Source: Sergeia podlipaevii (taxonomy: Eukaryota > Euglenozoa > Kinetoplastea > Trypanosomatida > Trypanosomatidae). From it: 64,000 bases of DNA. The DNA lies in contig JASANZ010002242.1 in NCBI GenBank assembly GCA_030849805.1, positions 1-64,000 of the forward strand, in the 5' to 3' direction. Below the pieces are notes generated by a model. It had not been told where the DNA came from. It made no database searches and saw nothing but the letters and a program-made list of their open reading frames with translations. Both the position numbers and the translations under genes were made by a program. Of this stretch, positions 1 through 64,000 are shown one piece after another (the stretch's first letter is position 1; every line of letters starts with the position of its first letter).

Positions 1-338
1 CGCATGCTAGAAATGGCAGTGTGGTGAACTTTATTCTCCACCCCGGGGGGTTTTAGTGGGTATGAGCTTCGGTGTCTCTCCAATGGCTGAATCCCACATA
101 ACCGATAGTAGTGGTAGGCGTAAATGCCTTTCCTCCCTTTCTAGCATGCGCCGGCGGCTCAGTTTCGATCCCCACCAAGGTCGGTGCTACTCGAAGAAAA
201 AAAAAAAAGGGAGGGAGGGGGTTTGTGATGTAGTGGTGGGGTTAATGGTGTTCGGTGCTACTGTTTGCCTTCTTGCTTTTTTATCATCTTTTTTTCTTTT
301 TACTTTAATCTCCTTTTATTTGTGTGCTTTTTAGCGTC
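1..338. repeat. Leader spacer with a 150-bp inverted-repeat-bounded element and A-tract
   Basis: Bases 1-13 are the exact reverse complement of bases 138-150, so 1-150 is bounded by a perfect 13-bp inverted repeat. Inside are shorter self-complementary stretches, for example CCCCGGGG near 42-49 and AGGC...GCCT near 116-129. About 40 bp further on an A-rich run (about 187-206) follows. This could be a small mobile-element remnant with an A-tail, a structured RNA, or chance in a 3' UTR. I see no tRNA consensus and no convincing protein. The final part carries a T-rich tract and an AG at 333-334, which fits a splice acceptor for the first gene. Confidence 0.4.
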
Positions 339-1616
339 ATGGAGAGTGAAGTCCGTGCATTAAAAAGTGCTGTAGCTGCTAGGGAGCGTGACGTTTGTAG
401 GTTTTTTGATACAATTCGAAAAAGAGATTTTGTAAAAATTAAAGCAGAGAAGCAAATTCTGAATTCCTTGGATCCGATGTATCTAGAGCCTTCGTTCGGT
501 AAACAGGTTCGAGATGCACGCTGGACAGCCGAAGCGTTGGATATTATTCTTAAGAAGATCCGTTCAGAGCGCGTTCTAGATGGTTGCATTTCTCGTTCTC
601 GAACATTCTTGAGTGAGAGGGAGGGTTTTTATGGGAATTTTGTCTGTGTGATGGATAGTTCGTTGAAGTGCGTACGTGCTTTTGCAAGAGACAATTTGTG
701 TTCTGATGGTTTTATTGATTTCAGCCATGAGCGCCCAAAAATGCTTGGCTGCTTGACTGTACAGTATTTTTTACAGGCTTCGTTGCAAGTTGATCAGTTG
801 TATAGAGGGCTACGCAGCTTTGTTTCCGTAGATGAATCAAAAGGAACCCAAGACGAGCAATTGTTTCATAATAAACTTATTGCCACGAATCTACTCGTTC
901 GAGAATTAGAGGAAGTCGAACGATCGGTCGAAGGTCAAAAGCGACTAAACAAACTTTGCAGTGAAGAAACTATGTGCGTTCGGGCGGAACTGGAGGCGTG
1001 TCATGGGGAAACAAATGAACAAGATGTAGCAACGGTTTTGGCGGCTACTGAAACACGATTTGTGACATTAAACGATAAAACTCGTGATTTTGAAGCAAGG
1101 CTGCGGAAGTATGAGTCAGAAACTCATTCTTCTTTCTTACATTCTGAGAAATGTAGAATGACTCTAAGTGAACTCAACAGACGTGTGTTGGAGCTGAAAT
1201 CTACCGCTGCGAAGCATGGGGTTGCTACGGAAAACGATATCACCGCTAAGAAGAACAAGTGTGAACTATTTGATGCGTTATTGGAGTGCCGGAAAGCGGA
1301 GCTACTAAATGATGCCCTGCTTTGTAAAATTGCTATTGCCTCGGAGACAACAAGTTGGATAGTTCGGACATACATTTTTTTCGTTGAACAACTTCATGAA
1401 GTGACTACTCAGACGAAGCTGCGTATGTGTGCTGAGAGTGTATTGCTAGCGGAAATTAAGAAGAAGAACGACGAGCTAGCAACGTATAAAGTTGTTCTGA
1501 CACGATGCTTAGCGGAAATTAGAACCTCGCAGGATGCAATTATGGAAATCGAAAATGAAGCGCGGAAGACTAAAAACGAACTCAACTATTTGCAAAATCT
1601 TGCACCATCAAATTGA
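339..1616 (+). CDS. Hypothetical coiled-coil protein
   Basis: A 425-residue protein I do not recognise. It is rich in Lys, Glu, Leu and Arg, with long helical stretches around residues 185-300 and 330-420 that look like coiled coil. There is no signal peptide, membrane segment or catalytic motif. The frame is open upstream, but the first ATG is at 339. It lies 4 nt after an AG (333-334) that follows a T-rich tract, so I start the protein at MESEV. Codon use is AT-richer than in most genes downstream. The next gene encodes a CEP162-like basal-body protein, so a cytoskeletal or flagellar role is possible, but only as inference from position and coiled-coil character. Confidence 0.75.
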   Translation: MESEVRALKSAVAARERDVCRFFDTIRKRDFVKIKAEKQILNSLDPMYLEPSFGKQVRDARWTAEALDIILKKIRSERVLDGCISRSRTFLSEREGFYGNFVCVMDSSLKCVRAFARDNLCSDGFIDFSHERPKMLGCLTVQYFLQASLQVDQLYRGLRSFVSVDESKGTQDEQLFHNKLIATNLLVRELEEVERSVEGQKRLNKLCSEETMCVRAELEACHGETNEQDVATVLAATETRFVTLNDKTRDFEARLRKYESETHSSFLHSEKCRMTLSELNRRVLELKSTAAKHGVATENDITAKKNKCELFDALLECRKAELLNDALLCKIAIASETTSWIVRTYIFFVEQLHEVTTQTKLRMCAESVLLAEIKKKNDELATYKVVLTRCLAEIRTSQDAIMEIENEARKTKNELNYLQNLAPSN

Positions 1617-2101
1617 GAAGGTTGCCTGGACGAAAGTGAAGAAGCTGGCAAGGGTATGGAAGCAATGCAGTACAGAATACTGCATGAAAAATCTCTGTAT
1701 CCCACGTGGGTTCCTTAATAGTAAATGGTAGGTTGGTGAGAGGTCACTTGGATGGAGAACTACACATCAATTGATGTTGTTGCTGCTACTGTCTATAATT
1801 TTTGTTTGCTTAATCATGAGCAATACAGAAGACGAGTAGAATTATTTTGTAAATGTGCTGTTTCATTCATTGATGTACGTGCACCAGGGGATATTGCTGT
1901 TTTTTTTTTCTTTTTTTTTGGAGATGAGGACGGTACATTCGGTCCTTGTTTTTCTCCACTCATTTTTGTCAGTGTCCGGGTTTTCTTGCTTTACTACATA
2001 ATCTTTTACCTTTGCTCCTTTTTTAAAATGTGTATGTATATATATACATTTTTTTTTTTTTGCGCCGTAGATGCATAATAATATATTATACAACAGAAGA
2101 G
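1617..2101. other. Intergenic spacer with trans-splice signals
   Basis: No gene seen. T/C tracts occur at about 1899-1919 and 2050-2061. The first AG after the second tract is at 2069-2070, directly in front of an ATG at 2071. That ATG opens a short frame which is out of phase with the gene ATG at 2102 and runs over its start. If 2070 is the acceptor, the mRNA carries an overlapping upstream ORF; later AGs just before 2102 would avoid it. Confidence 0.5.
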
Positions 2102-4060
2102 ATGTCAGAAACACCAGTAGATGTGAAGGATATTTTAGAAGACGACCAGTCGCACAGCCGCCAAACGATGAGTGAATCAGGCAATTCAACACCTGTGTTA
2201 CAAGAGGAAAACGCTTCTAATCATGTGGTTATTCAGAATATACCACCACAGGGAACTTGTATTCAGCTTTCTCCATCTGATTGTGCGAAACCTCTAAATA
2301 ATGCACACACCAACTCTGCTCTTGATACTCTTGGTTTAACAAAAGAGATGATACGAAAAGGTGAGCGCATTTCATCTGACCAATTAGAGGCTGTCCGGAA
2401 GGACATGGTTATGCAAGAAAAGATTCTTGCTGCTTTGCAGCAAGACAACGAGTCCTTGCTGAATGAGAAACGCATTCTTGTGTCTCGCATCAAGGAACTT
2501 GAAGATGCACTGGCTAATCTTGAAGCAAAACACAGTCTTTTGCTCAGTGCTCACGAGACAGATGTGAAACGAGGGGAAAGCACTACTGCTGCAACGAATA
2601 CAACTATAAACAGCTTGCGCGCATCTGTTTCTGACTTGCAACGGAGGCTTGATGGTGCCGAAAGTGACAAGACAATGGTTCTCGCTCAGATGGAGCTGCT
2701 CAGCCAAGAAAAAGGAAGGCTACAGGAAACAGAAGTCGAAATTCATCGACTAAGATCAGAGCTTAGACAAAGAGAGTATGAAAATCAGGAGGCAATTGGG
2801 GAAATAGCGAAGAAGGTTTCCGTTTATGTCGACAATCAAGAGTACAATAGAGCACACGAAGAGCTGATTAAGGAACAAGAGGAGACAATTCGCGCTCTTC
2901 GCGTTCAGGTAAATGACTTATCCAGCGCGAAGAATGCTAGTAACGCCGGCCAAAGTCTCAAAAGCAAGGGGATGGACAAGAAAGACAGGCAAATCCATAC
3001 ACTGAACAAACGCATTGTTGAATTGGAGGATTTACTACGCAGACAACATCCTGACAGCATCGCTGAGTTGATTAGAAGTTGCCAACCGAGCGCGCAGGAT
3101 TCACAGCTGTTTAAAAAACAGGAGGCACGTGTCAGGCAGCTAGAACAAGCACTCATTGAAAAGGATAAGTGTACTGAAGCTGCAGTTCAGCAACTAAGAG
3201 TTGAGACGGAGAAGATTCGCTTTCAGTACGAAGAGCGAATTAGTCACATTCAAGCACAGCTTTCTGAGAGGGTCACTGACGGTCAAGAGGCCGCTCGCTC
3301 GAAGCAGCTCGAGAAGGAGTTACTCATACTTCGCCGCTCTATTGGCAATACACTTTCTGATGAAGGTGAAAAGGATAAGAGACCTCTTTTGCCTGTGGTC
3401 ATGACGGAAGCTGCAGACGAGCTATTTCCGCTGAAGCTAGAGAATGCGTCTCTCAAGGCACGGAATCGTGAGCTCGAAGCAGAAATCAAGGAGTGGAAGG
3501 GCAATGCTGCTGTTTCTGTTCAACTTCAAAGCCAGATCGATGTTTTAACACAGGAGTTACTTGTATACAAGAGAATGTGCACTGAAAGTCAAGCAATGCT
3601 TCGTGAAGCACACGAGCGATGGGATCAGCGTCTTGCACAAGCGAGGCAGGAATTCGTCTCACAACTCCAGACTATTCGCCAGGAACACAATAACGAAATT
3701 AATCGGCTTCAAAGGCTGCATCAGTCTGATCTAAAAGCTGCCTTAGAAAAGAAAAATGAGCAGTCGCAAGCAGATCTTGTGACGAAGGTTATTGGCATTA
3801 CCGGAAAAGAGGAGCGTGATGCCTTCTTGCTCACGGTCTTGGATCGCTTGAGCTTTATTGAGAAGCGGTTTGCACAGAAAGAGAGGGAAACGGCTTATGA
3901 GCTGGCAGAGGTTAAGCGGGTTGCTGAGTTTGAGCTCTCGGTTCAGAGGCAAAAGTCGGAGCTGCTTGTTACACAAAAGAATCAGCAGATAAACGAATTT
4001 CGCCTACAACTTGACCAACTGATTACAAGCATGGCAGCTATACAGGCTACATCGCTTTAA
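2102..4060 (+). CDS. CEP162: CEP162-like coiled-coil centriole/basal-body protein
   Basis: A 652-residue protein that is almost entirely coiled coil from about residue 95 to the C-terminus, after a polar N-terminal tail. The best landmark is the motif HPDSIAELI at 316-324, directly after the coil segment ending LEDLLRRQ. It resembles the conserved H-P-x-S-[IL]-x-x-L-I signature of CEP162 (KIAA1009). The C-terminal block (about 570-640, with LDRLSFIEKRFAQKE) also fits that family's tail. CEP162 binds axonemal microtubules at the distal end of centrioles and promotes ciliary transition-zone assembly, so a basal-body role is expected here. The protein is shorter than vertebrate CEP162 (about 1,400 residues) and covers its C-terminal half. 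The start is the first ATG that excludes a hydrophobic run encoded by the T-tract. Confidence 0.7.
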   Translation: MSETPVDVKDILEDDQSHSRQTMSESGNSTPVLQEENASNHVVIQNIPPQGTCIQLSPSDCAKPLNNAHTNSALDTLGLTKEMIRKGERISSDQLEAVRKDMVMQEKILAALQQDNESLLNEKRILVSRIKELEDALANLEAKHSLLLSAHETDVKRGESTTAATNTTINSLRASVSDLQRRLDGAESDKTMVLAQMELLSQEKGRLQETEVEIHRLRSELRQREYENQEAIGEIAKKVSVYVDNQEYNRAHEELIKEQEETIRALRVQVNDLSSAKNASNAGQSLKSKGMDKKDRQIHTLNKRIVELEDLLRRQHPDSIAELIRSCQPSAQDSQLFKKQEARVRQLEQALIEKDKCTEAAVQQLRVETEKIRFQYEERISHIQAQLSERVTDGQEAARSKQLEKELLILRRSIGNTLSDEGEKDKRPLLPVVMTEAADELFPLKLENASLKARNRELEAEIKEWKGNAAVSVQLQSQIDVLTQELLVYKRMCTESQAMLREAHERWDQRLAQARQEFVSQLQTIRQEHNNEINRLQRLHQSDLKAALEKKNEQSQADLVTKVIGITGKEERDAFLLTVLDRLSFIEKRFAQKERETAYELAEVKRVAEFELSVQRQKSELLVTQKNQQINEFRLQLDQLITSMAAIQATSL

Positions 4061-4385
4061 ATAGAAATGGTTGTATGTCATTACATTTTTTTTTTCGTAC
4101 GTAGAAAGGGCTTACCAGTTATGTTTTGCTTTAGATAATTTACCGTTTGCTTGCATCAGTGCTGGTCATAGAGGAAGAAAATACATCTTTTTTTTTGTTG
4201 TTACCTAAAAATAAATATATATTGCATATGTGTCAGTTTCTCTGCTTTTGAGAATGCTTGAGCAATGATCTTTGTTGTCGTTGATTTGTGATTATTACAT
4301 CTATCTTGCTTCGTTTTTTTTTTGTTATTGTGGGACAACAGTTCCATTGCCATTCGATATTCAAACACAAGAAGAAAAAAATACA
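4061..4385. other. Intergenic spacer
   Basis: No gene seen. A T-run at 4314-4323 is followed by the first AG at 4340-4341, a likely spliced-leader acceptor that would give a 5' UTR of about 44 nt for the peptidase gene. Confidence 0.5.
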
Positions 4386-5507
4386 ATGAAAAAGCTGCTC
4401 GCAGTTTTTCTGCTAGTACTACATGTTTCGCTGGCGCTAACATTATCCACAAGCTTTGATGCGCTGGAGGGATATACTTTTTCCAAATATATGAGGGATT
4501 TTAGCAAGTTCTACAGCGCAAGCGAGTACGATGTGCGAAGACAGATATTTGAGCGCAACCTGGCTGAAATCAAATCGCACAACGCCGCTGGCACCCACTT
4601 GTACGTCAAGGGTGTCAACCACATGACGGACTGGACAGAGATGGAAGTCAGCGCACTAAATGGCGCAAGGCCGAAAGGTATGTCGCGGTTTACAAACAAG
4701 ATGGCAAGCAGGCTGTTCGCCCCTACTCACCGCATCCTTCCTTATCAAGTGGATTACCGCACCAGTGTTCCAGCGGTATTAACGACTGTTAAGAACCAAG
4801 GGCACTGCGGAAGCTGTTGGGCACACTCGGCAGTGGAGTCCATCGAGTCTCACTGGGCCCTTGCCACTGGAAGGCTTCACGTGCTGAGTCAGCAGCAACT
4901 CACCTCATGCACGCCAAATCCACGTCACTGTGGTGGAACAGGCGGCTGCTTTGGTGCCATTGAGTCTTTGGCTTTCGAGTATGTGCAAAGTGCCGGCGGC
5001 ATTGTGGAAGAATGGACATATCCGTACACGTCATACTACGGCTCAACTGGTGAATGCAAGAACATCACTGCCTACGATGCTGTCGCAAAACTGGCAGGAT
5101 ACATCAAGCTGCCAGCTAATAACCAGTACCTACTCATGAATGCGGTGGCGTTCCGCGGGCCAATCGGAATCAGCATTGATGCTTCTCAGTGGAGCAGCTA
5201 TGCTGGAGGCATCTTTGACGGTTGCAGTTACACCAAAAACATCACCGTGAACCATGCGGTACAGCTTGTTGGGTACGGCCATGATATCCAAACCAAGAAG
5301 GACTACTGGATTATCCGCAATTCATGGGGTCCGCGATGGGGCGAGAATGGGTATATGCGTATGCTGCGCGAGTCGACTCTTAAGTGCGGCTGGAATGTGG
5401 ATGCCCACAGCGGAAGTGCCTGTGATGGCGATCCAGATGAAGAATGGGTGTGTGGCATGTGCGGTATTCTCTCGGACTCTGGGTTTCCTATTGTCAATAC
5501 CTCTTGA
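4386..5507 (+). CDS. Secreted papain-family (C1A) cysteine peptidase
   Basis: A 373-residue preproenzyme. It has a signal peptide (residues 1-20, hydrophobic LLAVFLLVLHVSLALTL) and an I29 propeptide carrying the ERFNIN pattern (E47, R51, F55, N58, I62, N66). The mature domain begins near residue 122. Catalytic residues are visible: Gln138 (oxyanion), Cys144 in NQGHCGSCW, His290 in VNHAVQLVGYG, and Asn312 in IIRNSWG. Likely N-glycosylation sites include N226 and N285. It should act in the secretory or endo-lysosomal route. It lacks the long C-terminal extension of cruzipain-type enzymes and the cathepsin B occluding loop, so it is a separate C1A lineage. ATG 4386 is chosen because it directly opens the signal peptide; the frame extends upstream only through spacer sequence. 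Confidence 0.93.
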   Translation: MKKLLAVFLLVLHVSLALTLSTSFDALEGYTFSKYMRDFSKFYSASEYDVRRQIFERNLAEIKSHNAAGTHLYVKGVNHMTDWTEMEVSALNGARPKGMSRFTNKMASRLFAPTHRILPYQVDYRTSVPAVLTTVKNQGHCGSCWAHSAVESIESHWALATGRLHVLSQQQLTSCTPNPRHCGGTGGCFGAIESLAFEYVQSAGGIVEEWTYPYTSYYGSTGECKNITAYDAVAKLAGYIKLPANNQYLLMNAVAFRGPIGISIDASQWSSYAGGIFDGCSYTKNITVNHAVQLVGYGHDIQTKKDYWIIRNSWGPRWGENGYMRMLRESTLKCGWNVDAHSGSACDGDPDEEWVCGMCGILSDSGFPIVNTS

Positions 5508-6122
5508 TAAAGTTTTTATTTTGTGAAAGATAGTTCACATGAACTTGCAAACTTTCTTTTCTTAATCTTTTTCAACGGTTTATATAGCCGCCTCTCTCTC
5601 TCTCTATATATATATATATATCATTTCTTTTTTGATGCTTTTGCGTATGCCTTACACTTTATATTTACAAGAGACACCAGAAGAGCATGAACAGGCGTTT
5701 CTCATACCCATGCCTTGAAGCTTACCATATTTTTTTTGTATGCTGTGGAGTGGCATCTTCAACCTACTACTGCTGTTGTATATACTCTATTTATCTATTT
5801 GACGGTGAAATGCGGAGAAAATTTAAATTGGCAAATGGATTTGTTTTTGACAGGTGTTTTATAGGTGAGAAGGTGCTTTGACTTTCCGTTTCTATTGCCA
5901 ACACTAATGAACATGAAAATACTGTTTTTTTTTTTTACGATTCTCATACATTCTTTTTCATTACTTTCAAAAAGGAAGCCAATACTTCTTCCCCTCACAC
6001 CATTTATATATATATATACATATACGCAAGTGTGCATTTAGCAACACTGCCACACACATATCTCTTTATAATTATTACACATCGTCTTCTTTTTCCCCCT
6101 TTAGCTTACAATCGCGTTCCAC
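5508..6122. other. Intergenic spacer with microsatellites
   Basis: No gene seen. It contains a CT/TA microsatellite at about 5591-5621 and another TA run near 6006-6020. A T/C tract at 6084-6100 leads to AG 6103-6104, a good splice acceptor 18 nt before the next ATG. Confidence 0.55.
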
Positions 6123-9100
6123 ATGCACACACAGCAGCCTAGTCGTGGAAGCGAAGCACAGCACGATCATGCTGCGCTTATTGAGCGCCTAAGATGCGAG
6201 CACGGGCGAGCACAAGAGCTGACTCAACAAATAACGGGTCTTCAGGACCTCATTCAGGAGAAGAACGATGAAATCATGGCTTTGAGGCGGCAGAGTATGC
6301 TTCTTACCGAGAAATCTGCTGGCGATGAAGAAACCATTGGTGCGTTGATCAAGCAGTTGGAGGGAATGCATAGCTCAAGAGAGGATCCTGCCGGTAACAC
6401 TGCACGTTCTCAGCCAAGCAGAGGGGATTCTGCGCTTGTAAATGGATCAGCAGTTTCTGGAAGAACCGCAAGTGTACAAGCCAGTGGCACTGCGTTAGGG
6501 TCGAGCGATAACGCTGCTGCCTACGAGAGTAGGATTTCGGCGCTTTCGGCGCAACTGGCATCCTCCACTGCGGCTATCACGAGCAAAAACGATGAAATTG
6601 TCAAACTGGAGAGTCATGTGCGGGAGTTGATGGAGGTAAACGCTTTTTATACCGCCATTGTGAACCAGCACGATGAAGAGGAGAAGCAAAAAAATATCAA
6701 AATTAGCGTCACTACTAATGACAATGATGACACATCTAGTCTTTCTGCTGCTTCACCGTCTCTTTCCCAAGCGGACGCGGCACAACGCATTGCCTTTCTT
6801 GGGGATCAGCAGGAGAAACTGCAGCGGGTGGTGAAGCAGACAGAACATGAAAAGAGGGCAATACTGGAGGAAGTGGAAACCTTGCGGAAGGAGGCAGCGA
6901 GGCTGGAAGAAGAGATGGCGGCGATGAATGAGTGGTACAGAGGTCTGCAACGGCAGCAGCAACAACAGCAGCAGGTTGTGAGTGGAAGTGGTGGTAGAAG
7001 TGCTGGTGTAGCTGCCATGGTGACTTCAACCTCTGCAATAGCTTCTGCTTCAGTGGCTCACGCTATGGAGAGCGAGCAGGGCCCTACAGCACCAAATCCA
7101 CGCACAATCCCGGAACGTGTGCCTGCGCAGATCATGCTCCTGCGCTCCTCTCCAGCATATAGCGCAGCAGCAGTCACAGGAAGCGGGCTGTTGCAGAAGC
7201 CACAAATGGTCATGAGTCCTCTTGCTGCTCAATCGCAGTCTCCTATTCTGCAACTGCAACAGCAGCAACAACAACGCAGGCGCGGAGGATCAAGGGTAGG
7301 TTCGGTGCAACAATCACAGCCACCAGTGAATATCCATTCTCTCCGTCCGATTCATATTCGCAATCCCAACGCGCAGGAACGAGAGTTATTGGAGAGGCTG
7401 CGAGTGTATGAGGGACACATTGCCCAGTTGGAAGCCTACGAGAGCGACAGACAGCGTAACTTTGAAGAGATGGAGCGCACACGTGCGGAACTGTTTACTA
7501 GCATGAATGAGCAGCTCGAGAAGCAGCGTAAGGAGGTGATGCGGTTGCGCAAACTCGTTGACAATAGTGTATGTGGTGCTGGCTCGAGTCTCGCCTCCTC
7601 GTCTTGGTCTCCCCCTGCATCACAGCTCCCTTCATTGCAACAGTCTCCAGTCGCGTCGTGCAGGGAGGAAGCAAGAGGGAGCCAACAGCCGCTGACGAAC
7701 GTGCCAATGGAGGATGTTGGTACCAACACTGAAGTGACCAGTGCGACTGTCAGGGACAGCTCGCCTGTAGATACAGTGCTGGTGTTGCTGATGTGTGAGG
7801 AGACTGAGGCGCGGAGGCGCTTGGAGGGTGATAGAGCTTCTGTCATGATCTCCATTTTATCCTCTCTGCATCACACAGTGCCTTTCTCTTCTACGGAGCA
7901 GATGCAGCAATTCGCTTCATGTGCTGATACTATGAAGCTGAAGGTGCCTTGCGATGCTGATGCCACATGTGGCGCAAGAGTGATGACGCTCGCGGCGGCA
8001 GCACTAAACGGTGCAGGGGATATTCATGGAGAGAGCAACAACAACAGCGCAGAGGCAGCTTCTGCTGTCATGCGCGCAGTGCTTCCTAGCCTTGACGCAT
8101 ACCTGGACGAGAAGAAGTGGGCTACTGTGGAGCACATAATGACTCTCAATAGCGAGTGTATGAATGTGTGTAGCGAGTTACTGCGCGATTGCGATTCATG
8201 CAATACACTCGCTCTGTGTCACCGTGTGGAGTCCCTTCGTGAGCAGAACAGGGTGGATCTTCATCGCGTGCAAGTGTCTCTTTTGGTCATGAAGCAACAG
8301 CTACAAGTTCAACCACTTCATCACCAGGCCACACTTTTCCAGTCAGATGCAGTGAGCACTGCGTCGGATACGAGACAACATCCATGTGACGATGTGAGCA
8401 GCTTTTACAGTAGAGACAGCTGTACTGCCACTACTGTGAAGCCGACTGAGGAGGCCAATACACAGAAGGAAGTCCCGATGTCATGCACAGTGCTGGAGAT
8501 GGTCGAGTCGCGGACTCCTGAGCATTCCAAATCGGGATGCGAAGAGCGGGAAGATGTAGAGGATGAGGACGAGAGACGTACCATGCCGTTGCAGAGAAGC
8601 GCTGAAACACATGGAATTCACAGCAGGGCACTCGATGCGGAGGCTGTCATTCATCACGCGTCGACAAATTCAACAGACATCGCTGATGGTAATGATGCTG
8701 GCGCTCAGAGTGGTGATGATGACGACAGCGCTACTGCCTCGCCATTTGGAGAGGAAGAGGCAGGTGAAAGTGAAAATATGATGGAAGATCAAGGACACCA
8801 GCCAGTCGAAGTTGAACAAAGGGAAGAGTCTGTCATTGACCAACACGGAGAGTCACCCTGTCCACAACAAAGCTTGAGCGAAGATGAGGATGAGGAGGAA
8901 GCGGACGACGACGAGAGGCTGAGCATTTCTCCAGAGGAAGAGGCGGGCTTTCTCGCTGAGCTTGAGCGCCAGATGGGACCGTTAGCTACTAACAAAAGCA
9001 ACGGCGATGATGAAGATGATAGCGCTGCAGACCAGAAGACTACTTGCACCATCGAAAAGGAGGATGAGGAGTGGTGCGGTAGTGAAAGCGCACGGTGGAC

Positions 9101-9833
9101 GACAGGCGATGAAAATAAAACGGCAACACTGACGGAGGTGACGATGGCTTACTACACCCCGATGTCGGAGGGGACAAGTGACGTTCCCACTGTGATCACC
9201 GCGTCAGTTATGATGGGTGCTAATGATGATGAGGCACACAGTACTGCCACACAAAATGAGGTTTCGCAACTTTCTGCACAGGAGCCGGCACCTTCTACCG
9301 CTTTCCCAACTTCTGTACCGATGTCCCAAGCATCCTTTGGAGTTGCTCCTGCTGCAGGCCCACCGGCCGAAGATCTTCTTTCCGATTTTTTTACTTCCCA
9401 GGCCACGACAACTCCGCCACCAGTACCACGTGCGCTTGCTTCACCCAGAAGTATACTAAGCGCTGAAGTGCATTTGCAGAAACAGGAAAAGGAGGCTAGT
9501 CTGATATCGCAGCGCACCGACTCTGTTTCATGCTCTGAATCTTGGATGCACAGCATCCCACACTCACCTTCTTTTGAGATGGCGGGGGTAGCTGCGGCAC
9601 GAGCTGCACAGGTAAGTCACGGCAACTGTAGCTCAATGACTGAAGAGGATGCTCTATCTGCACAACGTCGCCCTCCCTCCGGTGCATCGCCAATGCCTAC
9701 GGTTACTTTAACGACTATGGACTCCTCCCCATTACCACTGCGCACTCAACCTCCGGTGAAAGAAAACGCAACGATCGCGGGCGATGACGACACTAGCGAT
9801 GATTTTGAAGCTGATTTTGATCCGTTTGCTTGA
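6123..9833 (+). CDS. Large hypothetical coiled-coil protein with acidic region and DPF C-terminus
   Basis: A 1,236-residue protein I do not recognise. The N-terminal part has coiled-coil segments (about 20-90, 135-180, 225-280 and 415-485), interrupted by Ser/Gln-rich linkers with short poly-Gln runs near 278-285 and 378-386. A middle portion (about 555-740) is less biased and probably folded, with several Cys residues. Residues 800-1010 are strongly acidic, with Asp/Glu runs. The remainder is Ser/Thr/Pro-rich and disordered. The last residues are FEADFDPFA, where DPF matches the known adaptin-ear binding motif, so a link to clathrin or adaptor traffic is conceivable but unproven. There are no membrane segments. 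The start is supported by a splice acceptor 18 nt upstream. Confidence 0.8.
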   Translation: MHTQQPSRGSEAQHDHAALIERLRCEHGRAQELTQQITGLQDLIQEKNDEIMALRRQSMLLTEKSAGDEETIGALIKQLEGMHSSREDPAGNTARSQPSRGDSALVNGSAVSGRTASVQASGTALGSSDNAAAYESRISALSAQLASSTAAITSKNDEIVKLESHVRELMEVNAFYTAIVNQHDEEEKQKNIKISVTTNDNDDTSSLSAASPSLSQADAAQRIAFLGDQQEKLQRVVKQTEHEKRAILEEVETLRKEAARLEEEMAAMNEWYRGLQRQQQQQQQVVSGSGGRSAGVAAMVTSTSAIASASVAHAMESEQGPTAPNPRTIPERVPAQIMLLRSSPAYSAAAVTGSGLLQKPQMVMSPLAAQSQSPILQLQQQQQQRRRGGSRVGSVQQSQPPVNIHSLRPIHIRNPNAQERELLERLRVYEGHIAQLEAYESDRQRNFEEMERTRAELFTSMNEQLEKQRKEVMRLRKLVDNSVCGAGSSLASSSWSPPASQLPSLQQSPVASCREEARGSQQPLTNVPMEDVGTNTEVTSATVRDSSPVDTVLVLLMCEETEARRRLEGDRASVMISILSSLHHTVPFSSTEQMQQFASCADTMKLKVPCDADATCGARVMTLAAAALNGAGDIHGESNNNSAEAASAVMRAVLPSLDAYLDEKKWATVEHIMTLNSECMNVCSELLRDCDSCNTLALCHRVESLREQNRVDLHRVQVSLLVMKQQLQVQPLHHQATLFQSDAVSTASDTRQHPCDDVSSFYSRDSCTATTVKPTEEANTQKEVPMSCTVLEMVESRTPEHSKSGCEEREDVEDEDERRTMPLQRSAETHGIHSRALDAEAVIHHASTNSTDIADGNDAGAQSGDDDDSATASPFGEEEAGESENMMEDQGHQPVEVEQREESVIDQHGESPCPQQSLSEDEDEEEADDDERLSISPEEEAGFLAELERQMGPLATNKSNGDDEDDSAADQKTTCTIEKEDEEWCGSESARWTTGDENKTATLTEVTMAYYTPMSEGTSDVPTVITASVMMGANDDEAHSTATQNEVSQLSAQEPAPSTAFPTSVPMSQASFGVAPAAGPPAEDLLSDFFTSQATTTPPPVPRALASPRSILSAEVHLQKQEKEASLISQRTDSVSCSESWMHSIPHSPSFEMAGVAAARAAQVSHGNCSSMTEEDALSAQRRPPSGASPMPTVTLTTMDSSPLPLRTQPPVKENATIAGDDDTSDDFEADFDPFA

Positions 9834-10421
9834 GATAGGAATTTGCCTTTTCTTTATAGTTTGCTCTCTCTTTCTTACCATGTTTGAGCAGTTGTGACGC
9901 ATTAAAAAAAAGAAAAAAAATCTTTTCAAATTTTTTAGTTATCGGAATGTGGTTATTTGCACTTTTTTTGTCATTACTTGTGCGTGTGCGCGTCCTTATG
10001 CTGAGGGTTTACGTGTTTATTTGAACACTCTGCCGTGTACGTGATGTTCCTTCGCTATTTTTTTTCTTTTTGCTATCGACAAAATCCAACATGTTTACAC
10101 AAACAAACAGACAGGCGAAAAAGAGTTGCTTCTTTTTTCTAACGACTGTGCGCTTACAAACGGGGAAACACAAAGGGAATTTTTTTTCTTGCTTTGCTGG
10201 TATAAACATCCTTTATTTTATTCTTTGATTCGTTTTCTTTCTTGAAGTACATTCGGAAGCTCGTATTTTACAGAGCAGTTGACATCTTTTTTGAGAGGAA
10301 GGTAGGGACCATCTTGACTTGACCATAGAAAACACATTATTGGAAGCATAGAAGAAGCGGAAACAAAAAGAAAAAAAATAGCACGCGACAGCAGCGGGAC
10401 GAAAAGAAGAGTACACGAAAC
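9834..10421. other. Intergenic spacer
   Basis: No gene seen. A pyrimidine tract at 10211-10243 precedes AG 10246-10247, a likely acceptor that would leave a 5' UTR of about 174 nt before the EB1-like gene. Confidence 0.5.
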
Positions 10422-11681
10422 ATGCAGCGTAGCTTGGAGGTTCCTCGGGGGAGAAGCGAACTGCTGTTGTGGCTCAACAGTTTGTGCAGCGCTGAGTATC
10501 CTGCTGTTGAGTGCTTGCGCGACGGGGCAGCTTACTGCACCGTCATTGAGGCCGCTGTTAGTCGTATAGCGCAGAACTGCGTAACTCTCGACTCGACAGA
10601 GGGACCGGCCGCTGCACGCAAGGCTCGCCGTGCGGCCGTAGTGCTGGCCAAGTTAGACTGGACCGCAACGCCTATTGTGTGCGAGGATATTGATCCTTCA
10701 CTTGATAGTATAACAGTGCGAGCCACATGCAGGAAGAATGTCGAGCTTCTCCAGGATCTTGTTCGCGAGTGCGTTCCTACCGACTGCGTTCATGTGATTG
10801 ACGTGGAGCGGCTTGCTACTGGGAAGCTTCAAGACCACGTCAAGTTCCTTCAATGGCTGTATCAGTTCATGTCAAAGGTGCTTGCCAATTATTCCAAGCA
10901 AGCTATTGAAAGGCGAGCGGCGGCGCGAGAGGGGGCAGGCGTGTCTGGGGTGAAACTGAACCGAACCACAGAGTTGCTTAGGCAGCGAGCAACCGCAACA
11001 ATGCCTGGAGAAAGGGCCGTGAGTGCGGTTGTAGGGCACACAAGTGATCCTCGTGTTGTTTCTTCTCCCCGGCAACAGCAGCTTTCTGAGGAGGAGGGCA
11101 GCGTGCGTGAAGCGCGAAATCCGCCGCAAAGCGCAACCCCTCGAAGTGCCGCCACCGCGTGTTCGTCCACACCAGCAGCCGCGCCATCATCGTCTTCACT
11201 GGTGACGACAGATAGCCCGCATTACGTGCCTACTACCTCAACATTACCATCTCCTCCATCATCTTCACGAGCAGCTGTTGAGCGTACCTGTAAATGGGCT
11301 TACTACCCCAAAGGAACAGTCACAGTTCCGGCAGTATTCAAAGATCTTCTTGTGGGCCTGCGCAGCGAGGTGGAAGAGGTGGAAGCGCTTACGCTCAACG
11401 CCAGTGACGCTCATCAATTTAGTCTTACGAGGACAGAACGGTTCTCGGAGCGTGTTCCGTATGATACTGTACGAGGAGCACTTACCCGCCCAGAGTACCA
11501 ACCAGCTGGTGATGGAACCCTTTCTCTTGAGGAGCTTGGCAAGCTGCTTGAGGAGCGCGATGGCCTCTCGCAACTATACGTCGCGGTTGCTGGAATTGCA
11601 AATCGACACAACGCCCGTGGTGTTCCCACACCTTTGTTGAAATCTCTTAACCGAATATTAAACTCTGCGCCATTAAGCTAG
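10422..11681 (+). CDS. EB1: EB1-family microtubule plus-end-binding protein
   Basis: A 419-residue protein whose first 155 residues form an EB1/MAPRE-type calponin-homology domain. Landmarks are ELLLWLNSLC at the first helix, GAAYCTVIEA (EB1: GAAYCQFMD), RKNVELLQDLV, and VIDVERLATGKLQDHVKFLQWLYQF (EB1: [23 protein letters not shown]). EB1 tracks growing microtubule ends. Compared with EB1, the loop after GAAYC is longer by about 30 Ala/Arg-rich residues. The middle (about 170-285) is a Ser/Pro/Ala-rich, positively charged linker, typical of EB proteins. The C-terminal 130 residues do not show a clear EBH dimerisation motif, and the protein ends in Ser, not the EEY/F tail that binds CAP-Gly proteins. 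Its partners may therefore differ. Confidence 0.85.
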   Translation: MQRSLEVPRGRSELLLWLNSLCSAEYPAVECLRDGAAYCTVIEAAVSRIAQNCVTLDSTEGPAAARKARRAAVVLAKLDWTATPIVCEDIDPSLDSITVRATCRKNVELLQDLVRECVPTDCVHVIDVERLATGKLQDHVKFLQWLYQFMSKVLANYSKQAIERRAAAREGAGVSGVKLNRTTELLRQRATATMPGERAVSAVVGHTSDPRVVSSPRQQQLSEEEGSVREARNPPQSATPRSAATACSSTPAAAPSSSSLVTTDSPHYVPTTSTLPSPPSSSRAAVERTCKWAYYPKGTVTVPAVFKDLLVGLRSEVEEVEALTLNASDAHQFSLTRTERFSERVPYDTVRGALTRPEYQPAGDGTLSLEELGKLLEERDGLSQLYVAVAGIANRHNARGVPTPLLKSLNRILNSAPLS

Positions 11682-12103
11682 TTGGTTGACTAGATGCATG
11701 AGTTGCTCCCCCTGTCTTCTCTTCGTTACTGCTACGTTTTCTCTTTCTCATAGAGTGAGTAAGGACGCGCCTTTGTCCTCTTTACGACTCATTTTTTAGA
11801 CTCCCTTCATCATTTTTTTTTTTACAACTTAAAATAGTTGCACATAGGAAACAACAACGAAAATGAGGGTGTGCAACGTTGTGACCCGCAGAAGAACGGC
11901 TGTGATTTGTCACCTCCCTTCCCATTTCTTTTGTGCAGCACTCTATGCACATAGGTTGTACATGCTTTGCTCAAGCATATCTTAGCATTTTTTTTCTCTC
12001 TCATCTTTTGTTTTTCCTTTTTGTTATAATCTTTATTGCTTTTGTGGAACATCTCACAAGTATTCTATAGGCATAGCCCTTTTAGAGGATAGAACAAATC
12101 ACA
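11682..12103. other. Intergenic spacer
   Basis: No gene seen. T/C-rich sequence runs from about 11990 to 12045, and the following AG at 12059-12060 is a plausible acceptor, leaving a 43-nt 5' UTR. Confidence 0.5.
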
Positions 12104-14539
12104 ATGCGTAGGGCCGGATTCGCTACCAGAGGAATGGGAGGTACACCCCGTCTTTCTATAAATGGACAGGCATCTCACTCCTTTATAAATCCGACTCGAC
12201 ATAGGGTTCGGAAACTGCGCCGCGGTGCCGTAATCACCGCACTCGTAGTATTGCTTATGTTGCTGCTTGTGGCGCTGGCCCTGTGGCGCGTGAGAACCGC
12301 GGCGGCGCAAGCGGTTGAATTAACAGTCAATGTAGCGGCGCCTCAAAGGTTTCAGAGCAGCCAGTGCCCAGCATACATGTATCGTGTCGAAGATGGAGTT
12401 AGTGGGGCCTCCTTGGTGGGCTCCTCCATTTTAATGTTGTTTTCGAGAGATGTCAACAGTAAAAAAGAGACCTTTTTCTATAACCTTAAAGGCTCTTCTT
12501 CCAAGGACAGAAGCAGCGATTTTGGAGATTGTGCATACAGCCCTGGAAATACGAAGAGGAACTTTGCCGAAGTGGCTGCTTCCTTTCTGTCTTCTCCGTA
12601 CGGCCCTTCACCGAACCCTTTCTTCAACTTCTTTGACGCGTATGGTGCGAGCTTTTGGAGTATCGAGAACGTTACCATCGTGCGGCCACTGCAGATAGAT
12701 GTGGTGTACACTTTTGTGAATCCTTCTGCTCCTTCTTTTGCCGAGCACCTCCGCATTCGCGGCATCCACAATCCCAACAAGGAGCGCCGCTACAATGACT
12801 GGGAAGAGCTACGGTACTCCATGCGAAGCTTGTGGAAGAGCATTAACGCGACCAACGCCATGCAGCAGAGCTTTGCCGCGCTAGATGAGGACCGCAGGTT
12901 TCTCAAAGAGATGGGCTTCACTGAGGCGGAAGACGTGAATTTTGACGAAGCAGCTAAATCATATCGTCAACCTCTGGTTCGCAATGTGTACCTGATGCTC
13001 TCCGCCAAGGACCAGATGCCAGCTTGGCTGAACCCTGAGACCTTCCCAGGCCTCAAAGTGGTTACTCACGCTGACATGTTCCCCGCCGCCAACGAGTCAT
13101 GGATCTTACCAACTCTCAATTCTAATGTTATTGAGAGCGGCCTACATCGCATTCCTGGGCTCTCGCACAATTTTTTATACGTCGCCAATGACATGCTCCT
13201 CGGGCGGCCTCTCTCTCCCTTTGACCTTTTCCGTCCTCTCACCCCGCCACGTCAGCAGCTGTACTACGCCGCGGTCCAGGTCCATCGCCGCGACGGGAAT
13301 GATCCGAGCTGCACCGCAGCGAGTCGCACCAATCGGCGCGCGCTGTTTCTGGAGCCTATTATACATAGTGACACAGGGCGCGAAGACTCGGGAGAAGTAC
13401 CACTGAGGCAAAATGCTGAGACAACAGAGGCGCAGGAGACTGGGGCGATTGTGCGGGAGTGCATGAACCAGCAAGCAGATGCAGCCAATAAACAGCTGTT
13501 GGCACACAAAGGGACCAACGGGGTTGGCGCGGAGGGGGCAACGACAATTCTCACGGTACTCGCGGAGCCTGGCTGGAGGACCTCTGCTGTGTTTGGTAAA
13601 GAGATTGAATTCGGCACTACAGTGCGTGGCGCGGGAGTAGGCAGCTTTTTCTACCATGCCATTGCATCCAAGAGGATGGAGGGAATTCGACCCCCTTTTG
13701 CCTACCCACACATGCCCACACTTATAAAGCGCAATCTCGCCGAGCAGCTCCTTGAACACTGTCTGTTTGACTACACCAACGCCACTCGCGCTGCGTATGA
13801 GCGAGAGATGCACCCGTTCTCTTTTGTCGACTTTTACGCTGTGTATCAACTCGCCATGTATCGTGCGTTAACACGGTTTGTGTGGACCGAGGTGCTGAAG
13901 AGCCACGTTGCCTCTATCGTCACAGGCACACACAGAAAGAACCCAGCTGTCCGCTATGTAGCACAAGAGGCACTCGACGTTGTGAAGCGTCTCGGCATGT
14001 CACACAGCCTGTATTCATTTACATCGCGAGAGTTAAATTTTGACACCATGGGCCCCCTGTACGGCAGCTCCTGGGGAGTGACCATGCAGAACCCTGAACT
14101 GATAGAAGAGCTAGCTCTCTGGTGGCTGCCAGACAGACGCAGGGATAGGGGTCATAAGTTCCGTTCGCTGTCGGAGCTGCGCGACCTTTATGCGGTCCCT
14201 TCTGTATGCATTGCTTCAAGTGATCAGTCGTGTGAGGTGAAGGAGTATCCGCGCCTAGCGGAGAACTACTTCGCGCTCTATCACGACATGTTTCAGCACA
14301 TGGGCCGCGATGCTACCTATCGCTTTGAGATGCTGCAGCACTCGTACAAGTCACTCATTACCGCTGCGCGGCTAGACGCAGAGCATGACAGAATGCCCCT
14401 GTGGATCACATTTAATGACAACTTCCCTCTGGAGACAATGTCTGACGAAGAGGTGAGGCTTGTCAAAGCATCGTTTGCGGCTCTCATGAACACGGTAACG
14501 CAGAACGCACCTAGAGCAGAGTGGGAGAAGTTTGTGTGA
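12104..14539 (+). CDS. Stealth-family hexose-1-phosphate transferase (type II membrane protein), copy 1
   Basis: An 811-residue protein with a basic cytosolic tail, one membrane anchor (residues 41-61) and a large luminal domain. All four Stealth conserved regions are visible. CR1 is IDVVYTFVNPSAP (198-210). CR2 is NDWEELRYSMRSL (231-243) and continues through VVTHADMFP, LPTLNSNVIESGLHRIPGLS and YVANDMLLGRP to about 370. CR3 surrounds PHMPT (535-539). CR4 contains WITFNDNF (767-774). Family members such as bacterial capsule polymerases and animal GNPTAB transfer a sugar-1-phosphate from a nucleotide sugar, making phosphodiester-linked glycans. In trypanosomatids the natural candidate is phosphoglycan (sugar-phosphate repeat) synthesis in the Golgi; that is inference. 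A less conserved insert lies between CR2 and CR3 (about 395-510). The next gene is a diverged paralogue. Confidence 0.9.
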   Translation: MRRAGFATRGMGGTPRLSINGQASHSFINPTRHRVRKLRRGAVITALVVLLMLLLVALALWRVRTAAAQAVELTVNVAAPQRFQSSQCPAYMYRVEDGVSGASLVGSSILMLFSRDVNSKKETFFYNLKGSSSKDRSSDFGDCAYSPGNTKRNFAEVAASFLSSPYGPSPNPFFNFFDAYGASFWSIENVTIVRPLQIDVVYTFVNPSAPSFAEHLRIRGIHNPNKERRYNDWEELRYSMRSLWKSINATNAMQQSFAALDEDRRFLKEMGFTEAEDVNFDEAAKSYRQPLVRNVYLMLSAKDQMPAWLNPETFPGLKVVTHADMFPAANESWILPTLNSNVIESGLHRIPGLSHNFLYVANDMLLGRPLSPFDLFRPLTPPRQQLYYAAVQVHRRDGNDPSCTAASRTNRRALFLEPIIHSDTGREDSGEVPLRQNAETTEAQETGAIVRECMNQQADAANKQLLAHKGTNGVGAEGATTILTVLAEPGWRTSAVFGKEIEFGTTVRGAGVGSFFYHAIASKRMEGIRPPFAYPHMPTLIKRNLAEQLLEHCLFDYTNATRAAYEREMHPFSFVDFYAVYQLAMYRALTRFVWTEVLKSHVASIVTGTHRKNPAVRYVAQEALDVVKRLGMSHSLYSFTSRELNFDTMGPLYGSSWGVTMQNPELIEELALWWLPDRRRDRGHKFRSLSELRDLYAVPSVCIASSDQSCEVKEYPRLAENYFALYHDMFQHMGRDATYRFEMLQHSYKSLITAARLDAEHDRMPLWITFNDNFPLETMSDEEVRLVKASFAALMNTVTQNAPRAEWEKFV

Positions 14540-15305
14540 ACAAAGCAGAAGCCCTGCGTATAGATGTACATGCGTGGGCGTATGGAGAACAACGAGGGAA
14601 TGGCCTTTCTGCTATGTTATTGGGAGAGAGAGAGAGAAAGAGAGTGAGGAAAGATAAACTCATGGATGCACGCGATTGGAGCGTACTTTAGTGAACGCCA
14701 ACATTATTATTTTTTATAAAGTAATCATATATTTGCTGGAGATTCAATAGCAGAGCGCCGAAGCAGATGCGCTTGTCTATGCTTTATCCACTTTTTCTCC
14801 CCTCTGTGTAGGGCAATTTTATATTCAATGCAGTCGTGCGTTGCTGAATGGTTTACAGGTTGTGAATGAATAGCGTTTTCTTTTTTTCTACTGTGTTTTT
14901 GGCATTCCACTTCTTCAGTGTTATTAAATAAGCGATTTTCTTTTTAAAGTGCTATATTGCTATTTGAGTGATCAATACCATCGTCAACGGGAGTTTATAA
15001 CTCGCAGCTAGAGTCTTTTTTTTTTCGCTTCTGAATATATATGTGTGTGTGTGTTCATTTTTTTCCCTTTTTTCTATTTGTTTCAAATACTCTGCTGCGT
15101 TACTTTAGAAGGTATCTCGTTTCAAGATATTTATGCTCCCTTTCATAGACGATACACGAAAAATCTATGCGTACTTTGATTTCAAAGAAAAGGCAAAAAA
15201 AGCATTAACAACAATAAAAAGGATTTCACTGCTTTAAATTGTTACACTATCTGCCTTCAAGATTAGCGACAGTAATTGTGATAATAGTAATAATATTGCA
15301 GTTCA
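14540..15305. other. Intergenic spacer between the Stealth paralogues
   Basis: No gene seen. It has a GA-rich run near 14624-14652, a T-tract at about 15016-15025 and a GT microsatellite near 15041-15052. AG 15300-15301 lies only 4 nt before the next ATG but has no strong pyrimidine tract directly in front, so acceptor choice is uncertain. Confidence 0.45.
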
Positions 15306-18002
15306 ATGATCAACTCAAGTGAATGCTCTTTGCCGAGTAGGCAAAGTATCTCACCGTTAGCTGAGATTGGATTTAGCACCTCCTGCGAGATCGTTGCACG
15401 CTCCCTCTCTTCTCCCTGCCCTACACGGTTGCGTGCTTGTGCAGCTGCTCATGGCATCACATCGAATGCTTCTTTGAATGAATGTTGCATAAGCACGACG
15501 AAGCAGAGTTTCCCGTCAGGCTCGGGTAGTGGCACCAAGTGGGTAAAGTCGCGGTGGACTCGCAAGGGACAGGGCAACAACTCTGCTTTATTAGAGACGC
15601 AGCACAACGTATCGCGTGTAGCGTTTTTCTTCCGCACATGTGTTTGCTTTCCTGTTGCTGCTGTTCTTTTTCTTCTTCTTGCACACACTGCGTGGTCTTG
15701 CATATCTCATTCACGAGCACCTTCTCCATCGCATTCTTCGCTGTCGCGAATACACTCGCTAGAGGTTAAATCTGAAATACCACTTCAGTGTGGGACTGGC
15801 TTTTATCGGCTTCCTGCGGATAGCACTGTATTCATGATGCATGACAGGCGACGTGTTGACAGCCATGAAAAAGAAAATACAGGCAACGGGCATGAGTTGG
15901 ATTACCATGGGTTTGGTGAGGTTGCTGCGGCGTTTCTTGCGACTCCGCACGACGCGAAATCCACAGTATTCTACGACTTCATTCGTCGTCGTGATGCGAC
16001 ACTGTGGACGGTGCAGGAGGAATCCGGCGTGGGACTTGTGGCACGACCGTTTCAGCTCGATGTTGTTTACACCTATGTCAACCCCGCCGCTCCTTCATTT
16101 AGCGGGCACATGCGCGAGCGGGGCCTGTCCACGGGTATCAACAAGCTCTTCCGGGACTGGGAGGAGCTGCGCTTCTCGATGCGGTCGCTTTATCACCACG
16201 TCGTAAATAATTCAGCACTGGAGCAACTAGACCGAAATCTCGCAGAGGACCAGCGGAGACTTACGCAGATGGGTTTTATTGTCAAAAGAGAAGAGATCAA
16301 AGGAGGAGAGGAGGGAGTGAGGGAAGCACAGACTCTTCCTCTTGTGCGCTCTGTCATTGTTGTAGTGTCGGACCCAGACCAAGTTCCTGCATGGCTCAAC
16401 ACTAGCTATCCAGGTGTTCTCATTGTTACTCATGAGGTGCTATATACTGCAGAAGAGAAGGAGGCCCACGCCTTACCTACATTTAACTCGCTTTCTATTG
16501 AGTCTACATTGTATCGCATCCCTGGCCTCACCCGCTTCTATGTGAACATCAACAATGACATGCTTTTTAGTCGGAAAGTGTCTTTGTTTGACTTGTTTCG
16601 CCCTTTAGCACCGCCAAGGCAGACTATGCATTTTGCATCTATCATGAACTCAACAGTCGTAGATGTACTCAAGCAACGTGCACTCACCTTCATGGAGCCT
16701 ATTCTGCATAGCGATGGCTGGGTGCGTCCCTCGACCGTAGTGGAGGATGCGCTTGCTGAGGAAAAGACGAGGAAGAGGGCCAAGCAGAAGAAGAGGGAAA
16801 ACGATTCCATGGAAGGCGCTGCTGTGCCACTCACTCAGCTACAGCAACGGCAGAGAAAAGAGGTGTGGCAGTGCGAGGTGGACTTCAGTGAATTCAGAGA
16901 TGCTTTCACAAGCGCCACGCTAAAGAACTGCTCTGCTCCGTCTCCTTGCTCTTTAGCTGCATTTTTGGCACCACCACTGGCCTGCCCAAACGCACTCAAC
17001 AAGGAGGCTCGCTATGTCACTTTACGATCTCTCCAAGGCGTTGCACCAACTATCGAGTACGCACACATCCCCCACATTGTGGATCGCATGGTAATGAAGA
17101 AGATGCTAGAGGACGAGGTGGATGGCTTTGCGGAGGAGGCCATTGCGGTACGACTGTCATATCAAAGAGAGCACAACAACTTCTCGCCGATTCATGTATA
17201 CACCCCTTACGCCTTGGCCATGCGGCGGGCAGTGGACCGGTATCAACGCTATACAACCTGGAGACAATTCTGGACCGTACGCCAGAGCGCTGCAGGAGCG
17301 ATGACGACACCATTGCATGATGAGACTTTCTTGCCAGAGGACAGCGAGGTGCCTTGGCGGCTGTCGTGCCCGCTTTGCGGAGATAGCAGTGGAGTACACC
17401 AGCAGCATCCTGAACTTGACCATTTGTTGTTGTCACGACAGCACCTCATAGATCGGTCTTCTCAGGGAGAGGGGTGGCAGGAGGACGGAAAGACAGCGGT
17501 AGACCGCATCTTTGATCCGACAGAAGAGGAGGACGATGAGGCAAAAAGAGCTCGAGCACGGTCTGTGAGGCACTCAGGGAAGGATCGCACCACCTTTATT
17601 CAGCGTGAAACCGCTCTTTTAGACCTGGCAAGGCGTGCGAGCCAGTGGCATATTCTTTCTGGTAACTCTGACGAGAAAGCAACAACAACAACGGATAGCG
17701 TTCTTTTTTCAGTTGCGAGAGCAGAACGATATCTTGCCTTGTATACAGATGTTCATCACCACATTCGCGATCTCACTCTGTGGTTCATCATGATCGAGGA
17801 CTACCTCCGTCTCGCAATCGCCGCCAACGCAGCAGCGAAGAAGGCGCAGGCGCAGCAGCTGCCTTTGTTTATTACCATCAACGATGACATTAGAAATGAC
17901 GTGTTGAGAAACAATGAGGAGAAATTTTTGCTTCTCTTTCAAGCTGTATTTGCCAAGTGCACAGGAGGTGTCCCAGCGGCACCCTGGGAGATTGCAAGAT
18001 AG
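15306..18002 (+). CDS. Stealth-family hexose-1-phosphate transferase (type II membrane protein), copy 2
   Basis: An 898-residue paralogue of the preceding gene with an unusually long cytosolic N-terminus: the membrane anchor is at about 105-128. CR1 is LDVVYTYVNPAAPSF (251-265). CR2 is RDWEELRFSMRSL (283-295), followed by VVVSDPDQVPAWLN, VTHEVLY, LPTFNSLSIESTLYRIPGL and NINNDMLFSRK. CR3 contains AHIPH (586-590), and CR4 is LFITINDD at 854-861 near the C-terminus. The block VNPxAPSF...RG is shared with copy 1, but the segments between conserved regions differ in length and composition, so the duplication is old. No later in-frame Met would keep the anchor, which favours ATG 15306. It probably acts in the Golgi lumen; donor and acceptor sugars cannot be read from the sequence. 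Confidence 0.9.
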   Translation: MINSSECSLPSRQSISPLAEIGFSTSCEIVARSLSSPCPTRLRACAAAHGITSNASLNECCISTTKQSFPSGSGSGTKWVKSRWTRKGQGNNSALLETQHNVSRVAFFFRTCVCFPVAAVLFLLLAHTAWSCISHSRAPSPSHSSLSRIHSLEVKSEIPLQCGTGFYRLPADSTVFMMHDRRRVDSHEKENTGNGHELDYHGFGEVAAAFLATPHDAKSTVFYDFIRRRDATLWTVQEESGVGLVARPFQLDVVYTYVNPAAPSFSGHMRERGLSTGINKLFRDWEELRFSMRSLYHHVVNNSALEQLDRNLAEDQRRLTQMGFIVKREEIKGGEEGVREAQTLPLVRSVIVVVSDPDQVPAWLNTSYPGVLIVTHEVLYTAEEKEAHALPTFNSLSIESTLYRIPGLTRFYVNINNDMLFSRKVSLFDLFRPLAPPRQTMHFASIMNSTVVDVLKQRALTFMEPILHSDGWVRPSTVVEDALAEEKTRKRAKQKKRENDSMEGAAVPLTQLQQRQRKEVWQCEVDFSEFRDAFTSATLKNCSAPSPCSLAAFLAPPLACPNALNKEARYVTLRSLQGVAPTIEYAHIPHIVDRMVMKKMLEDEVDGFAEEAIAVRLSYQREHNNFSPIHVYTPYALAMRRAVDRYQRYTTWRQFWTVRQSAAGAMTTPLHDETFLPEDSEVPWRLSCPLCGDSSGVHQQHPELDHLLLSRQHLIDRSSQGEGWQEDGKTAVDRIFDPTEEEDDEAKRARARSVRHSGKDRTTFIQRETALLDLARRASQWHILSGNSDEKATTTTDSVLFSVARAERYLALYTDVHHHIRDLTLWFIMIEDYLRLAIAANAAAKKAQAQQLPLFITINDDIRNDVLRNNEEKFLLLFQAVFAKCTGGVPAAPWEIAR

Positions 18003-18562
18003 CGAAGGCCCCTGCGGCTCTTGCTAAGCCTTTTTTCATGCATGTATCGCTTTCTTGCTTCTCGGTAGTTCCTTCTGCTTCAGTATGTGACGACTTTTTA
18101 AAAAAACCTCTGATATCACTCATTTTTTTTCTCTATTTTTTTTCGCGTGGGGAACGCGACAGCATACAAACAATGGCTACGGTTAAGTAAGGAAGCAATA
18201 CCGCTATTTAGGAAGTCTTGTGTGCTTGACTTGGTTCTGGTATCGACAGCGGCTACGCATGCAACGAGATGGCGTCTTTCTTTCCTTTTTTTGCTGGGAA
18301 GAAAGGAGGGCTGCTGTATGCTTTCACTAGGTCATCATTCGCTGTACATACTAAGAGGAAGTAGACGTAGACGTTTTCAAGTACTTCTTTTTGCTTCAAT
18401 GTATGCTTTGTGCTTTTGCTATGTACGTGGTTTTTTTTTTGCGTTTTTTTTTTCTCCTCATTTACGCATTCTTTTCTCAGTGGGAATGATAGAGTGCCGA
18501 GAGGGTGATTGCTATTTCATATTATTGTTGCGTATTATATGCAAGCTACTCATTTTTTTTTC

Positions 18563-18765
18563 TTTTTTGAAGTGTTTATTGCACAATGTGTTCATCACTG
18601 GCAAAGCAAGAAAATAAAACATCAATACCAATTAAGTACCCGCTATTACATTGCCTACGATCTCTCATCACGTGTTTTTTCTTTTTGCTTGTATACATTT
18701 TACTTTGCTCATACATCAACTGCATTGACTTCTGGCTTTTTTTGTTTTTCATATATATATATAGA
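18563..18765. repeat. 203-bp direct repeat, copy A (left of gap)
   Basis: This stretch matches 18885-19087 base for base with only three substitutions that I can find (in tacgatctctc/tatgatccctc and gtatac/gtacac). The two copies lie immediately on either side of a run of N. It is either a genuine tandem duplication or an unmerged allelic/overlap artefact of scaffolding. Confidence 0.9.
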
Positions 18766-18884
18766 NNNNNNNNNNNNNNNNNNNNNNNNNNNNNNNNNNN
18801 NNNNNNNNNNNNNNNNNNNNNNNNNNNNNNNNNNNNNNNNNNNNNNNNNNNNNNNNNNNNNNNNNNNNNNNNNNNNNNNNNNNN
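18766..18884. other. Assembly gap (119 N)
   Basis: An unresolved run of N between two nearly identical 203-bp copies. Reading frames reported across it are meaningless. The real distance is unknown and may be zero or a longer repeat array. Confidence 0.98.
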
Positions 18885-19087
18885 TTTTTTGAAGTGTTTA
18901 TTGCACAATGTGTTCATCACTGGCAAAGCAAGAAAATAAAACATCAATACCAATTAAGTACCCGCTATTACATTGCCTATGATCCCTCATCACGTGTTTT
19001 TTCTTTTTGCTTGTACACATTTTACTTTGCTCATACATCAACTGCATTGACTTCTGGCTTTTTTTGTTTTTCATATATATATATAGA
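18885..19087. repeat. 203-bp direct repeat, copy B (right of gap)
   Basis: Second copy of the repeat starting at 18563, same length and three differences. It ends in the same TA-rich run and then continues into the pyrimidine tract that serves the next gene. Confidence 0.9.
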
Positions 19088-19225
19088 AACAAATTTATCT
19101 ATTCACATGCTCACTCCCTTTTCCTCTCTTCATCCCAGAAGGTGGGAACATAAGGAAGGCGGTGATCAACAAAGCGTTTGCATGCAAAAAAAAAAAATAC
19201 TGGTACAAGTAGGGGAAGAGGAAGA

Positions 19226-22200
19226 ATGTTTCCCCAGGCGCGACGGGGGACTACGCAGCTGCTACGACTTTATGGCGTTGTACCCCGCTTGTGGGCGAAG
19301 AGTGGCCCTTTCTTTTCTAGCCTCATGAACACAGCCATTCTAGTATTCCTATACATGGTTGGTATTTTAATGCTTCTTCAATCATGGTATTTGTTTTTCA
19401 TTAAAATAAGTGGCGTGCCACCGACACAAGGACAGCAGCGACAACGGCAGCAGCTCTTTTCATTCTCTGCGTTTGCTCTAGTGGCAGGGTCTATTGCTAC
19501 TGCCAGCTTGGCGCACATTCTCCTGCTATCACTTGTGCTTGTGAGCATACCAAACTCCACGCCGGAGCTTGTGAGGGGCTTGAGTGTACGCGGGGCTCGT
19601 TGGATGTGGGCCATGTCACTTGCTGTCCTATGTGAAGTAAAGGATCTTGCGACGCGACGGAGAAGATGGGGCTTTGTGCAGCATTTTCGCAAAGGTGGCT
19701 TGACTGGTGAGCTGGGGCTTAACGCAGGCAGCTCTTCTGCCTCTCAGGCTCTCCAACGTATTATGCCTGCTAGTCGAAAGCATTTTTGTGGTCTTTCTCC
19801 GTATGCGCGCGAGAAGGCACGGCACTGTTGGCGTTGCTGCCTTGGCGCTAAGCAGTCTTTTCAGTGGTGGAGGCGGTGGTACATTCTTATTCTCCTCTTC
19901 CCCTTCGCCGCTATACTCGTCATGTACGTTGTTGTGTCCGCCTCGATCCCGAGGAAGTATCAACATACTCAAGATATTGTTATGGCTATGACGCGTGGTA
20001 TATTTGATCTCATTCTACTCACTCTTGTCGCTGCCACTTTGCTTGTACAGCGCACAAACATGCTATTTGCTTCAGCGTGCAAATGCTTGTGTAGCAGTAC
20101 TAGTAGCAGTCTGTCTGCAACATCGGCTGCCGTCGCAGCGGTATCAACATCAGCAGCAGCGGCTTCGTCTCTTGTTGATTCCGATAGCGAGGTCCCTAGT
20201 GGTCAGATTGACGTTGCTATTGTCAGCAGCAGCATCATCATCAGTGACTGTGATAACGCTAACGGTGAGGTGCAAGAGAAGTGGGCGGAGAAGACTCTGC
20301 TGCTGTCTGCTGAGACTGAATTGCAGAACCGACGCAGCGCCACACTTTCACCACTTGGAGGAGTACTTGCTTTCTCGGATATTGAGGAGAGGCAGCAGCC
20401 GCGTCGCCCACTTCTTCCTGGTCTCCTCTTGCTTCTTTTTGTGCTCCTGCTAGGGCTTTTTGCGTTTTTTGACACTCTTGTTGCCGCTCTCACATTCGAC
20501 ACGGTTGCTGAAATGCGGGCTACTGTTCTAGGCGATTTGCCAGGGCGCAGTATGGACTTCTGCGAGATCGAGGGCGGCACACTTGATACCTCAGCGCTAA
20601 GGAGGGCGTGGGTGTTGCCCCGCGTGATGCCACGACGCATGTTCAACTTTTTCACAGGCAGTGAGCAGTGCGTAGAGTCCTATTCCCCTCACGTGGCCTT
20701 CGTGGACGAGGAGACCATGGACATGCTGATTGTGTCTCCAAAGTGTCCCACGGGTCTTCTCACGTCTGGAGGGCAATTCACAAGCACTGGGCTCGTTACT
20801 AGTGCTGCTGCTACTGCTGCATTGACCTTGAAGTATAACGGGGTTCAGCCACGGATTTACGTAGAGTATACCTTGCATAACGAGCTCAGTAGTGACACCT
20901 CGTTAAAGTCTCCAGCTGTTCCTATTGGGAACCGTGCATACCACGAGCGGCTCCACTCTCTTTACGGAGGCAAGTCGCCTCCTGCTGGCTTGCACGTTCA
21001 TCGTGATCCTGTCTCGAAAGAAATCGTAGCGGTTGAGGTGGACCCAGCCTCCATCCGCCGAGTAACACGGAGGCCACAGACTGAGCGTGAGCGGCAGCTG
21101 CGCGCGCGGTGGCCGGCGAATGATGAAGTGCTGGAAATACCTCTAGGGTCGTCCGCTACCGTCACCGTTCGTTGCGAAGCCATTGAGCACGAGGAGTACT
21201 TCGTGTACCCACTCCGCAACCCGTCATCAGCTTTACTAGAGAGTGGAGCTGGAGTTCTCAAGGAGTCCGCAGGGTCAACTATGAAAGCAGAAGCGGCGGT
21301 GACAACAGCAACAGCACCCCCGGCAAATGTAGTGATGCTGATGTTGGACTCTGTAAGTCGACAAGAAGTCCTGCGCTCTCTACCGAAGTTTTCAGCATGG
21401 ATGCGTCGCTTACAGCACGAGATGAGCGCTTCAGCCCTGCCCACTGCAGCGGCGTCACTGCTGCCGCAGCGCAGACACCTAGTCCTTGAAGGTCGTGGCC
21501 ACACCACCATGGGGCATAGCACAGGGGGTAATTGGGTGCCATCGCTCTCAGCCTGCATTGCTCTTCAAGAAAAGGATTACGGCACTCCATGTGCGTATCA
21601 CCACTACACGCAGACGCTTCTGTTTACCCAAGTGAAGCAACGCTATGGGGATGCCATGGAAACCTCGCTTACTGCAGGTGTGTGCGAGGACGCACTGAGC
21701 GTACACTTCGGGGGCAAGGACGTCAACTCTGACGGGTTCGGTGGACCTGTGAAGGGAATTCTTGATCGGTATCTGTATGGCCCGATGTGCCATGTGGACT
21801 ACCCTTCCATCTCCAGTAATTTCCGTGGCGCGTACAGTGCTGTGAAGCGGTGCATTGGGGGTATGCACGTACACGAGCACATTCTCAACTACACTACAGC
21901 ACTCTTGCACACACAGCTTGAGGAACGGCGGCGCGGAGGCCGCTATTTTTTCGATGTTGCATACTTTATGGAAGGCCATGAGGGCACTCACGCTGTACTG
22001 CATCTTGTGGATGACGCACTCACCGCCTTCTTGGAGAACCTGCGCGACAACCTTCTTTTCTTTGATGATCCTCAAAACGTTCTTATTGTGCATTCAGATC
22101 ACGGAAGTCATATTGGCCCATACTATCTTTCTAGCGAGGCCGGAAAGGTAGAGCGTGCGCTGCCTCTTATGCTTTTTGTGATTCACCCCAATGCTCTTGA

Positions 22201-22501
22201 CGTGGTAGACGCGCGTAAAGGAGGAAGGCCCGTTGGTACTGCTGTGAACATCTTTATGAATCGGACCATGGGCTTTACAACCCCAGTAGACCTCTATTTA
22301 ACTCTTGCTGACCTTCTTGGAGTAACCATCACCGCGTACTCAAATGCCTTTATGCGAGCAAAGTGGACTCCCGTATCCATGTTTGACAGTCTGGACAAAA
22401 AGCACAACAATGCCTTACGAATGAAGGGAAGACGGGCAATCATGCAATTGACAAGCAACTATTCCGACCAGGCGGCTCAGTTTTGCCATTTTCCCATGTA
22501 G
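19226..22501 (+). CDS. Polytopic membrane protein with DUF229-like alkaline-phosphatase-superfamily domain, copy 1
   Basis: A 1,091-residue protein. About five hydrophobic segments lie in the first 420 residues (about 35-60, 78-108, 217-240, 255-275 and 396-420), with a Ser/Ala-rich loop at 290-350. The C-terminal domain begins near 700 with NVVMLMLDSVSRQ. Asp708 and a nearby Ser fit the first metal ligand and nucleophile region, and HSDHG (956-960) is a typical second metal site. The block FFDVAYFMEGHEGTH also fits DUF229/sulfatase-like proteins. A conserved juxtamembrane module (MFNFFTGSEQC, about 472-482; VRCEAIEHEEYF) is shared with the next gene. Membrane helices before an alkaline-phosphatase fold recall phosphoethanolamine and phosphoglycerol transferases. 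A phospho-group transferase or hydrolase acting on the glycan made by its neighbours is my inference. The start is the first in-frame ATG after the predicted acceptor. Confidence 0.85.
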   Translation: MFPQARRGTTQLLRLYGVVPRLWAKSGPFFSSLMNTAILVFLYMVGILMLLQSWYLFFIKISGVPPTQGQQRQRQQLFSFSAFALVAGSIATASLAHILLLSLVLVSIPNSTPELVRGLSVRGARWMWAMSLAVLCEVKDLATRRRRWGFVQHFRKGGLTGELGLNAGSSSASQALQRIMPASRKHFCGLSPYAREKARHCWRCCLGAKQSFQWWRRWYILILLFPFAAILVMYVVVSASIPRKYQHTQDIVMAMTRGIFDLILLTLVAATLLVQRTNMLFASACKCLCSSTSSSLSATSAAVAAVSTSAAAASSLVDSDSEVPSGQIDVAIVSSSIIISDCDNANGEVQEKWAEKTLLLSAETELQNRRSATLSPLGGVLAFSDIEERQQPRRPLLPGLLLLLFVLLLGLFAFFDTLVAALTFDTVAEMRATVLGDLPGRSMDFCEIEGGTLDTSALRRAWVLPRVMPRRMFNFFTGSEQCVESYSPHVAFVDEETMDMLIVSPKCPTGLLTSGGQFTSTGLVTSAAATAALTLKYNGVQPRIYVEYTLHNELSSDTSLKSPAVPIGNRAYHERLHSLYGGKSPPAGLHVHRDPVSKEIVAVEVDPASIRRVTRRPQTERERQLRARWPANDEVLEIPLGSSATVTVRCEAIEHEEYFVYPLRNPSSALLESGAGVLKESAGSTMKAEAAVTTATAPPANVVMLMLDSVSRQEVLRSLPKFSAWMRRLQHEMSASALPTAAASLLPQRRHLVLEGRGHTTMGHSTGGNWVPSLSACIALQEKDYGTPCAYHHYTQTLLFTQVKQRYGDAMETSLTAGVCEDALSVHFGGKDVNSDGFGGPVKGILDRYLYGPMCHVDYPSISSNFRGAYSAVKRCIGGMHVHEHILNYTTALLHTQLEERRRGGRYFFDVAYFMEGHEGTHAVLHLVDDALTAFLENLRDNLLFFDDPQNVLIVHSDHGSHIGPYYLSSEAGKVERALPLMLFVIHPNALDVVDARKGGRPVGTAVNIFMNRTMGFTTPVDLYLTLADLLGVTITAYSNAFMRAKWTPVSMFDSLDKKHNNALRMKGRRAIMQLTSNYSDQAAQFCHFPM

Positions 22502-22935
22502 GTGGTGACCTACATTGGTCGTTTTTTTTTACTTTTTATATGAGTGGTGTTCTTTTCTCCACTTTTTGTGTGAAAAGAGCGCTCCACATGTACGGGGGAA
22601 TGTATTGCATGGAGGGACATACAACTTTTTTTTTGTTTTGCTGCTCTGTTATTACAAAATATCGAAGATCACAGTTGCATATTTAAAATACGAAAATAAA
22701 AAAGAGCAGTACACGCAATACGCACATTGGCGAGCAAGTCTTTGTTTTACTCCTTGGATTTATTTTCTCCCCATTTCTCCTCTTTACTTTTGTCGTCTTC
22801 ACTAGTGCAATACACTTCTGCCTACCATATATATATAGAATAATAATTTTAGAAAAAGAAGACTCGCTAGGCCAAATAGCGGACTGAGAGAGAGAAAAAA
22901 AGATCACACAAACACACGAAGAACAAAGCGAAACA
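22502..22935. other. Intergenic spacer
   Basis: No gene seen. A strong T/C tract at 22744-22800 precedes AG 22804-22805, the likely acceptor, leaving a 5' UTR of about 130 nt. Confidence 0.55.
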
Positions 22936-25800
22936 ATGCGGCGAAGCAGAGGACCTTGGAGCCTCAATTTTCGATTTAGGACTGTTGTGCGCACCGCTGC
23001 CACTATATTGACTGCTCTTCTTGCAATTTTATGCATATTTCTTTCCTGGCATCATCTTTTAAGGAAGACGCACATGAACAGAGGGTATACAAAGACTGCT
23101 CTCCTGTTACAGGAGCTGTACTCTGTCCTTTTCTTTTCACTAGGCCACAGTTTTTTTCTGACGCTGGTGGTGCGTCGTGAACCGCCTCGAAAACTGATTG
23201 ACTTCACTTGCTTTGTGATAAGGAAAGTGATTCCTGGCAAGCTCTTTGCGTCAGACTTCTCAAATACATCCGAAGAGGATCTTGAAGATGCACAGAGTAA
23301 AAGCGTGCTGCACAGGAATGTGAGACAGACGTCATCCTCCAAGTACGTCGCTGGTCTCTGGTATTCAGCTGCTGGTGAGCGCGCAATGAGTGGTCTATCG
23401 CACAATACCTCACAGCAGATGCCGCATCGAAGCGGCAGACTTGGCTTTGCTACCGTGATGGCCGCATCGTTTTTTGTTGTAGTGTGTGCGCACTTTATCG
23501 TGCATTGCTCTGTACCAGCTAAACATAGGCAGTCGCAGGAAATTGTGCTTGGCCTCGTGCGCTTTGGCATCGACCTGTTCGCTTTTCTATTTTATATTGT
23601 TTCTGGCGCTAGTGCCGCGGATGGCACGTGTACATTCGCAGCAGCAACAGCAGCAGGAGCATCAGGTGATAATGGTGGGCGTCGAGGTCTGCTGCCACCA
23701 GCTGTTGCGGATGCTACTGCGTTGCCACCGCACTCTCTTAGGACTCGCCGACGCTGGCGACTGGTTCGCATTGCACTCGTGCTGCTGCTTTTCTTTGTTC
23801 TCACGATGAAGGTTATGAGTTTCTTCGCTAGCGTTGACACCATTGAACACCTTCAACTTGGTATTTTAGGTTCGTTGAACCCATGCGATGCAGTCCCAGG
23901 CCAAATGCTTGACCCACGGCTGCGAAAATCATGGGTGTGGCCGGCATACACACATCGGCGCTTCTTTAACTTCTTTACGGGTAGCGAGCTTTGCGACACT
24001 CCTTCTCGTGTTCGTATTGGCTACATTGATGTTGCTGCCAACATGCTTGTGGTCTCTGCTGTTTGTCAGGATGGCACGAAGCCTCGAGTGCTGCTAGAGA
24101 CACCAGACAACAATGAAATGCACGGTGGCGCTGACTTTGACCTCCCTGATGTCATTTCTGGCAATGCGCAGTACAAGGAAGATCTGGAGGCTCGGTACGG
24201 CACCGAGGCCAAGGCACGCAGTGAGGGCGTAGTAACGCACAGAGATGCCAAAACTGGCCTCATTACTGAGGTTGACATTGATCCTGCCACACTCAAGGTG
24301 GTGAAGCGAGAGCCAAAGAGCTCTGAAGAAGCACACGCCCGTCTACGATGGCGCAGCACCGAAGATGGGACGCATAATGTGTTTGAAGTGCCATTGGGGA
24401 GGTCTGCGGCGTACATGGTCAGGTGCGAGGCGATGCAGCATGAGGACTTTTTCTTGCATCCAGTGACGCTTTCTCTCTTTCCTGGGGGCTCCCTCCCCGT
24501 GGAGGAGGGGCGCCCGGGCACAGCGGGAAAGTGTACCATGGAGAACAACGATGTCAGCACCAATAGCCCTACTGCTAGTGCTGATGCTGAGGCCAAAGCC
24601 ACTATTGAGCCTGCAGGGAATGTTCTTGTGCTGTTGTTTGACGCTATTAGTAGAGAGGAGATCGTACGCACGCTGCCTCGTTTCACCCAGTGGATGCGTG
24701 AGTTCAAGAAGAATGGCGCGACGCGCTCTGGGCATTTGGTAGTGGAGCCTGTAGCTCAGACAACGCTGGGCTTGAGTACAGCTGGCAATCTGTGCCCTGC
24801 GTTCTCAGGCACAACGGCCAGGGCTCAAGGCATAAAGGTGGACGTGAACCCCGTCGAGGATTTTATGAACCACACAATTTTTGTGAAGGGAAAGGCACAG
24901 CATGGTCACACCCTCAATACCGCCCTTACCGTTGGTTACTGTGATGACATGCTGCAGATGGTATTTGGCAATAAGAAGCCTAACAGCGGCTCAGGAGGTC
25001 CAGCGCCTGGTGTGGACTATTATATGTATCAACCTTTGTGTCACCTTGAGTTTTCTGGACTATTTGGCAACTTTAAAGGTCCATACAGCATCACCAAGAG
25101 ATGTATTGATGGCCGCAACGTGTTTGACTACCTGTTTGACTACACAGTGGCACTACTGAGGAGACAGTTGATTGAGAGGACACAGGCGCTTGAGCAGGCG
25201 TCGCTGCCAAAGCGTGAATCGCGCACTCGTAAGGAAGGCGCCGCATGCGGCGGCTCTAGCAAGTTTTTTTTTGACGTCACCTACTTTATTGATGGCCATG
25301 AGGGAACACAAGGAGTCATCACTCTCATAGATCAGGCACTTGTTGATTTTATGAAAGTGTTGGCTGATAAGCTGCGTTTCTTTGACGACCCGCTTAACAC
25401 CTTTATCTTCTCAGCGGATCATGGCAACCACATGGGCCACTACTATGAGTACACGCGTGCAGGGCAGCTGGAGCGCACCTTGCCCGCCATGGTCTACGTT
25501 ATCCATCCAGAGGTCCTCGCTCGTGTAGATCGAAGCAAAAATCGTCAGGAAGGTAAAGCGCTGAAGAACTTCATGGCCCGCACCACGCAGGTGACCACGC
25601 CGCTAGATCTCTATCTCACCTATGGGGATATCCTAGGGGTTCCTCTGACTGTGTACGCTGGCTATGCCACTACAGCTGTGAAGCCGGCGTCATTATTTGA
25701 CGAGCGTGAGAGGCAGATTACGAGTTGCAAAGATTTTGCCATGCCCCATGAAGATTATGTGTGTGTACTAGACTTCTGCGTGTCGAAGCTGAAAATGTAA
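22936..25800 (+). CDS. Polytopic membrane protein with DUF229-like alkaline-phosphatase-superfamily domain, copy 2
   Basis: A 954-residue paralogue of the preceding gene with the same layout. Hydrophobic segments lie at about 19-38, 58-80, 170-190, 205-224 and 275-297. Then come a luminal module with FNFFTGSELC and VRCEAMQHEDFF, and the catalytic-type domain. The latter starts at NVLVLLFDAISRE (Asp569, Ser572) and carries SADHG at 826-830 plus FFFDVTYFIDGHEGTQ. The equivalent of the first paralogue's DSVSR is DAISR, so the Asp and last Ser are kept. It is shorter in the loop regions and lacks most of the Ala/Ser-rich insert. Sharing of the juxtamembrane and catalytic blocks shows an old tandem duplication, in parallel with the duplicated Stealth genes just upstream. 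Confidence 0.85.
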   Translation: MRRSRGPWSLNFRFRTVVRTAATILTALLAILCIFLSWHHLLRKTHMNRGYTKTALLLQELYSVLFFSLGHSFFLTLVVRREPPRKLIDFTCFVIRKVIPGKLFASDFSNTSEEDLEDAQSKSVLHRNVRQTSSSKYVAGLWYSAAGERAMSGLSHNTSQQMPHRSGRLGFATVMAASFFVVVCAHFIVHCSVPAKHRQSQEIVLGLVRFGIDLFAFLFYIVSGASAADGTCTFAAATAAGASGDNGGRRGLLPPAVADATALPPHSLRTRRRWRLVRIALVLLLFFVLTMKVMSFFASVDTIEHLQLGILGSLNPCDAVPGQMLDPRLRKSWVWPAYTHRRFFNFFTGSELCDTPSRVRIGYIDVAANMLVVSAVCQDGTKPRVLLETPDNNEMHGGADFDLPDVISGNAQYKEDLEARYGTEAKARSEGVVTHRDAKTGLITEVDIDPATLKVVKREPKSSEEAHARLRWRSTEDGTHNVFEVPLGRSAAYMVRCEAMQHEDFFLHPVTLSLFPGGSLPVEEGRPGTAGKCTMENNDVSTNSPTASADAEAKATIEPAGNVLVLLFDAISREEIVRTLPRFTQWMREFKKNGATRSGHLVVEPVAQTTLGLSTAGNLCPAFSGTTARAQGIKVDVNPVEDFMNHTIFVKGKAQHGHTLNTALTVGYCDDMLQMVFGNKKPNSGSGGPAPGVDYYMYQPLCHLEFSGLFGNFKGPYSITKRCIDGRNVFDYLFDYTVALLRRQLIERTQALEQASLPKRESRTRKEGAACGGSSKFFFDVTYFIDGHEGTQGVITLIDQALVDFMKVLADKLRFFDDPLNTFIFSADHGNHMGHYYEYTRAGQLERTLPAMVYVIHPEVLARVDRSKNRQEGKALKNFMARTTQVTTPLDLYLTYGDILGVPLTVYAGYATTAVKPASLFDERERQITSCKDFAMPHEDYVCVLDFCVSKLKM

Positions 25801-26087
25801 TATCTATCATTATAAGCAGCACAGTAAGAAAGGGCATGCATGCATGCATACATATGGACAGATAGGTGTATCCACTACTCGGCCTTTTTCTTAATCTTTT
25901 CTTTTCGTGGGGGTGCGATAGTGGTACTGTGCTTCGGCGTGGTTGTACTAAGAGGAGAGGAGAGAGAAAGGAATGTAAGAATCCTACTGATACATTGAGG
26001 AAAGGAGTGCATGATAGGGCAGCTGGCCATAAAAGCGAGTGTTTCTTTTAAAGCTTTTGCGATCAGAAGCGAATGTTACATGATGTT

Positions 26088-26118
<31 letters not shown>

Positions 26119-26927
26119 GTACTATTCTCTTCTTTTCTTTTTAACTTATTCTTGCTTAACATGCGAAGACTACGTGAAAATTGGAGTCATTATAGAAAAT
26201 TATCCTGACTGAAGCATGTGCACAAACAGCACTTTGAGAGAGGGAGAGAGAGGAAGCCACAAATACAAAGCATTACGGACAAAGCCTAACATTGCCTTCA
26301 TATGCATATGTGCTGTGAATACTTTGGGAGAAAATAAATAAATGAGAAAGAGTAGATGTTGCTATACTGGGTCTGCGCTTATCTTTTTTTTTTTGTATGG
26401 TGCTCACGAGGTGACGAGAGAGAGCATTGCTCTGTTTGAGAGATCTTATCAGCGGCGTGTATGGCACTAGGGCTTATATCAAACAGTTCCCTCTTATTGA
26501 GGTTCCTTGTACTTGCCTATTGGTCCTGGACTTCCCCTCTCTATCTCTACAAACATTTGTGATAGAAGTTTACTATGACTTTTTTAAAACTTCATTCCAC
26601 ACATTCCTGGGTCTCCTCGACAATGACCGTTGGGTTCTACAGGGGAAGAGAGGGTTGAGGAGGGGGGGGGGGGGAAGTTCTTTGCACTTCGTAAGATTAC
26701 GTCTTATTATACTAAAACTGCCTCAAAAAGATAGATAAAAGATAAAAGAAATTTGACTGTATGCTTAAGGCATGGGTGCTTTACATGCCAACACCGAATA
26801 TACTTCTCTTCTCTCGTCTTTTCCCCTCTGTTCCGTATTCAAAATAATAAAAATAGTTATAATAATAACTTTAGGCGGGCAAGTTGGGTGCTATCGCAAC
26901 TACTTCCATACGTACGCATTGTCAGAA
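25801..26927. other. Intergenic spacer
   Basis: No gene seen. It has a TA/TG microsatellite near 26088-26120 and a run of 13 G at 26662-26674. The tract 26810-26838 followed by AG 26855-26856 (or 26873-26874) is the likely acceptor for the GH47 gene. It lies downstream of the first in-frame ATG at 26772, so that ATG should not be in the mature mRNA. Confidence 0.6.
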
Positions 26928-28715
26928 ATGAGGATCAGCCTTTTCTTTCTGCTAGTGATAGTATTTTTTTTGTTTTATGGTGGTGTCACTGGCACGCTCA
27001 CAGGAATAGCAGACGAAGTCAAATGTTTTTCTGGACCTGGACGTACCACTCTTGAGGACCGCAAACCCCATCCCACTCAAGTTGAGATGCTTCCGTTTGT
27101 AGATGATATGCTGGAGCACGCACTGCACGGCTACACCACATTTGCGTTTCCACACGACCATCTCTCTCCCCTTACAGGCTCATTCAAGGATAATATGGGC
27201 GGGTACGGGGTGACCTTGGTGGACTCTCTCGACACACTTGCACTAACACGACGTTTTACACAGTTCCGAAGGTGGGCTCGCTGGGTGGAGGAGAATATGA
27301 GTTTTGACAGAGATGTGATGGTATCCAGCTTCGAGACCAATATTCGCAGTGTTGGAGGACTCTTGTCAGCTCACTTTATGTACGAGGAGGGCATTGTGCC
27401 CATTATGCGTGCTGAGCATGACTATCATGGAGGGCTCTTGCGTCTGGCCATCGATCTTGCGGATAGGCTATTACCGGCGTTTGACACCCCTACCGGAATT
27501 CCTTACGGCTCTGTTAACTTGCGCCACGGCGTACCGAAGGGAGAGATCGATGTCAGCGCAAACGCGTGTGGCGGTACATTCTTGCTGGAGTTTGTTACGC
27601 TTAGTCGTATCACAGGCGATGCCAAGTATGAAATAGCGGCTCGCCGCGCTGCGTGTGCGCTGTTTGATCTTCGACACGCACGCACGTCACTTATGGGCAA
27701 CCATATTAACATCAGCTCCGGTAAGTGGACGCTAGAAGTGGCGTCTGTGGGAACGGCAATTGACAGCACGATTGAATACGCACTCAAGTCGCATATCATG
27801 ACTGGTGAGTTACCGTTCTGGCGTCAGTTTGAGGTATACAGGCGATCTAGCAGAAAGTATCTTAAGCGCAATGGCTTTTATGTTGAAGCACTGATGAATA
27901 ATCCATATTTTTTGGTGGGCTCGACGCACAATTCTCTCGCCTCTTTTTATCCAGGTCTCCTTGAGCTTGCGGGGCACCACAGCGAAGCGGAGGAGCTGAT
28001 ATATCACGCACACACGATATTCAAAGCACTCGGTGCTATTCCTGAGGAGTACTCTATTAAAAACTTTGCTCCCCACACAGAGCACACGCAGTATCCCTTG
28101 CGGCCAGAGCACATCGAGTCCATCTACTTCTTGTACCGTACCACTCGGGATCCTGCGTTTCTAGAGATGGGAAAGGAGGTGGCACTCGCACTGCACTTGC
28201 GCACTCGCACACCGTTTGGTTTTGCCTCTCTGAAGGACGCTGGGCTTCCTCATGGACGCCACAGTATGGAGGACTGGATGGAGAGCTTCGCCATCTCAGA
28301 AACGCTCAAGTACCTGTACTTGCTCTTTGATGAAGAAAACTCGCTTCACCGCACGTGCAAGGATAGCGGGAGTCATGTGGGGTGGGTGTTTACAACGGAG
28401 GCACATCCGCTTCCAAACACAGCGGAGTGGTGGCCTCCATCTGCTCTTCATGTTAATGCAGCTGGGAAGAAGGGAAGTGGATCAGGTCCAAAGGATGAAA
28501 GGCGTATGGATAGGAGTGCGAAGGCATTGCATGCAGCGAGGCTGCGACACGTGCGGGAGCTGGGTGAGCAGGCGATGCTGGGTGCAGTGCATAGTGGGGA
28601 CATGATGGGGAGGCAGAAGGTAGAGGAGGAGGGAGGTTGCGTCATGTGCTCCTACTACTGCCTGAACCATGCTGCGCTTATTGTTGATAGACTCAGCTCG
28701 CGAATTCTGCATTAA
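26928..28715 (+). CDS. EDEM: EDEM-like GH47 alpha-mannosidase
   Basis: A 595-residue protein with a signal peptide or anchor (residues 1-19) and a full GH47 domain of the EDEM type. Landmarks are TLVDSLDTLAL (96-106), SSFETNIRSVGGLLSAHF (133-150, acidic Glu136), SVGTAIDSTIEYALK (273-287, acidic Asp279), YPLRPEHIESIYFLYR (389-404, acidic Glu394 and Glu397), and FTTEAHPLP (488-496) with the calcium-binding Thr. EDEM proteins trim mannose from misfolded ER glycoproteins to mark them for degradation. Here it directly follows four phosphoglycan-type genes, so it might instead trim their products. The frame is open to ATG 26772, but the predicted acceptor at 26855-26874 and the signal peptide both favour Met at 26928. 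Confidence 0.92.
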   Translation: MRISLFFLLVIVFFLFYGGVTGTLTGIADEVKCFSGPGRTTLEDRKPHPTQVEMLPFVDDMLEHALHGYTTFAFPHDHLSPLTGSFKDNMGGYGVTLVDSLDTLALTRRFTQFRRWARWVEENMSFDRDVMVSSFETNIRSVGGLLSAHFMYEEGIVPIMRAEHDYHGGLLRLAIDLADRLLPAFDTPTGIPYGSVNLRHGVPKGEIDVSANACGGTFLLEFVTLSRITGDAKYEIAARRAACALFDLRHARTSLMGNHINISSGKWTLEVASVGTAIDSTIEYALKSHIMTGELPFWRQFEVYRRSSRKYLKRNGFYVEALMNNPYFLVGSTHNSLASFYPGLLELAGHHSEAEELIYHAHTIFKALGAIPEEYSIKNFAPHTEHTQYPLRPEHIESIYFLYRTTRDPAFLEMGKEVALALHLRTRTPFGFASLKDAGLPHGRHSMEDWMESFAISETLKYLYLLFDEENSLHRTCKDSGSHVGWVFTTEAHPLPNTAEWWPPSALHVNAAGKKGSGSGPKDERRMDRSAKALHAARLRHVRELGEQAMLGAVHSGDMMGRQKVEEEGGCVMCSYYCLNHAALIVDRLSSRILH

Positions 28716-29320
28716 GTGCTGAGAGAGAGAGAAAGAGAGAGACTGAATGGCATGTGTACCGTGGTTTCTTGGTGTTCGCGGCTTTTTTCTTGTTTTGCTT
28801 TTCCCTTCACTTTCTCTTTTCAGAGCCTTAAAAAAAAAAGAGATTTGAGAGAGGTAAGTACTTTGAAATTCTTAGTGGTGTGTTTATTTGTTGTTTTTTT
28901 TGTTTCACAAACATGCTCTTGCTTTTTGAGCGATTATTTTTTTACTTGTAAATGTGTAGCTAATATATTAAGACATGAAATTACATTAATTTCGCTCCTT
29001 GAAAACAGCATCAACAGCAAAAGCAGCAGCCAGAGATAAAGCATTGCATTTATATTGATTGCTCTTGAGTGCACAGCCTTTTTTTTTCTCCTTCTTCTTG
29101 ATTCTGCTTTGCGCGCATACACATTTACATACATATGCGTATTCTCTTTTTACCCCTCTTAACTCTTTAATTTTTACGGTCACAAAGAAGGTTCTTTTTT
29201 TTAAATTCTTTTGTAGCATTAAAAAGAAGGAAATAGCTTGCACGAAGAATATATAGTCACCGGCAGGTGTTTTTTTTGTAATTAGTAGTGTATTTTATTA
29301 TTTTTTTTTGTACCTGTAGA
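28716..29320. other. Intergenic spacer
   Basis: No gene seen. GA-rich run at 28719-28743 and several T-tracts. The T-run 29301-29309 is followed by its first AG at 29318-29319, just one base before the ATG of the next gene. Confidence 0.55.
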
Positions 29321-30808
29321 ATGTTTTCACAGTCAACGCACGCCCCTCATACAGGGGACATTGAATCTGCTGAGATGCTTCACGACATCATGAAGTACAT
29401 ACCGTACAATCGACGCACACTGACTGCAATGCGCTGCGTATCGAAGCCCTTCCGTAGTGCTGTGCAGAGCCCCCAGAGCCCCTGGGCTGGCAACGAGGAA
29501 GTATTTCTCTCCCGCTACGGCCAGTTTGCACTATTCAATGCGCAGGAGGACGACCAGGGCAAGAGTAACTTTGAGCTCTATTCGGTTTCCCCTATCGGGC
29601 ACAAGTTTAGAACTCCTACTGCTAAGGTGCTTAGCAGGAACCACGCGCTCGTTGCGAACGGTCTTACAAAGCTTGTGCTGCATCATTCACAGGTAGATAA
29701 CGGGTTCTTTGAGCATCTCGGCGCACTGGTAAATCTGCGAGAGCTGGAGTTGGTGTCATGTCGCAGTATCACTTCAGTTGGGGATGCCAACCGCATCAAA
29801 TCCCTCACACGACTAGAGGTAGCCTTCTGCCCTTTGGAGCCTGAAGGGGTAACGGGACTGTCGCTGCCCAACCTAGAGGTGCTCTCACTGCGCTGCTGCC
29901 ACAAGCTGTCAAACCTTAACGGCATCAAAGCAGAAACCGCCGCGTCACTACGCGAGGTGTATGTGGAGCACTGTAGCGTGTACGACGACACCGCCAACGT
30001 CTTTTTTTCTAGTTTTAGCGAGAAACTGAATACCCTGCATCTGGGCAGCACCAACATTGACGTGACACTTACACTTTTACCTGAGGCCACTCGTGAAAAA
30101 GGCTTGCGCTCACTGGACCTCACATCAACTCCGGTGTCCTTTGAAACCCTGCAGGAAGTGGCACCGTCACTGCGGCACACGCTTGAGTATCTCTCGTTAG
30201 AGAACTGTACGCAGGTGACTAGCTTTGAGCCCGTCGGCCGTCTGGAGACACTCCGCTTTCTCGATGTCTCGAAGGCCACCGAGGTGACTGGAATGGAGTT
30301 TGTGACGAGCTGTGCGAAACTAGAGCTCTTTCGCATGGCGAGCTCGCACATTGAAAGTATCATGTTTCTCAACTCTCACGCGTTTCTTAGGGTGCTGGAT
30401 GCACCAGACTCGGACATCACGGACTACAGTCTCATGTTTCTGGAGAACTCACCAATGCTAGAAACTGTCGTGCTGAGTGGGTGCATGCACATATCAGACA
30501 TCAACGTACTACACACCTGCCCTAATATCCGTCGTATCTACTGCGCGAGATCGAGCGTCACTGATGAGGGTATCAATCTTCTTAGTGACTGTAGCAACCT
30601 TGAGGAGCTGGATTTGAAAATGACCTCGGTCCGAGGCTGCAACCACCTGGCTGCGTGCCCGTCTCTCAAGATGATTAATGTCTGCGCCGCTGTGGAGGCG
30701 CGCGAGGAGATACAGGAGCTCATTGATAAACCGAATGTGGAGGTGCTGTGGGATCTTTTTGATGATGATACCTACGGTGGTGACGGCATGATGTATGAGT
30801 CACAGTAA
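29321..30808 (+). CDS. Leucine-rich-repeat protein with F-box-like N-terminus
   Basis: A 495-residue protein. Residues about 18-50 (MLHDIMKYIPYNRRTL...VSKPFRSAV) resemble an F-box-type helical motif: hydrophobic start, Leu/Pro, then a C-V-S-K-x-F stretch. From about residue 105 to 480 there are tandem leucine-rich repeats of the cysteine-containing sort (for example LRELELVSCRSI, LEVLSLRCCHKL, LEYLSLENCTQV, LEELDLKMTSV), spaced about 23-26 residues apart. Such proteins often act as substrate adaptors of SCF ubiquitin ligases or as scaffolds. The F-box call is tentative. The C-terminus is acidic. The ATG at 29321 is one base after an AG splice site; if that acceptor is not used, a later Met such as MLHDIM would be the start. 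Confidence 0.85.
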   Translation: MFSQSTHAPHTGDIESAEMLHDIMKYIPYNRRTLTAMRCVSKPFRSAVQSPQSPWAGNEEVFLSRYGQFALFNAQEDDQGKSNFELYSVSPIGHKFRTPTAKVLSRNHALVANGLTKLVLHHSQVDNGFFEHLGALVNLRELELVSCRSITSVGDANRIKSLTRLEVAFCPLEPEGVTGLSLPNLEVLSLRCCHKLSNLNGIKAETAASLREVYVEHCSVYDDTANVFFSSFSEKLNTLHLGSTNIDVTLTLLPEATREKGLRSLDLTSTPVSFETLQEVAPSLRHTLEYLSLENCTQVTSFEPVGRLETLRFLDVSKATEVTGMEFVTSCAKLELFRMASSHIESIMFLNSHAFLRVLDAPDSDITDYSLMFLENSPMLETVVLSGCMHISDINVLHTCPNIRRIYCARSSVTDEGINLLSDCSNLEELDLKMTSVRGCNHLAACPSLKMINVCAAVEAREEIQELIDKPNVEVLWDLFDDDTYGGDGMMYESQ

Positions 30809-31705
30809 AGCATATATAGTGAAACAAAGCTAAGGAAGAGGCAGAGAAATAGAGAGAAAAAAGGGATATCGGAGGAAGAGGTTAGGAAGAGGGAAACACA
30901 CATTCAGCAGCCAAGAGCATCAACAGCGACACCATCGGTATAGAGTCTTTGTTGGGCAGGTGTAGCGACCATTTTTTTTAATTTCGGCGCTATATGAAAC
31001 TAAACAATGACAAGGAAACGATGGACGACGACGAAAGAAATGTATGCTGAATTGATACCCACATACGACAGTGTGGAGGAAGGCTTGACATGTTGTGAAA
31101 TTCGAAGGCTTTATGCCCCTCCCTCTCCCTTTTTTAAAAGCAAAAACAAAGAAGTGCTAAGCCGCAGAGTTTTGCATTCCTTTATGAAGAGAGACTTTTC
31201 TTTAAAAATTTCTTTCTTTTCTATTCTCTTTGAGAGCAATGTTTTAATGGTTTGATTTCACTGTGAAGGTCTGCAGCAAGTATATACTTCTTTTAAATCT
31301 TTTTATTTAAATCATTATTGTTATCACTTTTTTTTTTCTTGTTACGTCGAAGTGCGACATTATTCTTTTCCTCCCTTCTCATCAACAAACTGAAGCTAAG
31401 CAAAAAGATCTCCTTTTTTTATTTTCTTTAGAGACATTGTTGCTATCAACAGAAAAGATAATAGTTGCAGTAATAGTAGTACTAGATGGGATAAAAGAAT
31501 CAGCTGTGCACGCACCTCCAGTGGATGGCACAACAACTCTTTTTCATTCTTCTCTCTTTCTTCACCTGGTGCTTTGCTTGTGCATCTAAGGTTCAAATTG
31601 CTTGCTGTACTTTCCTATTGAAGCTCATGCACATGCTTTCCCCCTCAATTTTCTCTGTTGTTACAAATATTAATACTTTCCCCTCTTAAAAAATAATGTT
31701 GTAGA
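30809..31705. other. Intergenic spacer
   Basis: No convincing gene. A small open frame at 31007-31255 has no family resemblance and low-complexity composition. A pyrimidine-rich stretch at 31676-31686 is followed by AG 31703-31704, one base before the next ATG. Confidence 0.5.
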
Positions 31706-33493
31706 ATGTCTCTGTATAACACGAGCCCGTCCACAGGTGCTCATGATTCTTTTGCGCGCCGCCACATTGCTTGGGCAAGCCGCATTAAAGAACAACACCA
31801 TCATCTGCAGCGCGCCTTGAAGGAGTGCACATCGCACCCCAGCTGCTCCATGACAGCTGCTCGACAGGAAAAGCAAGGGGTGTCAACAGCCGCTAGTGAG
31901 GATTCCACAGATGATTTCACGAAGTGGCGGCAGGTGCTGGAGAGCCCACAGGAGCAAGCACGTCTGCAACAGTATGCAGACGCGATGTACAACCTTGCTA
32001 CCAAGTACTGGGAGGCGTCACCCGTTTTCACCACTGAGAATGGCGAGGAACCAGTTGCGCCTGCTAACACTGACGGTAGTGACACAATCGCTATGATGAT
32101 GTCTGACTCGGCAACGATTTTGAACACCTCGCGCAAGCGCGATGCTGCCGGCGAGCCTGTGAGTTCTACTGGTTTCCTTTCAACCGGCACTGGCGTGCCT
32201 CTTGATGCCTTGCAAAAGCGCCGCTACAACGATCGCGTGCGCTGGAGCCTTGATTGCGTGTCAGAGTACTATCTTGGTGTCGCTGCTGCGTCTCTCTCTA
32301 CAGCAACGCTAAGCGAACCTTCCAACCCATACACGACTACTATTACCACGACTGTCTCCTCCCCCTCAACTTCTCTTTCTTCTCTTTGCGCATCTTCGTC
32401 CCCCCCTCTCAACTCACTTTTTGAAACATTGCCGCTTATTTTTTCAAGGGCACTGAAGCCACTCCGTCGCAAGTTCTACGAGGAGCACAAGCGTGTGGCA
32501 ACCGTGGAAGAAGTAGAAGGTGTGCTGCTTCCTCAAGCAACTGCGATAGAAGTTAGCGCTGGTGCTGGTGAGGCTAGCCAAGATTACGCATGGTGGACTG
32601 CAATGAGTTATGTCGAGGCGTCACGGGCCCTTCTTGCCTCCACGCAGCCAAGCATGAAGCCTCTAGCCGCAGCAGCACGAGCAGCTGCACCCCCGCCGCT
32701 TTATGCGCTTGATATTGGCTCTTGTTACGGCCCTTTCTTTGGCAAGCGTCTTCATCATGCCGTGCTTGGCGAGATACCACTCCGTGTTATCGCCATGGAT
32801 CTGGCTCCATACTGGGGACAGCGCCAAAGCGACAGTAGCAGCAACAACAGCAGTGCTAGCCAAGGTGAGTCGGTGCTGCTCGGTGACTGGCTGAACATGC
32901 ATTTCTTCACCCACCACAAGGGCGAAGATAAGCCTGCCGGTATTTCTTGTTGCATGGAAGATAGCGAGGGACCGTTGCTGATGGCACCTGGCAGCGATGG
33001 CAGGGTCATGGTACGCCCTGTTTGCGCTGAGACTACTGCTGCTGCTGCTGCCGGGAGTGTGCACAGTGGTGATGGCCACTACGAGGCTCTGGCGGTTGCG
33101 GCTGCATCCTTTGACGTGGTGTTTTTCTGCCTTTTACTCTCTTACATGCCCACGCCTCGACTTCGCTACTTGGCGTGCCTACACGCGTTTCTTGCTTTGA
33201 AGGAGGGTGGGCTGCTAGTGGTGGTGAGCACTCGTACGCAAGGGTCACACAAGGCGACGTGGGTGAAGGACTGGACTGCGTGCATGTCCTCTATTGGCTT
33301 CGTGCGCGTGCATCAAAGCGTCCGTGAGCAGATCGTTGGCCTTTCTTTTGAGAAGCGGTCGCAGCACTGCTTTTCTGCATGCTCATTGCCACTGAGTACC
33401 GAAGAGGGAAGGCGGCGGTGGGTGGCGGAGTGCATGACGAGCACGGAGGCGGGCAACGGCTTCCGTATTATGGCAGATGAGCAGCAGCTGTGA
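31706..33493 (+). CDS. BMT2/SAMTOR-like SAM-dependent methyltransferase
   Basis: A 595-residue protein with a class I SAM-binding fold in its C-terminal half. LDIGSCYGPFFG (335-346) is the glycine-containing motif I, VIAMDLAPYWGQ is the acidic end of strand 2, and DVVFFCLLLSYMPTPRLRYL (470-489) followed by KEGGLLVVV matches the pattern of the BMT2/SAMTOR family. The N-terminal helices (IKEQHHHLQRALKE; RRYNDRVRWSLDCVSEYYLG) also fit that family's regulatory region. Yeast Bmt2 N1-methylates an adenine of 25S rRNA, while metazoan SAMTOR senses SAM for mTORC1; which role applies is unclear. Large Ser/Thr/Ala-rich inserts (about 55-160, 195-235 and 370-460) make it longer than relatives. Confidence 0.75.
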   Translation: MSLYNTSPSTGAHDSFARRHIAWASRIKEQHHHLQRALKECTSHPSCSMTAARQEKQGVSTAASEDSTDDFTKWRQVLESPQEQARLQQYADAMYNLATKYWEASPVFTTENGEEPVAPANTDGSDTIAMMMSDSATILNTSRKRDAAGEPVSSTGFLSTGTGVPLDALQKRRYNDRVRWSLDCVSEYYLGVAAASLSTATLSEPSNPYTTTITTTVSSPSTSLSSLCASSSPPLNSLFETLPLIFSRALKPLRRKFYEEHKRVATVEEVEGVLLPQATAIEVSAGAGEASQDYAWWTAMSYVEASRALLASTQPSMKPLAAAARAAAPPPLYALDIGSCYGPFFGKRLHHAVLGEIPLRVIAMDLAPYWGQRQSDSSSNNSSASQGESVLLGDWLNMHFFTHHKGEDKPAGISCCMEDSEGPLLMAPGSDGRVMVRPVCAETTAAAAAGSVHSGDGHYEALAVAAASFDVVFFCLLLSYMPTPRLRYLACLHAFLALKEGGLLVVVSTRTQGSHKATWVKDWTACMSSIGFVRVHQSVREQIVGLSFEKRSQHCFSACSLPLSTEEGRRRWVAECMTSTEAGNGFRIMADEQQL

Positions 33494-34118
33494 GGTGCAG
33501 CCACAACTGTGTGTGTGTATGTGTGCCTTATATATTGGGGGGGGGGGTGACGTACATAGTTACAATTGTGTATGGGTATGTCCCAGCATTGCTGTGACAC
33601 AGCAGGTGCTGATTGGAAGAAAACGAGTAGTTTTCAAACTGGAAAGTTAATAGTAAGTAATCAAACATGTAAACATACGATGTGGGCGTCGCCTTGACGT
33701 GCTTGAAAAAAAAAAAAGGACATGGGAAAAGGAGGAGAGGAGGGAAGGGGAAGTATTCAAGTTGCGTTTTACTTTTCTTTCTTCTCCTCTTTATGGAGCT
33801 TTACGCTCTCCTCCTCCACTTTCTACTTCTGTTGTGTACAATGATTTTTTAAAAGTATTTTTAGATCCTATTTCATCACTTCAAGAAAAAAAAAAATGCA
33901 TTTCTTTTTTCACTTTGCTTTTCACACAAAGGAAAGTACAGTTTTAAAAATAGAAACAGTTGGGAACAACAATACAAGAGAAAAAAAATTTCTTAACATC
34001 TCTTAGCCACACAAAACATCGATATCTATCTTTTTTTTTTCAAATATTACTTTCCCACTTCTCTTTCATTTATATATATAAATATATATATATATAAATA
34101 AAATAGATAAAGGCAAGC
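33494..34118. other. Intergenic spacer
   Basis: No gene seen. It has a run of 11-12 G near 33537-33548, a GT microsatellite near 33510-33524, and TA runs at 34072-34096. Pyrimidine-rich sequence at 34030-34071 followed by AG 34105-34106 gives a likely acceptor 12 nt before the next ATG. Confidence 0.5.
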
Positions 34119-35411
34119 ATGGAGATCCATGTGTTTGACTTTGATAGCACTCTTTTTCACTCTCCAGCTCCAGATGAGAATTTTGTCCGCTCTCTCTATG
34201 GCATCACTACACTCAACCGTCTCTATGTCCCTTTGAGTGACAAGGGACTAGGGTGGTTCCAGAGCATACACTCTCTCAGCCCCCCAGTCGTGCCTGAGAA
34301 CCCAGACGTGGCACAGTGGTACGTGACACCTGTGGTGGAGCAGCTTCGCGCGGTGGCGGCCCGCAAGCCACATCCTCCTCTCATTTACGTTCTCACAGGG
34401 CGAGATCAGAAGTATCGCCAGCGGATAGTGCACCTGCTCGACCACGCCGGGCTGCTTCAGCACATCACCGAGGTGTTTCTCAAGCCACACGAGGTGTTTG
34501 GCACCATCAAGTTTAAGATGAACAAGTTTTTTACGCTTCTCATGAAGCACAATCCTGCTCAACTCTACTACTACGAAGACAATCTAGAGATGGGAGGAAG
34601 GCTGGTCGAGTCATTTCGCTATTTGCAGACGACACTGTATGGCAAGGCTGATTTCCGCGTCCTACCTCTCCCCGAGATCTCTAGCGGTGACCAGGAGACG
34701 GCAGGGGCGGAAGGGGCCGAGATTACCGTGGAGGACCTTTTTAAGCATGGTAGACGTCATCGCTGCGCCACCACTGTATCTGCAGAGGACGGTCTTACGC
34801 AGCAGGAGGGCGAAATGGTAGAAGAGGCAACATCAGCTGCTGCTGCTACTCCTTCGCCTTCTCCGGCTCAAGAGCGTGCTGTTCGCCAAGCGAAGCGCTG
34901 GATGGAGGGCACCATCCAGTTCTACAATCGTCACGATTGCCATCCTCAATCAGGAGCCCCGGAAAAGGTCTCCTTTCGTATTCCACCACCCTTTCGATTT
35001 ACCCTGTTTATTGTCCCGCGCGAGCACGCAGGCCGCGCAGACTCGATGCTGTCAACGGCGCAGACGCAGGCGCTGGTGGATAGGCTCATCAATGATCGCA
35101 AAGAGTACGATGGGAACGGGGGTGCCACCGCGTCGGAAGCAGTTGGGAGAGGGCAGCGCGACCGTGGTCGTGGTGGCCGTGGAGACAGTCATGGTCGTGG
35201 TGGCCGTGGAGACAGTGATGGTCGTGGTGGCCGCGGAGACAGTCATGGTCGTGGTGGCCGTGGAGACAGTGATGGTCGTGGTGGCCGTGGAGACATTCAT
35301 GGTCGTGGTGGCCGTGGAGACAGTGATGGTCGTGGTGGCCGTGGAGACAGTGATGGTCGTGGTAGCGACCGTGGTCGCGGCGGACCTTATGGAGCTCCTC
35401 ATCGGCAATAG
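34119..35411 (+). CDS. HAD-superfamily (Swiss-army-knife RNA-repair-like) protein with RGG repeat tail
   Basis: A 430-residue protein. The first 175 residues are a HAD hydrolase-like domain: FDFDST (6-11) supplies the nucleophile and general-acid Asp7/Asp9, YVLTGRDQKYR the motif II Thr, and YYYEDN the acidic metal site. This matches the HAD_SAK_1 (Swiss Army Knife RNA-repair-like, DUF2410) family. Residues about 175-345 are less conserved, with an Ala/Glu-rich linker. The C-terminus (about 345-430) is made of Gly-Arg-Gly-Gly-Arg-Gly-Asp repeats, an RGG-type RNA-binding and arginine-methylation substrate region. A polynucleotide 5'- or 3'-end-processing role is the natural hypothesis; the substrate is not evident. 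Confidence 0.88.
   Translation: MEIHVFDFDSTLFHSPAPDENFVRSLYGITTLNRLYVPLSDKGLGWFQSIHSLSPPVVPENPDVAQWYVTPVVEQLRAVAARKPHPPLIYVLTGRDQKYRQRIVHLLDHAGLLQHITEVFLKPHEVFGTIKFKMNKFFTLLMKHNPAQLYYYEDNLEMGGRLVESFRYLQTTLYGKADFRVLPLPEISSGDQETAGAEGAEITVEDLFKHGRRHRCATTVSAEDGLTQQEGEMVEEATSAAAATPSPSPAQERAVRQAKRWMEGTIQFYNRHDCHPQSGAPEKVSFRIPPPFRFTLFIVPREHAGRADSMLSTAQTQALVDRLINDRKEYDGNGGATASEAVGRGQRDRGRGGRGDSHGRGGRGDSDGRGGRGDSHGRGGRGDSDGRGGRGDIHGRGGRGDSDGRGGRGDSDGRGSDRGRGGPYGAPHRQ
35166..35354 (+). repeat. Seven tandem 27-bp units encoding the RGG repeat
   Basis: Units of 27 bp (ggtcgtggtggccgtggag followed by acagt and cat/gat) run head to tail from 35166, 35193, 35220, 35247, 35274, 35301 and 35328. They encode GRGGRGDS(H/D), with one unit reading DIH. 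Near identity at the DNA level points to recent expansion or homogenisation, and copy number probably varies between alleles. Confidence 0.93.
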
Positions 35412-35876
35412 CACTTTTGTTTCTGAAGTCAGCGAGATGGCTACTGGTCAAATTGACGTGGCTTTCAGAGACTTTGTTCTTAACTTTTTTTTCTTTGTTC
35501 TTCACTGCTGCCGTTTAGCAGGTTATGCAGCCAAACAATAGCATCTTTTTTTTTCTTGCTTGTGGACGGATGCGAGGTCAGCGCCAGCAAACTGAGAGGA
35601 GCTACACGTTTTATTTCTTCACAGCTAGTCACAATTTTTTTTAATTTTTTTTTAAAACATACCTTTTTTTATTTGATTTTACTTTCTTCTATCTATTCAT
35701 TTTTCAGCGCTATCCAACTGCAGTAGCTATATATTTGCATCTAGTTTTTTATTTCTTGAATTGCATACACACATACACACATATATATTTGCGTATTACA
35801 AACTCACGCCTTCTTTCTTCATTTTCTTTTATATAGCATCCTTTCTCTCTTTCTTCTCTCGGATTTTATCTTGCCC
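35412..35876. other. Intergenic spacer
   Basis: No gene seen. The T/C tract 35812-35831 followed by AG 35835-35836 is a clear acceptor, about 40 nt before the HIT gene ATG. Confidence 0.55.
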
Positions 35877-36989
35877 ATGCGTGCGGTACGCCTACCCTCT
35901 AATCTCGCAGTCGGCTCGCAGGCTCACAGCATCGTGGCGACGGTGGAGGGCAGTGACAGCTACCAGCGCTTTAGCACGGAGCTCCAGCTCGCGCGTTCTA
36001 CAGGCTCAAAGACGAGCAACCGGTTTCGTATTGATAATCTGACCGCCATCGATCTCTCTCAACTCATGCGTATGAGCCGCATGGTTTCACATCCTGAAGG
36101 CTCATTTAACTTCTCATCACCAGGCGATATGGGTGGAAGTGGGAAGAACTCAGCCGTGCTCTCCACGACACCAGATAATAATGCTTTTATGCACGTTGTG
36201 GGGCGCACCGCGGGCGATTACGAGCCCAATAACATGATTTATCATCTCCTGCAGCGATATCAATCGGGTAGCGATGAGCACGCAGGCTTTGACGCCTTTC
36301 TCAAGAGCGTACAGAAACAACCTCCTCAGTCTCTGGAGGAACTTATTAAAGCCACTGCAGCACAGAAAAACCTCACCTGCTGCACTGTCGCGGAGAAGCA
36401 GAAACTGGATCCGCTTTTTAACGTCCCTGACGCTTACACCAAGAGCATGGAGAACCAGAAGGTGTGCATGTCTGTGTCGGCTTCTTCGAAGACAAGCGGC
36501 ATTTTCTATTTTTACCCCTACCCATGCCAGGTCGCCGTGTCCATCCCTTATTGCTCTCACCATTTTTGTGTAATGGTGAACTTGAAACCGATTGTGCCTG
36601 GCCATCTTATGGTCATTCCAGTGCGTTGTGTCGGTACCATTCACGGTCTTACAGAAGAGGAGGTGAATGAATGGGGGGAGACGGTGGCCCTGACAATACG
36701 CGTGCTGAATGCTCTTAAAGCTGCCAAGACCCCCGAGCTTGCGCACACGACAAGCTACAGTGTCTCGATCCAGCAAGGTGAGGCAGCAGGGCAGACCGTG
36801 CCCCATCTCCATACTCACATTATCCCTTTTGACCCAAGTGGGCTTCTTGCGGGAGAGCCGGAGAGTGGGGCTGAGGAGCAGATGCGGAGGGCACCCCGCA
36901 CGCCGGAGATGATGCAGGAGGAGACGGAGGAGCTGAGAGGTCTGTTTGACTCACTTGCGAACAGCGCTCACAAGGACGCAAATTTGTAA
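35877..36989 (+). CDS. HIT-family nucleotide hydrolase/transferase with N-terminal extension
   Basis: A 370-residue protein. The C-terminal part (about 213-325) is a HIT domain: FCVMVNLKPIVPGHLMVIPVR, then the histidine triad HLHTHII at 310-316 in the form H-x-H-x-H-x-x. HIT enzymes cleave or transfer nucleoside phosphoramidates and dinucleoside polyphosphates such as Ap3A (FHIT type). The N-terminal 200 residues do not match a domain I know; they include IDLSQLMRMSR and the Ser-rich SSPGDMGGSGKNS. The C-terminal tail is Glu/Arg-rich. The first true ATG is at 35877, downstream of the predicted acceptor. Size is more than twice that of a minimal HIT protein. Confidence 0.88.
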   Translation: MRAVRLPSNLAVGSQAHSIVATVEGSDSYQRFSTELQLARSTGSKTSNRFRIDNLTAIDLSQLMRMSRMVSHPEGSFNFSSPGDMGGSGKNSAVLSTTPDNNAFMHVVGRTAGDYEPNNMIYHLLQRYQSGSDEHAGFDAFLKSVQKQPPQSLEELIKATAAQKNLTCCTVAEKQKLDPLFNVPDAYTKSMENQKVCMSVSASSKTSGIFYFYPYPCQVAVSIPYCSHHFCVMVNLKPIVPGHLMVIPVRCVGTIHGLTEEEVNEWGETVALTIRVLNALKAAKTPELAHTTSYSVSIQQGEAAGQTVPHLHTHIIPFDPSGLLAGEPESGAEEQMRRAPRTPEMMQEETEELRGLFDSLANSAHKDANL

Positions 36990-37535
36990 AGTGCATTTTG
37001 CTTGTGTTTGTTGCATCTTTATCCTCATCTATATATCTAAGTATTTCTTCGTTGTACTTGTGCCTTGTAGAAGACTGGGGCTGGTGGAAAAGAAAAAGAA
37101 GAAAGCATCCGATAGCGCTTTTGTGCATTGCTCCCCCTTCCCCTCTTAGCATTATATACGTTGGACCCAAATAGTCACGATATCGCAAGGAAAAAAAAAG
37201 GAAAAAAATACCAACATCGTTGCCAATATATAAAAAAAAAACCACAATGACACGCACGTCTTGAGAGAGTGAGCGCTACACGCTGCTATTGTCTTTTTCA
37301 ACGATGAAGCTACTTTGCTCTTGGGGTAACAAACAAGAAAATTTCTCGCCATTTCTTCCCTCCCTTCTTCTGTATTTTCCGGTTTACTACTATATATATG
37401 TGTCTGTGTGTGTGTGTGTGCGTGTACTTTTTGTAGTGCCGAACAAGTACACTTTTTTTTTTTCTCACGTTTGTCTCTCTCCCTATATATTGGTTGTAGT
37501 GGGTGTGGGTGAGCAAAGTGAGAAAGAGATTTGCG
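36990..37535. other. Intergenic spacer
   Basis: No gene seen. The T/C tract 37452-37482 and AG 37498-37499 form a likely acceptor, 36 nt before the next ATG. A GT microsatellite lies near 37400-37422. Confidence 0.5.
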
Positions 37536-38654
37536 ATGCAGACATGTGCGGGAACGGTATCTGTCTCCACCGCTAAGAGAGCAATGCGTGCTAGATATCT
37601 GAAAGCGCTACGGACATGGGCGAAGGCGTGCCCAGAAGAGCTGAACACAGCTTCGGTTTCTCTCTGCGACAAACTGTGTTCATATACGCAACAGACATTT
37701 TGGTCGCGCGACACTATGACCGACGACACCATGCGAGGCCCTTCGCCACTTTACGTGTGCGCGTATCTGCCCCTTTACTTTGAAGTGGATCTTCTTCCAT
37801 ACATACACTCTCTATGGGCGAGTCGAGGGTCATCATCCTCTAGTGCGCCTTCCTCCAACATTTTAAAAACTGAAGACGTGAGGAATGCCAGCAATGTAGG
37901 CGCCCAGGATATTTGTATCATGGTTCCAGTGGTACTTGCGCCTCCACCTTGCAAGGGCAATGCTCAACAGCCTTGCTACCCACCGCGGCGGCCATGGTAT
38001 GAACCCTGTGAAGACATGAGTGAAAGACTTCGCAGTGCGATGATGTTTGTGGAGGTACTGAGCGCTGAAGATCTTGACATGTCCTTTGAGATGCAGCTGC
38101 CATACAATATCGTGGAGCCGAAGGAGCATGTGTTGTCGTCATTCTTTATCCTCCATAGGGAGAGCAACACCAGTGATGGTGATAGTGTTGGTGATGGTGT
38201 GCTGGGGTCCCACAGCGGAGCCAAGGGCTTACTAGAGGAGGATACACAAGTGCTGCCGCAGTGTCAGAGACGGCTTATTGTTTGCGATGAATGGGAGTCC
38301 TTGTTTCCTCTACACAAGAAGCCTGCAGGGCTTGTAGATATCCGCGCTGAACTGGCTCACACAGCGAAGTTGCTAGTGTTAGCGCCTGGAGTGGCCTTCA
38401 GCACATCGAACGGCGCTAGGCTTGGAAAGGGTGGTGGTTTCTATGACCGCTTCCTCAAGTATGTTCACACTATTCGTGACTTTTCTATCGAGGAACGCCG
38501 TGGGAGCGATGACGCTGTGACTGTGGTTGGGGTGGGTTTTGATAATCAGATTGTTGGCCCAGATGCGGAGGAACCCATTCATATGGAGTCCTGTGATGGG
38601 GCGGTAGAGGCGGTGGCTACACCCTCTGCGGGTGTTGTACGAGTAATGTGCTGA
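37536..38654 (+). CDS. MTHFS: 5-formyltetrahydrofolate cyclo-ligase
   Basis: A 372-residue protein of the MTHFS family, which uses ATP to convert 5-formyltetrahydrofolate to 5,10-methenyltetrahydrofolate and so returns stored folate to one-carbon metabolism. The signature is LAPGVAFSTSNGARLGKGGGFYDRFL near residues 287-312, holding the glycine-rich phosphate loop and the YDR motif. The N-terminal helix (TAKRAMRARYLKALRTW) fits the basic start of the family. It is much longer than the usual 200 residues because of Ser-rich and acidic inserts around 100-125 and 200-245. The short basic N-terminus might be a mitochondrial signal, but that is uncertain. ATG 37536 is the first Met after the acceptor at 37498. 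Confidence 0.9.
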   Translation: MQTCAGTVSVSTAKRAMRARYLKALRTWAKACPEELNTASVSLCDKLCSYTQQTFWSRDTMTDDTMRGPSPLYVCAYLPLYFEVDLLPYIHSLWASRGSSSSSAPSSNILKTEDVRNASNVGAQDICIMVPVVLAPPPCKGNAQQPCYPPRRPWYEPCEDMSERLRSAMMFVEVLSAEDLDMSFEMQLPYNIVEPKEHVLSSFFILHRESNTSDGDSVGDGVLGSHSGAKGLLEEDTQVLPQCQRRLIVCDEWESLFPLHKKPAGLVDIRAELAHTAKLLVLAPGVAFSTSNGARLGKGGGFYDRFLKYVHTIRDFSIEERRGSDDAVTVVGVGFDNQIVGPDAEEPIHMESCDGAVEAVATPSAGVVRVMC

Positions 38655-39286
38655 AGACATTTATGTCGCGATTCGCTTGTAACTTCCTCTCTGGAGGGTG
38701 GCTGACAGGCATACTCTTCAGCTATTTCTCTTTTTCCATGTTGTTGTTGCTGTGTGCGTGTGTATTTTCTGCTCAAAGTTGAACATATTGTATTGTATTT
38801 CAATGTATAGGACACGGGACAATACACAATCGTCTCGATCTTTGCTTGCATTGTGCATTAAAACACAAGTATTTTTGTTCCTCTACAATCCCTTTTTATT
38901 ATTATTTTTATTTCCAAGAAACTAGGTTACGAGGTTTCTGGAAGGTGCACCACAGCTTTCATTGTCACTGTAGAAACTTTTGAAAGGATACGAGCAACGA
39001 AGAGACTGCATAGCCTTCGTTTTTTTCTTTTTAACTTCTCTTCTTAGATTATACTGATATATATATATATATATATATATTCATTGAAATTGTGTTACTA
39101 CAACTTTTAATAGCGGTTCGGAGCACCTTTTTGTTTCGTTTTTGTTTTGGCAACAGTTTGCCCTTTTTTTTTTTGAAAATTTCTATTATGCACTTTCTTT
39201 TCTCTTGAGAACACAAAAGCATATATTCTGTCTATATACATAGATAGCAAATTGATTAGGTATTCTATATACATACATTGCCATAT
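38655..39286. other. Intergenic spacer with TA microsatellite
   Basis: No gene seen. It has a TA run at about 39056-39080, a T-run at 39163-39174, and a pyrimidine tract 39190-39206 followed by AG 39208-39209 as the likely acceptor. Confidence 0.5.
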
Positions 39287-41827
39287 ATGTGGCGCAGTAC
39301 CACCCACAGTCGTACCAGTACCAGTGTGGAGCAAAGCCAAGTGCCTCTGCTAGCACGATTAATTATCTTAGAATCTTTGCGCTCGTCGGCAGCAGCAGCA
39401 GAGGTATCAGCCGCTCAAGCAGCAACCATACATTCACATTCATATACGGCTGCTGCCCATGCAGCTTCTGCCAGTGGTGGTACTCGTGCTCACTTTCATG
39501 CAACTTCTCCTGCCACATTACAAGTAACGTCTATTGGTCTCAGCAGGGCTCCGCTTGCAGCAGCAGCAGCAGCAATTCCAACCACATCACTAGTACAAAG
39601 ACACGTCAATGAGGCTGATGTTTTGTGCTGGCGTGCTGGCGTGCTGCAGCAGCTACGCGATGTATTCATACAGCTAAACGTGGACTTACATTGCAAGCTG
39701 TTGCGGTCACCACCATCGCCATCACCACCGCCAGCGTCACCGGATGCAGAGCAGAGCACCGACTTTGAGAATAGTAACAGGGACGCTACGGCGCGAGTGA
39801 ACAGCATCTGGCTGGAAGGGAACTTAGAACGTGGTACATCTACAGCTTTCATGGATGCCCCCACCTCTTATGCAAAGGTGGAGGCTGTTACGTGTGTTCT
39901 TATGTTCACTATGCAGGCATCTCCGCATGGCACACTTCACTGTAAAAGCGGCGCTTCGTTGCCATCGCCAAGCGCTGCAGCAGGCAGCTCTACAAGGGCA
40001 CCAGTAAACAAGAGGAACGGGATGGAGGCTGTCACCAGAGCAGACATTCCGTTTGTGCCGCTTGGCCCACCACCACCTATTATAGGTCCCCGCGTACTCG
40101 CTCCTCTTTCTTTAGACAAGCCAAACTTGATTTACACCAACACTACTGCAGCAGCGGGTACAGGCAGGCCGGCTGCACTGTATGCCTTTGAGACCGTGCA
40201 CGCGAAGGTCACGTCAGGTTCTGGCGTACGGTCACTTAGTGCAGTGGATTGTGTACAAGCGGTGTCTCGTACAGACATGATTGGCAGTACCGCTGTACAA
40301 CAGCAGCCGCGCGGTAGGCGAGAAAGCAATGCGACCTCCTGGGCGTGTGTCAACGACGAGCTCTCGCTTGAGACGGCAGACAAGACTGCAGGCGCTCCCA
40401 TTACTCTCCCGATGCTGCTGCCGGAGCTCATGACCAGCGCAACTCCTCACAAACGTCATTCTTCTTCTCTTCAGTCGCCAACTGCTGCTATTGCGCTTGG
40501 CAGTCATAGTGGTCAACGGGACGATGCGAGACACTCCATGACGACAGTGGGGGCAGCGGCTTTGCACGAGGCATGTTTGTGCGTAGAGCGCTGCCAGACG
40601 AAAGGGGCGTGCAAGTCTAAAGGTTACTTCTTCTTTTCTACAGAAACTGGCAAGCCATCGCTCTCAGTACCATCTAGTTTCACTCCGCCCTCGCCACCTC
40701 TGCGACCTTCAGCACGGCAGAGTGCGTCCTCATCGTCCGCTTCCCCAGGGAAAAAGCAGCAGCAGCAGCATGGGCGGGAGGGGGAGAGGCACTCTTTTTT
40801 TGTTTCCGAGACCTACGCACGCGTGGTGGCGGACCACCACCCCATGTTACGGGCCCACGAGGAAGTAGAGGAAGTGACGAAGAAGGTTGAAAGGGCCCTA
40901 AACGGAGCCTCACTACGGCGCAACAGCCTCAATGCCACCACAATCACCTCTGCTCTGCCACATTCAAATAGTTACCACACGATGAGCAGGCCTGCCACAC
41001 CCTTTGCAACACGTGGTACCTACCCAGGGGATGACGACGATGTGAGGGGAGGGGGCAGTAACAGCAGTAACATTCAGCAGCTTATCCATGGGATAGCGTC
41101 AACTGCGACCACGTCTGCGCAGGGTGGTGGTGGCGGCTGCAGTACCACGACCACGGCGACTACGATGATGGCGCAGAGTGGTCACTGTAACCGACAGCGA
41201 CGCAGCCACGCCACTCTTTTTGCGGCGACTCCGTGGCTTTCGAGAAGTGATGGAGAGTGGCGAGCGCTGTGGGAGCTTGCTGAGCTTGCAGGTGAGCAGC
41301 TTGCCGGAGACAACGGTGATGACGGACAGAAGCAGCGCCGCAGCAGCGGAATAGACTCAGTGAACCCACGGGACATGCCAGGGGAGAAAGGAAGGAAAGT
41401 TGGCTATGTAGCAACGAGGTGGTGTAGGGACCCCAGTGCTGACCCCTTCTCTGGACCAAGAGCCTCGCGTGTGTTCATTTTTCAGGAGGAGGGCCGCACA
41501 CTGGACGATGATGAGCAAGAGGCGAGCATTTTTGTCTCACATCTCACGTCGCAGTCGTTGCCAACGTCAGCGTTGATGATGGCTTCTCCAGCGCGCTACT
41601 ACTCATGTTTGTACTACTTTGATGAAGAGCCAACTGCTCCTCTTGACTGGTCTCCCACTTCTACCGCATTGCTTTCCTCCACTACTGGCTTTTCAAATTT
41701 TCATCCAACCATCACTCAAGGGTTGTGTTTAACGGTGCGCGTGACGGGCAGCTCGGACAAGGACAACGAGGTCCTTGCTCAACTGCTGAAGGCGGAGCGT
41801 GTTCAGCCGATATCACTTTCCATGTAG
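39287..41827 (+). CDS. Hypothetical Ser/Ala/Thr-rich protein
   Basis: An 846-residue protein I do not recognise. Most of it is low-complexity Ser/Ala/Thr/Pro sequence, with poly-Ala and poly-Gln tracts and no membrane segment or signal peptide. Less biased islands occur at about 100-140 (VNEADVLCWRAGVLQQLRDVFIQLNVDL), 185-215 and the last 150 residues (RVFIFQEEGRTLDDDEQEASIFVSHL; YYSCLYYFDEE; GLCLTVRVTG). These look like strands of one or two folded domains split by disordered inserts. The coding bias and length argue that it is real. The first ATG in frame is 39287, shortly after the likely acceptor. No function can be assigned. Confidence 0.75.
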   Translation: MWRSTTHSRTSTSVEQSQVPLLARLIILESLRSSAAAAEVSAAQAATIHSHSYTAAAHAASASGGTRAHFHATSPATLQVTSIGLSRAPLAAAAAAIPTTSLVQRHVNEADVLCWRAGVLQQLRDVFIQLNVDLHCKLLRSPPSPSPPPASPDAEQSTDFENSNRDATARVNSIWLEGNLERGTSTAFMDAPTSYAKVEAVTCVLMFTMQASPHGTLHCKSGASLPSPSAAAGSSTRAPVNKRNGMEAVTRADIPFVPLGPPPPIIGPRVLAPLSLDKPNLIYTNTTAAAGTGRPAALYAFETVHAKVTSGSGVRSLSAVDCVQAVSRTDMIGSTAVQQQPRGRRESNATSWACVNDELSLETADKTAGAPITLPMLLPELMTSATPHKRHSSSLQSPTAAIALGSHSGQRDDARHSMTTVGAAALHEACLCVERCQTKGACKSKGYFFFSTETGKPSLSVPSSFTPPSPPLRPSARQSASSSSASPGKKQQQQHGREGERHSFFVSETYARVVADHHPMLRAHEEVEEVTKKVERALNGASLRRNSLNATTITSALPHSNSYHTMSRPATPFATRGTYPGDDDDVRGGGSNSSNIQQLIHGIASTATTSAQGGGGGCSTTTTATTMMAQSGHCNRQRRSHATLFAATPWLSRSDGEWRALWELAELAGEQLAGDNGDDGQKQRRSSGIDSVNPRDMPGEKGRKVGYVATRWCRDPSADPFSGPRASRVFIFQEEGRTLDDDEQEASIFVSHLTSQSLPTSALMMASPARYYSCLYYFDEEPTAPLDWSPTSTALLSSTTGFSNFHPTITQGLCLTVRVTGSSDKDNEVLAQLLKAERVQPISLSM

Positions 41828-42379
41828 CACCGCTGTCATGGAGGAGGGAAGCGAGAGAAAGGAAGAAAGAGAGGTAAATACATACATATATATAGGGAAG
41901 AGTAGGAAGTGTATATATTTTTGTGCTTCATTATGTGGGAGGCAGAATGGACTGACTTCCTTCTGCATTTTTTTCTCTCTTTTTTAATTTTCTTCTCTGT
42001 TTAACAAGTTGCCACCAGCGACAAATACGTGCAGTTATGCTTTTTTTTTTCTGTTTTGCGGTTTTTACACACACTCAATCAATTTACTTTTTTCTTTCTT
42101 TCTTTCGTATTATATATATTTGCTTTAAAACTTGCTGTACGTTCACGATGGCAGACTCGTGCCTTTGCATTGACACTGCTCTACTCACCTTTCCATTTTG
42201 CTTTGTACATTCTTGTAATGCTCTTTCCCCTTTTTCTTTCATTTAACTTAATATACTTATCTACGCGCAGGTAGCTACGTTGTCTACAGTTTTTTTTTTC
42301 TCTTCTTTTAAGCGCAGCGCACCATTAACCTTTAGAGCGTTCTTGACACCTAGTGGAGGGGAAAAACCAAACACGTACG

Positions 42380-42412
<33 letters not shown>

Positions 42413-42511
42413 CTGTAGGAACTATTCTTTCTCTTATATATTAGAAAGAGAAAGATATACATATATATACGTACATACGAATATCAACACATATTATTGT
42501 TATTAGTTGTC
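41828..42511. other. Intergenic spacer with CA microsatellite
   Basis: No gene seen. A CA dinucleotide run lies at about 42379-42405. Tract 42424-42436 followed by AG 42443-42444 is the likely acceptor; another AG at 42505-42506 is 5 nt before the ATG. Confidence 0.5.
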
Positions 42512-44221
42512 ATGCCGGCGACGTCGCCGGAGTACCGCCAGCTCACGCGGCAGAACTACATCGCGTCAACGCGTCGTGACGGCGGCTTTCATCATTTGTG
42601 GCACATCAGCCGCATCGCGCACATTCGCTTTAGCCCTTCCAAGGGCATTCAAGACGCTCCCGAGGTGGACTTTCGGAACCCAGAAAGCAACGATGACATG
42701 CGGTATAGTACACTCGTGGACCGCTATGAGCGAGATGTACGCGTTGCGGAGAAGGCCATACGTGCAGGGAATCGAACCTTGCTGCGCCATCTACTCGAGG
42801 CCAACGATTCTCGAAAGCGTGAGCAGCGACATTTGAATCAGTTTCCTACCCCGCAGGAGGTCGCACAGTTTGATGTTGCTCACGACCACGTTCGCGCGAG
42901 GGACCGCGCGCGCCAGACCAAGTTCAAAGCCATGAGCAAGGGCAATGCATTACTGCTACGACACCTCATCGAGACGAAACCAGGGACTCGCACCGCCAAG
43001 TCACTTGACACGTGGTATCACACCGTACACAAGAAACGTCTCAAGCAGCTAAGCCGCTTCCGCCCCGATGAGCCCTTCGTTGGCGCCGATGTGCTCGTGA
43101 AGGAATGCAAGGTGCACCCTCTGATCGGCAGCGGACGAAATTGCGGGGCGGCGGCGAGGTCGGCGCTGGATGATCCTGTTATGGCAGTTCAATATCCCCT
43201 CATAGAGGGCCATCCTCACCCTCCACCACCGATTGGCGACGTCATCAGCACCGCCCCGCGAATGTTACTACCAGCGCTTACCGCCACGACCTATGGCCAG
43301 CCAGGACTGACCATGTCAAACAGTGGCATTCGCGAGCACAAGGTGGTGGCTAAGCCAGAGTGGCAGTCTATCGCCGCCACCGACGTGCCCCTCATGCACT
43401 ACGCTAGTGATCGGGCCCTCACGGATGCCTCCCGCATTGTGTGTGCTGAGGAGGAAGGCGGGTGCACGCGCCTATGGAGGCACTCAGTGCGGGCTCAGCG
43501 ACTTCGCTATGAGGTGCAGAAGGCAGCCGAGGAAAGATCTGTCAGCACAATGAAAGCCACAGATGAGGCACGGCACGGGTCTATGTCGGAGCAACAGTTG
43601 CTTCAGGCGGAGCGGCGGCGATCTAGATGGTCTTCAGCCGGTGCGAGGAGCCGATCACTATCGCCGAAGGCTTCCTTTAAGTGGCGGCAGACGTGGGCAG
43701 CAGGGGCAGCACCGACATTGGGCAGCATGAACAACGTAAGCGGTTTTGCCGGTAATGCCGCTAGTAACGATGATGACGGTGCGAGTGGTCACCGCGGCGT
43801 CGATGATGGCGCAAACTACCGTAGCGGAAGTGATGCTCCCTTCCTTGCCACTACCACCACCGGGGTCACTGGAGGTGCCTCCTCACTTAGTACGACTGCC
43901 ATTCCGCTTGCTCCTCATTCCCCTCCTCCTACTTCCAGTAATACTTCCACGCAGCTATCCGGGGCGCCTTTTGAAACTACAATGAATGACCACACCACCA
44001 CCTCCACGGTGCCTCGCCACCACCACTACGATGACAAGGGGCAGCCATTTACATGTGAAGAGGAAGAAGAGGGCTGTGCCGCTCGCACCGTCAAGATCCC
44101 AACACCTCCACAGAGGCAGCAGCAGCAGCAGCAGCCGGACGAGACGGCGTATGACGCCATGATGAAGGAGTGGACAAGGGCCTCTAAGGCTAGTCGCACT
44201 CGGTGCTACATTGCATTATAA
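42512..44221 (+). CDS. Hypothetical protein, possibly CFAP97/hemingway-like at the N-terminus
   Basis: A 569-residue protein. The first 190 residues are basic and helical and carry two similar blocks: AEKAIRAGNRTLLRHLLEA and FKAMSKGNALLLRHLIETK. The second is followed by a Tyr/His/Lys-rich stretch WYHTVHKKRLKQLSRF. The pattern of Asn followed by a hydrophobic run and a basic/His helix loosely recalls the CFAP97 (KIAA1430/hemingway) ciliary family, but I hold this only weakly. The remainder is disordered, Ser/Thr/Pro-rich, with an Asp/His-rich segment and a Gln run near the C-terminus. There is no membrane segment or enzyme motif. Confidence 0.75.
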   Translation: MPATSPEYRQLTRQNYIASTRRDGGFHHLWHISRIAHIRFSPSKGIQDAPEVDFRNPESNDDMRYSTLVDRYERDVRVAEKAIRAGNRTLLRHLLEANDSRKREQRHLNQFPTPQEVAQFDVAHDHVRARDRARQTKFKAMSKGNALLLRHLIETKPGTRTAKSLDTWYHTVHKKRLKQLSRFRPDEPFVGADVLVKECKVHPLIGSGRNCGAAARSALDDPVMAVQYPLIEGHPHPPPPIGDVISTAPRMLLPALTATTYGQPGLTMSNSGIREHKVVAKPEWQSIAATDVPLMHYASDRALTDASRIVCAEEEGGCTRLWRHSVRAQRLRYEVQKAAEERSVSTMKATDEARHGSMSEQQLLQAERRRSRWSSAGARSRSLSPKASFKWRQTWAAGAAPTLGSMNNVSGFAGNAASNDDDGASGHRGVDDGANYRSGSDAPFLATTTTGVTGGASSLSTTAIPLAPHSPPPTSSNTSTQLSGAPFETTMNDHTTTSTVPRHHHYDDKGQPFTCEEEEEGCAARTVKIPTPPQRQQQQQQPDETAYDAMMKEWTRASKASRTRCYIAL

Positions 44222-45393
44222 AGGGAGAGAGCTAGACGGGATGTGCAGGGGGGGGGGAGAGAAATAGCAAATGCACGTATGTATATATATAGAGAGAGAG
44301 AGGAAAAAAAAAAGCAGTTTATGTAGTAGATCTTCAACCCCCTCCCTTTTTTTTTTTGAGGTAGCTGGAATTGTAATGTACATCAACAGCAGCAGCAACT
44401 AGAATGCAATGACACACCCCGTGAAAAGTGAAAGGTGAGCGTACACCTCTCTTTTTTTCTTAAAAAAAAAAAGAATATATTATTTATTATAATTTTGTTT
44501 TTATTACTTACTATTTTTTGTAGAACAATGTGATTTTTGCATTTTGTTCACCAACTGCATGGCACGGCGCAGGAGAAAGGGAAGAGGAGAGAGAGAGAGA
44601 GAGAAATCCCTTCAAAAGGAGGACCAAGAAAGAAGCAGGAAGCCGAAAAAAAGAAAAAAAAAGAAGACAACAGTATCCGCCACACAGGAGGTGTGCTCTT
44701 CGCTATACTTTTTACACTTATGAGGGACACAGCGGATAGTGTACTACTACTGCGTAGTGCTTTTTTTTTTCCTTGTTTCTTTCTTTCACTTCGCACGCTA
44801 TAGCACTGAAGGATGCATATGCGTGCAAAGAGAGAAATATGAGGGGAAAAGGAAAGATAACTCGGCACAAACGTACACATATATATGTCTTCTTTTAGCA
44901 AAAAAAAAACTATTTGCTTGTATCTTCTATATTTTTCTTATTTGGAACACGCAGTTTTATTTTACTCACTAATTGTATTCATATACATTTCTTTACCAGC
45001 TGCTTTGTTACAAGCTCACGATGTTACACAACCTCTGTCTTGACTGGAGGGACAATATATATACATATGTACATATGTATGTGTTATCGAGCACTTAGAT
45101 CTTCACCTTGTATATGGAAACCACATTTAAACAAAACAAGCATGCTATGACCATCAACATCAGAACTACTATTCATTCAACTAAGAAAACTTGGAGGAAA
45201 AATGAAAGCAAGCACGCACCCCAATTCCCTAAGCATTTGCTGCCCTATTATATACTCTTCCACTTTTCTTATCCCCTTCCGTTTTTTTCTTTTCCTATTA
45301 TTTTGGCGCCTTGGTTCTTGTGGAAGCAAAGATACGCTTAGTTGCTACTGCCACCACTAGTGCCATTCAATCTAAATACCCCCAACTACCACC
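44222..45393. other. Long spacer before the acylated-protein genes
   Basis: No convincing gene in 1.17 kb. It contains a G-run near 44249-44258, GA repeats near 44291-44302 and 44589-44604, several A and T tracts, and the tract 45281-45320 followed by AG 45325-45326, a possible acceptor. Confidence 0.5.
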
Positions 45394-45735
45394 ATGGGTA
45401 ACCTCTGCTCGAAGCCTGACCCCGAGAAGATGGCCAAGGACAAGGCGAGCCAGGAGAAGCGCAGTGCAGAGCGCCAGGCCAAGACTGACACGAACAAGGA
45501 GATTGACAAGACTGCCGTGGGCGACGCGAGGCGCGATGCCCGGAAGCTGGACAACGACGTGAAGAAGGCTGAGTGCGAAGTGAAGAACGCGGAGCGCGTT
45601 GTCAACGACCCCGGGAAGGCTGCTGAGGACGAGACGAAGCGGATGGAGCGGCAGGCTGAGCGCAACGCGGAGAACAAGATCAACGCGAAAGAGAACACGG
45701 CGAAGCGTGACATGCGTAAGAGCATGGGGCTGTAG
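45394..45735 (+). CDS. Small predicted dually acylated charged protein (MGNLC)
   Basis: A 113-residue protein starting MGNLCSK. Gly2 is a predicted N-myristoylation site and Cys5 a predicted palmitoylation site (SH4-type), as in Leishmania HASP proteins and other flagellar or plasma-membrane proteins of these parasites. The rest is extremely charged (Lys, Arg, Glu, Asp, Ala), with a helical pattern that fits an 11-residue spacing over the second half (for example ARKLDNDVKKA, ECEVKNAERVV, ENKINAKENTA). There is no hydrophobic segment. It is the first of three such genes in a row. Function is unknown. The Kozak-like context ACCATGGG and strong codon bias support it. Confidence 0.88.
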   Translation: MGNLCSKPDPEKMAKDKASQEKRSAERQAKTDTNKEIDKTAVGDARRDARKLDNDVKKAECEVKNAERVVNDPGKAAEDETKRMERQAERNAENKINAKENTAKRDMRKSMGL

Positions 45736-46987
45736 AGATGACGCTTGTCTTGGTGCCTGTGTGCACCTAACAAGGCCGAGGATGCGGTCTGTGTTGTACC
45801 CACCCCTGTTATCATTTTTTTTTTTTTTTGCTTACTGTGTGTTCATTTCTTCTTTTCACCGTGCGCGCATATTTTAAATTTTTATTTCAACCGGCTTACT
45901 GGTTACTATTTGTCTATATATTTGTGTGTGCACGTATTTTGATTCGTTGCTAAGATGTACAACCGAGTGGCGGCTCAAGTCCCGCGTTGGTGCCACATGA
46001 CATTGTTTCTGTGTGCACGTGCGTGCGCGGTGCTTGCCACAACTTGGCCGTACTTTTTGAGTGGGAGCCTATAGCTTCGGTAGCCTGGCTCTCTTGCTTA
46101 CTTAGCTTCGTTACTGTGTGCATGTGTGTCCATCCTTCATACATCCTTTATTATCATGATGGTTGTCAGCATTAGTACTATTGCTAAAATTGTGCTGTGT
46201 GCATGACAGACCGAGCAGTTTCACTCAGCACATTGTGGCACATGGTTGCGTGTGCACCATGAGCCGAATATATATTTGTTACTATATATATTTATGTGTA
46301 TGCATATGTTTTATGTGTTTTGTGGTCTTTGCATTCTTACTGACCACATTCACTATTTATTTTTTATCATTTTGTTTCTCAATTTTCACTGTAACGCATT
46401 TTTGCTGTTGTGCAACATACACTTTTGTTTCCCTCACCGTCCGCGCGCGACTGTGCGCACATGTGTGCATGCGAGTTTGCTGGGAACGATGTGCGCTATG
46501 TTACGTAGAGGGGACAGTAGTGATTGTAGGGAGAAAGTGTGTTTTATCATTTTTGAAGCAAATATGCGATTATTAGAATATATATGCTAGAGGTTCAGGT
46601 GATTCCTAAAGACTTTTTGAATTGTGTTTCATAGCGGTTACCATTCTCAGTATTATTGGTTGTTGTGATGACATTGCTGTTTTTATTTATTTATTTGTTG
46701 CTGCTCATGCCTGGTTCATTTTAGCTCTCATTTGCTAAAAACCTTTACTATCTTTTTTTTTTTGTCTTTAAAGGAATACATTTTCATTGTTTATCTACAC
46801 CTGTATAGAGGTTTACTATTATCTTATATATATATATATAGGTTTTGAGGCTGTTCCGCAAAAAGAAAGAAAAGGGTCCATCTCTACGGCATTTATATTT
46901 TTATAAAAGAAAAAAACGCTACACGTTTTATTAGTGTCTCTACTTCTTTTTTTTCTCAAAAAAAAAAAATAAGTAACTTTTGCAAAC
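45736..46987. other. Long spacer between acylated-protein genes 1 and 2
   Basis: No gene seen in 1.25 kb. Tracts of T occur at about 45818-45831, 46752-46763 and 46943-46954. The last is followed by AG 46972-46973, a plausible acceptor 15 nt before the ATG. Confidence 0.5.
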
Positions 46988-47485
46988 ATGGGCAGCGGCT
47001 GCATTAAGGAAGGAGGCCAGAACGTAGAGGACGAGTTCAACAAGCAGAAGGACGCTGCCACGGAAAACTTTAACCAGCAGAAGGAAGAATTGGAGAAGAA
47101 CGCCGATGCGAAGCAGCAGGAGATAGAGAAGGAGGCCAAGGATAAGCGAGCTCAGATGAACGAGGATAGCGAGCAGCGGAAGAAGGACGCCCAGAAGAAA
47201 TTTGACGACATGAATGAAGAGAACAAGAAGAAGGTGGAGGAGTGGAAAAATGAAGGGGAAGAGAAGGCAGAGAACTGGAGGAAGGAGCAGGAGGCGAAGA
47301 TGGACGACATGAAGGAGGACGCCGAGGCCAAGGTTGAGTCGTGGAAGAAGGATAACCAGCAGAAGCTGGATGATGTCAAGGACAAGGTGGAGGCTAAGAC
47401 GGACGAATTGCAGAATTCTGCTGATGCCCGCCGTGCGGAGTTGGAGAACAATGCCCAGGACTTCGTTCAGGGAGATAGCAACTGA
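46988..47485 (+). CDS. Predicted dually acylated hendecad-repeat protein (MGSGC)
   Basis: A 165-residue protein starting MGSGCIK, with predicted myristoyl (Gly2) and palmitoyl (Cys5) sites; the start is very close to the HASP-type MGSxC. From residue 18 to 160 it divides without gaps into 13 blocks of 11 residues. The last eight keep a hydrophobic or Trp at position 3 (DDM, EEW, ENW, DDM, ESW, DDV, DEL, AEL), with mostly Val/Met/Leu/Ala at position 11. Such hendecads form a right-handed or straight amphipathic helix, as in LEA group 3, perilipins and synucleins. A membrane-tethered rod or membrane-lying helix is inferred. Three Trp residues (at 86, 97 and 119) stand on one helix face. Confidence 0.9.
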   Translation: MGSGCIKEGGQNVEDEFNKQKDAATENFNQQKEELEKNADAKQQEIEKEAKDKRAQMNEDSEQRKKDAQKKFDDMNEENKKKVEEWKNEGEEKAENWRKEQEAKMDDMKEDAEAKVESWKKDNQQKLDDVKDKVEAKTDELQNSADARRAELENNAQDFVQGDSN

Positions 47486-49619
47486 TGAGGAAGACATTTT
47501 TTTTTTTTCATGCGCCTTTCCTAGTTGGTGTCTTTTTTTTTCTTGCCTTTTACGTTCCTGGTTTGCCTCTGCGATGATTGGACGGCGTGTAGTTGTCCCA
47601 TGAGGTGGAATGTGGTTTGTTACGTACATTATGTCGTGTGTGTGTGTGTGTGCATGGTAAGATGTATGTGTCACAACTACCAGGTGTGGATATTTTTTCG
47701 TTATACATTTATGTACTACATCTGTGCTTTTGCATTCGTCAACTGTATTTTTGTCTTTCTTCTTCTTTCGATTTTTTTTTTTTCTTGTTATACTCCACTG
47801 TTGTGATGTTGGGTTGATTCACCCTTCATTGAAGAGTGAGTATGCTTTGCCTTGATGATGACGATAATGCTGAGGCAGGGACCACAGAGGTATAAGTTAG
47901 GAGCAACCTCGTCTTTCTTTTTGGCGTCCTTTTGCCCTTTCCTTTTCTCTTTCATCTTTACTGGCATGCGCATAAAACAAGTTTGATGGATGACGAAGTG
48001 GCAGGACTGCATGCATATAGCATAGTAGCCTTATGCTAGCATGCGTGAAATGGGGTTGTGACTGAGTGCTTTTTTTTTATTGTAATGTACTTTTTGTTTA
48101 TATATGTATGTATCTTGTATGTTGCTGTTTTATATGCATATGTTTTTATACACACATGCCATTCAATATCTTATGAACATATATATTTACCGCTTCCAAA
48201 AAATGCGAAGGAATGGGAAAAAGGAGGGGAATATTGTTTGCGTTCTTCTTCTCTTTTTTTTTTTGGTAGGGACTTTCCTTTTATTTACTACTATTGTTTT
48301 TGTATATACCTCGCAATTAGTTTGGAAGTGCCACTTTTTCTTTTTTATAGTGAAGCTACAACTTTTGTTGTAGTATTGCTTTCTTAAAAAAAAATTATTT
48401 TTTTTGTAATAATGCGTGGTACTTTATTCTGACTACTTGCGTGCGTCATCATCTCTGCTCGAAGAGTTTGCTCTCAGTAAGACAAGTTGCAGAGGTAGTG
48501 TGGTGCGCACATGTATCTTTTTTTCTTCTTTTTGTATTTTCTTTTTTCTTTTTGTTTTTTACGTCCGGCAAAAAATAGTGGAATGCGTTCGTGAAGATTG
48601 GGGAAGGGGAAAACAAAGAAAGAAGAAAAATAATAATAATAAAAAAGATGAGAGACGCGTGGATAGATCGAATGAAAAATAATAATAGAAAATGATGCAA
48701 CTATATACCGGAGATTGAAAGATAAATGTGGGAATGAGAGACAGAGACAGAGAAAGGTATTCCTGACGTTGTAAAAAGGACGACATTGTCAGCTCAATAC
48801 AAAAATGATATGACGGTGTGTCTATATATATATATATATATTACTGGCTGCTCGTGCACTCAGTTTGTGATGACACATTTCTTTTTTTTTTTTGTTTGTT
48901 TGTTTGGTTATTATTGTATCTTGTTGTTGTTTTTTTTACCTTTTTTTTTGCAGCTCTCTAGTAGATTCGCAGCTTTTTTTTTTTTTGTTGTTGTTGTGAT
49001 GTTTTTGCGGGTACGCTTAAAAAAAGGAAAATTATATGGCGGGAAATAGCAATATATATATCAAATAAAGTACTGAAAAAAAAAAGAAAAGGCATCTGAA
49101 TACTTTTTTGTTTTCCTATATAGATATATGTATCTTTTTTTTTTTTTAAACACCCCTTTAAATGAATTATCAACTAATATGCCAGTTGGTAGGAAGTGAG
49201 CATCTTTTTTTTTTTTTGTCATGCTCAACGAAGCCAGTTGGCCATGCCTTTTTTTCTTCTTCCCAATTTATCAACTTTGGAATGAAGAAAAGAGACCTTA
49301 CAAATTTAATGCTCCTTTTCTTAAACTTCTTTCTCTTTATATTTCAATACTATCTTCTGTCTTCATATATATATATTGTATGACAGAATAAGATCTATTG
49401 CGTTTTCTGCATTCAAAGATTCCTATCTATTTTAAAAAGAAAGGAAAAAGTTCTTTTTAAAAGCAATCGAGTTCAATCAACCCACAGACAGATAGAAAGG
49501 ACCCCCTTCCCTCTATCAATACACCTACACTCAAGCCCACTCACTTTTTACCGTTTTCTTTTAAAAATAAATAAGTTATCACACCGCTTTCAACCTTTCT
49601 CTCTCTCTCTCTCGCAATC
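47486..49619. other. Long spacer between acylated-protein genes 2 and 3
   Basis: No gene seen in 2.1 kb. There are many T-tracts, a GT run near 47636-47652 and a TA run near 48822-48840. Directly before the next ATG a CT repeat (about 49596-49613) has no AG after it, so the acceptor must lie upstream, for example AG 49573-49574 after the tract near 49546-49564. Confidence 0.5.
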
Positions 49620-49958
49620 ATGGGCGGCGACTGTTCCAAGGAAGAAAATCAAACCCGCAACGACAAGACCAAGAAGGACATCAAGAACGCGGAGGATGAC
49701 CTACGGAAAAAAGAACAGAACGCCGAGAAGAAGATGAACGCCAAGAAGGACGAGATCAAGAAGGACATAAACGAAAAGAAGGACGAGATCAAGAAGGACA
49801 TAAACGAAAAGAAGGATGAGATGAAGAAGGACATGGGCGCCAAGAAGGATGAGATGAAGAAGGACATGGACGCCAAGAAGGACGAGATGAAGAAGGACAT
49901 CGACGCCAAGAAGGACGAGATGAAGGAAGACATCGACGCCAAGAAGGACCACGAGTAG
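49620..49958 (+). CDS. Predicted dually acylated 11-residue-repeat protein (MGGDC)
   Basis: A 112-residue protein starting MGGDCSK, with predicted Gly2 myristoylation and Cys5 palmitoylation. After a charged 41-residue head it consists of six perfect-length 11-residue units of the form KKDE(I/M)K(K/E)D(I/M)(N/D/G)(E/A), ending KKDHE. Only two positions per unit are hydrophobic, so the helix would carry a narrow hydrophobic stripe in a sea of Lys and Asp/Glu. There is no membrane segment. It shares layout, but little alignable sequence, with the two genes before it. Repetitive hydrophilic bodies on an acylated N-terminus recall HASPB, though HASPB repeats are of a different kind. Confidence 0.9.
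   Translation: MGGDCSKEENQTRNDKTKKDIKNAEDDLRKKEQNAEKKMNAKKDEIKKDINEKKDEIKKDINEKKDEMKKDMGAKKDEMKKDMDAKKDEMKKDIDAKKDEMKEDIDAKKDHE
49743..49940 (+). repeat. Six tandem 33-bp units
   Basis: Units start at 49743, 49776, 49809, 49842, 49875 and 49908, each encoding 11 residues beginning KKDE. The first two are nearly identical at the DNA level and the last four form a second subtype with Met at position 5. Recent unit duplication is likely, and copy number may be polymorphic. Confidence 0.93.
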
Positions 49959-52900
49959 TGGATTATTCCAGGTCAAAGTGAAATGATGATTGTTAAAAAA
50001 AAAACCTAATAAAACGCAAATGTTTGAAGGAGTAACGAGAGGGAGCGGGACAGTGAGCGCTCTTTTAGGATAGGGGATAGAAAGGCACACACACACACAC
50101 GCACACGCACGTGGAGCAAGATTTTTTTCTTAAAATAGGAAGGGTTGATATAGCGCGGTAATTTTTGAATTGAAGCAAATAATAATCATCAGCTATCTTC
50201 TCTTTTTTTTTTTTTTACACAACAGTAACAACTGTTCTTCTATCCTCTATCCCTAGTCAATTTTTTATTGACATTTTTTTCTCTTGCTTCTTTAGTCACA
50301 AACACATTCAGGAAAAAAAATGCAAAAACGGTATTCCTATTATGTTTTTTTTTTTTTTACATCTCATTTTACTTTCTCCTCCTCCCCTCATTTTTTTTTT
50401 TTGTTGGCTTTGATGACACCATTTTTTTTTCTTTTTTACTGGTATCGACATCTTCAAAGCGAACTGCGACACAGTATCGTACTGATCCAGTACATGAAAG
50501 TGTTGCCGTCAACAGGAAGGCTTCGCCAACTTTTTTTTTCACGTTGATGTGACGTTTGTACGTGTGTTTGAATTAAAATGATTCTCTCCTCTATTTTTTT
50601 TTTTTTTTTTACAAAAGAAAGTTATTATCGCAAACCTGTGTTGTGCTCTCTCTCCTTCTACTCTTCACTGATTAAAGCTACACATATAAAATGCCGTTCT
50701 TTGCTGTGAGGAGGGAGTCGCTTCCCTCAAAAAAGAAAAAAAAACGATGCAGAGGGAAGCAAGCGGGAGCGGACGAAAGAAGGAGGGGGAGAAAACATCT
50801 CACCACATCCTCACTCACTGTTTCTATTTCTTTTTTTTTTCTTCTTTTTTTTTTGCCCTTTGTGAGGAGCTCTACGTATATGAGCAGGTGGTTAAGAATA
50901 GAACGTTTGAAGGATAGGATGGCGGTGGGATAGGGTGGAGGACTTGTGGGAGATAGTGGATATATATACACAGCATAATAGCCATACAGATACGTACGCG
51001 ATGTCGTGGTGAGTGAGTTTTTTTTTCTTTTCGTTTCTACAGAAATTGTCATTATATATACATGCCTTTTCTAAAATTTGTTTCATATGCGCATTTGAAT
51101 ACTTGATTTACCCAAAGGGTTGAAAAGAAAAACAACAGAGAAAAAAAGCACAATTTTATTTTCTATTACACCCCGTTTTTTTTTGTTGTTGCTTTGTTGT
51201 TTAGTTGGAAATGACTGTCTTTTTTTTCATTTGTTTATCAAGAAAGGACTGAAAGCATTTCTATAAATATGTTTTCTTGATACTGTTTGTCTTCAACTAG
51301 TCATCAATTTTTTTTTTCTTTTTGTTAGAGTAGCTTTTGGCTAAGAATGGCAGATCGTGTGCGTCTTTGTCATCCTAGCATTACTCCCTCCCTCCATTTA
51401 AAAAGAAAATATACGCTTAGCAAATTTAGAATTTTTTAAAGTAAATATGATGACCAGTATATATTTCTCTCTCTTTTTTTTTTTTTTTTAAGCCAATAAG
51501 CGGCATACAGCTATGGCAAAGATCTATGATGTGTCTGGAAAGAAGGAAAGAAAGAAAACAAATCAATAACGAGGTAGGGAGGAGGGGGAGAAAAAAAAGG
51601 GGAAAGAGTGCTAGCAAGCGATGTGAAATGGAGCTCACAGAGGCCATAGCACAGGTGATTTCTGTCATCTGTGTTGGTGATTGCAATGAGTGTCATTTAT
51701 ATACGCAAATACACATTCGTTGTCGCTTTACCCTTTGGAATTGAAAACTCAAGGACCCATTTCTCTCTCTCTCTCTCTTTAAAAAAAAATTTCTTTTGCA
51801 ATGAGGATGCCTCTGCTACTGGCCCTCTTTTCGTTTTTTTTTCCTGTACTTGCGTCTACAGTTAGCTAGTTCGCAAATTTTTTTTTGTGATTCTACGTAC
51901 GTTTTTTTTATACATATTATTTCTATTTAAATGAGAAAAAAGCCAAAACAAAGGCATCTACAGCATTTGTTGAGAGGTAAATAATGCAGTAGTGCTGATT
52001 TTAAACATACGTTATGACATGGCTTACCACTATTGGGTTACAAACATATATATATTCGTATTTTATATAAGGATAGTGCGTATACAAATCGTATTGTGTG
52101 AGCTTCTTCTTTATATATCTATGTTCTTTTTTTTTTTATGGGGATATAAAAGTAAATAAATATGCACACATATTTTTGCTTTTTTGCAGCTGACTTTGTC
52201 TTTTCTGACTTAGGACTGTATTTCTGTTTGTGCTTCAGAGCTCTTGATTTTCACCGCTGAGCATCTGCATACATTTAAGTCCTCATTATCTTTTTGCTTC
52301 TACTTTAGAATCTGTGTTTTTCTCTTTTTTCTAAACCCCTTTTGCCAGTCTGCTTTTATTTTGTCTCTTTTTTTAGTTCTTAGCAGTTAAGGAGAGCTAC
52401 TCTCTCTTTCTCTCCAACCTTTTTTTTTTTCTTATTCCTTGCCTCTTTTTTGTTGTCCCACTTTCTTCCTTTGCCTTACCACGACGAAAGAGACGGTACG
52501 TATTGGAAGCACAGAAGTAAAATAGAGATAGAGAAGGGGAGAGAGAGAGAATAAAAAGGAGGGAACTATATTAGGTCGAGGTGTATAAACTGGCGGCTTC
52601 ACTTACGTTTGAAGCACTGCTTTTTTTTTTCTGCCCCTCCCTTTTTTTTTTTTGGCAAGCAGAAATACTGAAGGGCATTAAGTGTCTCTTCGTCCTTTTT
52701 CTTTTCTAAATATACATTTTTTTTACCCCTTAGAAAAAAAAAAAGAAACCTCTTCGACGGCAAGGGCTGACGAATTGTGAAAAGAAAGCAAATTTTAAAG
52801 GTTGAACTTAGGAGAAGGAGCAAGAAGAAAGAGAACACACATTATTTTTCTCTCTCTCTCCCCCCTTTCTTTTCCACAGTTCTTTCTATATATAGATATA

Positions 52901-53169
52901 GATATATATAGATATATATATTTCTTTCTTTTGAATAGTAAGTTATTATCGGATATATTCTGGGTTCTCTACCACTCCCAAAACCCAGCACCTACACAAA
53001 TTATCAAAGCGACGTGCCGTCTTTGTTTAAGGAGAGTAGCATTGGTGGACTTTCTGCTCTTCTCTAATTTATCATCTTTTTTTTTTTTTTTTCTACAGAG
53101 AGGTGATATATCGAAGGATCAGCAACAAAATACACGCACACACACACACACACACACAAGCAAGGGAAG
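49959..53169. other. 3.2-kb stretch without a recognisable gene
   Basis: I see no protein with family resemblance or coding bias on either strand. The stretch is dominated by T-tracts, A-tracts, CA repeats (50089-50110) and TA runs. The last part has a good T-tract (53077-53092) with AG 53097-53098 as acceptor for the next gene, and an AC repeat (53136-53158) inside its 5' UTR. Small RNA genes cannot be excluded by eye. Confidence 0.5.
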
Positions 53170-56100
53170 ATGAGCACCAATCAGGGAAGTGCGAATGCCT
53201 CCACAAGTGCTAGTGAAAAGGCCTGGCGTGCACTTTCACTGCATTCTACATTGGCTACCACACTGGACGCCACCGCCGTGCGCCAGCCCCCCACGGCACT
53301 CCTGACCCGCGTGCTAACACGAACGTGCATGGACTATGCGGATGTGCTGGTAGACGCTCGGTGCGCCACAGGAAGTGAGACTCAAGGTACCGCAGCTGCT
53401 ATCTGGCTCCACAGCAATGCATCCATGAGCAATCATCACACCAGCGGCGGCGGTGCAGGGGATGCTGGTACTCAGACAGCAGCAAGTACTGCTGGCACTT
53501 CTGCCTCTACCATTGGAGCGGCAGTCATTTCCGCTGCTGACGAGCCTCCGCCGTTGTACATGACCCCTGCAGCTCGACAAGAAAGACGTGCCTTGATGGC
53601 TCTATACGCGGTACAGTGTCTTCTTGTGGCGGGCGATACAATCCCTGCGCTGCAGCGGTCCCATGAGGTGGCGCTTGCGATTGCGAGCGAAGAGCCCGGA
53701 GCGTGTGAGGAGCTTGAGGCGGCATTCAAGCTCATTGCGGGGTTGTGCGGCGTGGATGTCATTGTAGTTTCAGTCGGTATGCAGCCAGGGGCTGCAGTGA
53801 CCAAGCGGTACGCGGAGCAGCAGCTCAGCGCCACCAATGCTGTGGATGATCTAGATGGAAAAGGAAAGAAGCCCTCTAGCACTAATACCACTGCTACCGC
53901 TGCTGCTGCTGCTGCTGCTACAGGGTGGGGTGCCCTCAAGCGCAAGACTGTGTTCATCACCACTTACCAAGGATTACGCAGTTGGGATCGAAGACTGTTT
54001 CTTACCTCCCCACTTTCTGCTTCCTCTTCTTCTGTTGCCGCTGCTACTAGCGGGACGGACAACAACAACAACAAAAGCGAGACCAAGTCGCCTCCCACAC
54101 TGCGGAATGCAACCATCGAAGGGTCTGCTTCAGAGGACGCATCTTCCACCCCGACGGCCACTGCGAGCGCGACGACGAGTGCTGCTCCGTCCACTGAAGC
54201 CGCCGCCGCCAAAACTGGGGTTATCCCTCACGTCGCTGTAGTGGTAGCAGAGGACGTGGGCGAGGTGAAGCCATCCGATGAACAGGAGTGGGATAGCATT
54301 ATTGCCGATGTGCTCTTCACTGTGGAGCGGGTGCACAGTTCATACCCCTCTGCCATGCATCGCACCCCGCACCTGATGTGGCTCTGCCTCGGGCCTCTCG
54401 CGGCCTTATCACCTCGTATTCGCACTCGCTTGGACCGACGCTCACGCCGCTTTTACCCACTTCTGCCGAGTAACTACCTTCCCGCCGCGACTGCTTCTCT
54501 GGCGCGCACCGGGCCCGGCACATCTGCTCCACTGGACAGCACCCGCATGGTATACCTACTCTATCGGGACGAGAAGGACAAGGAGGAGCAGCTGCGGGCG
54601 GTGCTAAGCACCACGCAGGCCTTTGAACGTGTGCTTGTCATGACGCACAGTAAAGACATTCGCCACGTGTATGCGGTGATACAGGGCTGGGGGATATACA
54701 ACAGCAAAGAAAACATGTTTTTTTCACAGCGGTCGGACTCCGCGGAAAAGCAGACCTCGCTCATCTACAACAGCTGCTCTAAGAAGCCATTGTCGCAACC
54801 GCCGCAGCAGCAGGGCCGGAAGGGAGACAGCAGCAGCAGCGAGGGCAGTGGTAACGAAAGCAACGAGCGCCGCCAAGTACTGGTGGTTGGTTGGGATGCT
54901 TTCACTGCGATGGATGTGATGGACGTTGACCTCATTGTTCAGTACCACCCCCCGCAGAAGTCCCTGACGGAGCGCGAGTGGAGTGACTTCATTCAAGTGC
55001 TCCACACTACCGCAGACGCGGAAGTGGAGATAGAGGCTTCTCTCCGAGGCAATCCCAACAACACGACAAACAACATTAACTTGAAGCTTAGCCAACTGCG
55101 TCGTGGCTTGAGCATTGCTGGGCGTCGCTACGTGGCCAACGGTGGAGGCCATCACAGCGGCACTGGCGCGCTTCGACGTCCGACAGTGATCACTATGATG
55201 GGCGCTCTTGACTACGCACTCACCGCGTACTTCATGCAGCAGTATCTGTACAGCGGCTCTACAGGCTCGCCTTCCCGACTTGCACTGACGGCCTCGCTCG
55301 CCGCCGTCACGCAGGCCACCTCGTCCAACGCAGATATGCCTGTTGTGCCCTCTAGCAACCCTTCTATGGCTCCCATTCTGGACATTGCCGCCTCACACCC
55401 GTTGTTTGATGTACTCGTCACGGGCTCAGAGGAGCCTCTTGCGCTACCCCTCGCCACCTCTCCCACGTCATTCTTGAAGGCTGGCGCTGTCTCATCGACG
55501 GCGAAGCCAGACGCTACGACAAAGGACCCCGCCATCGTTGCGGTCGTGGCAGACCGGCACGTGCCATCGACGGCCCTGTGTGGACTCTCTCACCCAATTA
55601 GCATTAAGGAAGTACTCAAGGCGAAGCTGCGCAAGGAGCAGCGTGCGCAGCTGCAGAGCGGCTTTGGCAGCGGGAACAAATCTAATGCGCTCGGCTCGCA
55701 AGGCTTTTTGATTTCGTGCGTAGCAGGCAGTAAGCACTTGTCGGGTGGCAACACGAGCGGAGAGAAGGGGAGCTCGTCAGCATCCGCGGGGGTCAACGCA
55801 CGCACATCAATGAGCGCGCCACCGGCCTCGAGCACGACATCCACTGCAGGGAATAGAATAAGCAGCAATAACAATAGCAGTGCCAATACTAGAGGTGGTG
55901 GCAGTGGTGGTAGCGGTGGTGGTAGCGGTGGTGGTAGCGGTGGTGGTAGCGGTGGTGGTAGCGGTGGCGGACAAGCCAGCAAGAATGCTGGGGGCAAGAA
56001 GAACTCTGGTGGCAATCACGGCGGCGGCAGCAGCGTCAACAACAACAACAACAGCTCGAATGCCAAGGGAGGAGTCGGTTGTGGCAGCGGTAACGCACCG

Positions 56101-56385
56101 AGCTCCTCGCCCGCGCCGAGCAGCGGGTCCGGCAACAACGCTCGTAGTAGCCCATCCTCTCAGCAACATAGTAGCAAGCAGGGTGGTAATGCGACAAGTT
56201 TGGGCGATGCGGGTGGCGGCTCTGGGAAGCATCAAGGCGGTGGCAAGCAGCGCCATCGTGGTGGCAATAGTGGCAATAATAACAACAATAGTAGTAGTAG
56301 CGGAGGCGGTGGCAGGAAAGGAGGAGGCAGTGGGGGTGGAAATGCAAGTGGCGGGGGCACTGTAAAGGGCCAAGCGTCGAAGTAG
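53170..56385 (+). CDS. Degenerate DEAD-box helicase-like protein with Gly/Ser/Asn tail
   Basis: A 1,071-residue protein. The middle shows the layout of two RecA-like lobes of a DEAD-box helicase, but with motifs worn away. VFITTYQGLRSW stands where TPGR (motif Ib) would be, and VVVAEDVGE (358-365) stands where DEAD would be. MVYLLYRDEKDKEEQLRAVL begins lobe 2 at about 460, and VLVMTHSKDIRHVYAVIQGWGI matches the motif IV region. QVLVVGWDAFTAMDVMDVDLIVQYHPP (about 569-595) matches motif V. No Walker A (AxxGxGKT) or HRIGR motif is visible, so ATPase activity is doubtful. Ser/Thr/Ala inserts interrupt lobe 1, and the last 220 residues are Gly/Ser/Asn-rich with (GGGS)n. A role as an RNA-binding pseudohelicase or scaffold is inferred. 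Confidence 0.75.
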   Translation: MSTNQGSANASTSASEKAWRALSLHSTLATTLDATAVRQPPTALLTRVLTRTCMDYADVLVDARCATGSETQGTAAAIWLHSNASMSNHHTSGGGAGDAGTQTAASTAGTSASTIGAAVISAADEPPPLYMTPAARQERRALMALYAVQCLLVAGDTIPALQRSHEVALAIASEEPGACEELEAAFKLIAGLCGVDVIVVSVGMQPGAAVTKRYAEQQLSATNAVDDLDGKGKKPSSTNTTATAAAAAAATGWGALKRKTVFITTYQGLRSWDRRLFLTSPLSASSSSVAAATSGTDNNNNKSETKSPPTLRNATIEGSASEDASSTPTATASATTSAAPSTEAAAAKTGVIPHVAVVVAEDVGEVKPSDEQEWDSIIADVLFTVERVHSSYPSAMHRTPHLMWLCLGPLAALSPRIRTRLDRRSRRFYPLLPSNYLPAATASLARTGPGTSAPLDSTRMVYLLYRDEKDKEEQLRAVLSTTQAFERVLVMTHSKDIRHVYAVIQGWGIYNSKENMFFSQRSDSAEKQTSLIYNSCSKKPLSQPPQQQGRKGDSSSSEGSGNESNERRQVLVVGWDAFTAMDVMDVDLIVQYHPPQKSLTEREWSDFIQVLHTTADAEVEIEASLRGNPNNTTNNINLKLSQLRRGLSIAGRRYVANGGGHHSGTGALRRPTVITMMGALDYALTAYFMQQYLYSGSTGSPSRLALTASLAAVTQATSSNADMPVVPSSNPSMAPILDIAASHPLFDVLVTGSEEPLALPLATSPTSFLKAGAVSSTAKPDATTKDPAIVAVVADRHVPSTALCGLSHPISIKEVLKAKLRKEQRAQLQSGFGSGNKSNALGSQGFLISCVAGSKHLSGGNTSGEKGSSSASAGVNARTSMSAPPASSTTSTAGNRISSNNNSSANTRGGGSGGSGGGSGGGSGGGSGGGSGGGQASKNAGGKKNSGGNHGGGSSVNNNNNSSNAKGGVGCGSGNAPSSSPAPSSGSGNNARSSPSSQQHSSKQGGNATSLGDAGGGSGKHQGGGKQRHRGGNSGNNNNNSSSSGGGGRKGGGSGGGNASGGGTVKGQASK
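55893..55972 (+). repeat. GGT/AGC-rich tandem repeat encoding (GGGS)n
   Basis: Short units of ggtggtggtagc, starting after the codons for Asn-Thr-Arg, encode a Gly-Gly-Gly-Ser linker. The sequence is nearly uniform, so it is prone to slippage and to assembly error. Confidence 0.85.
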
Positions 56386-57437
56386 ACGCAAGTTGTGATG
56401 AAATGGAGAACAACAGCAACAACAACAAAGAAAAAGAAAACAGTGGTGATCAANAAGAAAAAAAAAGCAACCACAGTTGATAGGACCCAAGCAGAAAGGA
56501 GGAAAAGTGAGAATAAAAGGTAAAGCAAAAGAAGTGGAAATGGTGATGAGTTTAGGAAGAAAGACCGTTATAACTATTCTTTCATTAAATTTGTATATAT
56601 TTTTTTTTTTAGAAGAGGATATCTATGTGTATATGTGAGACAGCAATATATATATATACAGGAAGAGTGCTGGCTACTATTTTTTTTCTCCTCTTCGAGA
56701 ATTGTATTTATATATTTTGAAGCAGGGAAGATCACAGAGATATACTTGTTAGAAAGCGAAATAGCGGGAACGGTGTGAATTTTTGTTTTTTTTTTGAGTT
56801 CATTTGAATACATATATATCTCAAAAAGCAGCAAAAAAATATTTTCTTCGAACTCTTGAGGCATTTTGATACGTAAAAAGAAAGGATACATATATATTCA
56901 ATATGTATGCTGAGAACTACTAACGTGGATTATGTTTATCCTCACAGTCTTCAGCTATTAGTTGCCCTCTCTTTTTTTTCTCTTAGCACCACTTTTTCTG
57001 TCTATTCAATACATATATACATCTACATATACATACACACATTTTTTTTTATCTGTCATATAAATACCATTAATCATCGGCGTTTGATATGCATACATCT
57101 CTTTTTCTCTCTCTCCCAAACCATTTTTTATTTTGGTAAGCTTGCCTTTTTCGCTTTCTACAGACTTTATCGACTACTACCCCTACGATACGCGCGAACA
57201 TAATTATATTTATTTGTATTATTATTGTTCAAACATATTTTGTCATATATATATACGTATATATACATACCTTAGGAAGGGGGAATATACATATATAATA
57301 TTCGCAGTTAGCGTGAGTGAAAAGGAGAGAGCACAACAGCGACAAATACAGTCCTTTTCTTTTTTTGCATCTTCTTCTCTTGTTAAAAAAAAAAGGGGAA
57401 TACCTCTATCTTACTCCCCCCTCAAAAACACATTGCA
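56386..57437. other. Intergenic spacer with one ambiguous base
   Basis: No gene seen. A single N stands at 56454. TA-rich runs lie near 56646-56659, 57015-57040 and 57246-57268. T/C tract 57356-57382 followed by AG 57394-57395 is a possible acceptor. Confidence 0.5.
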
Positions 57438-58142
57438 ATGACTTCAAGCACTGCGCGTGCCGCTGACAATCACGGCACTCTTGTCGTTAAGATCAAGCGT
57501 GCGCTGGATACATATGAATCCGCAAGCAAGAAGTACCTCTCCGCGGTCAAGGACCTGGAAACCTCCATGGAGGGTATCGCCATTGCCTTCAGGGAGCTAG
57601 CTCAGGGCGAGCGCACAGACGTCGCTCGACAGCTCTCCGATCGCTTCTGCACTGCTCTTGACACGCACAAGAATGCCAAAGGGAATGAGAAGAGCCAGTC
57701 TAATCCTTCGTCCTCGTCCGTCGTACCACCTGAGCAGTATTACTTCTCTACGTACATGAGCGAGTTGTCGTCGCAGATGACGGCGGCAATGGCGGAGCTG
57801 AAGGCGGATTTAAAGAAAACGGACAGCAGTCGTGAGAAACGCGACAAGTCCATCAAGAGTTATCAGAAGTACCACAAGAAGGTAGATGAGAAGGAGTCCA
57901 AACTTGCCAAGAAGAACCGTGGCGTTGCTGAAGATCCGTCTTATGCCAAGCTGATCAAGGAGCGAGACGTGAAGAAGGCGGAGTCAGAGGCGGATGAGAA
58001 GGCGTTTGAAGATGCATATGAGAAGTTGCTACAGAAGCGAACGGCGACGCTCATCAAGGTGTTGAACGCGCTGGGCTCCTCTTCCTCTAAGTATTACACG
58101 GGGATTGCATCTATTATGTACCAGGGTGTTCCAACTAAATAG
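57438..58142 (+). CDS. BAR-domain-like protein
   Basis: A 234-residue, almost wholly helical protein. The pattern LDTYESASKKYLSAVKDLETSMEGIAIAFRELA...ERTDVARQLSDRF in the first third fits BAR helix 1. KADLKKTDSSREKRDKSIKSYQKYHKKVDEKESKLAKK and KAESEADEKAFEDAYEKLLQKRTATLIKVLNALGSSSSKYY fit helices 2 and 3. BAR domains are banana-shaped dimers that bind and curve membranes, with the positively charged Lys-rich helix 2 facing lipid. There is no SH3 or other added domain and no membrane segment. The next gene also encodes a BAR-like domain, so the pair could be an old tandem duplication or act together in membrane shaping. Confidence 0.8.
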   Translation: MTSSTARAADNHGTLVVKIKRALDTYESASKKYLSAVKDLETSMEGIAIAFRELAQGERTDVARQLSDRFCTALDTHKNAKGNEKSQSNPSSSSVVPPEQYYFSTYMSELSSQMTAAMAELKADLKKTDSSREKRDKSIKSYQKYHKKVDEKESKLAKKNRGVAEDPSYAKLIKERDVKKAESEADEKAFEDAYEKLLQKRTATLIKVLNALGSSSSKYYTGIASIMYQGVPTK

Positions 58143-60109
58143 TTAACGTACTCATTTCTTTTTATTATTATTCTTGTGTACGCATTAGGGTAAAACAGTG
58201 TATATGCTTGTGTGAGATGAGAGTTGACAAAAGGAAAGATGGAGAAAAAAATATGCGAGAGGGAGAGAGAAGTGAGTTATTGGGCATTTTTTTTTTTTTT
58301 TTGTAGAGATACGTTACGTACGCAGGCGCAGAGGGAAGAAGCAGAGGGGGGTTATAGAGAGGAAGACAGGGCAGGAAGGAAAGGAAGGACGAGGAAGGGA
58401 ACAGTTTGCTTTTCTATTTTTTTTTTAATTTTTTTTTTTTACATTGGTTTTTGGTGCGCTCTGAGCGTGCGTGTGCTGCTTACTGGCATGATTTAGGTAG
58501 TAAACTCTCTATTTCTTTCTCTCTCTCCACCCCTTTTTTCTTCACTACACACGCAAACATATACATATATATGTATATATGCTGCTTTTCTATCATTTCA
58601 ATGATCGTGCAGAAACTGCCAGCTCATGTTGTTTTATTATTATTATTATTATTATTTATATTTGTATTGACTTTGTTCATTTTTTTCTATCTATTTTTTA
58701 TAAAGAGTGCGAGTGCACAAAGGAACATTTTGAACAACACAAAAAAAAGCAAAGACAACAGTAGGGACTGATGCTCACTTGATATATATTTTGATAAGCA
58801 CACTAGCGATTTTCATATATATGTCGAGAGTGGAAGTCAAGCAGCTGCACCGGTAAAGAAAAAAACATACATACGTCAAATGCAAAACAGTCACGGATGT
58901 GCGCATGGAAAAGGACGAAAATAAAGATCAAAAACTCGGCAGCTTTTCCCCTCCTTCTTTCTCTTTTCCTTTATTACTTGTGGACAGATGGGTCCCTGTT
59001 ATTGATTATGATACTTTTTTTTGTTTTCTTGTATTGATGTTATTCCTGATGGTTTATCACTCGTTTTTCCTTTTATCATTTCTTTATTTTTTATTCTTTG
59101 GATGGTTTATCATGAGAACAAACTGTGCTTTTTTTTGTTTTGTCTTTCCTCCTGCTTTTTTTTCTGCGTGCACGTACGTGCTTGGGCGTATTGATACGAA
59201 ACAAACTGTATTCTCTGTTGTGTTTGAGTATGACTGAAAGAGTTTAGAAATTGCATTCCCTATTTCTGTAAGAAGCACCACCTTTAAACCAACAAAAAAT
59301 AACTATAGGAGGCTCATACACACACATATATATATGTATATTTATTTTCAAGAACATAGGTAGTTCCTACTATCTGCGCATTCCAGGCAAACTTTGTGTT
59401 AATCAACTGTGCTTCTCATCGTCAAGAGATGAGTTGTGCGTTGTACACAGTTGACTGAACTTTGTGACTTTAACCCCCCCTTTTTTTTTCTTTCTTTTCT
59501 TTCTCATCTCTTTTAGTCATTGTACTTTAAGACGATCCGGCTTTAGATTCTCAGTATTATTATTATTATTATTGTTATTACTATTTCAAATTTTTTTTTG
59601 TTTTTTTGCGAGCAATCATAGCAGATCGATTACACATAATCAACGTTAGCACATCTATTTAGCTTTTTTGAAAGCTTATTTTTTATTTTTTTTTATTGTA
59701 CTTTGATTGCAAATCAAAAGAATTATCTTTGCAATTTACTTTTTGTTTTTTTTTTCTTTCTAGTAATTGCCTCCCTTTTATTATTAATATTTTTATAGTA
59801 TTATTACTTTACGAGAGAGAGAGAGAGAGAGAGAGAGAAAAGCAGAAAAGTCACGTTGCAGCACTGTTGCAGCTGACTAGATATATAAGCACCCACCTAC
59901 GGACAGTCGGTTCTTTTTTTTTTCTTCCGTTCTTTAATTACTTTTTTTTTTTCCCTTTGCGGACTTGAGATTGCTTTATTATTATTATTATTATTGTACT
60001 GTATTGAAATAGATTTTATCTATTGTACTTCCAGCTTATTGTACTCGCAGTCATTACGACTTGCAAAGCATACAAACACACAAAAAATCAAACTAACGAA
60101 AAGGAAACA
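58143..60109. other. 2-kb spacer between the BAR-like genes
   Basis: No gene seen. It has TTA trinucleotide repeats at about 58633-58656, 59556-59570 and 59977-59995, a GA microsatellite at 59813-59838 and many T-tracts. AGs at 60033-60034 and 60049-60050 after pyrimidine-rich sequence are possible acceptors. Confidence 0.5.
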
Positions 60110-62890
60110 ATGCTGAGTGGTGATCGTAGCCCTTCACCATGTAGCAGCAACTATGACTTTACACTCCGTCATGAGCGTGTGAAGCTCTTCACACAAGTGC
60201 TTAAGAAGTTTGATACTCACATCTCGCGCACCTCTCAAGCAGTGCGAGAGCTCATCACTTGCTTTGCACTCGTGGGACAGAGTTATCATGAGGTGTCACT
60301 ATGTGTTAACAACACGAATCCAAACAGCACGGTGAACAGGAGTTATAACATCAGCTATAACAACCGACTCGTGGAGAACTATGGCGCGGACTTGCAGTAC
60401 GCAGCAAAGATGTTCTCCAACGAGCTCACTAAGGTGCGTGATGGCCAGGCGTACACGGACTACAACACCAGCGTACACAAGAACATTTTTTCTCGTCTGC
60501 ACAGCGTGATGGAGCAGTCGAAGAAGGTCTGCAGTGCTGGTGATGCTGTCGCGCACGCCCTCAAGAAGCACACACACGCGCGCACTTTGGCAGAGAAGAA
60601 GGAGGCCAAGTATGAGCGTCTTGAGCGGCCGCTTACAGAGAGCAAGCGCTACCCCAAGCAGTCCGCGGAGCGTGATGCCACGGAGAAGGTGTACTTGGCG
60701 AAGCTAACCTTCTTTAACCAAGAGTACGAGACACTCATGCAGCGCCACCTCTATGTCACCGGGCACACAGTGGACGACTTCCTCGACCTCAACTTCTCCT
60801 ACATGACACAGCTGATGCAGGTACTTGGCTGCCTCGCTCCACACGGCGCGGACACGATGGAGGCGATGATTGTGCACGGTAACGATCTTGGCAAGAAGAT
60901 GGGACTCTCCTCTGACGCACTTCTCGGTAGTAAGGTGCGCAGGATGCCGGTGTGCGCCAGTGGAGGTTGTGAAAAGGGCGATGCAGCGCCTGACGATCAC
61001 TCCTCCCGCATCCTCCGCTCTGCACACAACTTCACGAATTACTACGGCAATCGTACGGATGATGATGGCGTCGAGGATGGCCCACGCACTGCACGTGATT
61101 GCCGTGCCGTGTCCGGCGCCCCCATCTCTGCTGCTGGCTCCCTGCCCATGGCGGACTCTGAGGAGCCACAGCCAGTGCCCCCGGTGCCGTCGCTTCAGCA
61201 GGAGGGAGCCACAGCGGCCATTAAGAGCGGTGCTCCAGCGGCGTGCACGCCGCTTAGTGCTGCTCCTTCCGCTGCTGGTAATCCTCTTGCAGGACTGAAA
61301 ACAACGCCAGCTAATCCTATGACGCCTTCATCTACGGCTGCTGTGACTCCAGCAGGCACCGCAGTGCCACCAGAGATGTCTACCCGCATTAAGCAGGTTC
61401 CACCCGCAGCATCGGCTGCTGCCCCAGAGCCAGCTAGCGACAAGGGGAAGAAACCAGTGTTAGATCAGAAGGCGATCACGCCTGCTGCTTATTTTGCTCC
61501 AGTGTCTACTGCAGCTGTGGCGACGACCACCGCAGCCCCTGACTTGGCGAAGCCTTCAACGACGCCGTCAGCAGCTGCAGCAGCGGCACAGAAGCTCAAG
61601 TCGGCCACAGCTGGACGCCGCGCCACTACTGATTTGGCCAAGACCAAGTCGGCAGCGGCGTCCAAGCCATTACAACAGCAGCAGCAGGCGAGCGGGAACG
61701 GCAGTGCGGCAGTTGGCACCCCAACTAGCGGCAGGTCTGCTATACAGCACACGACGGCCACTACCAACGCCAAGCCGTTTGCGCAGGGGCGCCGAACGGC
61801 ACCTGTCAAATCTCCACGTACAGCGACACAGAAGGTTCCTGCTGCTGCTGCTGCTCAGGTGGCAGCGGTGGTGCCTCAGACACTGCCGAGGGAGGAGAAC
61901 AACGCCTCCTTTGGCGCTGGATGCACTCCCGCCTTCGATAAGACTCGTCCGTCCTCTACATCGCCCAGCGCCGAGGCTGCCTTCAAGGAGAAGTGCCGTC
62001 CCAGTTCAGTAGTAACTGAGAGCTTTGGTGTTGCGAAGAAGCAACAGCCACACCCACACTCACATCAGCAGCAACAACTGCAGAAGAAACAGCAGCAGCA
62101 GTTCAAGAAGAACAACGAGATGGGTGAGCCAAAGCCTAGCATGGCTGCCGCTCAGCAGCAGGAACAGCAACCATTGCCTAGCTCACAGTACGTCAGGGCA
62201 AAGTCGCGTGAGCCGATCGATGACGAGGACGCCGCTACTGACTTGGAGATGACAGTGTCCGCCATGACTGCGTCACGCATGACTACAGTTAGTTCTCGCC
62301 CCAACCACATCATTGGTAAGGCAGGTGACGCTCGCGCTCTGCCGCTAAGCCACTTTGTAGATCCCGCCGCTGCTGCAGTCACACCACCTTCGCCTGCCTC
62401 CAACGGCTCAGTAGTGTCCGCTAGCAGTATGCCTGGCTTCCGTGCCATGCCGTCCGCACCTCCTCAGGAAACTGCTAGTGAAATCGATGAATTGAATTCA
62501 ACAATACCAAGCGGTGACGACGTGAGTGGCGTTCCTACTGCCGCCACCTCGATGGCCTTGCAAGATGACCCCTTGAATGGATCGAGCGGCGCGGAGTATC
62601 AGCCCAGACTGACGGTGCCTTCTATCCTGCACGCACCAGGGCAACGTGGCGGTGCTGGCAATGGCCGCAGGAGTGGCGTCAGGCTTTCTGTGAGCTTCGC
62701 CAGTATGAGCCATCTGAAGGAAGGACGCAGCAAGCAGGGAGACGAGGAGGAAGACACGTGCGACGAGGACCACAGCTCCAACGCGATGACGCCAGAGACG
62801 AACGGACCCATGGCTTCACCACCCAACGGGGATACATGCATGAATCCATGGGATAGAGATAATGAGCACGAGTACTCCGTGGAGCGCTAA
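60110..62890 (+). CDS. BAR-domain-like protein with long disordered tail
   Basis: A 926-residue protein. Residues about 15-250 form a helical BAR-like domain: LRHERVKLFTQVLKKFDTHISRTSQAVRELITCFALVG (helix 1), the Lys-rich KKHTHARTLAEKKEAKYERLERPL (helix 2), and EKVYLAKLTFFNQEYETLMQRHLYVTGHTVDDFLDLNFSYMTQLMQVLG (helix 3). An Asn-rich loop (NNTNPNSTVN) interrupts helix 1. The remaining 650 residues are Ala/Pro/Ser/Thr-rich with Gln runs and scattered acidic stretches, probably disordered and phosphorylated. Curvature-sensing membrane binding through the BAR part and partner binding through the tail is the likely layout. The upstream frame is open, but the first ATG is at 60110. The neighbouring gene is a single-domain BAR protein. 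Confidence 0.82.
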   Translation: MLSGDRSPSPCSSNYDFTLRHERVKLFTQVLKKFDTHISRTSQAVRELITCFALVGQSYHEVSLCVNNTNPNSTVNRSYNISYNNRLVENYGADLQYAAKMFSNELTKVRDGQAYTDYNTSVHKNIFSRLHSVMEQSKKVCSAGDAVAHALKKHTHARTLAEKKEAKYERLERPLTESKRYPKQSAERDATEKVYLAKLTFFNQEYETLMQRHLYVTGHTVDDFLDLNFSYMTQLMQVLGCLAPHGADTMEAMIVHGNDLGKKMGLSSDALLGSKVRRMPVCASGGCEKGDAAPDDHSSRILRSAHNFTNYYGNRTDDDGVEDGPRTARDCRAVSGAPISAAGSLPMADSEEPQPVPPVPSLQQEGATAAIKSGAPAACTPLSAAPSAAGNPLAGLKTTPANPMTPSSTAAVTPAGTAVPPEMSTRIKQVPPAASAAAPEPASDKGKKPVLDQKAITPAAYFAPVSTAAVATTTAAPDLAKPSTTPSAAAAAAQKLKSATAGRRATTDLAKTKSAAASKPLQQQQQASGNGSAAVGTPTSGRSAIQHTTATTNAKPFAQGRRTAPVKSPRTATQKVPAAAAAQVAAVVPQTLPREENNASFGAGCTPAFDKTRPSSTSPSAEAAFKEKCRPSSVVTESFGVAKKQQPHPHSHQQQQLQKKQQQQFKKNNEMGEPKPSMAAAQQQEQQPLPSSQYVRAKSREPIDDEDAATDLEMTVSAMTASRMTTVSSRPNHIIGKAGDARALPLSHFVDPAAAAVTPPSPASNGSVVSASSMPGFRAMPSAPPQETASEIDELNSTIPSGDDVSGVPTAATSMALQDDPLNGSSGAEYQPRLTVPSILHAPGQRGGAGNGRRSGVRLSVSFASMSHLKEGRSKQGDEEEDTCDEDHSSNAMTPETNGPMASPPNGDTCMNPWDRDNEHEYSVER

Positions 62891-64000
62891 GAGGAAAAAA
62901 AGGAAGAAGGGAAATAGTTACATTTACTTCAACGCTGCTTTATGCTGCAGCAAGGAAGCATTAGTGTTTTTGATTTTTTTTTGTTTTGAATGCATTTGAG
63001 CATGATTGAAGATCACAACGCAGCGTTGTGTTCATTCATTACCAGTGTATATTTACCCAGCACAATACTTAATTTATTTATATTAAAATGTATGTATGCA
63101 TGGCTATGCGCACGCATGTAGACTTTTTTTTTCTCATTTATATGAGAGAAAAATGCACGCTGAGCCCCACATAGCTTAGCAAGCCTTAGCAAAATGTACT
63201 TGTGTTTTAGAGATATGAGTACTAGAAAGGGGAAAAAAGAATGTTAATATTTTATGCACAGGCAAGCAAACAAACAGCGCGATAACACACACAGATGGGG
63301 TTTTCCTTTTTCTTTCTAAACTATTGCGATTTCTACTGTTAGATTCACATGCACGCACGTTAGGAGTGTATATATATAACTTTGTCCTTCATTTTGGAGA
63401 GATAAAAAAAAAAAAAGCAAAATAAAAACAATAACAAAAAAAAATGAGAAAAAAAAACGGAAGAGCCACTGAAATGAACTACTACAATTTTTTTTTTGAT
63501 CGTGTTCATGCACGAAAGGTTTTTTTTTTTTTTTTTAGACAAGACAACAGCAGCACTTTTTCTCCCTTGTATTTTTCGTTCTTTTTTTTTTTTTTACGTA
63601 TGTTTGTACCTCAATTTGATCGCTAATTTTCAAAATATTTTTTTTTGCGTGGTAATATATAGTTTCCTTTTTTTTTTTGTGGATTCTTAGGTATCGCATA
63701 CATCAATTAGAAAATGAAGGAGAGAAAAGCGCGCGCGCGAGCGAGAGAGAGAGAGAGACAGGGAGAAGGTGAGGCGGTAGAGGTCCATGCGTGAATATAC
63801 ATGTGTGTGTATGTACATATTTATACCTAGATTTAAAGAAATTAACAGAGGGAAAGAGCGCGTGCTAGGTACCTCTTTACTTTATATAAAATTGTATAAT
63901 ATGCACCTGTAAAGTTTTTGCTCCGCGTGATTTACCTATATATATATATATATGATGATGATATCTTGTACCTCGCGTGTTAAATTCACAACCAATCAAC
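62891..64000. other. Terminal spacer, no gene seen
   Basis: The 1.1 kb after the last gene holds T and A tracts, a CG/GA-rich simple repeat (63729-63758) and TA runs (63938-63952). The stretch 63527-63537 (T-run plus AG) could be an acceptor for a gene beyond the window. No coding region on either strand is convincing. Confidence 0.5.

What the first reader, a model, noticed from the sequence alone, without database searches (positions are those of the whole stretch)
12104..28715. Five-gene glycan cluster: 2 Stealth + 2 alkaline-phosphatase-superfamily + 1 EDEM/GH47
Five consecutive genes all point at secretory-pathway glycans. Two encode sugar-1-phosphate transferases with complete Stealth CR1-CR4, two encode membrane proteins with DUF229-like phosphohydrolase or transferase domains, and the last is a GH47 mannosidase. 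Functional clustering is unusual in trypanosomatid polycistrons apart from tandem copies. Established: Stealth enzymes form phosphodiester-linked glycans and GH47 trims alpha-1,2-mannose. Inference: together they make, decorate and trim a phosphoglycan that may coat the cell or secreted proteins.
Basis: partly seen in the sequence, partly recalled or inferred. Interest (0 to 1): 0.85.

Follow-up and report, generated by a model that had tools for sequence, protein, structure and literature searches.

The report
Trypanosomatid sugar-phosphate transferase gene cluster
A single-celled parasite relative carries, side by side, two enzymes that likely attach sugar-phosphates, two likely phosphate-group transferases and one likely protein quality-control enzyme; the first pair are good candidates for long-missing enzymes that build these parasites' phosphate-linked sugar chains.

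Summary
Five consecutive plus-strand genes (12104-28715) encode two Stealth proteins, two DUF229 proteins of the alkaline phosphatase superfamily and one GH47 protein. Both Stealth proteins keep the five catalytic residues known from human GlcNAc-1-phosphotransferase; the first models closely on that enzyme. The DUF229 proteins have 5-6 hydrophobic segments and an invariant threonine where a nucleophile is expected, and lack the sulfatase signature. GH47 is EDEM-like.

The neighbourhood is old: Stealth A, Stealth B and DUF229 have consecutive locus tags in Leptomonas pyrrhocoris and Novymonas, with GH47 apparently on the same Novymonas contig. One shared pathway is only partly supported: named Trypanosoma hits cover GH47 but not Stealth or DUF229, and named Leishmania hits cover Stealth only. 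Trypanosomatid gene order is conserved anyway.

New here: in three of three named species with both genes in hand, Stealth A and B have near-identical donor halves (CR1-CR2) but 24-27% identical acceptor halves (CR3-CR4), suggesting one sugar donor and two acceptors. A 2013 paper says the kinetoplastid sugar-phosphate transferase genes had not been reported; these are testable candidates. Three HASP-like ORFs begin 17 kb downstream.

The parts
12104..14539 (+). Gene 1, Stealth A: one strong hydrophobic segment (residues 42-60, type II-like) then Stealth catalytic domain; catalytic residues R241, D363, H536, R567, N771
12968..13234 (+). Stealth CR2 of gene 1 (donor half, carries D363)
13682..13828 (+). 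CR3-equivalent of gene 1, approximate limits (H536, R567; acceptor half)
14393..14527 (+). CR4-equivalent of gene 1, approximate limits (N771-D772)
15306..18002 (+). Gene 2, Stealth B: one weak hydrophobic segment (residues 102-120), then CR1-CR4; all five catalytic positions kept
16332..16601 (+). Stealth CR2 of gene 2
17061..17213 (+). Stealth CR3 of gene 2 (15.2 bits, below cut-off 24.2)
19226..22501 (+). Gene 3, DUF229 protein: six hydrophobic segments (residues 33-414), then alkaline-phosphatase-superfamily domain; divergent paralogue of gene 4
22936..25800 (+). Gene 4, DUF229 protein: five hydrophobic segments (residues 17-297) and hydrolase/transferase domain
24604..25797 (+). Alkaline-phosphatase-superfamily domain of gene 4 (residues 557-954) with invariant D569, T615 (candidate nucleophile), D828, H829
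26772..28715 (+). Gene 5, GH47, EDEM-like; likely start Met53 at 26928; acids E188, D331, E446 in 98-100% of 51 aligned rows

Best explanation
Genes 1-4 are an inherited cassette for phosphate-linked glycans of the secretory pathway; gene 5 is a neighbour with a separate job. Stealth A and B are lumenal, type II-like sugar-1-phosphate transferases: CR1-CR2 bind the nucleotide sugar (R241, D363) and CR3-CR4 bind the acceptor and supply the general base (H536, R567, N771), giving a sugar-P-acceptor phosphodiester in one step, as proposed for GNPTAB. The two paralogues probably use the same donor on two different acceptors, for example one starting and one extending or branching a chain. The DUF229 proteins are polytopic enzymes that probably move a small phospho-group (such as phosphoethanolamine or glycerol phosphate) from a lipid to a glycan through a threonine intermediate, as LtaS and EptA do (recalled). 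Gene 5 is an EDEM-like mannosidase of ER quality control. Shown by computation: families, folds of genes 1 and 4, catalytic residues, conserved order in two named genomes, donor-half homogenisation in three. Inferred: same donor, different acceptors, the DUF229 reaction, and that Stealth and DUF229 act on one product.
Against: No biochemical data; the donor sugar is unknown. The DUF229 fold match does not separate sulfatase, phosphatase and transferase (Z within about 2), and the model is modest (mean pLDDT 67, under 60 around T615). Named Leishmania hits include Stealth A/B but no DUF229, so DUF229 is not needed for Stealth in general. Three more Stealth loci lie elsewhere in the genome and could do the same chemistry. 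The annotated L. major Stealth A ends before CR4 and departs at one catalytic position, so A cannot be essential to phosphoglycan synthesis in that species if the annotation is right. The window's own A/B pair shows no homogenisation (36% and 27%).
Confidence: 0.45

Rival explanations
1. Inherited gene order only: two tandem paralogue pairs and an EDEM gene happen to be neighbours and stay together because trypanosomatid gene order is conserved; the three families work in unrelated steps.
For: Gene order is broadly conserved in trypanosomatids, with little to suggest that proximity reflects function (PMC4413820). Presence and absence of the three families look independent among named hits.
Against: Three families of glycan or phosphoryl-transfer enzymes in one run, with no such match above cut-off in the flanking ORFs tested, and both DUF229 genes found in a 23.4-Mb genome sit beside two of its five Stealth loci.
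Confidence: 0.33
2. One reading: all five genes make, decorate and trim one phosphoglycan, GH47 included.
For: Five consecutive genes; GH47 on a contig of the same length as that of Stealth A/B and DUF229 in Novymonas (70,079 bases) and as that of a Stealth A in one unnamed source (16,930 bases).
Against: GH47 is EDEM-like and occurs in Trypanosoma without named Stealth or DUF229 hits; the T. brucei EDEM genes were studied as ER quality-control factors (PMC2797082).
Confidence: 0.1
3. An N-glycan phosphorylation system resembling mannose-6-phosphate tagging: GH47 trims mannose, Stealth adds sugar-1-phosphate to an N-glycan mannose, and the DUF229 enzyme edits or uncovers it.
For: Links all five genes; GNPTAB is the best solved match of Stealth A; the phosphohydrolase superfamily fits an editing step.
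Against: DUF229 carries several hydrophobic segments and a threonine, more like transferases (inference). Recalled: trypanosomatids have no known mannose-6-phosphate receptor. Drosophila PTase was judged not to be in the mannose-6-phosphate pathway, so GNPT relatives need not be (PMC11418123, passage).
Confidence: 0.07

Closest known systems
GNPTAB (human/zebrafish GlcNAc-1-phosphotransferase, PDB 7s05, 7sj2)
   Same: Stealth fold (gene 1 model), CR1-CR4 order, all five catalytic positions
   Different: Pfam reports no other GNPTAB domain in genes 1 and 2; long insertions between CR2 and CR3 and between CR3 and CR4; donor and acceptor unknown
Mycobacterium tuberculosis CpsY and bacterial Stealth enzymes
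   Different: Membrane-anchored eukaryotic proteins in a tandem A/B pair
Leishmania chromosome 23 Stealth genes (LMJF_23_1120; L. donovani A/B)
   Same: Relatives of genes 1 and 2 by sequence and C-half tree
   Different: Donor halves homogenised between L. donovani A and B; no named Leishmania DUF229 hit; L. major A annotated without CR4
LtaS / EptA / EptC / YejM membrane proteins
   Same: Alkaline-phosphatase-superfamily domain behind a polytopic N-terminus; threonine at the presumed nucleophile position (their topology and threonine are recalled)
   Different: Pfam match is to DUF229; PDB profile search found no significant relative; substrate unknown
T. brucei EDEM (Tb927.8.2910-2940) and animal EDEM2
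   Same: GH47 domain, 48% identity over 91% to the T. brucei protein, conserved acids
   Different: Single full copy here, next to Stealth and DUF229 genes

Membership tests
Stealth sugar-1-phosphate transferases | CR2 above the Pfam gathering score | tested here: met
   Gene 1 81.3 bits, gene 2 69.9 bits, cut-off 39.4
Stealth sugar-1-phosphate transferases | CR1, CR3 and CR4 present in order | tested here: met
   Aligned in order to GNPTAB by profile and in the alignment; but Pfam itself reports no CR1 or CR4 and only a sub-threshold CR3 in gene 2
Stealth sugar-1-phosphate transferases | Catalytic residues equivalent to human R322, D408, H956, R986, N1151 | tested here: met
   R241, D363, H536, R567, N771 in gene 1 and the same letters in gene 2; human roles from PMC11418123
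Stealth sugar-1-phosphate transferases | Stealth GT-A-like fold | tested here: met
Stealth sugar-1-phosphate transferases | Measured sugar-1-phosphate transfer | not testable with these tools
   Needs an enzyme assay
DUF229 (PF02995) | Score above the gathering cut-off | tested here: met
   59.3 and 48.6 bits, cut-off 25; the model also rang in 3 of 14 control genomes, over cut-off in 1
Alkaline phosphatase superfamily | Superfamily fold with metal-site Asp/His | tested here: met
Formylglycine sulfatases | Core signature Cys/Ser-x-Pro-x-Arg at the nucleophile | tested here: not met
   0 of 12 sequences have it at the aligned site, where T615 is kept in 12 of 12; two stray matches lie elsewhere in the domain, one in gene 4 and one in P0005. 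The signature is recalled, and that the site is the nucleophile is inferred
LtaS/EptA-type transferases | Transfer of a phospho-group from a lipid donor | not testable with these tools
   Needs an assay; fold matches to LtaS and EptC are not separable from sulfatases
GH47 / EDEM | GH47 domain with catalytic acids | tested here: met
   341.4 bits, profile 1-454 of 455; E188, D331, E446 in 98-100% of 51 aligned rows; their match to ERManI E330/D463/E599 is recalled
GH47 / EDEM | EDEM rather than ERManI or Golgi Man I | tested here: inconclusive
   Best PDB hit is named EDEM1 (8zpw, 192.9 bits), but one named only alpha-1,2-mannosidase is level (29te, 192.4); human ERManI entries score 171.8 or less. 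Named animal rows are EDEM2 or EDEM3 or plain alpha-1,2-mannosidase; trypanosome rows are named mannosidase IB but classed as EDEM in PMC2797082. No tree built

The most novel reading that the evidence does not exclude
Stealth A and B are long-missing kinetoplastid sugar-phosphate transferases: one enzyme pair with a shared, gene-conversion-homogenised donor module (one nucleotide sugar, e.g. GDP-mannose) and two divergent acceptor modules, matching the distinct initiating and elongating mannosylphosphoryltransferase activities described for Leishmania donovani, with DUF229 adding a phospho-substituent to the same chains in lineages that keep it.
Probability: 0.2. Interest if true: 0.85.

Novelty: new variant of a known kind. 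Interest (0 to 1): 0.58.

Why it matters
Phosphate-linked glycans occur on Leishmania proteophosphoglycans and T. [quoted passage not shown] Two adjacent Stealth genes with intact catalytic residues, which in three Leishmaniinae share a donor half and differ in the acceptor half, give a concrete gene pair to test in harmless insect trypanosomatids. The pattern also suggests how one enzyme family can gain new acceptors while keeping its sugar donor.

Tried and rejected
Bacterial origin of the DUF229 genes: a scan of GTDB genome contigs with alignment A1 matched 30 stretches by pattern but none encodes a relative (one scan, two short patterns). DUF229 relatives in the PDB by profile: none significant; best is a choline-sulfatase at E 0.3. 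DUF229 gene 4 alone against PDB: nothing relevant. NCBIfam gave no match over a cut-off for the five. The MARVEL match in gene 4 is below cut-off and dropped. Apolipoprotein matches in two small ORFs are below cut-off and dropped. Tree of DUF229: gene 3 groups with one unnamed protein (P0010, support 0.91), both on long branches, so whether the gene 3/4 split is old or lineage-specific is unresolved. The organism was not identified: a Leishmania spliced-leader exon pattern found 0 matches with up to 2 mismatches, so the trypanosomatid assignment rests on the nearest named homologues. Of the three other Stealth loci, C284 and C414 pass the CR2 cut-off as whole proteins with sub-threshold CR3 and match profile A2 weakly (E about 1e-11); C265, cut by a contig end, did not reach E 1e-3 with A2. 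Literature: searches for Stealth+trypanosomatid+phosphotransferase, Stealth+Leishmania+phosphoglycan, DUF229+trypanosom, DUF229, five chromosome 23 gene names, and mannose-1-phosphate or mannosylphosphate transferase terms listed no paper whose title or shown abstract start describes this cluster; only open-licence papers were searchable, and only passages or sections of 12 papers were opened. P0022 (Porcisia) is A-like, not B, so it is not counted among the A/B pairs. P0025 is a named Leishmania B-type row whose A partner I did not identify. P0031, P0034 and P0035 were left out of the Stealth alignment, and A2 also leaves out P0022. Rows with 80 residues or fewer in a half would have been left out of the half-trees by the script. 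The partial GH47 match on C524 was followed only by listing its ORFs.

Full report
Observation. Pfam gives Stealth_CR2 in genes 1 and 2, DUF229 in genes 3 and 4 and a full-length GH47 in gene 5. The flanking ORFs tested match a leucine-rich repeat protein, a papain-like protease, HIT, a formyltetrahydrofolate cyclo-ligase, or only sub-threshold families (CH, F-box, a methyltransferase) or nothing. In the window's own 23.4-Mb genome the two DUF229 genes are the only two found, GH47 has one full match and one partial match on C524, and Stealth_CR2 hits five loci: these two and three others on C284, C414 and C265, the last at a contig end. In the 14 control genomes Stealth_CR2 and GH47 rang in none, DUF229 in three (over cut-off in one), so DUF229 is the least specific of the three models.

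A and B are an old pair. In the C-terminal half, gene 2 groups with the Leishmaniinae B proteins (support 0.75), and a node with support 0.999 puts gene 2, the B proteins, P0028 and the outgroups on one side and gene 1 with the A proteins on the other. In the N-terminal half, A and B of one species group together (support 0.999 for Novymonas, 0.82 for L. donovani, identical for L. pyrrhocoris). The cause is visible in the sequences: L. pyrrhocoris ABB37_02075 and 02076 share an identical run of 251 residues covering CR1 and CR2; L. donovani A and B share 227, ending inside CR2; Novymonas A and B share 162 covering CR1, with CR2 blocks still 83-100% identical and different membrane stems before it. 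Their C-terminal halves are 24%, 25% and 27% identical. This is 3 of 3 named species for which I had both A and B. Between species the donor halves are 74-75% and the orthologous acceptor halves 51-58% identical, so the within-species identity points to repeated gene conversion, or less likely to assembly error recurring in independent genomes. The window's own pair (36% and 27%) is not homogenised. Because the human donor-side residues lie in CR1-CR2 and the acceptor-side residues and base in CR3-CR4, I infer one donor and two acceptors.

GH47. The best PDB match is named EDEM1 (192.9 bits), level with an entry named only alpha-1,2-mannosidase (192.4) and above human ERManI (171.8 or less). 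Named animal rows in the homologue list are mostly EDEM2 (120 of 1576 shown). The catalytic acids are kept. The T. brucei genes Tb927.8.2910-2940 were classed as EDEM and tested by RNAi among ER quality-control factors (PMC2797082, passages read). ER quality control is therefore my default role for gene 5; I built no tree.

Neighbourhood. Locus tags are consecutive in the same order in L. pyrrhocoris (02075 A, 02076 B, 02077 DUF229) and Novymonas (768400 A, 768500 B, 768600 DUF229). The Novymonas GH47 lies on a contig of 70,079 bases, the same length as that of the other three, and a 16,930-base contig is listed for both a Stealth A and a GH47 of unnamed source; same contig is inferred from equal length. 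Only one DUF229 per named species was listed, against two in the window. Against one pathway: no row named Leishmania or Trypanosoma among the 10 DUF229 hits, none named Trypanosoma or Phytomonas among the 25 Stealth hits, and among the 120 listed GH47 hits nine rows are named Trypanosoma and none Leishmania or Leptomonas. These are limited searches (about 8000 best candidates each) with many unnamed rows, not proofs of absence; one paper mentions a T. cruzi transcript with DUF229 (PMC10913370, passage).

What is known. T. cruzi and Leishmania make phosphodiester-linked glycans (PMC8724618, section 14 read). L. donovani has distinct initiating and elongating mannosylphosphoryltransferases (title seen in reference lists only). 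PMC3630849 (2013; outline and one passage) says the kinetoplastid sugar-phosphate transferase genes had not been reported. L. major LmjF.16.1010 is named a Stealth CR3 protein in a proteomic table (PMC9769760, passage), so the family name is already attached to Leishmania genes; I found no functional paper in the searches listed under Tried and rejected.

Verdict. The best reading keeps Stealth A/B and, with less confidence, DUF229 in a phosphoglycan pathway and sets GH47 apart. The donor-half homogenisation came out of this work and makes the assignment testable.

Noticed in passing
window 45394-45735, 46988-47485, 49620-49958 (+): Three small hydrophilic ORFs (113, 165, 112 aa) each begin MGxxC (predicted myristoylation plus palmitoylation); they are the only such ORFs of 50 aa or more on either strand of the window, and the third has 33-base tandem repeats. 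The second has no other match in the genome. They resemble the HASP surface proteins of Leishmania, whose locus LmjF.23.1040-1088 is close by number to Stealth A LMJF_23_1120; a syntenic locus with N-acylated repeat proteins was reported in Leptomonas seymouri (PMC2946902, passages). This may be the same locus in a more distant genus.
   Followed up: partly
proteins P0012/P0023, P0013/P0027, P0016/P0026: Tandem Stealth A and B genes of three Leishmaniinae share near-identical CR1-CR2 halves but diverged CR3-CR4 halves.
   Followed up: yes
protein P0020 (L. major LMJF_23_1120): The annotated Stealth A protein ends before CR4 and departs at one catalytic position, unlike the L. donovani copy; it may be decaying or misannotated.
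   Followed up: no
L011 4404-9557, L012 from 4078, L006: Three further Stealth loci lie elsewhere in the genome; the two on L011 and L012 are very long proteins with large insertions, CR2 above and CR3 below cut-off; the third is cut by a contig end.
   Followed up: partly
window 48001-52000: AT-rich stretch (35% GC against 43% and 52% in the 4-kb blocks beside it) with few long ORFs; it holds the third HASP-like ORF.
   Followed up: no
window 35165-35363: 27-bp tandem repeat, 7.4 copies, near the end of ORF 34119-35411, encoding RGG-type repeats of about nine residues (GRGGRGDSD).
   Followed up: partly
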